Below are positions 1-39,941 of a stretch of DNA of 39,941 nucleotides, one piece after another. This stretch comes from a virus, in the IMG/VR virus record IMGVR_UViG_3300045825_000197, positions 1-39,941 of that record; one strand, given 5' to 3'. Numbering within the stretch: the stretch's first letter is position 1; each line of letters starts with the position of its first letter. The notes beneath the pieces are model-generated. The model did no database searches. It was not told where the DNA came from and saw only the letters and a program-made list of their open reading frames with translations. The position numbers and the translations under genes are program-made.

Positions 1-3000
1 TGTTGTAGTCCTCCTTTGACCGAGACTGGCTCAGGTTGAAAGCTTCGTTGGTGCGGGCTACTGACTTGTTGTAGTCAGCGATGGCATATCCCTGGGACCG
101 GTTGAAGTCCTCGGTGTTGCGCCGCGCTGCCTTGTCAGCGTCGCGCTGCAGCTGCAGCCGGGCAACGATCCTGGCCTTGTCCTGCGCCTGCTGGTCAATC
201 AGCCCTGCCCTGGCTGCCTGCTGAGCGGCGATACCGGTAGGGGAGTTGCCTGGATCGACGTTGGCTACCGCAGCCATCCGCGCAGTACGTGAGGTGCTCA
301 GCTCAGACGGGGTCATCGACTGCTCTTTGAGCGCGGTTGCCTGGGCAACCTGTGCCTGGTTGGCCTGCGCCTGGACCTGCTCCTTGGAACCCTCAGGCAT
401 GGAGTTGATGGTCTTCTGCAACGCCGCGTTCAGCCCGTTCAGGCTGTCGACTGTCTGAGAGGCGCTGCTGCCCATCTTGGTGTTCTCGGTGACGTAGGTC
501 TCCGCTGCCTTCTTGCGAAGTCCTAGGTCCTCAGGAGCTCCCATTGCTGCCTGGGTGGCCAGGCCAGTCTTGGTCTTGTTCAGGTTGGAGAACAGAGTCC
601 CGCCGACATAGTCTCCGGCTCCGTACAGGACGGAGGAGGACATGCCTTTCTGCATCACTGCCGACTCAGGCCCTCCCTGGGTGTCAGCGTTGTAGGTCTT
701 GCCGAACTTCTTGGGGTCACGCATAGCAGCGACCTTGCTGATCGAGCCACCTGACTCCTTCCACTCATTTGATGTCACCGGCGCTGCGTTGTCAGTGCCC
801 AGCAGCTGGTTCAGCAGCTTGGAGGACGTGTCGGACGACGCCTCTACGCTGCCCTTTCCCTGTATCGCCTTCTGCAGCTTGTCGGCACTTGCGTACTGCT
901 GCTGGTTGGCGTACTTGACCCCGTACAGGTTGGTCTGCACGTCCTTGGCCGCGGCTACCTTCTGTGCCTCGGTGGTGATGGCTCCTTTGGCCTCGTCACT
1001 CAGGTTGCCCATGTACATGGCGCCGCCTGGCTCAAACGCAGCCATCACTCCGCCTTGTACCGTCTTGTTGCGGTCACCAAAGTTGCTGGCCTTGCCAAAC
1101 CAGCCCTTGATCCCGCCTTTGCCCTCGGAGTTGTTGACAGACGCAGTAAACGCGTCAGCCTGTGCCGTCGTCGTGCCTCCGGTTTGGGCACCAGGTGCAG
1201 CGTCTGCAGCATGCACAGTGCCGGCAGGCAGCGCGGCCATGACAGCGTTTGCGTCGCTCTCGCTCAGCGTCTTGAGCAGGTCTACCCGGACAGCCCCCAT
1301 CTCTTTTGGGGTGTACCCGGTAGCCGACCCGGCAACGATCTGAGCTGCGATGTCTTTCGGCTTGCCGACGTAGTCGTGCAGTGACTTGCCACCCTTAGCC
1401 CCGGCCTCGAGCTCGGCCTGGGTCATCTTTCCGGTCGCGCTGGCAACGCTCATAGCAGGTGTGGGAAGTGGAGCAGGTGCTGACTGCTGGACGGTGGCAG
1501 CAGGAGCGGTAGCCATACCGATGGACTCTCGGTAGGTGTTGATCATGGAGTGCACGTCGGACTTGGTGTAGTCCGTCATCGCCTGCTGGCTCTTGCTGGC
1601 ATTTTCCATGATCTTGGGAAGAGACAGCATCCCGGCCATCATTGCTGCCCCGGCAGGCCCGCCAACCAGTCCCAGCGCTGCGCTGCCAGCACCTTTAAGT
1701 GCTCCAAGACTGCCCTTGATGCTGTCCATGCCTACAGCTTTAAGCGGCATGAGTGCCATGGATCCGGCTGCCTTTGCAGTGGTCCCCAGCGCCATCGCAG
1801 CAGCCTTGGCAGTACCAGCCAGGTTAGCCGTGGACTTACCAGCTGCATCAGTTGAGATAGATGCCTTGAAGATCGAGTTTCCGAAGGCCTGTAGCCCTGC
1901 AGTGCTGCGTCCTATCACCCCGGCATCTGACTTGTTGTAAGCCAGCCCAGCTGCCTCTCCTGCACGCGCAAACCCGGTAGACATGCCGACTTTCTCACTC
2001 TTCGGCAGGGTCTGGTCAGTCTTAACCTCCTGACGGATCTGCTGTGGGGTAAGACCTCTTCCCTCGGCCTGCTTGATCAGCTCGGTACGAGCATGGTCGG
2101 TAGCTTTCTTGGCACCCCAGACTTCTTTGCGCTCATCAGCAGGCAGCATGGAGTTCTGAAGGGTTGCTCTGTAGGAACCAAGGATTGACTGCGTCGTCCC
2201 GAAGGCAGCGTTCTTGGCAGTAGCCCACACCCTGCCGGCGCCGACCGGACCTCCTGCTGCCTTGATGTTCGCCTTGACAGTGTCCTTGGCCATAGCCTCG
2301 CCAAGACGTTCCTGGTTCATCTGCGCGCCGGCAGAGTGGAAGTCGTCTGCCGCCCTACCGCCGCCTGTAGTGATGCCATCTCTGTCAGTAACGAACGGCA
2401 TCATCACAGGACCGAGCTGACCATTGCCGAAGTTCATCCGCTGACGGAAGGCTTCTCCCCGCTTGCTGTCCTCGAAAGCTAGGGTTCGCTTCTCATAGAT
2501 CCGGTTGCCCCGCTGCTCAGCCAGCTGGTAAGCCTTGATGTTGGCAGGACCGGCAGGTCCAAGTCCGAGGCGTCCGTAAGGCATGGCCTCCGAGACGTAC
2601 TTCGGATCCATCATCCGGTTGGCCGGAGCGCCGTAGCTTGCTACCCGGCCCCAGTCCTGACGTGCTCCAGCAGCCCGCCCTGCTGCGGCACCAACTACCG
2701 GGCCAGAGGTAAGTGCCTGCCTGCCCAGCGCGAAGGTAGAAACTGGTCCCAGCAACTTCTGCAGGGCTAGCAGGCTGAGCCCTACTCCTACCACTGCCGT
2801 AGTTGCAGCCTGACCTACTGGAGAGTCGGCTACCGCACTTGCAGCGCGTACCGGAAGAGCTAGGACCTTGCTCAGCCCGGTCAGCGGAGCCAGCAACGGC
2901 CGGCCCATCGACTCCCCCAGCTGCTGCATGGTGGACGCCAGCTTGATAGCTTCGCTGTTAAGGCCCTCATAGGCGCTCTGTGCGGCCTTCTCGGTGGATC

Positions 3001-4003
3001 CGGACCCATACGCCGCAGTTGCTGTCGCAATGGCTGGACGCAGCCCTCCTGAGGACGACAGGGCCGTCAGAGCCTTCATGGTGCGGACGCTGTCCAGGCC
3101 CAGCTGCTCAAGCAGCCTTGGTCCGGAGGATGACTTGGAGATGGCCTCAGTGACCTGGGTAAGCGCCTCTGCCGGGTTGGTCTTGTAGAGCGCGGTGAAC
3201 TGCTCTCTGGTCTTGCCGACTGCTGCGGAGTAGATAGCCAGCTGCGGGCTGCCCTCACGTACCGAACGTGACATGTCGGTAAGCATCTTGTTGACCGCGG
3301 TGTTGGCGCCGATACCATCCTCACCAAGTCGGGCGAACGCCGTGGAGATGCCAGCGATGCCGGTTGCCCCGATGCCTGCAACGTTGGCCATCGGGGCGAT
3401 GTTCTTGGAGAAGGCCAGGACACTTGACGCTGATGCGCCGAACGTGGCCGAGACGGTGGTCACCGAGTCTGAAAGCGCCGTGTACCGCTTCGGGTCCAGG
3501 TTGGTGTTGCCGACTGCCCTGGAGAAGTCGACCATCCCGGTGGCGGCGGCACTCAGCCCTGTGCTGGTAGCACCGGCGAACTGTGTCGTGGTCTTTGCCA
3601 GTGCTGAGATCTGCGACTCAGATCCTTTAGCCGAGACACCCATCCCGGTGAACTGGGCAATCAGTGCCTGGGCTGCATCGTTCCCGACAGGAAACTCCCT
3701 GGCCAGCCTGTGGCCGGCATCGGCAAGCTTGTTGACGCTGATCTCGGTGACCGAGCTGATCCCGCGCAGACCGCCAAGGGACTGCTGCATCTTGGCAGCT
3801 TCGTACGCCATGGCAGACCAGGCACCGATGGCTATGCGCTTGGGGGTGATCGCGGCCATCGCCCGGTCTACTGCTCCGGTGGTGCCAACCAGTCCGGTGA
3901 ACGACTGGGTGAGGGTTGCGTTGGCCTGCTGGATCTGCTGGGAGCCGGAGAGATAGGCGGAGGTGTCCATCCCGACATCTATGGTGATGTCCTCGCCACT
4001 CAC
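1..4003 (-). CDS. Tape measure protein (C-terminal end outside the window)
   Basis: One reading frame stays open from a GTG at 4003 to the left edge, giving at least 1,334 residues with no stop that I could find. The GTG overlaps the TGA of the upstream chaperone frame (GTGA) and has a GGAG ribosome site six bases before it. The product is Ala/Gly/Ser/Thr-rich and helical, with hydrophobic stretches in the middle (around plus positions 2640-2900 and 1600-1850). Its visible end is a charged series of short 'DFNRSQ/DYNKS/EDYN' units typical of siphovirus tape measures. Position directly after the G/GT chaperones is the canonical place. In the family this protein spans the tail lumen and sets tail length, and often takes part in DNA entry. 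No lysozyme or peptidase motif was recognised in the visible part. Confidence 0.93.
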   Translation of the reverse strand, partial: MSGEDITIDVGMDTSAYLSGSQQIQQANATLTQSFTGLVGTTGAVDRAMAAITPKRIAIGAWSAMAYEAAKMQQSLGGLRGISSVTEISVNKLADAGHRLAREFPVGNDAAQALIAQFTGMGVSAKGSESQISALAKTTTQFAGATSTGLSAAATGMVDFSRAVGNTNLDPKRYTALSDSVTTVSATFGASASSVLAFSKNIAPMANVAGIGATGIAGISTAFARLGEDGIGANTAVNKMLTDMSRSVREGSPQLAIYSAAVGKTREQFTALYKTNPAEALTQVTEAISKSSSGPRLLEQLGLDSVRTMKALTALSSSGGLRPAIATATAAYGSGSTEKAAQSAYEGLNSEAIKLASTMQQLGESMGRPLLAPLTGLSKVLALPVRAASAVADSPVGQAATTAVVGVGLSLLALQKLLGPVSTFALGRQALTSGPVVGAAAGRAAGARQDWGRVASYGAPANRMMDPKYVSEAMPYGRLGLGPAGPANIKAYQLAEQRGNRIYEKRTLAFEDSKRGEAFRQRMNFGNGQLGPVMMPFVTDRDGITTGGGRAADDFHSAGAQMNQERLGEAMAKDTVKANIKAAGGPVGAGRVWATAKNAAFGTTQSILGSYRATLQNSMLPADERKEVWGAKKATDHARTELIKQAEGRGLTPQQIRQEVKTDQTLPKSEKVGMSTGFARAGEAAGLAYNKSDAGVIGRSTAGLQAFGNSIFKASISTDAAGKSTANLAGTAKAAAMALGTTAKAAGSMALMPLKAVGMDSIKGSLGALKGAGSAALGLVGGPAGAAMMAGMLSLPKIMENASKSQQAMTDYTKSDVHSMINTYRESIGMATAPAATVQQSAPAPLPTPAMSVASATGKMTQAELEAGAKGGKSLHDYVGKPKDIAAQIVAGSATGYTPKEMGAVRVDLLKTLSESDANAVMAALPAGTVHAADAAPGAQTGGTTTAQADAFTASVNNSEGKGGIKGWFGKASNFGDRNKTVQGGVMAAFEPGGAMYMGNLSDEAKGAITTEAQKVAAAKDVQTNLYGVKYANQQQYASADKLQKAIQGKGSVEASSDTSSKLLNQLLGTDNAAPVTSNEWKESGGSISKVAAMRDPKKFGKTYNADTQGGPESAVMQKGMSSSVLYGAGDYVGGTLFSNLNKTKTGLATQAAMGAPEDLGLRKKAAETYVTENTKMGSSASQTVDSLNGLNAALQKTINSMPEGSKEQVQAQANQAQVAQATALKEQSMTPSELSTSRTARMAAVANVDPGNSPTGIAAQQAARAGLIDQQAQDKARIVARLQLQRDADKAARRNTEDFNRSQGYAIADYNKSVARTNEAFNLSQSRSKEDYN

Positions 4004-4826
4004 AGCAAGCTCCTCTGCCGGTGAGGCCGCTCGGTGCCTGATGCAACTTTGCGAGCCATATCAGCGCGCATCCGCTCGGCGGCTGCTCGTGGGATGAGTC
4101 TAATGCTCATGCCCTTGGTCTTCGGTGCATCTGCGTCGTCAGAGAGCACCTCGCGTCGCATACAGCCAGGACACATCATCCTGATGGCCTCGTAGGCGTC
4201 GGGGTCCTCGTCCCACTCTGCCTGGCTGGATCCGCACATGTTGCAGCGTGCTGACTTCTCCATGGCAACCGCTGCCACCTTGGCGCGATCCTCGGCAGAC
4301 CAGCGGTCTAGGTAGTCCTGGTAGGGGATGCCGTGGTCGAAGCAGTACGACGCCTCAAGGTTGAAGGTCGGGTCGTACCTCAGTCTCTTTCGCTGAAAGG
4401 GACATCAAGTCCTGCGTTGCACACGCGCAGGGCGTTGATGAACAACGAGGTGACCTCTCCGCCACTCCAGTCCTCGTTGGTGTAGAGCTCCTTGGCCTGG
4501 TCATAGGACAGCATCGGGATGACGCTGACCGCAGAGATCAGTGCCGGGGCAAAGGTCTCGAGGTTGTACGCCGCGCCGGCGGTCTTGTCCTTGCTGGTCG
4601 GCGGATGGGCTGCCTGCAGGTCGTCGTAGGCCCGGTTGGACAGGGCCCGGTAGCGCATCGTGAGACTGATCTGGTCGCCGGAGTCGTCTGCTGAGTAGAC
4701 GGTGAAGTTGAGCACCCGTCTGGGCTTCTTGTTCAACGCCTCGAAGGTGGCCTCGCCGGCAGACTTGACCGCCTTTGCGGCCACCTTCTCGACATCCTCA
4801 ACAACAGGATCGCTTGTGACCATCAT
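4000..4826 (-). CDS. Tail assembly chaperone fusion (gpGT-like) made by -1 frameshift
   Basis: The short upstream protein (stop at 4380) continues in the -1 frame to a TGA at 4000. This frame is open through the junction without needing its own start and would give a fusion of about 275 residues. A canonical X-XXY-YYZ slippery heptamer, C-CCT-TTC, lies in the correct phase at 4401-4395, five codons before the zero-frame stop. The downstream part begins QRKRLRYDPTFN and carries two cysteine pairs (CNMC and CPGC), the usual look of actinophage T extensions. In lambda-like phages G and GT are made in a set ratio and load the tape measure for tube polymerisation; they are not in the virion. An internal ATG at 4278 exists but looks like an interior Met, not a start. 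Confidence 0.88.
4380..4826 (-). CDS. Tail assembly chaperone, short form (gpG-like)
   Basis: A 148-residue protein between the major tail protein and the tape measure, the standard slot of gpG. It begins with tandem ATGs preceded by GGAAGG. The N-terminal third is Lys/Ala-rich, followed by a compact helical domain with YRALSNRAYDDLQAAHPP, a pattern common in actinophage tail chaperones. It ends six residues after the slippery heptamer, so normal termination yields this form and frameshifting the longer one. The family role is to chaperone the tape measure during tail assembly. Function rests on gene order plus the frameshift rather than on a conserved catalytic motif. Confidence 0.85.
   Translation of the reverse strand: MMVTSDPVVEDVEKVAAKAVKSAGEATFEALNKKPRRVLNFTVYSADDSGDQISLTMRYRALSNRAYDDLQAAHPPTSKDKTAGAAYNLETFAPALISAVSVIPMLSYDQAKELYTNEDWSGGEVTSLFINALRVCNAGLDVPFSERD
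4395..4401 (-). promoter_or_regulatory. Programmed -1 ribosomal frameshift site (CCCTTTC)
   Basis: On the minus strand the sequence reads GTC CCT TTC AGC GAA AGA GAC TGA in the zero frame. C-CCT-TTC fits X-XXY-YYZ exactly, allowing both tRNAs to slip back to CCC TTT. The -1 frame is then open to 4000. The zero-frame stop lies 12 bases after the heptamer, as in other tail chaperone pairs. I did not fold the downstream RNA for a stimulatory structure. Confidence 0.82.
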
Positions 4827-4843
4827 CTGACCTTCCGCTGGGT

Positions 4844-4875
4844 AAAAGTGCTAGCCAGATGATGGTACTGCTAGC
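4844..4875 (-). terminator. Weak terminator-like hairpin after the tail-tube gene
   Basis: Two copies of the palindrome GCTAGC (4875-4870 and 4855-4850 on the minus strand) can pair, with two more pairs past a bulge, and are followed by ACTTTTACC. The hairpin begins at the TAG of the second major tail protein gene. It could cut transcription between the abundant tail-tube proteins and the low-dose chaperones. The stem is short and the T-run has only four bases, so this is tentative. Confidence 0.33.
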
Positions 4876-5356
4876 TGACGACTGCTGCCTCGTTAGGGAC
4901 AACAGGGACGCTGCAGGTCAGGGTGAAGGTCTGCGCGGTGTTGGAAGCCAGGGCTGACGCCGTGCGGCTGGATACGTTGACCGGCCAGACCTCGATGACG
5001 TTCGTGGCGATCGGCTTCTTGCCTGCTCCGGTGCCGCCGAACCTGCTGATGTAGAACACCCCGGAGACTCCCTTGGCCAGCATCGTCCAGGCGGTGTCCT
5101 GGGCGATCACAGAGTCGCGGTACATCTCCGCGGTGAAGGTGGCCGTGGTTGTCCCGGGGATGGAGGTCTCGAAGGCTGACTTCAGCTTCGGGATAGGCAC
5201 CACGTTTCCGGTCGAGCTGGCGTTGATGTTGATGATGAAGTCCGTCAGCTCGGTGGCGCCGCTAACCTCTGCGGCAGTCGGGGTCAGCAACGGTGACACC
5301 GGCATGGTCGCAGAGAAGCCGATCCAGCAGTTTGCATTCGGGATGAGCGTGCTCAT
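4871..5356 (-). CDS. Major tail protein, copy B
   Basis: A 161-residue protein placed just before the tail chaperones, where siphovirus major tail (tube) proteins lie. It begins MSTLIPNANCWIG, with a GAGAAGGA ribosome site eight bases before the ATG. It is a close paralogue of the gene immediately upstream (5368-5856). A central block of about 50 residues (ATELTDFIIN... to ...AEMYRDSV) and the C-terminal block (VEVWPVNVSSRTAS... to ...PNEAAV) are nearly identical, and divergence is concentrated near residues 14-31, 85-95 and 112-120. The family polymerises into the tail tube. No Ig-like C-terminal extension is present. Having two full copies is unusual; either could be the main tube protein. 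Confidence 0.85.
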   Translation of the reverse strand: MSTLIPNANCWIGFSATMPVSPLLTPTAAEVSGATELTDFIININASSTGNVVPIPKLKSAFETSIPGTTTATFTAEMYRDSVIAQDTAWTMLAKGVSGVFYISRFGGTGAGKKPIATNVIEVWPVNVSSRTASALASNTAQTFTLTCSVPVVPNEAAVVS

Positions 5357-5367
5357 GATGTTCCTTC

Positions 5368-5856
5368 TCAGGTAGCGGTGATTACTGCGGCTTCGTTCGG
5401 AACCACAGGCACGCTACAGGTGAGCGTGAAGGTCTGCGCCGTGTTGGACGCAAGAGCGGATGCGGTACGGCTGGACACGTTCACCGGCCACACCTCGACA
5501 GTGTCTCCAGTGGTCGGTTTCTTGCCGACACCGGTCCCGCCGAAGCGGCTGATGATGAAGAAGCCGCTGGCAGCCTTTGGAAGCGTGGTCCAGGCCGTGT
5601 CGTTCGCCGGCACCGAGTCCCGGTACATCTCAGCGGTGAAGGTGGCTGTCGTGGTGCCAGGGATCGAGGTCTCGAACGCGCTCTTGAGCTTGGGGATAGG
5701 GACGACGTTGCCGGTGCTGGAGGCGTTGATATTGATGATGAAGTCTGTCAGCTCGGTAGCGCTGGTCAGCTCGGCAAGCTTGGGGATCAGGGCTGCCTGG
5801 GCAATGTTCGCGGCCCAGCCGATCCAACAGTTCGCATTCGGTATGAGCGTGCTCAT
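5368..5856 (-). CDS. Major tail protein, copy A
   Basis: A 162-residue paralogue of the next gene, transcribed first of the pair, with a strong GAAGGAAGG ribosome site. The two genes are only 11 bases apart. The long protein blocks shared with copy B are encoded by DNA that differs at many third positions, so the duplication is not recent and the protein sequence is under strong constraint. It follows the tail terminator gene, the canonical order. It should form, or co-form, the tail tube. The divergent segments may sit on the tube's outer surface or at subunit contacts; that is inference, since no structure was modelled. Confidence 0.85.
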   Translation of the reverse strand: MSTLIPNANCWIGWAANIAQAALIPKLAELTSATELTDFIININASSTGNVVPIPKLKSAFETSIPGTTTATFTAEMYRDSVPANDTAWTTLPKAASGFFIISRFGGTGVGKKPTTGDTVEVWPVNVSSRTASALASNTAQTFTLTCSVPVVPNEAAVITAT

Positions 5857-5901
5857 GGTCGGCCTTCCTTCGTCGGTCTCCGCTATGGAGATCGTAGTGG
5901 A

Positions 5902-6378
5902 TCAACTAGTTCGTGACCGTGAAAGCCACAACGACACGGCATCGGTGACGCTCCAGAACGGAGGATCAACCGCTGTGTTCATCACCGTGGCTCCAAGCTC
6001 TGGCACGTCAGCCTTCTGCAATCCCCAAAGTACGCCTCGAAGGGTGAAAGACTCCGGCAGGCTCACCACGGCAGCACGAGCCCTGTCAGCCACGTCATCG
6101 GCATGTGCCTCGTTGCCACCGCTGCTGCCCAGCTGGTAGGCGCACTTCCAGCTCATCATGTTCCGTCCGATCGGGTCAGCCTCGAGCAGCGCGGCCTTTC
6201 CGGTCTTGACCACGGTGTAGCCGACGAAGTTACCGGTGCCCGGCTGCCCTGTGCTCCAGCCTCCCTCAGGAGGAGCAAGCCCCCGGCCGACGAAGATGTT
6301 GTCAGATGACAACACCGACACCAGGTGGGCAACCAGCGCGCCAGTCAGCAGCGACCTGGCGATCGGCTCAGTACTCAC
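5902..6378 (-). CDS. Putative tail terminator protein
   Basis: A 158-residue protein starting at GTG with AGGAG six bases upstream; the GTGA overlaps the stop of the preceding gene. It begins TEPIARSLLTGALVAHLVSVLSS, a helix followed by mixed strands, as in gpU/gp17-like tail terminators, which cap the tube and join it to the head. It lies after the gp10-like gene and before the major tail proteins, the usual order of head-tail connector, neck, tail terminator and tube. No catalytic residues are expected. Assignment is from position, size and N-terminal pattern. Confidence 0.65.
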   Translation of the reverse strand: MSTEPIARSLLTGALVAHLVSVLSSDNIFVGRGLAPPEGGWSTGQPGTGNFVGYTVVKTGKAALLEADPIGRNMMSWKCAYQLGSSGGNEAHADDVADRARAAVVSLPESFTLRGVLWGLQKADVPELGATVMNTAVDPPFWSVTDAVSLWLSRSRTS

Positions 6379-6680
6379 GGCTTGCTCCTGGTGATGATGT
6401 CGTCCTTGATCTGCTTGGCCAGGTCAGCCTTCTTTGCCTCAACCTGCTGCAGCACCATCTGCTTGTACTTCATCGCCTGCGGGCCCTTTAGCCTGATCCG
6501 CGCTCCGTTGGCCGTGCGGACCACCTTGATCTGCAGCGGTGACGCCTTGGTCATGCCAACGCGGCCGGCGTTGGAGGCGACCCGCTGGAGCATCTCGAAG
6601 ACAGTGCCGATGTCAGCGCTCTGACCAGCCAGCCTGATGTTGGCGACAACCTGCTCTGCTCCGGAGACCTTGACGCTCAC
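6375..6680 (-). CDS. HK97 gp10-like neck/minor tail component
   Basis: A 101-residue basic protein, GTG start, GTGA overlap with the upstream gene. It has the pattern of HK97 gp10-type proteins: a short strand (VKVSGAEQVVANI), then long helices rich in Lys/Gln (QAMKYKQMVLQQVEAKKADLAKQIKDDI). These proteins occur between the stopper and the tail terminator in many siphoviruses and take part in head-tail joining. The protein is short for the family, with no clear C-terminal extension. Assignment from order and length. Confidence 0.6.
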   Translation of the reverse strand: MSVKVSGAEQVVANIRLAGQSADIGTVFEMLQRVASNAGRVGMTKASPLQIKVVRTANGARIRLKGPQAMKYKQMVLQQVEAKKADLAKQIKDDIITRSKP

Positions 6681-7126
6681 GAAGTACCCCAGTTCCGGCT
6701 CGGGGAGATGCCTACACAGGACAGCGCGATAGAGGCAACGATCCGCCCTCCGACCGGGACATCGGTTATCCGGAAGAACCGGTTGACCATCCCGTCGTCA
6801 GGAGTGGTGATCACCTGCAGCACGTCGTCGATGCGGATGTGTGGTGAGTTCTGCGGGATCTTGATGGTGGTGCTGCTGTAGTAGGTCGGCTCGTCACCCA
6901 GGTCCATCTCCACAGACCCGGTGGCCGGCGGCACCCCGGCCATGCCTGAGTAGATCAGCTCGGCAGCCCGAGGGGTGTACAGCCTGGTCGTGTCATCGAA
7001 GAAATCGGCAGCCGGGCGCCTGATCTCAACCGTGGAGTTCATCGTCGACTCGGCAACCTGCATGCCCATCTTCTGGGCCAAGCTCAGCGACTTCATAACC
7101 GCAGCACGGATATCGCTGGCCTGCAT
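6677..7126 (-). CDS. Putative head-tail stopper/connector
   Basis: About 149 residues. The ATG at 7126 lies in a TGATG overlap with the upstream stop; an in-frame GTG three codons earlier is less likely. After an N-terminal helix (MQASDIRAAVMKSLSLAQKMGM) the rest is beta-rich with a repeated-strand look (YYSSTTIKIPQNSPHIRIDDVLQVITTPDDGMVNRFFRITDV). That resembles the beta-barrel stopper-type proteins (DUF6093-like) of actinophages, which close the portal channel after packaging. Its place after the adaptor-like gene supports this. Confidence 0.6.
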   Translation of the reverse strand: MQASDIRAAVMKSLSLAQKMGMQVAESTMNSTVEIRRPAADFFDDTTRLYTPRAAELIYSGMAGVPPATGSVEMDLGDEPTYYSSTTIKIPQNSPHIRIDDVLQVITTPDDGMVNRFFRITDVPVGGRIVASIALSCVGISPSRNWGTS

Positions 7127-7617
7127 CAGCCCCACAACCCGTTCATGACCTCGTCAATGCCGAACTCGTGGTAGCTCATCCCTCCGAAGTCCTGGCTGCC
7201 TGCCTCGCTGTTGTCGTGCAGGCCCATCCCGAAGCGCAGCGGGGCCATGGACCAGTCAGGACGGCTGCCGATCAGCAGGTTGTCCAGGTTGACCGAGGCA
7301 ATGGCGCCGTCCTTGTACTGCTCACGCAGCCGGATAGCGCTGGTGTGGTAGCGCTCAGCCAGCGTAGAGGTGTCTACGGACACCCCGTCCGCAGAGACGT
7401 TGACGATCCCGGCGAACTTTCGGCTGACCACTTCTGCGGCAACCGACGCCACGAAGGTCAGGTCGTCTACCCGGAGCTTCCAGAAGTCGATCAGCCACTG
7501 GATCTCCTCGTCCTGCAGCAGCTGGAAGCCGGTGTCAGTGTCTTGCAGGGTGAAGCGGACCTGGTCTACGTCTGAATCAGAAGGGTCACCGGAGTATGTC
7601 CAGGACAAGGTGCTCAA
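7126..7617 (-). CDS. Head-tail adaptor (gp6/gp15-like connector)
   Basis: A 163-residue protein with the recognisable adaptor pattern: LSWTYSGDPSDSDVDQVRFTLQDTD at the start (strand and turn), then a long helical body (LLQDEEIQWLIDFWKLRVDD...AAEVVSRKFAGI) and a second helix TLAERYHTSAIRLREQYKD. Actinophage adaptors of this type bind under the portal. The likely start is TTG at 7617, which overlaps the previous stop (TTGA), but the AAGGAGG site is only one base away. A second TTG at 7608, ten bases from that site, is an alternative, so the exact start is uncertain. Confidence 0.72.
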   Translation of the reverse strand: MSTLSWTYSGDPSDSDVDQVRFTLQDTDTGFQLLQDEEIQWLIDFWKLRVDDLTFVASVAAEVVSRKFAGIVNVSADGVSVDTSTLAERYHTSAIRLREQYKDGAIASVNLDNLLIGSRPDWSMAPLRFGMGLHDNSEAGSQDFGGMSYHEFGIDEVMNGLWG

Positions 7618-7865
7618 CCCTCCTTGGTGAACTCCGCGAAGGTGATGAACTTCTCTCCGGGCTCCACCTTGCGCACACGCCTAGCGTTGACCCATGACTC
7701 GATCCGCGGCCAGCCGCCGGCGTCCGGAACCTCTACCCCTGCGGTAAGGGTGAACTTACCGAAGGGCAGAGGCTTTGATCCGCAGACGTATGTTGCTGGA
7801 GCTTTTGCCTTGGGCTTGGCGCTCAGCACGGAAGAGTCCAGCCGCTTGCCTCGAGTTGCTGCCAT
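7614..7865 (-). CDS. Small structural-region protein, unknown
   Basis: 83 residues from the ATG at 7865, in a TGATG overlap with the preceding stop. The N-terminus is basic (AATRGKRLDSSVLSAKPKAKAP), followed by a beta-rich part with one Cys (YVCGSKPLPFGKFTLTAGVEVP...WVNARRVRKVEPGEKFITF). Small proteins of this look often lie between capsid and adaptor genes in actinophages, but no function is known to me. It ends in an ATGA-type overlap with the adaptor, so it is translated with it. Confidence 0.6.
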   Translation of the reverse strand: MAATRGKRLDSSVLSAKPKAKAPATYVCGSKPLPFGKFTLTAGVEVPDAGGWPRIESWVNARRVRKVEPGEKFITFAEFTKEG

Positions 7866-8458
7866 CACAGTGCCTTGCGAGTATTCGACGACACATCCGT
7901 AGGAGTCGGCGTGGTCAGCTTCGTCTTGCGGAAGAACGGGTCGAAGTTCGGGATGATCCAGCGCCTGGACAGCAGCGCCGAGGCGTTCTTCAGGTTCTTC
8001 ACCGTGGCGTTGGGAATGACATCTCCCTTGGCATACTCCTTGACCGCGTCGGTAGACGTGCCAGTGACTGGAGGGCTGGCTGATGTCCCGGCGTTGCCAA
8101 GGTCTGAGTAGGTCACCGTGGCGCCGTCGCTGATGGCTACCACACGCTTGTTGTAGACCCCGGTAGCGGTGCCCCGGTAGATCTTGTACCCGGTAGCACC
8201 AGGAACCACGGCCCAGGACAGCGCCTGGCTTGAGGTGGCTGCCATGACAGCGGTCACCTCGTTGGACTTGACCGTCTCGTTTCCCTCACCGTCAGTGGCG
8301 GTGACAACCCAGAACACAGAGCCGGCGGTGAAGGTGCCACCTGTTCCTGAGGTGGTCCCTTTGACCAGCACCGGAGTGGCCAGGGCGGACTGGTCTTCAC
8401 CAAGCCGCAGAGGCCGTCCGGCTGTGAACGAGGTAGGGATCCTCGTCCGCTGAGTCAT
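7865..8458 (-). CDS. Fibronectin type III-like capsid/head accessory protein
   Basis: 197 residues immediately after the major capsid gene. Residues about 25-125 look like a single FN3/Ig-type fold: VFWVVTATDGEGNETVKSNEVT, then LSWAVVPGATGYKIYRGT, then VTYSDLGN, the typical FN3 strand pattern seen in phage surface proteins. The C-terminal part (SRRWIIPNFDPFFRKTKL) may be the capsid-binding portion. Such domains commonly decorate capsids or tails and bind glycans weakly. The position suggests a head surface decoration or a connector-associated protein. Confidence 0.6.
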   Translation of the reverse strand: MTQRTRIPTSFTAGRPLRLGEDQSALATPVLVKGTTSGTGGTFTAGSVFWVVTATDGEGNETVKSNEVTAVMAATSSQALSWAVVPGATGYKIYRGTATGVYNKRVVAISDGATVTYSDLGNAGTSASPPVTGTSTDAVKEYAKGDVIPNATVKNLKNASALLSRRWIIPNFDPFFRKTKLTTPTPTDVSSNTRKAL

Positions 8459-8460
8459 GG

Positions 8461-9459
8461 TTACGCCACCGCGGAGGTGGCAAACAGACCCATGTCAGGA
8501 GAGACGACGTGCATGTCGTAGGTCTGCTCTGCCTCGATACGGTCGGAGACGATGTGCTCCATCCGGAACTTCTTGACCTTGATGCCCTCGGAGTTGCCAC
8601 CGAGGTAGCCGCTCCAGGTGAAGGTGTAGCCGGCGGCCGGGGTGAGCAGGGACGGCGAGCTGGGCGCGTAGGCGAACAGCACAGCCTTGGGGTCACCGAT
8701 GAACTGGAACGTGTTCAGCGCATCCTGCGCCTTGGCGTCCGGGATCTGCGGGCCCACACTCTGGGTCGCGTAGGTCACGAAGAGCTCGTCGATGTCGAAC
8801 AGCGTGGCGATCAGGTCCTCGGACACGATCCCCTTCTGGGTGTACTTGATCCGGTCGATCAGGTCCGGGTGCTGCTTCAGCGCCTTCATCACATATGCGC
8901 CAAGGACGCAAACGTTCGGGGCGAAGCCGGTCAGCTGGCGGAAGTCGATCTGCCACTGGGCTACGTCACCGATCGGGTCGGAGGACGCCTGGTCCCACTG
9001 GAGGAACTGCTGTCCGGTGGGGGTGGCCGCAACGCCGGTCTTGTTGGTCTGCCATACGCCAGCCTTGAAGTACGCAGATGTCCAGTCGATGTCACGCTTC
9101 AGCAGATGCTGGTTGGTGACGAACTCGGTGGCATCCCGGTCGAGGTTGAAGTTGGAGTCCGCGTTGGCGCGGATCTGGTCGTCGATGTCCTTGTGGACGC
9201 CGTAGACGTGGCAGAAGTACTGGTCCGTGGTCTGCGTCCAGCCGACACCAGGGGTCTCGGTCGAAGGCGCACGCCGCTCAACGTCGGTGCGACGCCAGTC
9301 GGACTTGGAGTACTTCCAGTAGAGGTCACTCTGCTTGGTGACCTTCACCTTGGGGAAGATCTTGTCAGCGATGTAGGAATCGGCTGACTGCATGTATGCA
9401 ACGCTGACGTTGGTCAGCGGGACATTGACATGGAGGTCGGCCTGAGTGGGGCTTGGCAT
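8461..9459 (-). CDS. Major capsid protein
   Basis: 332 residues, ATG with AAGGAG nine bases upstream. It follows scaffold and decoration genes and precedes the connectors. The sequence has the character of an HK97-fold capsid protein of the type with no cleaved delta domain: NVPLTNVSVAYMQSADSYIADKIFPKVKV, a mid-protein region on helix/strand DYIDDQIRAN-like positions, and the A-domain-like segment DIDELFVTYATQSVGPQIPDAK. The C-terminal half contains VLFAYAPSSPSLLTPAAGYTFTWSG, as in many actinophage and other siphovirus capsid proteins of similar size. It would form the icosahedral shell. No cleavage site was identified. Confidence 0.87.
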   Translation of the reverse strand: MPSPTQADLHVNVPLTNVSVAYMQSADSYIADKIFPKVKVTKQSDLYWKYSKSDWRRTDVERRAPSTETPGVGWTQTTDQYFCHVYGVHKDIDDQIRANADSNFNLDRDATEFVTNQHLLKRDIDWTSAYFKAGVWQTNKTGVAATPTGQQFLQWDQASSDPIGDVAQWQIDFRQLTGFAPNVCVLGAYVMKALKQHPDLIDRIKYTQKGIVSEDLIATLFDIDELFVTYATQSVGPQIPDAKAQDALNTFQFIGDPKAVLFAYAPSSPSLLTPAAGYTFTWSGYLGGNSEGIKVKKFRMEHIVSDRIEAEQTYDMHVVSPDMGLFATSAVA

Positions 9460-9480
9460 TTCGTTATCTCCTTCTCAGGC

Positions 9481-9876
9481 TCAGAGCTTGAGAGCCGGGA
9501 CAAGGGAGCCGACGACTGACGACCCCTCCAGAACCATCCATTTGCCTGCCGCGCCGGAAACTCCGCGACCCTGGCTGTCTGGAACAAGGTGCTGGCCATA
9601 GGTGACTGCAGCGCCGATCATGATGTTGGAGACGCCGAAGATGCCGATAGTGCCGGCCATGCCAGCGTTCTGTGGCTTGTTCTGCAGAACGCCGGTCACT
9701 TCGTCACCTGCCGCCGTTGCCAGGCCTACCTTGCGGTCTGCTACCAGCTTCACGAAGCAGTACATCTTGCCGTAGTTCGGGTCGGTGGACCCGGGCATGC
9801 CGGCGATGCCGGTGTAGAACCCCAGAGTTGCGTCAACATCCAGGGTGATGGACTTGAGAGCCTCGTCGTAGGCCAT
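9481..9876 (-). CDS. Capsid decoration/stabilisation protein
   Basis: 131 residues, small and beta-rich with many Gly (GKMYCFVKLVADRKVGLATAAGDEVTGVLQNKP, then GTIGIFGVSNIMIGAAVTYGQHLV). It sits between scaffold and major capsid protein, the standard slot for a head decoration protein, and resembles DUF2190-type capsid proteins, in which a short beta-barrel carries an 'AAGDEVTGVLQN' core. It should bind the outside of the capsid after expansion. It has a good GAGGAG ribosome site. Confidence 0.7.
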   Translation of the reverse strand: MAYDEALKSITLDVDATLGFYTGIAGMPGSTDPNYGKMYCFVKLVADRKVGLATAAGDEVTGVLQNKPQNAGMAGTIGIFGVSNIMIGAAVTYGQHLVPDSQGRGVSGAAGKWMVLEGSSVVGSLVPALKL

Positions 9877-9891
9877 TGGTTATCTCACTCC

Positions 9892-10728
9892 TCAGCGGTT
9901 GTTGCGCTGGTCGGCCTCGTACGCGTCATACGCGTCGGGGTTGGCTGAGAACAGAGCCGTGACGGCCTGCTCCTGGGACAGGCTTGAACCTGACTTGACG
10001 ACAACCTCGCCTGCTGCGGCGAAGACCTCGGAGAGCGCGCTGCCCTCGTAGGTGCCGGAGTAGCCGATCTCGTCGAAGTAGGCCTTGTTGATCGTGCCCA
10101 TCGAGGAGAACAGCCGGTCAAGGGTCTCCAGGTCCTGCTGAGGCAGCGTCTGGGAAGCGCGGTGCATGATGCCCGCGATCTCCTCTGGGTCTACCGGAAG
10201 GTCGTAGCTCTTGGCGAGCTCGCTGAACCCTGAGGCCTCGCGGTCCTCCAGGATGCCGGCGACCACGTCTTCAAGCTCCTCGTTGCGCTTGGAGACCTCT
10301 TGGATGGTGTCCATGGCCTTGGCGATGACCTCGTTGCGGTCCTCGTCGGTGAACGCCTTTGACAGCGACTCCATCACCTGGTCTCCAAGAGATGCGCTTG
10401 CTGTCCTTCGCTTGCTCACCGGTGCTCCGTTCTTCCCCACTGCCTGCTGGAGCTCCTGCTCCTGGTCGTTATCGTAGGCCTCGTCGCCCTCGACGGAATC
10501 ATCCGACTCGTCCACCAGGAAAACAAACTCGTTGCCGGTCTCGTCATAGACGAAGTCACCTGGCTCGAGCTCTCCTTCATCGACCTCAACGCCTGAAGCG
10601 TCATAGACAGCCATTACGTCCTCCTGACGTTTTGCGATGGCAACTTTTCCATATTGGTTTGCTGGCCGGTCAACAAGGGATACCTCGTCGATCTCCAAAC
10701 CTGAAAGCCTGTTGATCTTGCGTCCCAT
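9892..10728 (-). CDS. Capsid scaffolding protein with XkdF-like N-terminus
   Basis: 278 residues, very acidic and helical. The N-terminus reads LSGLEIDEVSLVDRPANQYGK, the 'EVSLVDxPAN' signature that normally ends the XkdF/prohead protease domain. The middle is a run of Asp/Glu and predicted coiled coil (about 108-165, DQVMESLSKAF...VSKRNEELEDVVAGILEDREAS), as expected for a scaffold. The gene precedes decoration and capsid genes. In relatives, protease and scaffold are often one polyprotein; here the protease (13959-15194) is a separate gene four genes upstream, so the signature may be a remnant of a split or a protease-recognised segment. Confidence 0.72.
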   Translation of the reverse strand: MGRKINRLSGLEIDEVSLVDRPANQYGKVAIAKRQEDVMAVYDASGVEVDEGELEPGDFVYDETGNEFVFLVDESDDSVEGDEAYDNDQEQELQQAVGKNGAPVSKRRTASASLGDQVMESLSKAFTDEDRNEVIAKAMDTIQEVSKRNEELEDVVAGILEDREASGFSELAKSYDLPVDPEEIAGIMHRASQTLPQQDLETLDRLFSSMGTINKAYFDEIGYSGTYEGSALSEVFAAAGEVVVKSGSSLSQEQAVTALFSANPDAYDAYEADQRNNR

Positions 10729-10787
10729 ACTGACCTCATCTTGGTTGTTCTCATACTCTCACGGTGCTTTTTGAGCGAGACACGCCG

Positions 10788-11711
10788 TTAGTACATCCGC
10801 TCACCTCGGCTAGGGCCGGACGGCATGTTGGAGTTGCGCGCCAGCAGCCCTGCACCGCCGGCAGCTCCTGCACCGCCAGCACTCCAGGCAATCTTCTTCT
10901 TGTTCTTCTCGGCCCACTGGGCAGGCTTGCTGAGCAGAGCGTTCTCGGCATGCTGGCCGAGCTTGGTCTCCGTCATCGGCTTGTGCAGTCCCTGGACCAT
11001 GTTCATCCGGGATGACCTGCTCACCACCGACTTGATAGCAGCAGGCGCAGCCTTGTGCAGGCTGTACAGCCCGTGCTGTCCGCCGCTCTTGGGGCCGGTG
11101 AAGCGCTGGAGCTCCTGGCGACGTGGCCTGGCGCCCGGTCCTTTGATGTGAACCAGCTTGTTGGCATGGCTGATGTGAGCGCCGGTTGGCACCAGCGCGC
11201 TCAGCCGCTCTGACCTGGGTACTGGCAACGCCACCGGGTAGGCCTTGCCGAAGACAACGACCTCCTCGAAGGGGTTGACCAGCGATGCAGCCTTGAGTCC
11301 GTACACGCCGTCCTCCTCCTGTCGTTTCTTCTTGTTGTGCAAGTATGCAACTGTTCCTGCGGTTGCCCCGGTAGCGGCGAGTATTCCCGCACCTACCTTG
11401 GTCTTGGTCTTGAACTTGTGTGGTCCTTTGACAGCCGCTGCTGCGGCCGGGGCTGCTGCAGCAGCTGGTGCCGCTGCTGGCGCTGCAGTCTTGGCAGGGC
11501 CGGCAGTAATCGCCTTCATCTGGGCCTGAGCCTTTGCCTCGACCACCGGTGCCAACTGCTCCTTGACACCAGGCTGGGCCAGAGACTTCAGGTCCCGTGT
11601 CCTCTGACGCTCGGTGTTCATTGCTCTCTTGCCGCGGGCCTGTGCTGCCTTGTTGCGTCGCGGCTTGGACGAGTTGGCCATCCATACCCCGGCCTTGGTT
11701 ACCTCGCTCAT
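10788..11711 (-). CDS. Basic Gly/Ala-rich putative virion protein 1
   Basis: 307 residues, not recognised. ATGA overlap with the upstream gene. From the N-terminus: a very basic head (SKPRRNKAAQARGKRA), an Ala/Pro linker (about residues 73-95), a hydrophobic Gly/Ala segment (VGAGILAATGATAGTVAYL, about 106-124) followed by a KKKRQEE stop-transfer-like cluster, a mixed region, and a second Gly/Ala segment near the end (IAWSAGGAGAAGGAGLLA, about 276-293). This layout suggests a protein that can insert into membranes or pack helices through glycine zippers. It is the last gene of a series with the same character, just before the scaffold gene. Confidence 0.7.
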   Translation of the reverse strand: MSEVTKAGVWMANSSKPRRNKAAQARGKRAMNTERQRTRDLKSLAQPGVKEQLAPVVEAKAQAQMKAITAGPAKTAAPAAAPAAAAAPAAAAAVKGPHKFKTKTKVGAGILAATGATAGTVAYLHNKKKRQEEDGVYGLKAASLVNPFEEVVVFGKAYPVALPVPRSERLSALVPTGAHISHANKLVHIKGPGARPRRQELQRFTGPKSGGQHGLYSLHKAAPAAIKSVVSRSSRMNMVQGLHKPMTETKLGQHAENALLSKPAQWAEKNKKKIAWSAGGAGAAGGAGLLARNSNMPSGPSRGERMY

Positions 11712-12496
11712 GACCAGGCCTTTCCGCGGGCATGCGTGCTGTTGTACTCCTCAGCACCGCCTACTCCCATAGCAGCGGTTCCACCACCGATCTCTGCAAG
11801 GTGACGACGGGTTGCCGCTATCGTCTTGTCCTTCTTGCCGTTCGGGTGCTTGATCGCGCCTCGCACAGCCTTGGTGTGCTTGGCCGCGCCCTTGAGCCCT
11901 ATGCCTACGCCGATCGCGCCTGCCCCGATAGCGCCTGCCTGGAACATCCCGGACCTGCGCTGCCGGTTGTTCTCCGGGTCGTAGTAGCGGTCAGCCTTGT
12001 CAACGCTGATCTTGTCGGCTGCACGGTCCCTGCCGGTGGCAACCAGGTGCCCAGCCTGGTTTCGCTTGTCGCTGACGTAGCCCTTGGCCCCGCCTGGGTA
12101 GTTGCCTAGCTTGGTGCCGGCATATGACCCGCCGGCCGCGCCGGCAAGTCCGACTCCCGCCGCTACGCCAACCACCCGCTTGCCGTGGTGGCGCACCATC
12201 TGGGCGACCTCTGGCTCGATCTTCTTGGCTGCTTTTTCGCCGACCCGGTGACGCAGCGCCTCTGTCTTGGCACCCGGCTTGCGCAGCTCGGCTAGCTTGG
12301 CCTGTGCCGCACGGCCCTTGTCGGCAGCCTTCTTGGACCCGGCCTCGACCTTGCCGGCCAGCGTGGCTGCCCTGGTCAGGCCATGGTCGATCTTGTCCCA
12401 GGCACCCTTGCTTACCGGGACCTGTGAACGCTTGGAAAGCTCGGACTTCTCATCGACGATGCGTCTGCCATGGCCGCCGTTCACCAGTGCGCTCAT
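11708..12496 (-). CDS. Basic Gly/Ala-rich putative virion protein 2
   Basis: 262 residues, not recognised. Strongly basic, helical N-terminal third (KIDHGLTRAATLAGKVEAGSKKAADKGRAAQAKL), then a glycine-zipper-like segment (VVGVAAGVGLAGAAGGSYAG, about 107-126), a soluble basic stretch with YYDPENNRQRR, and a second segment (GMFQAGAIGAGAIGVGIGLKG, about 183-203). A third, weaker Gly/Ala run is near the end (EIGGGTAAMGVGGAEEY). Overlaps both neighbours by ATGA, so its dose should match theirs. Likely a virion or ejection component by context; no enzymatic motif was seen. Confidence 0.7.
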   Translation of the reverse strand: MSALVNGGHGRRIVDEKSELSKRSQVPVSKGAWDKIDHGLTRAATLAGKVEAGSKKAADKGRAAQAKLAELRKPGAKTEALRHRVGEKAAKKIEPEVAQMVRHHGKRVVGVAAGVGLAGAAGGSYAGTKLGNYPGGAKGYVSDKRNQAGHLVATGRDRAADKISVDKADRYYDPENNRQRRSGMFQAGAIGAGAIGVGIGLKGAAKHTKAVRGAIKHPNGKKDKTIAATRRHLAEIGGGTAAMGVGGAEEYNSTHARGKAWS

Positions 12497-13959
12497 TGGT
12501 TCACTCCAGGGTGAATGTTGATCTTCAGGTTCACAGGTGAGTAGCCGGATCTGCCCTGGTTACGAGCATGTCCTAGCAACAGCATGCCAGTTGTCGTGGC
12601 AACTGCCGGACGAATCGCCGCAGGCACCTTGTTGACGGCCGCGTTGACCGCTCTGACCTGGCGCATCTGACGCTCACCACGGGCAGTACCTCGAGCCAGT
12701 GCTCCGTATGCGCTCTGGGCCAGCCGGATCGCATCAGCAGTGGTCCTTGCGTCCTTGCTGGTGGCCCGCTTCAGGCCAAGCCCAAGTGCGCGTCCGAGCA
12801 TCGGGGAACGTCCCAGCCCGAAGCCGACCAGACCAAGTCCTGCTCCGGCGGTAAGGATGCGCCGGCCGGTGTGCTGACGCTGCTGGACGAACAGGGCCTT
12901 TTCCAGTGGTACAGCAGACTCACGCGCCCAGGCCTTCGTAGCCTTCCGCTGCTGGTGCTTCTGCGCGGCGCCGATGGTGGCCAGGCCTCCGGCCACTCCT
13001 ACCGCACCGGTGGCAAGGCTGCCGGTGGTCCCGGTGTGGGTCCACGACAAGGTCCGCTTCATCTTGGCGCCTGGCAGGTCGGTGGGCATGTTCCGGAAGA
13101 ACTTCCGGTAGCGCTGGTCGCCGATCTCTGCGTTCTTCGGAAGCTGGTGCTTGGGCGAGTTCTCCCGGTAGTCCTTCAGCCTGGCCTTCAGCTTCGGGTC
13201 TGCCTCGATCTTGGTCTTGGCCTTTTTGTCCCAGTGCTTGATGTTGCCAGCCATGTGATAGCCGGCTCCGGTGGCAGCTCCACCGGCAATACCAACGTCA
13301 GCGTCATGGTGGGTGACCGTGTCAAGCTTCTCCACCGGTGCCTTGTTCGGCTGTGCGCTGGACCTGATGCCGTACCAGAGGGCTGGCACTGCCACTGCTG
13401 CGCCAGCACCGCGAAGCCTGCCCTTGCCGGTCTCTCCGATGATCTTCTTGGCCTGTTTTACCTTCAGGTTGCTGACGACCCGTTCCTTGTTCTGGACCAG
13501 CTCCTGAGCATGGGCCTTGACCTTGGCCTTGTGCTCCAGGCTGGTGTACTGGGTCTGGTTGCCAGGTGGCACTCCACCATTGCGCCGGTCGCGTGCTCCT
13601 TGCCTACCGCCAGCCGGGTGAACATAATCCTTCTTGGGACCGTTTCCCCCGCTTTTCTGGCCCTGGTACGGCGTCTTGTGAGGTGACGGCTTGGTTGCTA
13701 CGTAGTTGTTGGTGGCACCCTTGGGCATCTTGTCCCGAGGATCGGCAGCAGGCATCCCGGCCCTGGTGAACCCGTACGGCTTGGAGGCGGTAGTGATCTT
13801 CTTGTCGTAGTGCCGCTCATGGATCGCGTTGATCCGGTCGCCAAGAGGGTGGGCCGCCGTGCCGACATAGGCAGCTCCGGCACCAACAGCAGTCAGGCCG
13901 TACGACCCATGGCTGTCCCGAACTATCGGCTTGCCGTTGCTGTCCCGGTTGAAGGCCAT
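12493..13959 (-). CDS. Basic multi-glycine-zipper putative virion protein 3
   Basis: 488 residues, not recognised. The first 160 residues are polar and rich in Pro, Gly, Lys and Asn, probably disordered. At least five Gly/Ala hydrophobic segments follow or precede Lys/Arg-rich loops: YGLTAVGAGAAYVGTAA (about 20), GAGAAVAVPALWYGI (about 185), VGIAGGAATGAGYHMAG (about 222), SLATGAVGVAGGLATIGAA (about 317) and ILTAGAGLGLVGFGLG (about 370). The pattern of short Gly-rich helices between basic loops is like phage proteins that enter the host membrane with the DNA. It overlaps its upstream neighbour by TGATG and the downstream one by ATGA. Confidence 0.7.
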   Translation of the reverse strand: MAFNRDSNGKPIVRDSHGSYGLTAVGAGAAYVGTAAHPLGDRINAIHERHYDKKITTASKPYGFTRAGMPAADPRDKMPKGATNNYVATKPSPHKTPYQGQKSGGNGPKKDYVHPAGGRQGARDRRNGGVPPGNQTQYTSLEHKAKVKAHAQELVQNKERVVSNLKVKQAKKIIGETGKGRLRGAGAAVAVPALWYGIRSSAQPNKAPVEKLDTVTHHDADVGIAGGAATGAGYHMAGNIKHWDKKAKTKIEADPKLKARLKDYRENSPKHQLPKNAEIGDQRYRKFFRNMPTDLPGAKMKRTLSWTHTGTTGSLATGAVGVAGGLATIGAAQKHQQRKATKAWARESAVPLEKALFVQQRQHTGRRILTAGAGLGLVGFGLGRSPMLGRALGLGLKRATSKDARTTADAIRLAQSAYGALARGTARGERQMRQVRAVNAAVNKVPAAIRPAVATTTGMLLLGHARNQGRSGYSPVNLKINIHPGVNQ

Positions 13960-15194
13960 CAGTAGCCCATCAGCTCATCAACATCCTGGGACTTGCGCAT
14001 GCCCTTGCCATGGATGCTGAACCCGCCACGGCCGCCGCCAGCCTCACCCTTGCGTACCAGAGACCACTCGTTCTCGTCGTGGATCTTCATGCCGATCCAC
14101 CAGCCGCGGTTGAAGTCCTGCGGCAGGCCCATCTTGGCTACCTTGTCATCGGTGAAGACCATCGACTCGACGATGTCTGCCACCTTGACCGGCCGGTCGA
14201 ACGGGTCTCGGGTGTGCATGGCCCCGCCGACCCGGGACTTCAGCATGTACTCGTACGCCGCGTCCTCCAGGTCAGCGGTGTCGATGTAGTCGCCCTGCTT
14301 GTCGACTACCGGCTGTCCGTTGAACTTGGACACCGAGGCCCATCCGAATGCCAGGTGCTTGTCGTCGTCGAACTTGGAGAAGGTGCCCACCCACTCGATG
14401 TCAGAGGCATCCTTCTTGACCGCGGCTGGCTTTGCCGCAGCCGGCTTGGCCGTAGTAGGCATGGCCTTGCCCTTGGCCGCCGCAGGACCTGCTGCCTGTG
14501 CTGCTCCGGCAGGTGCCCCAGGCAGTGGCTCGGTGGCTACCTGTCCGGTGGCCTGCAGCTTGCCGGCGATGTTGCCGCCCTGCTTCTTGGTACCGGCTAC
14601 CACGTCCTTGAAGTCAGGCAGCAGCCCGGTGGTCAGCGGCTTGAAGGCAGCCGCCTTGGTCCCGAGCTGTCGTCCGGTTGGCTTGAGCTTCTTCTTGTCG
14701 AGCTGGGAGAGGGTGCCTCCGATAGCAACATCACCGACGTTGTTCAGCGTGTGCAGCCCGAGAGCTCCCATCGCCAGCCCTGCGCCGACTTTGCCCTTCT
14801 TGGCAGACAGACGCATCCCCTTTGGCATGGACTCGGTGAGCTTCTCGCCGGTGGCGTACAGCTTATTGGCCAGCTTGCCGGCATCTTTGCCCTGCAGCCG
14901 CGGGTCGTGCATGGCGCTGCCCAGCGCAACCGTGCCAGATCCGATGCCGACAGCGTTGGAGGACCGCTCGAAGATCCCGCGCGCCTTGGAGCGCTGGCCC
15001 TGGGCATGCACGTCAGCCTGGTCAGGGCTGATCTTGACCACGGTCTCCCAGATCACGTCAGGGTCAACCGAGTCCCCGTAGAGGGTCTTGCAGAGCGTGA
15101 CGAACTCAGGGGTAGCACCTGCGCGGATGATGTCTGATCTGGCTGCCATGTGGCTCATCTTCTCACTCGATGGTTGGAGCATACGTGTAGACAC
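13959..15194 (-). CDS. XkdF-like phage serine protease (capsid maturation protease) with a Gly/Ala-rich N-terminal domain
   Basis: 411 residues. The GTG at 15194 has AAGGA six bases upstream and is preferred over later ATGs. The C-terminal region (about 280-405) has the features of the XkdF-like putative serine protease family (Peptidase_S78_2): LAFGWASVSKF, QGDYIDTADLEDAAYEYML, then a likely catalytic His in GGAMHTRD (H327), VADIVESMVFTDD, GWWIGMKIHDENEWSLVRKGE, and FSIHGKG with a likely catalytic Ser (S393). The family cleaves scaffold and prohead proteins. The N-terminal 270 residues are unusual for the family, with two Gly/Ala hydrophobic segments (about 82-96 and 137-161) and an Ala/Pro linker (about 225-265). 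This links the protease to the surrounding glycine-zipper proteins. Confidence 0.78.
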   Translation of the reverse strand: MSTRMLQPSSEKMSHMAARSDIIRAGATPEFVTLCKTLYGDSVDPDVIWETVVKISPDQADVHAQGQRSKARGIFERSSNAVGIGSGTVALGSAMHDPRLQGKDAGKLANKLYATGEKLTESMPKGMRLSAKKGKVGAGLAMGALGLHTLNNVGDVAIGGTLSQLDKKKLKPTGRQLGTKAAAFKPLTTGLLPDFKDVVAGTKKQGGNIAGKLQATGQVATEPLPGAPAGAAQAAGPAAAKGKAMPTTAKPAAAKPAAVKKDASDIEWVGTFSKFDDDKHLAFGWASVSKFNGQPVVDKQGDYIDTADLEDAAYEYMLKSRVGGAMHTRDPFDRPVKVADIVESMVFTDDKVAKMGLPQDFNRGWWIGMKIHDENEWSLVRKGEAGGGRGGFSIHGKGMRKSQDVDELMGY

Positions 15195-15196
15195 GA

Positions 15197-18100
15197 TCAG
15201 TCCTTGGAATAGAGCGGGTTTTCCATGCTGTACTGCTGGTAGAGCGCCCTGTAATGCCGCACGTCGTTGTGCGAGTCCTGGGCAGACCAGCCGGACTCGT
15301 CGTCAATGTCAACCGCGTCCCTAGTACTGGCGATATCTACCAGCTTGTACTTGTTCTGCCACTCCAGGGACAGTGGCCTGTCGATGTTGACCGGGATGTT
15401 CCGCTGCATCTGGATGATGACAAGAGGGTCGATCGGCTTGGTGGCGTTGCCCTTCAGCTTCCAGGTGATGAAGTCCTCTTCGCCAGGAAGAAGGTGATGG
15501 TCCTCGTCCATGGCAACCATCTTGAAGTAGGACATGTCAGGATGCTGATGCTTGATCTTCTTGATCATCCCGGCCAGCTTGATGTCGTCCTCGCCCTCGT
15601 TCGGGCCGATCCTGGTCTTGATGGTGCCAAGGTCGTCCAGGCCGTTCGCCTCGGCCTGCTGCTGGATCAGCCTCTTCATGGCTGTCAGCGCCTCGTCAGA
15701 GCTGTACGTGTTCATCTCGAGCAGCTCTGTAGCAGCACCAGAGTGCAGCCTTCCGTTCTTCAGCCTTGCCGGGTCGTAGCCGATGATCTGACCTGCTACC
15801 TGGCCGTCGACTATCGCGTTGAACTGCTTCTGGGTCATCACCTTGTAGTCGCTGTAGTCGTCCAGCACGTTGTGGACTGCAGGCTCGTTGTGAGTGCGCT
15901 CTGCATCTGGCGGCTCTTCCCTGAGCCTGCGAGCCACCGCAGCTCGCACCGCCTTGATCCGCTCCGGGCGACTGCGGGCTACCGGGGAGCGCAGTACAGG
16001 CTCACGGCTGGTGACAGTTCCAAGGGTTGTGTCGAACAGGAACATCTCCCGGTCGGCAACAGCAGCGGCTTCACGCTGGTTCCTGGCTGAGACAGCAGCA
16101 CGCATCTTGGACTGCTTGGAACGCAGGTCCTGTCCTCGCCTCTGCCGGGAGGCCCGCATCTGACGTGGTGTCTTGCCTGCCCCTCCGGCTGCAGCAGACG
16201 GGGAGACCAGCGTCAGCCGGCGAGACTTGTCTGCGAACTGGCCCTCGTCGTCGCGCGGATGCTCCTGGTTGAAGTGCAGCCGGTCGATAGGCGCCAGTGC
16301 CAGTGCTGACTTCTTGAACGGCTTGAACTCATCAAGGCTGCCCCGGCCAAGACCAGTGCTTGCCTGGATCTGCGCCGCCTCCTCCTCGCTGACAGGCTCG
16401 ATCTCGTAGCTGTTGACGAACACCGATCGCTTCTGGTCGTAGTAGCGACCAACTGGGGTCGACTTGTACATCTGGTCAGGGTCGTAGTCGTAGACAGCCT
16501 CTGCGCCGGCATTACCTGCACCCCGCTCACCGCTCTCGTCACTGCTTACCCTGGCTCGTACGCCATGGGTGATGAAGAACTCGCCGATTGTCGGCTTGGG
16601 TCTGGGACGATCCCTGTTCTGCTCATTCCAGACATCCCTGCGGACATGCACCACGAGCGATATGGAGTCGTCGGAGTAGTCCTGAAGCTTGTTCCTCTCA
16701 ATATTGATCAGCTCGTTATAGTCGATGTTGCCGTCAGGACCCTCTGCCATCGACTCTGCTATCGACTCTTGCAGCTCCTCCTCGCTAGCGGCATGGTAGA
16801 TGTCCTCGTCGTCATAGGACTGTACGAGTGGCTGGTCCTCCTCAGGTATCTCTGTGTCGCCGTATACAGCCAGATGGGCAGCCCTGGCCATGTGCTCACG
16901 CACACCTACCGCGTTGCTGGTCGGGTCGTCGTCTGCGGTGGACCAGTCAGCATCCATCGCCGCACGCTTCAGCTCGTACATCCGGAACAGCCGCACGTCC
17001 TGGCGTCCTGGCATCCTGGTCCTGATATGCGTCTCGTCATCTGCTGAGGTGTAGAACACCCGCGGATCAGGTAGCTCGTCATAGTGGCCGTACCCTGTGT
17101 GCGACATGCGTAGGGCATTGTCAGCATTCGGGTCATCCGGCTCACTCGGTGCTGGCGGGGCCTCGGGGTTCTTCTTTCGGTATTCCTTGACCGAAGCTGC
17201 ACGCGCTGCGGCTACTCGCGTAGCACTGCGACGGGCTACTGCCCGCCTCTTTACCGGCGTTCTGGCAACTGGCTCGGTGACAAACCCTTCAGACCTGGAT
17301 GCTGCTGCTTTTGCCTCGGCCTCCTTCGCTCTGACGACTCTGGCTTTGTTTGCCGCGGCTACCCGTGCACGCTGTTCCTTGCTGCGGTTGGTTCGCCTGA
17401 TCCTCCCAGCCCTGGCACTACGTCCAGACTGCTCCTTCGGCTGCTCAGGGTCTGCTTCCTGGTGAACGCCGGCAACGTTGCTCGGGGCAGCCTGGCCACC
17501 CATGCCCTTCCACTCGCGCAGCTGGGCCAGGATGTTCGGCTGCACCACAGCACCTGGGATCGCTCGCGGCCGATCCGGTGCGTTGGTCCAGCGACCATCG
17601 GCAGTACGAGGGTGGTCTTCCTCCTCGTACTCGTAGTCAGGCTCCCGGGCAGCGGCAAGCGCGGCCTTGGCAACATCAGTATTGGCGACCTCTAGCTCGA
17701 CGGTCTTGGAGACAAAGGTCAGCAGCGCCCTGTCCGCCGCGTCGGTCAGAATGAGAGGATTCGTCTTCGGGTCGATAGCAAGAGAGACATAACGTCCCAT
17801 CTCTTTGCCCGGAACGCCGAAGACTGCAGCTGCTCGAGATGCCGCAACTGAAGGGCTAACGCCTTTGGACACAGCTGTCCGGTAGACATGCAACGCTCCC
17901 TGCTCGGCATCGTCGAAGAAGTCACGCACAAACAGTCCGGCATAGCCAGCCTCCATCGAGTGAGCAGCTGCATCTACCACCAGTCCGGCAACTGCCGCTC
18001 TGGCCGAGCCGAGAGTGCTCACCAGTCCCATCTCTGACGGCACCGCTCCCTTAGAGACTATCCCGCAGGCAGCAGCACCAGCACGGTGAGCGGCCAGCAG

Positions 18101-18208
18101 AGTAGCTCCCAGGTCTCCGGCTGCGTTGCCGTCAGGCTGCAGCAGGGCAAGCACCACGGCGTCAGGGTCAGTCGTGGCTCTGGTCGGGGCCCACCACCGG
18201 TCAACCAC
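15197..18208 (-). CDS. Large putative virion protein, unknown, with HPRxxxGRF-type motifs
   Basis: 1,003 residues. The N-terminal 180 residues are helical and Ala-rich (GYAGLFVRDFFDDAEQ...SVAASRAAAVFGVPGKEMGRYVSLAIDP), a type I associate with actinophage head proteins encoded near the portal, without a named function. A disordered basic region follows. Two copies of a short motif, HPRTADGRW (H199) and HPRDDEGQF (H650), split the protein; a variant is in the next gene upstream. The C-terminal part (about 770-1003) looks globular, with mixed strands. The start is a GTG at 18208 with no good ribosome site, and the frame is the same as the upstream gene, separated by one TAG. Role unknown; a packaged or MuF-like head protein is a guess. 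Confidence 0.65.
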   Translation of the reverse strand: MVDRWWAPTRATTDPDAVVLALLQPDGNAAGDLGATLLAAHRAGAAACGIVSKGAVPSEMGLVSTLGSARAAVAGLVVDAAAHSMEAGYAGLFVRDFFDDAEQGALHVYRTAVSKGVSPSVAASRAAAVFGVPGKEMGRYVSLAIDPKTNPLILTDAADRALLTFVSKTVELEVANTDVAKAALAAAREPDYEYEEEDHPRTADGRWTNAPDRPRAIPGAVVQPNILAQLREWKGMGGQAAPSNVAGVHQEADPEQPKEQSGRSARAGRIRRTNRSKEQRARVAAANKARVVRAKEAEAKAAASRSEGFVTEPVARTPVKRRAVARRSATRVAAARAASVKEYRKKNPEAPPAPSEPDDPNADNALRMSHTGYGHYDELPDPRVFYTSADDETHIRTRMPGRQDVRLFRMYELKRAAMDADWSTADDDPTSNAVGVREHMARAAHLAVYGDTEIPEEDQPLVQSYDDEDIYHAASEEELQESIAESMAEGPDGNIDYNELINIERNKLQDYSDDSISLVVHVRRDVWNEQNRDRPRPKPTIGEFFITHGVRARVSSDESGERGAGNAGAEAVYDYDPDQMYKSTPVGRYYDQKRSVFVNSYEIEPVSEEEAAQIQASTGLGRGSLDEFKPFKKSALALAPIDRLHFNQEHPRDDEGQFADKSRRLTLVSPSAAAGGAGKTPRQMRASRQRRGQDLRSKQSKMRAAVSARNQREAAAVADREMFLFDTTLGTVTSREPVLRSPVARSRPERIKAVRAAVARRLREEPPDAERTHNEPAVHNVLDDYSDYKVMTQKQFNAIVDGQVAGQIIGYDPARLKNGRLHSGAATELLEMNTYSSDEALTAMKRLIQQQAEANGLDDLGTIKTRIGPNEGEDDIKLAGMIKKIKHQHPDMSYFKMVAMDEDHHLLPGEEDFITWKLKGNATKPIDPLVIIQMQRNIPVNIDRPLSLEWQNKYKLVDIASTRDAVDIDDESGWSAQDSHNDVRHYRALYQQYSMENPLYSKD

Positions 18209-18232
18209 TGCCGCTGTTCCGGCCTGTTGCCA

Positions 18233-21200
18233 CTACATACCCACGCGGGCGAGGGCTTTCCTGAACACCGCCATGGAGGAGGGTGAGACCTCGTCGCGTG
18301 ATCGGACCTGAAGGGGTCGGCGGGTCAGGGTCTTCTGGACCTTGCTGGTCTGGAACCCGATCACGTTGCCCTGCGCCGGTACTTTTGGGGCCTCAACACC
18401 ACCTGCACCTTCAGTGTCGATCGCGTATATCCGCTGGGCCATCTGCTTCTGGGCAACATAGGACCAGGCCATCTGCTTGAGCTTCAGCTCGTTGTGCAGT
18501 GGCTCCTTCTGCTCCGGGGTGGACCTCTCGTCACGGTTGTACTTGTCGATGCCATTCTGAATGTCGCTGGCGATATCTGGTGGCTTCATCGACTCGTATG
18601 CCTGGATCTGCTTGAGCAGCTGGCGGTTCTGATCCTTGGCACGGTTCTCGAACTTGTCATAGTTGTTGGACATGCCATTGCCAGAGGGACCACCGTTGCC
18701 AAGCCCTTCAAGCTCAGCGAACTTCACCGGGACAGGGTTGCCGCCGGATCCAGGCTCGTGCAACGCGAAGTCTGTACCAGGCTTTGCGAACGGCTGACCC
18801 ATCTGGATCATCGCCACGGCGTCGTTGACACGCTGCTCATAGTCCGGCTTGTCCATGCCGAGCTCCTTGACTGCCTTCTCGTACAGCTCCGGGTCGTCAT
18901 CCTTGATCCCGAGGTTGCCGAGAGCGTCTTTGAGACCTTTGACGTAGGCAGTGATCGAGTCCCTGTCCTTGTCGGAGGCCTCCTTGAGCAGGTAGGTGGC
19001 CATCTCCTTCGGCCCGTCGCTGGTGGACATCGAGTTCCACTTTGTGATCGGAAAGGCGAGGTACTCATTCTGGCTGGTCACCGGATCATTGGATGTTCCG
19101 TACTTGCCTGAGCCAAGCAGTGCGCGCAGCACAACCGGGTCAAAGAACCCCTTCATGCTCTCAGCCAGCTTGCGGTTCGCCGGCGAGCCAACAGCAATCA
19201 TCTTCTCCAGTGTCTTGGTGTCCGGGTGAGGCGTGATGCTCACCTGGCCGAAGGTGAGCGGCTCTTTGTCAGCACCGGCAAGCCTTGCTGTGCTGGTGAT
19301 GTCATTGCGCTTGCTACCGCCACCGGACAGCCCGGACTCACCACCAGCCTCCTTCAGCTTGCGATCATCCTCAGCAGCTTGGAAGGCAGCCGCTGCGCTG
19401 GCATCTCTTGTCTTGCGCCCGCCGGCAGCGTGAGCCTTTCCGCCCTTCTCCTTCGGGATATAGCCAGCCGACTGGCCTGCGTACGCGGTATGCCCAGGAG
19501 CGACATAGGCGCTGTCCTTGACGTTGGTAGCGACCTTGTCCTTGCTACGGGCCATTCCGTGGAACGCGCGGAACTCCGGCAGCTCCTGGTACTTCACATC
19601 GCGGATGTAGTACGGGAACTCGGTCTTGAGCGCCTCCAGAGCTGTGGCATAGCCGGGCCCGTCGAGCTTGTATGTCTTGACCTGCTTGGACCGCAGCTCA
19701 TCGCTGACCTCGCGGTGGATCATGTCTAACGCGTTCCTGCTGGCAGTGGCGTTCTCTGGCAGTGCCCTGCGCCGGCTGAACTCGTCCTCGATCTGGGTGG
19801 TGATGTTCTCCTGGCCGGTCATCCCCTCGATACCGGCTCCGGCAGCGTTACGCAGCCGCTCCTTCTTCATGGATGCAGTGAACTCCTTCATGCCCTTCTC
19901 CTGGTCCCAGTTCATCGCCTCCATCGAGTCGCGGTAGATCTCGGAGATGCGCTCCTTGGGAAGGTCCTGGCTGTTGACCTGCTCGGTGGCAATCCGGTCA
20001 AGGATCTGCGCGTACCGGCGGACCATCTTGGCAGCCTTGTCGGAGTACCGGCGGCCTCCACGCAGGTCCGGGTCGAACTCCACGGTGTAGACCCCGGAGT
20101 TGGATACCACCTGCATCTGCCGGGCACCGCCGATCAGCCCGGTGTAGATGTCCTCTGTGGTAGGCCCGCCGTTAGAGCGGGTGCGGACGTACTGGCCGCC
20201 GTGCATGGCACGCAGGTTCTTCAGGTCGAACGGCAGGTAGTGGTCGCCGTTTAACCCCTGGGCCTCGGAGACGATCTGGCCGCTAGCGTTGATCAGCACG
20301 CCGGTGGACGGAGGGGTGTCGCCGGCTTCCTGGGACAGTGCGGTCAGCTTGGCCTTGGGCAGGGTTGGGATCAGCGAGGTGGCCACCATGTCACCGCGCA
20401 TCCGCATAGCCATCTGCTGCGGGTTCAGGCCGTCGTTCTGGGCCTCTTCCAGGTTGTACCCGATCGTTGCGACAACCTGGTCAGGGTCACGCGGCGGCGG
20501 GGTGAACGAAGGGTCGGTGCGGCCGAATGAGTCACCGCGCTTGGTCTGGCCCTTCTCCTCGTGGTTGTACAGGTTGATGTAGGTCTGGGCCACCTCGTCA
20601 GCCTGCGGGTTGCGCCGGTCGAGCAGATGGGCGGCCTGGGTGATCTTCCTGTTGTTCGCCATCATCTTGGCGTCAGGGCGCTTCTCGGTGCCCCGGTACC
20701 GGTAGGCGGTGCGCCGTACCCCCGGGCCAAGGATCTTCTCTGCCTCAGGACCAAGGTTGCCGATGATCTGGGCGATGGCGCCGGCTGTGTGCACGTTGGA
20801 CCCGGGAGCGGAGATGCTGGTCAGGGCATGACCGGTCATCTCCATCCGGCGGTAGGACTGGCGGTCGGTGCCGGAGGTCAGGTTGTTCCACTCAGCGGCG
20901 TTGCTGCTTCCCCACTTGCCTGTTGCGTCGTGGTTTACCTGAGAGGATCCGGTCAGGTTGCTGCCTGAGAACCTGGCAGCCATAGCCGGGTCGTTCGTCA
21001 TCCGCAGCATGGCGTCATAGGCGCCTCGGTTGGCTCCCTCTGTTGCCGTGGTGCCGGTGACCGTGCGGGCAGGGTCGTATACGGCGCCGACAAGGTACTG
21101 GCCGTTCTGCTTGGTGTTCTCCTGCATGTCCCGGTCGATGTTGCCCACAGTCGAGCGAAGGGGTTTGTCTGCGTCATGGTTGCGGCCCTTGAAGCGCAGC

Positions 21201-21733
21201 CCGATGTTGTCGCCTGAGTCAAGGTGACCGGACTTCTTGTGCCTCTCTGCCTCCTCGGCGATCTCCATGGCCTTGGTCCGGTTCATCTCTGTCCGGTTGC
21301 CACCAGCGCCAGGACCAACAGAGGTCATGTCGACGAACCGTCCGCCAGCACCTCGCTTGTGCTCTGACTCGTCCCATCTGGTCTGGTTGAGAGCTCCGCC
21401 GATAGCTCCGCCGATAGTGCGGCGGATGAAGCCTGCCTTGGACACGTACTCGTCGATGATGGCCAGATTCTCCGCGATCTGGGTACTGTCGGCAGGCTTC
21501 TTGCCGTCCAGCGCCTTGGAGACGTAGGTCCTCAGCAGGTGGACTCGAGCATCAGCGGCACGCTTGGCGATGAAGGCGTTGCCTTCGGCGTCCAGAGAAG
21601 TCCGGTTGGCGTCGATCTGGTCAAGCAGGCTCTCGTACAGCCCGAACCGGAGCAGCTCGGCAGCAGCATCAGGGTCGGTGTGAGCCAGCTGCAGGATCGT
21701 GCCGGTGAACGGGGTAACTGGGACGATGCTCAT
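18233..21733 (-). CDS. Very large putative virion protein, unknown
   Basis: 1,166 residues, the longest complete gene in the window; not recognised. It begins with a helical N-terminus (TILQLAHTDPDAAAELLRFGLYESLLDQID) similar in style to other portal-proximal phage proteins, then a Gly-rich segment IRRTIGGAIGGALNQTRWDE and a motif HKRGAGGRF (H125). The rest is mostly hydrophilic and mixed helix/strand, unlike its Gly/Ala-rich neighbours, with no transmembrane-like segment that I can see. The start ATG overlaps the stop of the inserted HNH gene (ATGA) and has AAGGGA eight bases upstream. It ends in TAG, and the same frame continues into the next gene. It may be a large internal head or ejection protein; nothing in the sequence proves it. 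Confidence 0.68.
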   Translation of the reverse strand: MSIVPVTPFTGTILQLAHTDPDAAAELLRFGLYESLLDQIDANRTSLDAEGNAFIAKRAADARVHLLRTYVSKALDGKKPADSTQIAENLAIIDEYVSKAGFIRRTIGGAIGGALNQTRWDESEHKRGAGGRFVDMTSVGPGAGGNRTEMNRTKAMEIAEEAERHKKSGHLDSGDNIGLRFKGRNHDADKPLRSTVGNIDRDMQENTKQNGQYLVGAVYDPARTVTGTTATEGANRGAYDAMLRMTNDPAMAARFSGSNLTGSSQVNHDATGKWGSSNAAEWNNLTSGTDRQSYRRMEMTGHALTSISAPGSNVHTAGAIAQIIGNLGPEAEKILGPGVRRTAYRYRGTEKRPDAKMMANNRKITQAAHLLDRRNPQADEVAQTYINLYNHEEKGQTKRGDSFGRTDPSFTPPPRDPDQVVATIGYNLEEAQNDGLNPQQMAMRMRGDMVATSLIPTLPKAKLTALSQEAGDTPPSTGVLINASGQIVSEAQGLNGDHYLPFDLKNLRAMHGGQYVRTRSNGGPTTEDIYTGLIGGARQMQVVSNSGVYTVEFDPDLRGGRRYSDKAAKMVRRYAQILDRIATEQVNSQDLPKERISEIYRDSMEAMNWDQEKGMKEFTASMKKERLRNAAGAGIEGMTGQENITTQIEDEFSRRRALPENATASRNALDMIHREVSDELRSKQVKTYKLDGPGYATALEALKTEFPYYIRDVKYQELPEFRAFHGMARSKDKVATNVKDSAYVAPGHTAYAGQSAGYIPKEKGGKAHAAGGRKTRDASAAAAFQAAEDDRKLKEAGGESGLSGGGSKRNDITSTARLAGADKEPLTFGQVSITPHPDTKTLEKMIAVGSPANRKLAESMKGFFDPVVLRALLGSGKYGTSNDPVTSQNEYLAFPITKWNSMSTSDGPKEMATYLLKEASDKDRDSITAYVKGLKDALGNLGIKDDDPELYEKAVKELGMDKPDYEQRVNDAVAMIQMGQPFAKPGTDFALHEPGSGGNPVPVKFAELEGLGNGGPSGNGMSNNYDKFENRAKDQNRQLLKQIQAYESMKPPDIASDIQNGIDKYNRDERSTPEQKEPLHNELKLKQMAWSYVAQKQMAQRIYAIDTEGAGGVEAPKVPAQGNVIGFQTSKVQKTLTRRPLQVRSRDEVSPSSMAVFRKALARVGM

Positions 21734-21744
21734 GGTGTGTATCC
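21729..21744. repeat. Direct repeat, left copy, flanking the HNH gene
   Basis: The plus-strand sequence CTCATGGTGTGTATCC is identical to 22187-22202, exactly 458 bp away. On the coding (minus) strand it reads GGATACACACCATGAG and contains the ribosome site region and the ATG of the 1,166-residue gene. Together the two copies bracket the HNH gene and suggest that it arrived with duplication of this start region. Confidence 0.85.
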
Positions 21745-22191
21745 CTTTGCGAGTAAGTCGTGAGACTGGAGAAGATACGCCGCCAATGACATCAGCCGGT
21801 CAACGTCATCGTGAGCCATACCAAGCACAGTGTTGCATCCTTGACACAGCAAACCTCTGACCGCGCCCGTTTCATGATCGTGGTCAACGTGCAGTCGCCT
21901 CTTGCCAGTAGAAGGCTTGTTGCAAGCCGCGCAAAGCCCGTTCTGACGTTGGTACATCTCCTGGTACTCGTCTTCGGTGATGCCATACCGCGTCTGCAAG
22001 GTCCAATGGTTATGAGACTGGGCCGACTTGTGCTTGTGCTCGGCTATCTCTTGCGGATGATCCGCCCGCCACTTGTAGGTCAACTCGTTCTGACACACCT
22101 TGCAGCGCGACTGGAAGCCTGAAGGCCGGTCATTGCGCCTGTAGAACTCGGTCTCAGCCTTGGTCTGCTTGCAGACGGTACATGTCCTCAT
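21730..22191 (-). CDS. Endonuclease VII-type HNH homing endonuclease
   Basis: 153 residues from the ATG at 22191. The domain is clear: zinc pairs C4/C7 and C30/C33 (CTVC, CKVC), the linker LQTRYGITEDEYQEMYQRQNG, then CAAC (87-90), HVDHDHETG (101-109) with the catalytic His cluster, and CQGCN (116-120). This is the recombination endonuclease VII-type HNH nuclease common as free-standing mobile genes in actinophages. It stands alone inside the virion operon, is bounded by a 16-bp direct repeat, and its last residues (YTP) copy the last residues of the gene upstream. It is therefore an insertion, not part of the virion module. It likely cuts homing-endonuclease-free relatives at this gene junction. 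Confidence 0.9.
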   Translation of the reverse strand: MRTCTVCKQTKAETEFYRRNDRPSGFQSRCKVCQNELTYKWRADHPQEIAEHKHKSAQSHNHWTLQTRYGITEDEYQEMYQRQNGLCAACNKPSTGKRRLHVDHDHETGAVRGLLCQGCNTVLGMAHDDVDRLMSLAAYLLQSHDLLAKGYTP

Positions 22192-22202
22192 GGTGTGTAT
22201 CC
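22187..22202. repeat. Direct repeat, right copy, flanking the HNH gene
   Basis: Second identical copy of the 16-base repeat. Here it supplies the start region of the HNH gene itself, and on the coding strand it follows the TAG of the upstream gene. A third partial copy, TACACACC, codes for the last residues of the 242-residue protein just upstream. Confidence 0.85.
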
Positions 22203-22930
22203 TACGGTGTGTACGACTGCATGCGATGCAACGCGCTGGCTGCGACTCCTCCTGGGCTGTTCTGGTAGGAGGCTCGCTTCTTGCGAGCGTACTCGCCTGA
22301 GAGCTCAGAAACGCCTCCTGCCGTTCCAGCCGCGAGAGCGGCGTTCTCAGCCCGGCTAGGGGTGATATGACGCAAACCCTTGACTTTGGCCATCCGTGCA
22401 GCCACACGCGGGCTCTTGGAGGCCAGCAGCCCTGCTGCGCCCGCAGTGGCTCCTGCAAGGCCGATGTTGCGGGAAACCTCGCTCGCATCTGCCCTCCGGT
22501 GCCACTTCTCGCCCTTCTTGCCGCCGGCCGCGATGTATCTGGCCTCGTATGCCTTCATCCTGGTCTCCCGGTCCAGCTCTTTGGGAAGCCGTCCCTGGGT
22601 GCCGTGGATCGCGGTGAGCTTCTTGGCGTCGTCATCGCTCATCGTGGTTTCGACCTTGCCGATGACGGACTTCATCACCTTAGGCAGGTACTGCGGCTGG
22701 CGAAGGGTGTGGCCGATCTGCTTACTGCCAGCCTTGTGCTCCCATTTGCGGTCCAACATCTGCATTTTGGCCCGGAAGACCCTCTTCTTGGTGGCCGGCT
22801 GGCTGGGCATGTCCATCCGGTGCGAGAAGTTCTCCAAGGACTGCAGGAACGGCTTGCTCGTCTGCGCTTTCATCACGTCCTTGTCGCCTCGGGTCACGCT
22901 GTCCCCGGTCATGCCCAGCCGTCCGGCCAT
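22202..22930 (-). CDS. Basic helical putative virion protein 4
   Basis: 242 residues, not recognised. It starts in a TGATG overlap with the preceding 933-residue gene. The N-terminal two-thirds are very rich in Lys, Arg, Met and Gln (TKKRVFRAKMQMLDRKWEHKAG), so likely nucleic-acid binding or helical. A Gly/Ala segment follows (IGLAGATAGAAGLLASKSPRVAARM, about 159-175) and a weaker one near the end (AENAALAAGTAGGVSEL). It ends SYTP. Same composition as the other members of the block. Confidence 0.68.
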   Translation of the reverse strand: MAGRLGMTGDSVTRGDKDVMKAQTSKPFLQSLENFSHRMDMPSQPATKKRVFRAKMQMLDRKWEHKAGSKQIGHTLRQPQYLPKVMKSVIGKVETTMSDDDAKKLTAIHGTQGRLPKELDRETRMKAYEARYIAAGGKKGEKWHRRADASEVSRNIGLAGATAGAAGLLASKSPRVAARMAKVKGLRHITPSRAENAALAAGTAGGVSELSGEYARKKRASYQNSPGGVAASALHRMQSYTP

Positions 22931-25731
22931 CAGATGACTCCTCGTCTTGTTCGTACAGCTGACCCTGTGCGGACCAGTCCACCACGTCGCGTGCCGGCAG
23001 CCTTCAAGGGCGTGATCCTTGGCTTCTTCGGCAGCCTGATGAAGGACTTGGCCACGGCAAGGGTCCGTCGTATCGGCGGCCGGCTGTCAGGAACATTCTG
23101 CCAGCGCCGGTGCACGCCAATGTCCTCGTGTGTGGCTCGCTTTGAGTCAAACCCCATCTGACGCAGCACTCCGCGGTACTTCTTCTTGGCCCCGGTTGCC
23201 GGAGCCTCCAGCTCGTAGCGGTGCAGCTTGATCTGGTCCTTGGTCATCGGCTTGATGCCGGAGAGCCCCTTGTTGGTGATCGGCCGCCATCCAACCCCGT
23301 TGACCAGGGACTTGCCGACACCTTTGCCGTGCGCCTGGGAGTATCTGATCTTGCGCTGAACTTCCTCATAACCGCGCCTGAACTCCGGTGAGCCTGCGTA
23401 GGTGCTCATGTCAGGACCACCACGAGGACGATGGATGTCAGCTCTGCCTTCCTCCCGGCCGGTTGTTGCCTCGTCTCGCATCATCCGGTTCTGTAGGTGC
23501 ACAGGGTTTCTTCTTGGTGCAATATGCCGCTTCTCGTGCTCGAGCGCCTTGTCCTGTCCGTGCGCGCTCTGCTGCGAGTTAATCCTGATCACTCCTCCAC
23601 CACGCCCGTTGTACGCGGCATCCCCTCCCCAGTTGTCATCCGATAGCTTGCGACCTCCCGCACCAATGTTTCCCTGGGCATCACGAGGTGTTCCCGGATG
23701 GTGCTCTACCACGGTGGTCTTGCCCTTTGGTGAGGACTGCCCTGGCCAGATCTTGCGTCCTTGAGAGCTCGGTCGCGGAGCACTCAGCGGCTTGTGAACG
23801 CCAGTTCCAGTCACATGGGGATACAGGCTCTTGGCTGGCAGCTTATCCAGCCCGGAACGCCGAAGCGCCTTCACGCCTGCCTTCGGGTCGGCGTTGGCCG
23901 GTAGCAGGCGAATCTTCTGCATCGCTCTGTGAGCATGGCTTACCGCTCTGATCCCGCTGGATCCTTTGTTGGTGATCGGTGCCCAGCCAACCATCCCGGG
24001 CACGTATGACTTTGAGGCCACCTGCTTGCGCCGGGCCTCCTTGTGCTGGATGGCCGCGTAGAACAGGCCGTTGACCCCGCCGAACCCGGCGCCGGCGGTC
24101 AGCAGCGGCACTGAGGCAGCCTTGAGCTTGCCGGAGAGCCTGGGGTTCTTCCTCTTCAGTGCCCGGGAGGCCACCGTGGTACCCAGAGCAGACAGACCAG
24201 TGGCAGAGCCGGCCACGCTAAGCCCTGCAGTGATCTCCTTGCGGTGGGCCAGCTGCTTCTTCTCACGCTGGTTCATCGCCGGAGGGCTGGCGTACTTTGC
24301 AACCCGGGATCCGTGCCGGTTGTCCTGGCTCTTTGTCACGCCGTTCCTCTTGTCCTCAAGGTTCAGCGCGTGTCCGTACCCGGCATACCCGCCAGCCTGG
24401 CCTCCTGCGAACGCGCCGATCGCGGCACCGGCAAGGGCGGTCTTCGGGTTGCGCAGCAGTGGCTTCATCGCCCGGCCGGCAGCCTTCGGGGACTTAGCGG
24501 CCACCCTTTCCAGCGGGTTGGGCCCTGACTTGGGGATCTTCGGAGCCATGCCCAGCTTCGAGCGCACTCCTGCCTTGACATCAGCCGCCTTCTTCCCGGC
24601 TGTGTCTATCCCAGCCTGCACCTTTGGGTGCTTGGCTGCGGCAGCAAGCCCGTACGCGCCGGCCGCACCACCAGCCAGCCCTCCTGCCTGAGCACCTCCG
24701 AACTGCAGGGCGGCTGTCTTCTTCCGCAGCTCCGGTGGTGCCAGGGACGCAGCAGTGGAAGCAGCAGCGATGTCGCCTGCAAACGGGATAACCGGGATGG
24801 AGGCTGCGCCCATCACCAGAGCCCGCTTCTTGGCTCTGGGCATGTTGTCGCCGCGGTAGCCGTCGAGCTTGGCAACGTCACGAGGAGTGGACTTGCGACC
24901 AGCCTCGAAAGTCTTCAGCCAGGTCGGGTCTGTGGTGCGACGGGCCGGCTGTGGCGACATGAATGCCGGACGTTCGTACGGGCCAGACAACGACCTGGCC
25001 TTGACCGGCGCCGGCATCTGGCGCAACAGCAGCTTGCGAGCAGCCTTGATCTGCTCAGCGCTCATCGCCTTGCCGAACCTGCTCGGGATCTCCCGGCCGT
25101 CGCGGCGGGTCACCCGGTCAGCCTTGGTCGATGCCCGCACAGACCTCTTGCGTCCACGGCTGACCCCGGTCGGGGTGACATGGTAGGCGTTGTGGCTGGT
25201 ACGTTGCATCAGCTTGTCCTGCGCGGGCAGTGATGCCACACCGGCAGTGGCAGCGGCAAGGCCGGTGATTGCAGCCTTCTTCCCACCGCCCATCTTTGCC
25301 TTGCGCAGGGCAAGACCACCGGTACCACCTCCTGCGCCGGCGATCAGCGCTGACACCCCGTAGTTTTGGGCCTGCCGGTGGATCGGGGCAGGATCCTTCC
25401 ACAGAGCGCTTCGCTGAGCCAGCGAGTCGGTAACCCCGTGCTGGGTCTCGGTGAACACGTTGTCCCGCTTGGCCAGCGGCTCCTTGCGGGTGATCACGTT
25501 GTTCAGCCCTACAGCGAACGGAGGGGCAGACGCCAGCAGCAGTCCGGAAGCAGCAAGAAACTTGCCACGTCCCTTTGACGTGTGAAGAAAAGCGCGCTCT
25601 GCTGCAACTTTGGGCCGTTTCCCCTTGTTGTACGCGTCCTCAAGGGCGTGATGGCTCAGTGCCCGGGCTCCGGCGACTCCGGCCCCGCCGGCGGCTGTTG
25701 TCAGGTAGTCGGCGCGCTCACGGCTAGCCAT
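22930..25731 (-). CDS. Large multi-hydrophobic-segment protein with a putative HExxH metallopeptidase site
   Basis: 933 residues, not recognised as a whole. It has about nine Gly/Ala hydrophobic segments from residue 10 to about 570 (for example FLAASGLLLASAPPFAVGL, ALVMGAASIPVIPFAGDIAAA, LAGAAIGAFAGGQAGGYAG, AASVPLLTAGAGFGG), separated by Lys/Arg-rich loops. Towards the C-terminus is HEKRH at 732-736, an HExxH zinc motif, with R759-E-E-G-R-A-D downstream, resembling the ExxAD zinc-ligand motif of M48-type metallopeptidases. A short repeat, GWxPITNKGxSGI, occurs at W583 and W815, either side of the HExxH region. The likely role is a virion protein that enters the host envelope and perhaps cleaves a protein there; this is inference. 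The start overlaps the previous gene by eight bases. Confidence 0.7.
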   Translation of the reverse strand: MASRERADYLTTAAGGAGVAGARALSHHALEDAYNKGKRPKVAAERAFLHTSKGRGKFLAASGLLLASAPPFAVGLNNVITRKEPLAKRDNVFTETQHGVTDSLAQRSALWKDPAPIHRQAQNYGVSALIAGAGGGTGGLALRKAKMGGGKKAAITGLAAATAGVASLPAQDKLMQRTSHNAYHVTPTGVSRGRKRSVRASTKADRVTRRDGREIPSRFGKAMSAEQIKAARKLLLRQMPAPVKARSLSGPYERPAFMSPQPARRTTDPTWLKTFEAGRKSTPRDVAKLDGYRGDNMPRAKKRALVMGAASIPVIPFAGDIAAASTAASLAPPELRKKTAALQFGGAQAGGLAGGAAGAYGLAAAAKHPKVQAGIDTAGKKAADVKAGVRSKLGMAPKIPKSGPNPLERVAAKSPKAAGRAMKPLLRNPKTALAGAAIGAFAGGQAGGYAGYGHALNLEDKRNGVTKSQDNRHGSRVAKYASPPAMNQREKKQLAHRKEITAGLSVAGSATGLSALGTTVASRALKRKNPRLSGKLKAASVPLLTAGAGFGGVNGLFYAAIQHKEARRKQVASKSYVPGMVGWAPITNKGSSGIRAVSHAHRAMQKIRLLPANADPKAGVKALRRSGLDKLPAKSLYPHVTGTGVHKPLSAPRPSSQGRKIWPGQSSPKGKTTVVEHHPGTPRDAQGNIGAGGRKLSDDNWGGDAAYNGRGGGVIRINSQQSAHGQDKALEHEKRHIAPRRNPVHLQNRMMRDEATTGREEGRADIHRPRGGPDMSTYAGSPEFRRGYEEVQRKIRYSQAHGKGVGKSLVNGVGWRPITNKGLSGIKPMTKDQIKLHRYELEAPATGAKKKYRGVLRQMGFDSKRATHEDIGVHRRWQNVPDSRPPIRRTLAVAKSFIRLPKKPRITPLKAAGTRRGGLVRTGSAVRTRRGVI

Positions 25732-26014
25732 TGCGGGTTCCCAGGGCGTTGGTCATCGCAAAGTCCCCAAGGTTATCGGTCATGGACCGCTCGTGGTGGA
25801 ACGACTGGCACTGAAGCAGCGGGATGACCACCATCACCGACGCGCTGAACAGCTGGGCCCATGCCTGCGTAATGTCGAACCCGTCGTCCAGGGCGTCCTG
25901 GATGTAGGAGTCGATCATCAGCGCCGCGGCGTGGCTGTCGTTGAGCACCCGAGCGGTGACAATCCCGATGACGGCTGTGCGGGCAGCATCTACATTTACC
26001 TTGTCGTCGCTCAT
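25724..26014 (-). CDS. Small unknown protein after the portal
   Basis: 96 residues. It overlaps the portal stop by ATGA and the next gene by eight bases. Composition is normal, with helices (VNVDAARTAVIGIVTARVLNDSHAAALMIDSYIQDALDDGFDITQAWAQLFSASVMVVIPLLQ) and no cysteine pairs or known motif. Small helical proteins beside the portal sometimes help in head assembly or packaging, but nothing here proves that. Called because the frame is tightly coupled on both sides. Confidence 0.65.
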   Translation of the reverse strand: MSDDKVNVDAARTAVIGIVTARVLNDSHAAALMIDSYIQDALDDGFDITQAWAQLFSASVMVVIPLLQCQSFHHERSMTDNLGDFAMTNALGTRNG

Positions 26015-27765
26015 GTCTTGGCCTTCGGCTTTGCCTTGGCGCTGGCAGGCTTTGACGCCGGCTTGGCGGCATCCCTGGCAGCCTGCTTCTGGTCGAACTC
26101 CTGCTGCTGGCCGGCCCGTACGTGGGACTCCTGCTCTCGCTTCTCTCCGCTGGCACCGTGCTCCAGCTGCTGGGTGGACTGAGCCAGTGATAGCTGCCCC
26201 TGCTGCGCGCTCATCTGTGCCTGCTGGCCCTGCTGGTCAGCCTGAGCCTCTACCTGCGCGCTCTCCAGCGTCGGGACACCCTCAGCCATCTGCTGCTCGG
26301 CTGCTATCGCCTGGGCCAGCTGAGATCTTGCGGCCAGGTAGCGGGTCTCGGTCTCGGCGTAGAGCGCTGCCTCGTCGGCACGGGCGATCTTGCGATGCTT
26401 GTCCATGTCATCCTGGCCCAGAGTGGGCAGTCCGGCGGCGTCACGAAGGTAGCGCTCCATGTCGGCATCCGGTCCCCAGGTGAACCCGAGCCCTGCAGTA
26501 GCTGACAGGAACTGGGCCAGCTGACCCAGGTCTGGAGCGTCGACGTTGGCTGGCTCGATGTGGGGCAAGGTCTCGGGCTTCCAGCCGTTAGCCGCGAACA
26601 GTCGAGGGATGGCATGGCGGTTGAACACCTCCGCGATGGAGTCGGCTATGGCCTGCAGGGCCGTCTTGTAGACGCCTGTCTTGTCGACGTGCATGTTGTA
26701 GGTGCCGGTTCCAGTGTGGCCAACCATGATCCAGTCAGCCAGGATCGTCATGAGCTGGCGCTGCTCGTAACGCTCGATCAGCTGGTTGGTGTCGTGCTGG
26801 CGCTGACCGCCGGAGGACACCAGGTCGAAGGTAAACAGCGGCTGCTTGGTCTCCGGGTCGTAGGCAAGCGGGAAGACCATCCCCTCCTGCTCGTTGCGGC
26901 GCACCCCGCGGACCATCTTCTTCATGGACTCGACCATCTTGTACTGGTCGGTGCCTGGCTTTGCCCGCAGGTACTCCGCCGGCACGCCTACCTTGGGAAG
27001 GCCGGCAAGGTCACGCTCGACCCCGATGGACTCGAACTCCTCCAGGCGCTTCTTGTAGTACCAGGACCGGTAGGAGCCACGCAGCATGGACCGGCCCTCC
27101 GGGTTGCCCTTGTGGTGGCCCATCCGGAACAGCAGCGATCTCTCGATCGGGATGACCCTGGTCTTGTAGTCAGGCGGTGCGAGCTGTACCAGGGCACGCG
27201 TGTCCCCGGACTCGTCGAACACCCAGCGCAGCAGAGTCTCCTGGGAGCGAATCGGCATCTTGCGCCAGCCCACCAGGCCGTCGTCGTACTTGGACTTGTG
27301 ACGCGGGTCCTTCTGCCACGGCCCCATCCGGCGCTTGTAGACGATCTCGTGCCAGCTCCAGCCGTACTGCACGCAGGTCAGGATCTCCTGGATCACGTCG
27401 TCCCAGGAGGTCGACATGTCGGTCATGCAGGTCTCGACCAGCTTGGCTGCCTTGGCATCGGCCTGGCTCTTGCCACCAGGGACCACCGGCCAGGCCACCC
27501 CGCGCAGCAGCTGTACCACCGAGAAGATCATCGCGCTGGCGATGGCGTCGTTGTCGCCCATCTCCCGGTACACCTGGACAGACTTGCGCCCGCGCAGCTG
27601 CGGCAGGAACTCCTCGTCGATGTAGCCGGCTGCGCGCTTCAGCCCGGTCGACCCGAGCTCGTCCATCCACAGCGGCCCGGTGAGCAGCTCCTTGACCTCG
27701 CCAAGGGCCTGGGTGTCAGTCAGCGATGACGGACCCATGTCGTGGACATCTCTGGTGCTGGCCAT
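26011..27765 (-). CDS. Portal protein (DUF935/Mu gp29-like)
   Basis: 584 residues. ATG with AAGGAG upstream. The sequence follows the Mu gp29-like (DUF935) portal pattern: MGDNDAIASAMIFSVVQLLRG, then ILTCVQYGWSWHEIVYKRR, SQETLLRWVFDE, LLFRMGHHKGNPEGRSMLRGSYRSWYYKKRLEEFE (the crown/wing helix region), then LIERYEQRQLMTILADWIMVG and HIEPANVDAPDLGQLAQFL. The last 110 residues are a Gln/Ala-rich helix and a Lys/Ala tail, a common disordered C-terminus. The portal is the DNA channel of the capsid vertex, the docking site for terminase and the nucleus for capsid assembly. Its gene starts after about 74 bases of non-coding DNA, in which TCTAGGTGG occurs twice (27781 and 27839). Confidence 0.9.
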   Translation of the reverse strand: MASTRDVHDMGPSSLTDTQALGEVKELLTGPLWMDELGSTGLKRAAGYIDEEFLPQLRGRKSVQVYREMGDNDAIASAMIFSVVQLLRGVAWPVVPGGKSQADAKAAKLVETCMTDMSTSWDDVIQEILTCVQYGWSWHEIVYKRRMGPWQKDPRHKSKYDDGLVGWRKMPIRSQETLLRWVFDESGDTRALVQLAPPDYKTRVIPIERSLLFRMGHHKGNPEGRSMLRGSYRSWYYKKRLEEFESIGVERDLAGLPKVGVPAEYLRAKPGTDQYKMVESMKKMVRGVRRNEQEGMVFPLAYDPETKQPLFTFDLVSSGGQRQHDTNQLIERYEQRQLMTILADWIMVGHTGTGTYNMHVDKTGVYKTALQAIADSIAEVFNRHAIPRLFAANGWKPETLPHIEPANVDAPDLGQLAQFLSATAGLGFTWGPDADMERYLRDAAGLPTLGQDDMDKHRKIARADEAALYAETETRYLAARSQLAQAIAAEQQMAEGVPTLESAQVEAQADQQGQQAQMSAQQGQLSLAQSTQQLEHGASGEKREQESHVRAGQQQEFDQKQAARDAAKPASKPASAKAKPKAKT

Positions 27766-27839
27766 GGTTCTCCTTCTTCGTCTAGGTGGATCGTCTCACC
27801 TTAGAACCTCAGGTGTAGGCAACCTCCCGGCGACAGGCT

Positions 27840-28040
27840 CTAGGTGGGAACCACAGGTGTTGGGTCAACCACGTTTATCACGGCCAGGTTGTGCTCGTAG
27901 TCCTTGACGGTGCTGACGATGTAGTCCTTCAGGATGGCAAGAGTCGCAGCCTGTGTTGGCGGCACGCCAGCATTGTTGCAGAAGGCGTTCATCACTCGCA
28001 CGCCTTCTGCGGCTGTCACTGTGAAGGTGAAGGTAGGCAT
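27840..28040 (-). CDS. Small conserved tail-region protein, unknown
   Basis: 66 residues, strong GAAAGGAG ribosome site. It reads MPTFTFTVTAAEGVRVMNAFCNNAGVPPTQAATLAILKDYIVSTVKDYE. A short strand leads into two helices. Proteins starting MPTFTFTVT of this size are common near tail-fibre genes in phages of high-GC bacteria; no function is established as far as I know. The end of the gene holds one of two TCTAGGTGG copies, a 9-base repeat also found 58 bases away before the portal. Confidence 0.65.
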   Translation of the reverse strand: MPTFTFTVTAAEGVRVMNAFCNNAGVPPTQAATLAILKDYIVSTVKDYEHNLAVINVVDPTPVVPT

Positions 28041-28055
28041 CAGATCTCCTTTCGA

Positions 28056-29840
28056 TCAGACCAAGGAACCAACGGCGATGAAGCTAATACGCCTGGCTCC
28101 GCTCGCGGCTGTGAGGTTGGCTCCGGTGTTGCCGAGCTTCATGTTGACGTAGAAACCGGTAGTCGTGGGGGCGTTCGGTGACTGCAGGATCGACAGAACT
28201 AGGTTCGGCCCGCTGGCTGAGTCGCCGTTTGACACCAGCACGATCGGCGGACTGGTGAAGGTGACTCCATAGTTAATAAGCGCGTTGCCGCTGCTGTTGG
28301 CAGTCACGATCGCGTCCGCGGCCTTAGTGAAGTTCCATAGGACTCCGTGAAGCCGCGGCTGGCCTGCGGTGATATCTACAACAGAGTTCTCGCCGTCGAT
28401 CAGGAGCTCTGCCATCGAGCTTCCGGAAGACCCTCGGCTTGTGTGGCGCATGCTCGCCCCGGTGCCGCCGACATCCGTGGGAACACCGAAGACAACATCG
28501 TCCTGGCCGAACGCGCCAGATGTTCCCGAGACCACCATCTTCTTGTCGGTGCCAGCCTCGATGGACGGGTTTGACCACTGCACGGAACCGGTGCCAAAGT
28601 CCCAGAGAATCGACGGGGCACCACTGTGGTAGACCGATGGGCCGAGCATGACCCGGGCTGTTCCTGGGAGTGCAGTGGCGATCTCTGAACCGTTGATCCC
28701 ACCACCGTTGATGATGCCACCATTGATGACACCACCGGTGATCGTCTGGCCGGTGATGGCGTCGGCGGCGAGCGACTTGGCGGTGATCGCACCATCAGCG
28801 ATCCTGACGTTGGTAACTACCGGGGCATACTCAAGCGCATCCCAGGTTGCAACATGTGCTGAGGAAACAGCAGGCAGGCCACTGCAGAGCATGAACCTGA
28901 CGAACCGGGCACCGGTCGGAACCTCGATCTGCCCGGTGACGTACAAGGTCGTGATGACCGGGGTTCGCCATCCGTCAAGGATTGCAGCAATGCCTGGTCC
29001 TGCAAGCGGCGTGGGCAAATCACCTCTGGCGACCAGACCGGTTGCAGAAACGTCGAAGATGTAGATGTTGGTAGGGGTATTTGGTGTTGCCGCCACCACC
29101 TGTGACCTGGCGAAGCCGTCTACGGTGCCGAAGTAGGCACGCAGCGTGACCGGCACCGAGGTCACCGATGTTCTAAACGCAACGCCGAACATGATCTTGT
29201 CGCCGGCCTTGCAAGGGGTAGCCCGTGCGGCCATGCCCTCTACTGCGTTGGCAGCCACGCTGATCTTGACCGAGGTAGCCCCGGACAGCGGGGTAACGGT
29301 CTCGTCGGCATATACACCAGGTCCGCCGGTTCGCTCAAACCCTGGAGTCCAGCCAGAAGGTACGTGGGTGGTCAGGTCAACGTCATCCATGTCTCCGTTG
29401 ACAGCCGCGTAGCTGCCAAGAGAGGAGATGGACAGCTCGTTTGCTGTGACAGCCCCTGCATGGATCTCCCTGGCTGTGATGGTGTCAGCCAGCAGCTTGC
29501 CTGCGTCAATCGTGTTGGCTTGAATCGAGTCGCCGATGATCGAGCCGCTCACTATCAGCGAACCGTCGATCAGAGAGGTAGCCTGCACATTAAGCGGGAT
29601 GCCACCACGGTTGACGAACAGCACGAGATCTGCTGGCAGAAGGGCGTCGATCACTGCCCGGTTGTTTGTGGTCGACAGCACCGTGCTGGGTGCGCCACCG
29701 TTCCACAGGCAGTAGGCGAACAAGTTGGGAGTGTTGCCAGCCGCGATGACCACAGAAACACCGTTGTAGGTGATCCCGAACGAGGTCCATGCAATGTACC
29801 CGGCCGAAGGTGAGTTGGCTGTAAGTACCGGAAGGGCCAC
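28056..29840 (-). CDS. Tail fibre/minor tail protein (beta-structured)
   Basis: About 594 residues. The likely start is GTG at 29840, four bases after the upstream stop; upstream in-frame codons to 29960 overlap the previous gene and read as junk. The N-terminal part (LPADLVLFVNRGGIPLNVQATSLIDGSLIVSGSIIGDSI) and the INGGIINGGGINGS-type repeats are typical beta-helical tail fibre sequence. The middle looks like a carbohydrate-binding beta-sandwich (about residues 165-345). The C-terminus, YGVTFTSPPIVLVSNGDS...GARRISFIAVG, looks like an H-type lectin-like receptor-binding end. Probably the host-recognition fibre. It is encoded between terminase and portal, not after the tape measure. Confidence 0.75.
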   Translation of the reverse strand: MALPVLTANSPSAGYIAWTSFGITYNGVSVVIAAGNTPNLFAYCLWNGGAPSTVLSTTNNRAVIDALLPADLVLFVNRGGIPLNVQATSLIDGSLIVSGSIIGDSIQANTIDAGKLLADTITAREIHAGAVTANELSISSLGSYAAVNGDMDDVDLTTHVPSGWTPGFERTGGPGVYADETVTPLSGATSVKISVAANAVEGMAARATPCKAGDKIMFGVAFRTSVTSVPVTLRAYFGTVDGFARSQVVAATPNTPTNIYIFDVSATGLVARGDLPTPLAGPGIAAILDGWRTPVITTLYVTGQIEVPTGARFVRFMLCSGLPAVSSAHVATWDALEYAPVVTNVRIADGAITAKSLAADAITGQTITGGVINGGIINGGGINGSEIATALPGTARVMLGPSVYHSGAPSILWDFGTGSVQWSNPSIEAGTDKKMVVSGTSGAFGQDDVVFGVPTDVGGTGASMRHTSRGSSGSSMAELLIDGENSVVDITAGQPRLHGVLWNFTKAADAIVTANSSGNALINYGVTFTSPPIVLVSNGDSASGPNLVLSILQSPNAPTTTGFYVNMKLGNTGANLTAASGARRISFIAVGSLV

Positions 29841-29844
29841 CGGC

Positions 29845-30078
29845 TTACTTCTCTTCCACGCCGAAGATCGCTGACAGGGATCCACCGGTTGGTGGAACCT
29901 TGTCAGCCTCGATGACATCCTCGACTCGCTCGATAGGCATTGAGCCGAAACCCCATCCATCGGCTCGAGACAGCTCTACCCAGTGGCCGTTGCCTGTGTT
30001 GTTGTCACCAAGATCGCGGATGAGGTAGTCCTCATGACGCTTGACCGGCTTGAAGTCCTTGAACTTTGGCTCTGGCAT
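29845..30078 (-). CDS. Small unknown protein between fibre genes
   Basis: 77 residues, acidic, with PKFKDFKPVKRHEDYLIRDLGDNNTGNGHWVELSRADGWGFGS. It begins 11 bases after the preceding fibre gene's stop and ends four bases before the GTG of the next, so it is part of the fibre operon. No motif recognised. It could be a small fibre-associated or chaperone protein; this is from position only. Confidence 0.6.
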   Translation of the reverse strand: MPEPKFKDFKPVKRHEDYLIRDLGDNNTGNGHWVELSRADGWGFGSMPIERVEDVIEADKVPPTGGSLSAIFGVEEK

Positions 30079-30089
30079 CGTGCTGCCTT

Positions 30090-31124
30090 TCAGTAGAGGA
30101 CGTGGGTGAGGATGTTCAGCCTGCCTGGGCCGACGATCGAGGTGGTTGCCGCAGTCTGTGCTGCTACTGCCTTTCCATCAGCAACTCCGGCAGCAGTAGA
30201 AGCCGCAACGGCCTTGCCGTCAGCAACGCCGGCAGCGGTGCTGGCAGCTACAGCCTTGCCGTCAGCAACACCTGCAGCGGTGTTGGCGGCTACAGCCTTG
30301 CCGTCAGCCACGCCTGCGGCAGTAGAAGCAGCAGTTACGTTGCCATTGGTGATGCCCAGCGCTGTTTGCGTGGCTGCGTTGTCAGCTTTGGTCAGCGATG
30401 TGGTGACTGCTACCGCCAGCTGGGTGCTGCTGATTACGTTGTTGGCGAACTGAGTGCCGAGGGTGATCGCGCCGGCGCCAAGCTTTCCTGCGCCGATCCC
30501 GGTGTCACTGATCCGGTCACCGTAGACAGCCCCTGATGCCAGGGCCGCGTTGTCAATGGATCCGTCAGCAACAACAGGCGGCAGCGACCCTGCACCTGAG
30601 GAGGCAGCAACAATCGGGGTTCCGTTGTTGTTGATGAACAGCAGGATGTCGTCAGTGCCGAGCACTGGCTTGGTGTTGCTTGAAGCCATGGCAACAGTTG
30701 CGGCACCGGCTACCACGGCACCTGCGTTGGCCTTGATGAACGAGTGGTACTTCAGCAGCGACGCACCGTCTGTGACGGTGTAGTCGACACCTGAGTAGAC
30801 GATATGCAGGGCCTGCCAGCGGAACGATCCGGGAGCTGCGCTGCCGGCTGCGTTGACGTTCGGCGTTGTCGTGTACCCAGTCAGGTGATGCTGCAGGGTG
30901 TTCATGTCCTCGGCAGTTATCTGCCGATCGGCCCATGATTCCGGGTTGCCATCTGTCACCTCGCGCAGCAGGTCGCGGGCCTGCTTGTAGCGCCACTCGA
31001 TGTCATCCAGGTAGTGGCTAGCCTCCTCCTGGACTATCTGCTTCAGGACCGGCCGCAAAGGAATGAGCACGACCTTCTGGAACAGCATCAGCCCGATCTC
31101 GAGCGGAGCGGTAACGATGTTCAT
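30090..31124 (-). CDS. Tail fibre protein with four 14-residue repeats
   Basis: 344 residues. Starts with a hydrophobic helix (IVTAPLEIGLMLFQKVVLIPLRPVLKQIVQEEA), then helices typical of phage tail/baseplate proteins, then beta-rich Gly/Ala/Thr sequence (residues about 100-255). The last 85 residues contain four tandem copies of AAGVADGKAVAAxT, a near-perfect 14-residue unit, and then SIVGPGRLNILTHVLY. The repeats should form a regular, possibly triple-stranded, rod. The last residues (HVLY) match the end of the next gene upstream (HLLY). Likely a tail fibre shaft or attachment protein. Confidence 0.7.
   Translation of the reverse strand: MNIVTAPLEIGLMLFQKVVLIPLRPVLKQIVQEEASHYLDDIEWRYKQARDLLREVTDGNPESWADRQITAEDMNTLQHHLTGYTTTPNVNAAGSAAPGSFRWQALHIVYSGVDYTVTDGASLLKYHSFIKANAGAVVAGAATVAMASSNTKPVLGTDDILLFINNNGTPIVAASSGAGSLPPVVADGSIDNAALASGAVYGDRISDTGIGAGKLGAGAITLGTQFANNVISSTQLAVAVTTSLTKADNAATQTALGITNGNVTAASTAAGVADGKAVAANTAAGVADGKAVAASTAAGVADGKAVAASTAAGVADGKAVAAQTAATTSIVGPGRLNILTHVLY
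30169..30336 (-). repeat. Four tandem 42-bp in-frame repeats in the fibre gene
   Basis: Four 42-base units with the core GCCTTGCCGTCAGCAACGCC (plus strand) code for AAGVADGKAVAAxT. Units differ at third positions and a few codons, so they diverged after expansion. Because they are in frame and protein-coding they are not a CRISPR array. Confidence 0.85.
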
Positions 31125-31133
31125 GACTCTCCT

Positions 31134-31709
31134 TCAGTACAGCAGATGTTGTTTGCTCTGGAACTTGACGACGGTCAGTGACAAGTCTGGTATGTCAATC
31201 ATGTCTATCTGCCCAACCATGATCGTTGCACGATCAGATGGCTCGCTGGTGACACCGGCTGTGTTTCGGTAGACAAGCAGCACCTCGTAGGTGTCTGACA
31301 GGCCAAGTGAGTACTCCAGGCCTGCAATGCACACCTTCTCTCCGCCGGCGGATGACTCGAACGTGCCGCGCAGGGTGGATGGTCCGAAAGTGAATCCGGA
31401 TGTCACTGACGAGTGAATCTCACAACGGCTCCAGTCCGGTGGCCGGTCGTCGCTGCCATCAGCGTTGTGACCGTCCCAGGCCACCACATATCCATGTGGA
31501 GCTGCCGACAGCAAAGGCATGGACGGCGTGTAGATCACCGGCATGACCTCTGGTCCGTTTATCACCACAGTCCCAGTGGCGGTGGTAACAAGGCCAAGAT
31601 CCAGCATCTGCAGGTACTGCGCGCGGATCCATCCTGTGTCGTCCACCTGCTCTCCCTGGTGGTAGGACCGACCGAAGATCGAGGTGTCCAGTGTGGCGTA
31701 CAGGTTCAT
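31134..31709 (-). CDS. Minor tail/baseplate-like protein
   Basis: 191 residues. ATG at 31709 overlaps the terminase stop (ATGA), which decides this start over the ATG-like codon at 31724. It begins MNLYATLDTSIFGRSYHQGEQVDDTGWIRAQYLQMLDLGLV, a strand-rich start common to tail/fibre adaptor proteins. An FN3-like stretch is visible (YVVAWDGH...EYSLGLSDTYEVLLVYRNTAGVTSEPSD). It ends KFQSKQHLLY, matching the end of the next fibre protein (HVLY). The role is probably attachment of fibres to the tail. Confidence 0.65.
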   Translation of the reverse strand: MNLYATLDTSIFGRSYHQGEQVDDTGWIRAQYLQMLDLGLVTTATGTVVINGPEVMPVIYTPSMPLLSAAPHGYVVAWDGHNADGSDDRPPDWSRCEIHSSVTSGFTFGPSTLRGTFESSAGGEKVCIAGLEYSLGLSDTYEVLLVYRNTAGVTSEPSDRATIMVGQIDMIDIPDLSLTVVKFQSKQHLLY

Positions 31710-33325
31710 ATGTTTGCCGACCACTCGTCGCCGCCGCCATTGCCGCCAACCAGCCAGGAGTCGGCGTCGAAGCCGTCTCGCTCGTCGACAATGGTGACCC
31801 CGCCCTCGTTGACAGACATGTTTGATTCCGGCTTGACATGGAAGCGCTTGTCGGCCTCCCTGATCCGCGGGTCGTTCGGCACGGCGGAGGAGTTGATCGG
31901 CGGCGCCGGCAGCTTCTTCAGGGCACGGTGAGCCAGCGCGATCGCGGCGATGTCGTCAGGCAGGTGGCTGTTCCACTTCCCTGGCGCGTAGACATCGGAG
32001 ACGGTGACCGAGCGGTGAGCACGGTAGATCGGCTCAGCCTGGACTCCCGGGTAGTCGATGCTGGCCGGGATCCGCGGCATCCGGTAGTGGGCGTGCTCGA
32101 AGTCGGTGATGTAGTCCAGCAGCATCTCGGTGCGCTTGCGCCCGATCATCACGAACTTGTTGGTCGTGTCGGAGTAGTCGACGAAGTCGTTGACCACGTT
32201 GCCGATCCCTGTGCCGTCGTGCTCTGCGACAGCATGGTAGTTCTGGGTGTCCTGGTTGAACATGTCGATCATCGAGTCCCACGGCCGGCGGTTGACCCGC
32301 GTCAGCTTGACCAGGCGGCGGGGCTCGATGTCATAGCGGATCACCGCTATCACGGTCTTGTCCTGCTCCTTGGCCCAGTCAGCGCCTACCGCATACAGGC
32401 CCTCCGGCTGCGGCTTCTCCCAGACGTACACGTCGTGGTCGCCGTTGCCCTGGTGCAGCTCATTGACTGTCGGCGGGTACTCGATGGTGTACTTCTCCAC
32501 CTTGTCCAGGTCGAACGCCCTGGACCCGGCAGACGGCTCGTTCAGCTCGTACTCGGTGTGCCACATCTGTGCCGAGATGACCTTGCGCTTGCCGTCGATG
32601 AACCGCTGGGTCATCCAGCCGTTTGGCTGCAGCAGCTCTCGCCAGCACCAGGTGAAGATCGGAAGCCCGCGCTCGCGCGCGTCCTCGATCACCTTGGAGA
32701 AGGTGCCCTCCGGGTTCTGCCAGGTGCTGGAGGCGACGATGTACTCCTCGATCACCTGGCCGTGGATGTTCAGCTGCTCCATCGCCTGGCCGAGCGAGGC
32801 GTTGTAGATGTCCCACTCCATCTCGTCGACCTCGTCCAGCAGCTGCAGCGGCGGGTGGGGCCCTCGGACGGTTGTCTGGGAGGCAGGCAGCGGGCGGATG
32901 TTCTTGCCGGTGTTCATCTGGATCAGGGTGGCCTGGTCCTTGGAGACGGCGAACATCGGGGCGTTCGGGTGAGCCATCAGCTTGCGCATGTGCTCGCGCA
33001 CGTTCAGCGACTGGGTCATCGACCCGCCAAGGATGGTTACGTCGATGTCGGAGACGAACGCCTTGACCAGGCCAAGGACCGCCAGAGCCAGGGACTTTCC
33101 AGATCCTCTGGATGCGTACCAGACAGCAAAGTTGGGCTCTCGGCCAAAGAAGGCGTGGGCCACGGCCTCGAAGGGGCTGATGTGATTAGGACAAACACTG
33201 ACCCGTGGGAGCTCGATGCCGAACATCGACTTGATGAGCCACCAGAGCTCCTCGTCATTCTGCGGCGCCCGTGGCAGTACCAGACCCGAGTGTCCTGCCC
33301 GAGCCACCGTCCCTGGCGCTGCCAT
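31706..33325 (-). CDS. terL: Terminase large subunit
   Basis: 539 residues from the ATG at 33325, which has GGAGG five bases upstream; an in-frame GTG at 33358 and ATG at 33337 are less well supported. The ATPase domain has Walker A ASRGSGKS (about residues 71-78) and Walker B LQLLDEVDE (about 160-168). The nuclease domain begins with GADWAKEQDKTVIAV and ends SHLPDDIAAIALAHR, with acidic residues in the RNase H-type positions. It packages DNA through the portal and cuts the concatemer. It lies downstream of the HNH nuclease, an order typical of cos-like or HNH-assisted packaging systems. No separate small terminase was recognised. Confidence 0.93.
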   Translation of the reverse strand: MAAPGTVARAGHSGLVLPRAPQNDEELWWLIKSMFGIELPRVSVCPNHISPFEAVAHAFFGREPNFAVWYASRGSGKSLALAVLGLVKAFVSDIDVTILGGSMTQSLNVREHMRKLMAHPNAPMFAVSKDQATLIQMNTGKNIRPLPASQTTVRGPHPPLQLLDEVDEMEWDIYNASLGQAMEQLNIHGQVIEEYIVASSTWQNPEGTFSKVIEDARERGLPIFTWCWRELLQPNGWMTQRFIDGKRKVISAQMWHTEYELNEPSAGSRAFDLDKVEKYTIEYPPTVNELHQGNGDHDVYVWEKPQPEGLYAVGADWAKEQDKTVIAVIRYDIEPRRLVKLTRVNRRPWDSMIDMFNQDTQNYHAVAEHDGTGIGNVVNDFVDYSDTTNKFVMIGRKRTEMLLDYITDFEHAHYRMPRIPASIDYPGVQAEPIYRAHRSVTVSDVYAPGKWNSHLPDDIAAIALAHRALKKLPAPPINSSAVPNDPRIREADKRFHVKPESNMSVNEGGVTIVDERDGFDADSWLVGGNGGGDEWSANI

Positions 33326-33346
33326 CCATTCCTCCATTACTGCGGC

Positions 33347-33381
33347 CCCCGGTACCACCAGCGGAGGTTAAGGTACCGGGG
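33347..33381. repeat. Perfect 10-bp inverted repeat between HNH and terminase genes
   Basis: CCCCGGTACC (33347-33356) and GGTACCGGGG (33372-33381) are exact inverted copies around a 15-base loop. Each half contains the palindrome GGTACC. It lies in the short gap between HNH stop and terminase start. There is no T-run, so it is probably not a terminator. It may be an mRNA processing hairpin or a protein binding site near the packaging genes. Confidence 0.7.
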
Positions 33382-33387
33382 ACCTGC

Positions 33388-33765
33388 TCAGGACCAGGAT
33401 CGGCCGCCTTCGTTGTCAAGAAGGACCCAGCTCTTGGCCTCATTGTAGGTACGAAGCCAAGCTTTACGCTGATCAGGCTCGCCATCGCCGGTGAACAGCC
33501 AAAGTCCCGCAGCACGCGCCAGCTTGGGGTGACTCTCGATCCACCCATGACATCCCCTCGTCCCGTCTCCGCAGACTGCCAGCAGGTTGGCCGGCAGCCA
33601 CAGTCCGCCATGACTCCGCTTGCGCCGATGGTGCACTGTGCTGGCTTGTCCCAGACACACGTCAGGGACGAACGCCTCACAGATGTTATCGGAGCGCTGT
33701 GACACCAGTGACCTGGCCCAGCGCTCGTTAGCTACTGGCCTTCTCGTCCTGACCGTTGACGACAT
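33388..33765 (-). CDS. HNH endonuclease adjacent to terminase
   Basis: 125 residues, ATG with GGAG seven bases upstream. The nuclease core is HHRRKRSHGG (H45/H46), LWLPANLLAVC with N60, and GCHGW with H73; Cys37, Cys65 and Cys72 may bind zinc. This type, placed directly before the large terminase, is common in actinophages and other siphoviruses. There it supports specific genome cleavage and packaging with the terminase, so it is probably functional rather than a homing gene. It overlaps the preceding small gene by 38 bases. Confidence 0.85.
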   Translation of the reverse strand: MSSTVRTRRPVANERWARSLVSQRSDNICEAFVPDVCLGQASTVHHRRKRSHGGLWLPANLLAVCGDGTRGCHGWIESHPKLARAAGLWLFTGDGEPDQRKAWLRTYNEAKSWVLLDNEGGRSWS

Positions 33766-33922
33766 GCTTCATCTCCACGTCTGGTCGGCACTCACAGAAG
33801 GCAGGTCCGGGCCAGGTGTAGGCACCAGGTGCCACCGGGGTGGCGGTGATGACACGCTCCGCCTCGAACCAGGTGCATTCGGAGTTGGTGCAGATGACGA
33901 TGCGCTCTGGATATGGGCTCAT
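33728..33922 (-). CDS. Small Cys-rich protein, unknown
   Basis: 64 residues from the ATG at 33922 (longer in-frame starts to 34132 run through the promoter region and are unlikely). Cysteines C11 and C16, and a C-x-C pair later (FCECRPD), suggest a small zinc-binding protein. It is the first gene of the leftward block and overlaps the HNH gene by 38 bases. Function unknown; such proteins often precede the HNH/terminase pair in actinophages. Confidence 0.6.
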   Translation of the reverse strand: MSPYPERIVICTNSECTWFEAERVITATPVAPGAYTWPGPAFCECRPDVEMKHVVNGQDEKASS

Positions 33923-33963
33923 GAGAACAAGGTATCGCACCGTCCTGCTGCGTCTATGTGTAG

Positions 33964-33993
33964 TTGACGGTTCTATGAGTTCCTCGATATAAT
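33964..33993 (+). promoter_or_regulatory. Consensus sigma70-like promoter for the rightward block
   Basis: TTGACG (33964-33969) and TATAAT (33988-33993) are separated by 18 bases. The -10 is perfect and the -35 differs at one base. The expected start is the A at 34000. It is the only strong promoter seen in the window and lies in the divergent gap, so it should fire early with host RNA polymerase. No equally good leftward promoter was found. Confidence 0.8.
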
Positions 33994-33999
33994 TACCAT

Positions 34000-34074
34000 A
34001 TGCCCCTGGGTGGGGTGTGCCCGCAGCCGGAACCTGCAGCACGCCCCCAGGGGCTTTGTCATGTCCGGATGTAA
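34000..34074 (+). CDS. Possible leaderless 24-residue leader peptide
   Basis: The predicted transcription start, seven bases after TATAAT, is the A of an ATG. The frame from this ATG runs 24 codons to a TAA at 34072 and covers the whole 5' hairpin. Leaderless genes beginning at +1 are common in actinobacteria. The peptide is rich in Pro, Gly and Cys. Expression is not shown; it may be chance. Confidence 0.3.
   Translation: MPLGGVCPQPEPAARPQGLCHVRM
34002..34054 (+). promoter_or_regulatory. Strong 5' hairpin (possible attenuator or mRNA-stabilising leader)
   Basis: GCCCCTGGG (34002-34010) pairs perfectly with CCCAGGGGC (34046-34054). After a three-base bulge, seven more pairs (34014-34020 with 34039-34045) extend the stem, and a small hairpin can form in the loop. 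It starts within two bases of the expected transcript 5' end. TTTGT follows, a weak T-run, so termination is possible but not certain. Confidence 0.65.
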
Positions 34075-34095
34075 ACCACCATAAGGAGAATTGCC

Positions 34096-34794
34096 GTGGT
34101 AACAGCAACGAAGAAGACAGCAAGCAAGCCAAGCAAGCCAGCCAAGCCGCCTGAGTCGACCTTGGTTAACCCGACACCCGCACAGGTGATCAACCTGACC
34201 AGGGTCAGCGCCGAGACCATCCTGGTCCCGGTTACCGGGCACACCCCGCTGATTGTCAACAAGTTCACCGAGAAGGCCAAGCGGATGATCTTGGATGCGC
34301 AGCAGGGAATCAAGAAGCCGCGGGAGCTGCGTGACCCCGAGGCCGAGTACGACGCGGCGTTCTACCGCACTGACACCGGTTACGGGTTCCCGGCCACAGC
34401 GTTCAAGCTCGCCACCATCGGAGGTGCTCGCTACTACGGCGGACAGATCAAGATGACCGAGCTGCGGCAGTTCATGTTCTTCCATGGAGTCTTCATCGCC
34501 AGCGAGCTGATGGAGCTGACTGAGATCGAGTCCGAGGAGGAGCCGACCATGCGCGAGGACATGGTCGGGCTGCCGATGAACAAGACCGACCTTCGCTACC
34601 GGCCGCAGTTCTGGCCGTGGTCGGCCACCCTGAAGGTCACCTATGTCAAGAGCTCCATCACCAAGGACTCGGTTGTCTCACTGATCGAGGCCGGCGGGAT
34701 GGGCGTTGGCGTGGGTGAGTGGCGTCCGGAGAAGAAGGGCAACTTCGGTACCTATGGCGTCGACATGGACAAGGAGATCGTGATTCTGTCATGA
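34096..34794 (+). CDS. Conserved phage protein, unknown function (first of a pair)
   Basis: 232 residues, GTG start with AAGGAG seven bases upstream. The N-terminus is a Lys/Ala/Pro tail (KKTASKPSKPAKPPES). The body is globular: VTGHTPLIVNKFTEKAKRMILDAQQG, then FYRTDTGYGFPATAFKLATIGGARYYG, and ends GVGVGEWRPEKKGNFGTYGV. The last motif, a Gly-rich loop followed by an Arg-Pro and Gly-Phe, is shared by a family found in many phages and prophages, usually next to the partner encoded here. No function is established as far as I know; the Gly-rich end vaguely recalls RAMP-type RNA-binding folds, which is only an impression. Early promoter and position suggest a DNA or RNA function. Confidence 0.75.
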   Translation: MVTATKKTASKPSKPAKPPESTLVNPTPAQVINLTRVSAETILVPVTGHTPLIVNKFTEKAKRMILDAQQGIKKPRELRDPEAEYDAAFYRTDTGYGFPATAFKLATIGGARYYGGQIKMTELRQFMFFHGVFIASELMELTEIESEEEPTMREDMVGLPMNKTDLRYRPQFWPWSATLKVTYVKSSITKDSVVSLIEAGGMGVGVGEWRPEKKGNFGTYGVDMDKEIVILS

Positions 34795-35225
34795 GCAAGC
34801 CGCTGCGAGACGTGCTCGCACAGATCTACGCAAAGCACGGGTTCCTGTCCAAAGAGGTAGTCCTTGCAGAGTCCACACCGAGGAACGCGGACTTGCATGA
34901 CCGGTTCGAGTGGGACGACAAGGCTGGTGCTCATGCCAACCGGCTGCACCAGGCTGGCCGGATGATCAGGAGTGTCAAGGTCGTCTACAAGGAGCCCACC
35001 GGCAAGAACGAGCCGGGAACTGTGAGGGCTTGGACCTCCTACACCGCACCGGAGTCCAAGCCGGTGTACATGCCTACCGAGACGGCAATGGCCGACCCGT
35101 TCATCAAGGAGTTCACCCTTCGCAACATGAGGCGTGAGTTCCTGGCTCTCAAGCGCAAGTACGGCCACATGGAGGAGTTCGCATCCATGCTGGCAGGCGG
35201 CCAGGACGAGCAAGAGGCCGTCTAG
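34791..35225 (+). CDS. Conserved phage protein, unknown function (partner of the preceding gene)
   Basis: 144 residues from the ATG at 34791 (ATGA overlap). It begins LRDVLAQIYAKHGFLSKEVVLAEST, then LHDRFEWDDKAGAHANRLHQAGRMIRSVKVVY, then VRAWTSY and a C-terminal helix LRNMRREFLALKRKYGHMEEFASML. This is a widespread phage family that travels with the preceding gene, so the two probably act together. Function is not established as far as I know. The family's acidic 'RFEWDD' helix and the basic helix after it suggest a small helical adaptor. Confidence 0.75.
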   Translation: MSKPLRDVLAQIYAKHGFLSKEVVLAESTPRNADLHDRFEWDDKAGAHANRLHQAGRMIRSVKVVYKEPTGKNEPGTVRAWTSYTAPESKPVYMPTETAMADPFIKEFTLRNMRREFLALKRKYGHMEEFASMLAGGQDEQEAV

Positions 35226-36063
35226 CATCACCGACACGGCATGGTATGTCAGGGTGTCGCGTGCCAGGGCAGGGTAGAGCATGGCTTGGCAGGCCAGGTA
35301 CGGCGAAGCGGAGCTTGGCACGGCGAGGCTGGGTATGGCATGTCAAGGCAGGCAGGGCACGGCTATGCATGTCCAGTCCCGGTTTGGCGTGGCAAGGCAA
35401 GTCTCGGCACGGCAGGCACGGCGAATATGGCGGAGCTAGGCGCGTCAGGGCGTGTCAAGGCAGGCGAGGCGTGGTTGGTCCCGTCGAGGCTTGGCGTGGC
35501 CTGGCAGGCGTGGCAGGGCATTTCAGAGCAGGGCTAGGCAGGGCATGGTAGGTCGTGGCAGGCGAAGCGTGGTCTGGCATGCCGAATCCGGGTACGTCCG
35601 AGTGCGGCAAGGCGCGGCAGGCAAGGCACGTTCCGGTTAGGCAGGCATGGTCTGGCAACGCGTGACGTGGCGCAGTACAGTGCGTCCCGGTCCGGTCTGG
35701 TACGTCCAGGTAAGGCAGGCATGGTTGGGCTTGGCACGTCTGGGCTTGCTGCGGTGTAGCAGGGTCCGGTGTGGCAAGGCAGGCTCGTTCAGGCTTGTCC
35801 GGGTACGTCGTGGTTTGGCTCGTCAAGGCAGGCAAGGCTTGGCAGGTGTGGCTCTGCTTGTCAGGGCGAGGCTTGGCATGGTGTGTTGCAGCAAGGCAGG
35901 CACGTTCAGGCCCGGTGAGGCTTTGCGAGGCCAGGCATGGCAAGTTGCGGCAGGTGAGGCTGGGTTCGTCAAGGCAAGTCATGGCATGGCTAGGCGTAGC
36001 AGGCAGCGTTGGGCAGGGCGCGGCGTGGCTTGCCACGGCTCGTCAAGGTGGTGCGGCGGGTCA
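35226..36063 (+). repeat. 838-bp non-coding region of degenerate 5-base G-rich repeats
   Basis: This is the only gap above 300 bases. It is built almost entirely of a degenerate five-base unit, mostly GGCAN or GGTNN, in runs such as GGCAAGGCAGGCTCG and TGGCAAGGCAGGC, with occasional phase slips. The top strand is rich in G and poor in C runs. Because five and three are coprime, all reading frames tend to stay open on both strands, so the long ORFs here (for example 35455-36036 minus) are by-products with a five-residue period. The region starts directly at the stop of the 144-residue gene and ends at a terminator-like hairpin. GGTATGTCA occurs near both ends (35243 and 36064). Possible roles: replication origin, G-quadruplex or R-loop element, long leader RNA, or protein-binding array. 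Confidence 0.85.
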
Positions 36064-36090
36064 GGTATGTCACTGGCCCGCCGTACTTTT
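36055..36090 (+). terminator. Terminator-like hairpin after the repeat region
   Basis: GGCGGGTCA (36055-36063) pairs with TGGCCCGCC (36074-36082), nine pairs with one G-U, ten-base loop. GTACTTTT follows. It may stop transcripts crossing the repeat, or insulate the next operon. Confidence 0.5.
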
Positions 36091-36110
36091 ACCCTATGAG
36101 AGGAGGAGAC

Positions 36111-36302
36111 ATGAAAGAGGACCAGTTCACCAACACGCCAGAGGATGCAGCCAAGTACGAGGCAGTGCGCTACCAGGCCGTCTACGACTGCTGGGAGCCG
36201 ACGCTGGCCGACTTGTACGAGGTGCCTGACGACGACGTGCCTGACGAGCCGCACCAGCTGCTGCAGCCGTACGAGGTGATCGACAATGAGAGCCCCGCGT
36301 AA
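36111..36302 (+). CDS. Small acidic protein, unknown
   Basis: 63 residues. The ATG at 36111 is preceded by AGGAGG. Highly acidic (EDQFTNTPEDAAKYEAVRYQAVYDCWEPTLADLYEVPDDDVPDEPHQ), one Cys, no known motif. It overlaps the HTH gene by 17 bases, so is coupled to it. Acidic small early proteins may mimic DNA or bind host proteins, but nothing here shows it. Confidence 0.6.
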   Translation: MKEDQFTNTPEDAAKYEAVRYQAVYDCWEPTLADLYEVPDDDVPDEPHQLLQPYEVIDNESPA

Positions 36303-37116
36303 GCACGGCACACTGGCAATGCGGACTCGCGGCGAGTGCAAGACCGACCCGTGCGATGCGTGCCTGAAGGCAGGACGACGTGCAGGCAAGCGTCAGCGAA
36401 CCCTGCATCTGATGGGCCGCAAGCCGTACGTGCCCACCGACAAGGCCTGCCAGCATGTGCGAAGTCTGCTGGACGCCGGCATGAGCATCCGCGAGATCGA
36501 GGCGTCGTCTGGGGTGAACCGCACATCCATCCGGGTCATGCTTGGTGAGTTCCCGGGCCGCCCTGCATCCAAGGGGATACGTCCGAAGACCGAGGCTGAC
36601 CTGCTGGCCGTAAAGGTGAACCTGGGATCCCTGCCAGGTGGCACGGCAACCGTAGACGCCATCGGCACCCGCCGGCGCCTGCAGGCGCTTGCTGCGATCG
36701 GCTACACCAATGCCTACCTTGCCGGCCGGCTTGGAGCCGGGCCTACCTCGCCGCTTCAGATTGCACGCAGGTCACGAGTTCGGGCAGGCACGGCAAGGGA
36801 CGTGGCAGCCCTGTACGCCGAGCTGGAGAACACCCACGGCCCTAGCACCCGGGGAGCGATGAACGCTCGTGCCAGGGGCTGGCTGACCCCGGCATGGTGG
36901 GACGCAGACACCATCGACAACCCGAACATCATCCCGGCCGGGATCTACCAGTACCGGGCAGGCGGGAAGCTGTCTGACGCCGCCGACGCCCCGCGTGAGG
37001 CCAGGGTCCACCTGCTCATGGAGTCAGGCATGTCCCGGGCAGCGGTGGCCGAGGTGCTCGGTGTTCCCATCCGATACGTGTCAAGAGACATCCTCAACAG
37101 CAGGGAGAGCACATGA
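36286..37116 (+). CDS. Multi-HTH DNA-binding protein (actinophage type)
   Basis: 276 residues. An N-terminal Cys cluster (GECKTDPCDAC, C18/C23/C26) is followed by three helix-turn-helix segments: LDAGMSIREIEASSGVNRTSIRVMLG (about 61-87), RLQALAAIGYTNAYLAGRLG (about 130-150) and MESGMSRAAVAEVLGVPIRYVSRDI (about 246-270). The central WWDADTIDNPN stretch is typical of this actinophage group, commonly annotated as HTH DNA-binding proteins. It probably regulates phage or host promoters. Its target is not evident; the divergent promoter at 33964 is a candidate. It overlaps both neighbours. Confidence 0.8.
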   Translation: MRAPRKHGTLAMRTRGECKTDPCDACLKAGRRAGKRQRTLHLMGRKPYVPTDKACQHVRSLLDAGMSIREIEASSGVNRTSIRVMLGEFPGRPASKGIRPKTEADLLAVKVNLGSLPGGTATVDAIGTRRRLQALAAIGYTNAYLAGRLGAGPTSPLQIARRSRVRAGTARDVAALYAELENTHGPSTRGAMNARARGWLTPAWWDADTIDNPNIIPAGIYQYRAGGKLSDAADAPREARVHLLMESGMSRAAVAEVLGVPIRYVSRDILNSREST

Positions 37117-37472
37117 AAATCGAGATCAAGCACGAGGGACCTTCAATCGAGACGGTGGTGCTAGTCGACGGTGAGAACATCGCCGGCTCGCTGACTGGGC
37201 TGTCTGTCTCTATAGGAGCGAGCCAGGCGGCAACCGTGAACCTGGAACTGTTCATAGGAGATATCAGCATCCTGCTGACCGATCCGAAGGTTGTAGTCGA
37301 CGAGAGCACGATCAACACCCTGAAGCTGCTGGGCTGGACACCACCTGTCCAGGACAAGACAAAATCTGTCCAGGACAGCTACACCTGCCCGTTCTGCAAC
37401 ATGACCAGCAACAATCCGCACGATGTAGAAGCGTCTTACTGCGGCAACTGTTACCGGTACGGGATCGACTGA
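37113..37472 (+). CDS. Conserved small phage protein with C-terminal zinc ribbon
   Basis: 119 residues, ATGA overlap. The first 80 residues are beta-rich (MKIEIKHEGPSIETVVLVDGENIAGSLTGLSVSIGASQAATVNLELFI...INTLKLLGWTPP), a pattern common in actinophage early regions with no known role. The end carries CPFC and CGNC, a zinc ribbon, not usual for the shorter relatives I recall. A DNA-, RNA- or protein-binding role is possible. Confidence 0.7.
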   Translation: MKIEIKHEGPSIETVVLVDGENIAGSLTGLSVSIGASQAATVNLELFIGDISILLTDPKVVVDESTINTLKLLGWTPPVQDKTKSVQDSYTCPFCNMTSNNPHDVEASYCGNCYRYGID

Positions 37473-37651
37473 TGACCTACTTCCTCGGCGACCCACGCGA
37501 GCCCGACTGCATCCACAGCCTCAACTACAGCACTCGGCAGCCAGCCAGCGCGTGTCGCATCTGCAAGGACGGCCCAGACATACTCGCATGGAAAAAGTAC
37601 TGGGACGAACACCAAGACCTCATCCCCGACCGATACAAGGAGACCCCATGA
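37472..37651 (+). CDS. 59-residue Cys/His protein
   Basis: The frame from the ATG at 37472, in a TGATG overlap with the stop before it, codes for 59 residues to a TGA that overlaps the next ATG (ATGA). It contains C13-I-H15 and C28-R-I-C31, a likely zinc site (DCIH...CRIC), then WKKYWDEHQDLIPDRYKE. Coupling at both ends makes it a real gene. No function recognised. Confidence 0.7.
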   Translation: MTYFLGDPREPDCIHSLNYSTRQPASACRICKDGPDILAWKKYWDEHQDLIPDRYKETP

Positions 37652-38238
37652 GCGAGCAAGAGGAGAATAACCAGGTTGACCTGCGCGACTACCGTGACGC
37701 GCTGAACAGGATCCTTTCCGATGCCGGCTTGTGGACATCAGGCCTTGACGGGGTGCGTTCGCTGCTTTCCCAGCGTGACGCGAGCATGAGAGCCCTTGAC
37801 GACGCGCGGGCTCGCATCACCCGTCTGGAGCGGACTAGCAGCATCGCTATCTACGACAAGTCGATCCGTGAGCTGAAAGACCGTGCCAGTGACCTGAGCG
37901 ACCAGCTGAACACCGAGCGCAACAAGAACATCGAGCTGCGTGCTTCTCGTGACAGGTTCCAGAAGAACCATGCAGAGATGCACCGGGTCAACACCGACCT
38001 GGTCGACGAGAACCGGAAGCTGGTCAGACAGCTCTCCCAGTCAAGTGAGTACAACGGTGAGCTGCGGGCCCATGTCCAGCGGGCAGAGGAAGGACTGAGC
38101 CTGGTGGTGAAAGAAGGGCCAGACGGAGACCCCAACGCACGCAGCATCCACAGCTACCTGCGCTCCATCATGGCCGAGTCCAAGCTCACCACATCGCTGC
38201 TTTCCCGAATCGCAACAGATCTGGAGACCAAGACATGA
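37648..38238 (+). CDS. Coiled-coil protein
   Basis: 196 residues from the ATG at 37648 (ATGA overlap). After an N-terminal acidic segment (SEQEENNQVDLRDYRDALNRILSD), residues about 55-150 are a long heptad-like coiled coil with many Lys, Arg, Glu and Leu (RARITRLERTSSIAIYDKS, LKDRASDLSDQLNTERNKN, VDENRKLVRQLSQSSEY). The C-terminus is again helical. Likely an oligomeric protein; partner unknown. Coiled coils of this kind occur in many early regions and have no shared function. Confidence 0.72.
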   Translation: MSEQEENNQVDLRDYRDALNRILSDAGLWTSGLDGVRSLLSQRDASMRALDDARARITRLERTSSIAIYDKSIRELKDRASDLSDQLNTERNKNIELRASRDRFQKNHAEMHRVNTDLVDENRKLVRQLSQSSEYNGELRAHVQRAEEGLSLVVKEGPDGDPNARSIHSYLRSIMAESKLTTSLLSRIATDLETKT

Positions 38239-38426
38239 GCGTCGAGAAACGCATCGAGGTCTGCGACATGCTGACCAAGAACATGGAGAAGGCGATGATC
38301 AAGATGACCTCTGGGCCCGGGGCGATCACCGTCGACCAGGTAGCCGACGCGATGGTTGCCGTTGCAGCCGGGGTTAGCGGGCTGGCAATGACCCTGAAGA
38401 ACCAATATGAGCAGGAGCAGTCATGA
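38235..38426 (+). CDS. Small helical protein, unknown
   Basis: 63 residues, ATGA overlaps at both ends. Two helices: VEKRIEVCDMLTKNMEKAMIKMTSGP and a hydrophobic one, VDQVADAMVAVAAGVSGLAMTLKNQYEQEQ. One Cys. No motif recognised; the Ala/Gly-rich second helix could be membrane-associated or dimerising. Confidence 0.62.
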   Translation: MSVEKRIEVCDMLTKNMEKAMIKMTSGPGAITVDQVADAMVAVAAGVSGLAMTLKNQYEQEQS

Positions 38427-38593
38427 CACCGAAGGAGCACATGGACGAGGCCGACCGGCTGCTGAAGCGGGCTGAGGAGTTCGTGGTCACCAACGCGATG
38501 GCCTCCAGGGAGCTGGCTGACCTGGCCATGAAGCACGTCGAGATGGCACGGGTCAACAGCACCTGGGCAGAGGAAAAGAGGAACGTGCCATGA
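38423..38593 (+). CDS. Small protein, paralogue of the next gene
   Basis: 56 residues, ATGA overlap with both neighbours. It starts MTPKEHMDEADRLLKRAEEF and later has ADLAMKHVEMARVNS. The next gene starts MTPLEHWYTAERLLAECEHL and has AWAHIEMARVGA, so the two are tandem paralogues (MTPxEH, RLL, HxEMARV). Family members with the MTPxEH start are common in actinophages, with no function known to me. Confidence 0.72.
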   Translation: MTPKEHMDEADRLLKRAEEFVVTNAMASRELADLAMKHVEMARVNSTWAEEKRNVP

Positions 38594-38823
38594 CTCCGCT
38601 AGAGCACTGGTATACCGCTGAGCGGCTGCTGGCCGAGTGCGAGCATCTAGCGCTGTCCTGGCCAACACAGTCAGAGGCGCTTAACTCCACGGCCTGGGCT
38701 CACATCGAGATGGCCCGGGTCGGAGCCAAGCTCGGCTACGAGATCGGCCTGAAGGACCCGACAATCCCGCTTCTTCCAACCGGCGTCACGGTAAGAGATG
38801 ACCCGCCAGACAGGGACTTGTGA
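38590..38823 (+). CDS. Small protein, paralogue of the preceding gene
   Basis: 77 residues, ATGA overlap upstream, with MTPLEHWYTAERLLAECEHLALSW, an AHIEMARVGAKLGYEIG helix and a polar Pro-rich tail (PTIPLLPTGVTVRDDPPDRDL). It is longer than its paralogue by this tail. Helical; the family is unknown. Duplication followed by divergence is evident. Confidence 0.75.
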   Translation: MTPLEHWYTAERLLAECEHLALSWPTQSEALNSTAWAHIEMARVGAKLGYEIGLKDPTIPLLPTGVTVRDDPPDRDL

Positions 38824-39035
38824 TGAACGACCTGGCGTCACTGGTCTGCCTGCTCATCGTAGGCATCCTGATCTACGGCTACCTCAAGGTAGTCAGGCGC
38901 CAGCACCGCCGGTACAAGATTGAGAGGTCCCTGCGCAAGGGAGTGGCCGACATGCCCAACTACGAGCTGAGCGACATCGAGTGGGAGGACGACTACAACG
39001 TCACTGTCAGCGTCAAGCGAATCGAGGACACATGA
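38823..39035 (+). CDS. Small single-pass membrane protein
   Basis: 70 residues from the ATG at 38823 (a GTG at 38820 is also possible; ATG gives a TGATG overlap). A hydrophobic segment, LASLVCLLIVGILIYGYLKVV, is followed by RRQHRRYKIERSLRK, so an N-out, C-in membrane anchor is likely. The soluble tail is acidic. No function recognised; such small membrane proteins in phage early regions sometimes affect superinfection or lysis. Confidence 0.68.
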   Translation: MNDLASLVCLLIVGILIYGYLKVVRRQHRRYKIERSLRKGVADMPNYELSDIEWEDDYNVTVSVKRIEDT

Positions 39036-39442
39036 GCCTGTACTACAACCGCGCCGGCGAGCCGATCGGGCTAGAGGAGTGGGCCAAGGAAATGGATACC
39101 AGCGAAGGAGGTATAGGTGGCCGCAGGGTTGCCGAGGACACGATAGAGATAGACGGCTTCAAGGTCTGGGTGTCAACTGTCTGGCTTGGCACCGACATGA
39201 GCTTCGGGAGCGGCCCGCCGATCCTGTTCGAGACCGTGGCCTTCGACCAGGACGACTGGGACTTCCGCAACGCGTGGCGCAAGGAGCACGGCTGGAACAA
39301 CACTCCTCCAAAGCGGGATGTCTGGCCGCACGACCAGGAGGAGGAGCGCTGGCACACCGAGAAGGAGGCGCTGGCCGGGCACAGAAAAATTGTGGAGGCC
39401 ATCCTGGACCACACCTACCACACCGACCAGGAGGACTCATGA
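39032..39442 (+). CDS. Conserved actinophage-type protein, unknown
   Basis: 136 residues from the ATG at 39032 (ATGA overlap). It reads SLYYNRAGEPIGLEEWAKEMDTSEGGIGGRRVAEDTI, a beta segment FKVWVSTVWLGTDMSFGSGPPILFETVAF, then an acidic DDWDF and helices ending EEERWHTEKEALAGHRKIVEAILDH. The 'LYYNRxGEPIxLEEWA' start is common in actinophage early proteins with no established function. No catalytic motif identified. Confidence 0.7.
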   Translation: MSLYYNRAGEPIGLEEWAKEMDTSEGGIGGRRVAEDTIEIDGFKVWVSTVWLGTDMSFGSGPPILFETVAFDQDDWDFRNAWRKEHGWNNTPPKRDVWPHDQEEERWHTEKEALAGHRKIVEAILDHTYHTDQEDS

Positions 39443-39687
39443 GCAGCAACGACATCGTCAACTACATGCAGGACCTAGGCCTGATCATCCTGTCCATCGT
39501 CTGCGTCCTGCAGACCAGCCAGGTATCAAGGCTGAACAAGAAGGTGCTGGACCTGGAGTACCCGCAGTACAAGGGCTGGACCCACGCCGACTTCGAGGCG
39601 CACAACAAGGTAGTGGAGGATCAGATCAAGAAGATGCGGTCAGAGGCTACCTGGCTGACCGGGACAAGGCCAGACGATGAGCCTTAG
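39439..39687 (+). CDS. Small membrane-anchored helical protein
   Basis: 82 residues, ATGA overlap. A hydrophobic helix near the N-terminus (LGLIILSIVCVLQTSQVS) leads into a charged helical part (LNKKVLDLEYPQYKGWTHADFEAHNKVVEDQIKKMRSE). Probably membrane-anchored with a short cytoplasmic coil. Function unknown. Confidence 0.68.
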   Translation: MSSNDIVNYMQDLGLIILSIVCVLQTSQVSRLNKKVLDLEYPQYKGWTHADFEAHNKVVEDQIKKMRSEATWLTGTRPDDEP

Positions 39688-39941
39688 CCGCAAGTGCGAG
39701 AGCTGCGGGCACAGGTTCAAGTCGACCTGGACCGACGAAGAGGCGGAGGCGGAGTTCACCAAGAACTTCGGCTACCCGAGCCGTGAGGCCACCGACACCT
39801 CTGTGGTCTGCGACAGGTGCTACGACCACCTGCTGACCGGCAACGCTCTGATCCAGTCTCGAGACGCAATCAAGGAGGCGCTGAAGATGATCAATGGGTA
39901 TGAGATGCGCAACCTGGAACAGGTGCTGAACAGAGGACTGG
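39677..39941 (+). CDS. Zinc-ribbon protein (3' end outside window)
   Basis: The ATG at 39677 overlaps the preceding gene by 11 bases and the frame is open to the window end (88 codons). It starts SLSRKCESCGHRFKSTWTDEE, with CESC followed later by CDRC, a zinc-ribbon pair, then a helical part (IQSRDAIKEALKMINGYEMRNLEQVLN). Function unknown; the C-terminus is cut off. Confidence 0.68.
   Translation, partial: MSLSRKCESCGHRFKSTWTDEEAEAEFTKNFGYPSREATDTSVVCDRCYDHLLTGNALIQSRDAIKEALKMINGYEMRNLEQVLNRGL

Follow-up and report, generated by a model that had tools for sequence, protein, structure and literature searches.

The gene block between the portal and scaffold genes of the analysed stretch (IMGVR_UViG_3300045825_000197, positions 1–39,941; hereafter the window), reported there at 10788–25731, is best read as a head-interior, MuF-based set of proteins that would be loaded at the portal. 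On balance we consider it somewhat more likely than not that the block is an enlarged minor capsid module, presumably located inside the head, on an otherwise ordinary portal–MuF–protease–scaffold–capsid order. The block is real and not a chance arrangement, and it illustrates how actinophages can expand a two-gene MuF–protease interval into a 15-kb module serving protein delivery or the head core. It also offers concrete targets for asking which proteins long-tailed phages inject. The first-pass annotation recognised no member beyond the XkdF-like protease; the features newly identified here are the MuF descent of one protein, a zincin motif in a second and a confidently predicted core in a third.

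Upstream, the block is bordered by the portal gene (26011–27765, 584 aa; Portal_Mu E = 1.3e-29, phrog_113 E = 5.8e-76) and downstream by the gene of an acidic scaffold-like protein (9892–10728, 278 aa, pI 4.1). The latter has weak and unnamed PHROG matches only, and is conserved immediately before a 131-aa gene and the major capsid gene (8461–9459; phrog_1005 E = 2.4e-83, PF03864). All block members lie on the minus strand, as do these flanking genes and every part of the block located below. The coordinates and strand of the genes of 307, 262, 488, 411, 1003, 1166, 242 and 933 aa (g307 to g933 below) were borne out by a gene check. These are eight phage genes rather than the seven first counted, in a list that itself holds eight; the block totals ten once the inserted endonuclease VII gene and an overlooked 96-aa gene are added. 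The 96-aa gene (25724–26014) has an ATGA overlap with the portal gene and an 8-nt overlap with g933; its family comprises nine ORFs in the sequences searched, with homologous ORFs at the equal position in related contigs. The tight packing described earlier is borne out: neighbouring genes overlap by 1–8 nt at most junctions, except for gaps at g1166/g1003 (24 nt), g1003/g411 (2 nt) and g307/scaffold (59 nt).

The gene order is conserved across contigs. A recurring order (i.e. portal, Gly/Ala-Lys proteins, g1166, MuF-slot protein, XkdF protease, Gly/Ala-Lys proteins, scaffold, decoration and capsid) was recovered by detailed mapping in 15 further contigs, and dozens more show part of it. The portal–scaffold stretch holds 8–10 genes in this virus family versus the usual two, and the portal-to-capsid interval spans ∼9–20 kb in the window and the 15 contigs versus 3.3 kb in a compact relative (L239), where the portal-to-scaffold interval consists of the MuF slot and the protease only. 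Gly/Ala-Lys proteins are encoded upstream of the capsid gene in 41 of 53 loci and downstream in 16 of 53; iterated Gly/Ala profiles for g262, g242 and g933 drift by composition, so that their counts are class counts and not orthology. The interior proteins evolve fast relative to capsid and portal: identity is ∼34–51% for most of them, 85–89% for the capsid and 71–75% for the portal. This virus family is seen in metagenomes only, and no prophage relatives were confirmed in bacterial genomes. Its hosts are probably actinobacteria, as the first-pass annotation supposed; the presence of WhiB in 17 of 21 related contigs supports this indirectly, but WhiB was not found in the window or in its two closest long relatives. 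The tape measure gene encoded at 2–4003 of the window predicts that the virions are long-tailed, not short-tailed.

The MuF slot is occupied by g1003 (15197–18208), a minor head protein with a long C-terminal extension. Judged from its relatives, it descends from MuF: 24 of its 39 orthologues match Phage_Mu_F (PF04233), and its gene lies between portal and maturation protease, as in MuF proteins such as SPP1 gp7 and Mu gp30. The N-terminal domain is homologous to the canonical MuF clade (hhalign probability 97%, E = 1.4e-10), and residues 28–178 (17675–18127) are modelled by AlphaFold as a helical bundle (pLDDT ∼77–89), the only usable part of a whole-protein model of low confidence (mean pLDDT 54.7). 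The g1003 of the window itself has no PF04233 match in Pfam. Unlike MuF proteins, its clade lacks the CxxC...HPxCRC zinc motif, which is present in distant orthologues and has been lost from the window copy. The window clade also differs in carrying a large extension without a named domain and two HPRxxxG(R/Q)(F/W) sites, HPRxxxGRW at residues 199–207 (17588–17614) and HPRxxxGQF at residues 650–658 (16235–16261); the motif occurs at 50 sites in 35 ORFs versus 0 in reversed sequences. A viral fold search with the g1003 model returned one uncharacterised relative.

MuF proteins are known to reside inside the head, to which the portal directs them (PMC6316719). The portal targets SPP1 gp7 to the procapsid interior, this MuF protein aids infection, and MuF–toxin fusions have been proposed to be delivered (PMC6316719; PMC5512222). 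The long C-terminal extensions of g1003 resemble those of MuF–effector fusions (PMC5512222), and no effector activity can be named for g1003 because its C-terminal parts are modelled at low confidence. The earlier proposal that a coordinated set fills the slot that one or two head genes normally take is supported by the portal-targeted, head-interior location known for MuF proteins (PMC6316719), by the two-gene interval of the compact relative and by the order kept across contigs.

The neighbouring g1166 (18233–21733) is a giant hydrophilic protein with homologues in at least 136 IMG/VR contigs and none found in scans of 50,697 phage records and 84,980 species genomes, i.e. a widespread large head-region gene family found here in uncultivated phages only. 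Its conserved core (residues ∼320–760, 19454–20776; consensus DDHYLPFNLKNL ... GGLTxEDIYTGLxSGAR) contains nearly all of the 32 columns that are invariant across 65 sequences, and is modelled at pLDDT above 90 over much of its length (mean for the whole protein 74). Although the core is confidently predicted, Foldseek of the model against the PDB gave nothing at E ≤ 0.001; against viral models it gave a single protein that resembles an orthologue (A0A6J5RLS4), the others being weak matches to small uncharacterised proteins. When g1166 and g1003 were compared with the PDB by profile, there were no matches, or weak coiled-coil or chance ones. One g1166 relative (L031) carries a C-terminal AAA+ domain.

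The protein g411 (13959–15194) is predicted to be an XkdF-family capsid maturation protease. Its PF14550 domain (residues 271–398, E = 1.2e-13) scores 51.6 bits against a gathering score of 24, as expected of an XkdF/Peptidase_S78_2 protease, but is placed behind a long Gly/Ala-rich N-terminal extension.

Adjoining the 96-aa gene, g933 (22930–25731) is very basic (pI 11.3, net charge +110), has homologues in related contigs and has no Pfam or NCBIfam match (PHROG E = 0.25 or worse). Residues ∼640–800 (23332–23814) form a zincin-like domain, with HEKRH at 732–736 and EEGRAD from 760. HExxH and EE(G/A)RAD are conserved in six contigs (L084, L056, L076, G002, G005 and G010); the motif lies between portal and g1166 in the window, G002, G005 and G010, and within the portal-adjoining g933 homologue in L084. 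The assignment as a putative zincin follows from the motif (HExxH plus a downstream Glu) and its conservation, not from fold or profile; Pfam and NCBIfam profile searches gave no support. The domain is apparently inserted ahead of a C-terminal tail common to g933 homologues, because most of them lack it. KSxVPGxGW, considered as a head-loading tag before zincins, occurs in four ORFs only and is no general signal.

Zincins are the commonest domain among injected polyvalent proteins (PMC5512222). The block resembles the polyvalent proteins of Iyer et al. 2017 (PMC5512222) in its large proteins beside the portal, its zincin motif and its variable C-terminal domains (e.g. AAA+ in L031). It differs in that functions are spread across several proteins rather than one, and in that XkdF is the sole named Pfam domain above cut-off in its phage proteins. 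In Pfam, no window protein contains an LPD domain or two or more unrelated enzymatic domains per chain, and g1166 relatives have none either, apart from the AAA+ of L031. No named polyvalent family matched the block proteins.

The remaining basic proteins are g307 (10788–11711, two Gly/Ala segments), g262 (11708–12496, two), g488 (12493–13959, four) and g242 (22202–22930, one; 63–65% identity over ∼160–170 residues to homologues). None of these four, nor g933, matches a Pfam family at E ≤ 1. The repeated Gly/Ala segments described earlier are well above chance in four proteins: charge-free hydrophobic segments number 7 in g933, 4 in g488, 2 in g262 and 2 in g307, against composition-shuffled means of 0.48, 0.18, 0.08 and 0.21, respectively. 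The excess is weak in g242 (1 versus 0.07, equalled by 36 of 500 shuffles) and at chance level in g411 (1 versus 0.28); g1166 and g1003 have no such segments. The five basic proteins have pI values of 10.4–11.3 and a summed net charge of ∼+245, beside a scaffold of pI 4.1. These charges are what would be expected if the Lys/Arg-rich proteins neutralized packaged DNA like histone-like core proteins, with no role in the new host. We regard this as fairly unlikely, since regular charge-free Gly/Ala segments are unexpected of DNA-condensing proteins and the zincin motif would be left unexplained.

An ejected pore, in which the zipper-like proteins exit the head with DNA and oligomerize to form a channel spanning the actinobacterial envelope, is unlikely, although it had been the first interpretation. 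It would fit the excess of segments in four proteins, their basic flanks, the position beside the portal, the co-conservation and the fact that the podophage ejection proteins gp14/gp16 have conserved membrane segments (PMC8954989). However, apparent insertion energies on a simple, unweighted translocon scale are ∼+3 to +7 kcal/mol, so that, as membrane helices, the segments do not outscore stretches of the soluble portal (+4.0) or capsid (+6.2). Searches of Pfam, PHROG and NCBIfam gave no ejection-protein or glycine-zipper family match for the block proteins. The long tail can also serve as the conduit: because a tape measure protein is present, no head-derived trans-envelope tube is needed, unlike in podophages. 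That the Gly/Ala proteins are themselves tape measure or tail proteins was rejected, the tape measure being encoded elsewhere. Podophage ejection proteins (T7 gp14–16 and P22 gp7/16/20) are likewise several, large, fast-evolving and probably inside the head, but the block viruses have a long tail, and the block proteins have no detectable homology to them and no clear transmembrane helices, the Gly/Ala segments being marginal on the simple translocon scale. A siphovirus 'ejectosome' in long-tailed actinophages seems similarly doubtful; here a head-derived, protease-processed complex of g1166, the MuF-type g1003 and the Gly/Ala-zipper proteins would leave via the tail and come together in the envelope or the cytoplasm. 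Most improbable is that the Gly/Ala-Lys proteins and g1166 are only procapsid-core or scaffold helpers, digested by XkdF and lost before maturation: they adjoin protease and scaffold in the mapped contigs and the protease itself has a Gly/Ala extension, but this would not account for the zincin, for AAA+ or for the variable C-terminal parts.

Under the preferred reading of a portal-loaded, head-interior set, (i) the portal would recruit g1003, probably together with its neighbour g1166, to the procapsid interior; (ii) the basic Gly/Ala-Lys proteins may be co-packaged through an affinity for the acidic scaffold or for DNA; (iii) the XkdF protease would trim the scaffold and some internal proteins; and (iv) some or all interior proteins may exit with DNA at infection, with exchangeable C-terminal parts (i.e. 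the g933 zincin, the g1003 extension and the AAA+ domain of one g1166 relative) acting in the new host. In this view, the Gly/Ala segments are most plausibly helical hairpins that self-associate and so hold the proteins together in the head, any membrane role being secondary.

The HNH homing-type gene between g242 and g1166 encodes an endonuclease VII (21730–22191; PF02945 E = 1.2e-26) and occurs, among the loci compared, only in the window and a near-identical contig (L082). The earlier description of an inserted gene is retained, but with a product of ∼153 aa starting at 22191 instead of the 252-aa ORF. The gene does not overlap g242 and is flanked by 16-bp direct repeats (GGATACACACCATGAG) at the upstream (22187–22202) and downstream (21729–21744) ends of the insertion; the ATGA at which the gene overlaps the start of g1166 lies in the downstream copy.

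In the 39,941-base window, a linear contig of the IMG/VR virus set, the minus strand carries a terminase-like gene, two fibre-like genes, the portal, a 96-aa gene, g933 (22930–25731; block genes are named by protein length in aa) and g242, followed by an inserted HNH gene, g1166, g1003, the XkdF protease gene g411, g488, g262 and g307, and then by an acidic scaffold-like gene, a 131-aa gene, the major capsid, tail genes and the tape measure. The first-pass annotation gave gene coordinates and protein sizes correctly; its seven phage genes become eight, plus the 96-aa gene that it missed and the HNH gene. The tight coupling it described holds at junctions with 1–8 nt overlaps, but gaps occur at 242/HNH (10 nt), 1166/1003 (24 nt), 1003/411 (2 nt) and 307/scaffold (59 nt). 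Within 21729–22202, a copy of GGATACACACCATGAG stands on either side of the HNH (endonuclease VII) gene, and the insertion thereby leaves intact both the stop codon of g242 and the overlapping ATGA at which g1166 starts. The fibre-like genes (28056–29960 and 30090–31124) lie between terminase and portal, the latter ending in repeated AGVADGKAVAA units. Adjacent genes at 4871–5356 and 5368–5856 both match phrog_2491, one major tail protein family.

IMG/VR relatives were found by capsid (118) and portal (34) searches. A simple gene caller based on codon usage served to map the head module in the window and in 15 related contigs. The order portal, g1166, MuF-slot gene (between portal and protease), XkdF protease, scaffold, 131-aa gene and capsid is kept in nearly all mapped contigs, with at least one Gly/Ala-Lys protein ahead of g1166 and/or the scaffold and a portal-to-capsid interval of roughly 9–20 kb. 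The exceptions are G018, whose MuF-slot and scaffold genes were unrecognised by the profiles used, and G007 and G005, whose protease ORF was not picked by the caller but does appear in the loci taken from these contigs (L077 and L054, respectively). A compact relative, the fecal phage contig L239 (portal 44% identical), has a 3.3-kb interval with only a 319-aa MuF-slot gene, protease, scaffold and a 132-aa gene; the earlier remark that one or two head genes usually occupy this place was therefore right. In one IMG/VR contig of 135,953 bases (L012/L015), portal, g1166 and capsid each occur twice, ∼67 kb apart, which points either to a concatemer made in assembly or to a pair of related phages.

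WhiB occurs in 17 of 21 related records searched and, among 14 control genomes, the family matched only in Corynebacterium, which supports actinobacterial hosts for this phage family. The window, G021 and G022 lack WhiB among these records, so the host proposed earlier is supported at family level and presumed for the window itself.

By profile evidence, g1003 is a MuF derivative: 24 of 39 orthologues match PF04233 (Phage_Mu_F), and its N-terminal domain, a predicted helical bundle (pLDDT about 77–89), aligns with the canonical MuF clade (97% probability, E 1.4e-10). The canonical zinc motif is present in distant orthologues and absent from the window's g1003 clade. Two HPRxxxGRF-type motifs follow this domain; the pattern occurs 50 times across 35 ORFs, and reversing the sequences leaves no match. 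Many g1166 proteins have a similar site after their N-terminal domain, and a weak profile match between g1166 and g1003 N-termini (50% probability) is suggestive only. In Arthrobacter phages Salgado (L116:7592–8713) and Ottawa (L117:6142–7281), genes annotated 'RNA ligase' match the XkdF-like protease (E 3e-9 and 5e-12), and Salgado gene 17 is annotated as capsid maturation protease yet lies in the MuF slot; these annotations may be swapped or incomplete.

Residues 732–765 of g933 (HEKRHIAPRRN...GREEGRAD) fit HExxH plus a downstream Glu, making g933 metalloprotease-like at motif level. The motif is kept in L084, L056, L076, G002, G005 and G010. Its place is between portal and g1166 in four contigs (the window, G002, G005 and G010) and beside the portal in fragment L084. 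Most g933 homologues share the C-terminal tail but lack the motif, so the putative zincin region looks like a cassette. A repeated protein stretch, GWxPITNKGxSGI, borders it on both sides (residues about 567–605 and 799–837), again as in a cassette.

Charge-free Gly/Ala hydrophobic runs of ≥15 residues were counted against 500 shuffles per protein. They are enriched in g933 (7 vs a shuffled mean of 0.48; 0/500 as high), g488 (4 vs 0.18; 0/500), g262 (2 vs 0.08; 1/500) and g307 (2 vs 0.21; 7/500); g242 and g411 have one each (36/500 and 130/500), and g1166 and g1003 have none. Five block proteins have pI 10.4–11.3. Across 53 loci, Gly/Ala-Lys genes occur upstream of the capsid in 41 and downstream in 16 (55/371 vs 17/341 genes). 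The Gly/Ala proteins had been tentatively read as part of an ejected channel or pore. This seems improbable: by an approximate, unweighted translocon scale their segments come out at +3 to +7 kcal/mol, comparable to the top-scoring stretches in portal (+4.0) and capsid (+6.2), and a tape measure gene is present in this phage.

SPP1 gp7 and other MuF proteins bind the portal, enter the procapsid in few copies and help infection (PMC6316719); domains fused to their C-termini are proposed to be delivered (PMC6316719, PMC5512222), and zincins are the commonest domain of polyvalent proteins predicted as injected (PMC5512222). By analogy, we infer that block proteins (i) would be loaded into the head at the portal, (ii) could be matured by the XkdF protease and (iii) may, for at least some of them, be delivered. 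Beneath this scheme, the gene order, the MuF descent of g1003 and the protease domain are established, and the zincin is seen at motif level.

Relatives of g1166 occur in at least 136 viral contigs, with zero matches in 50,697 phage records (tblastn, two different members as queries) and none in a pattern scan of 84,980 species (one genome each), which divergent copies can escape. Its AlphaFold model (65 sequences) has a mean pLDDT of 74, exceeding 90 over much of residues 340–630; Foldseek gave no PDB match at E ≤ 0.001 and, among viral models, one orthologue-like protein of uncharacterised function. The relative at L031:3–3926 ends in an AAA+ domain and AAA lid 6 (E 3.3e-16 and 9.5e-10), a CbxX/EccA-like lid family. 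One member without a Pfam match (L200:5067–10589) reaches 1,841 aa, far above the 916–1,320 aa of the others.
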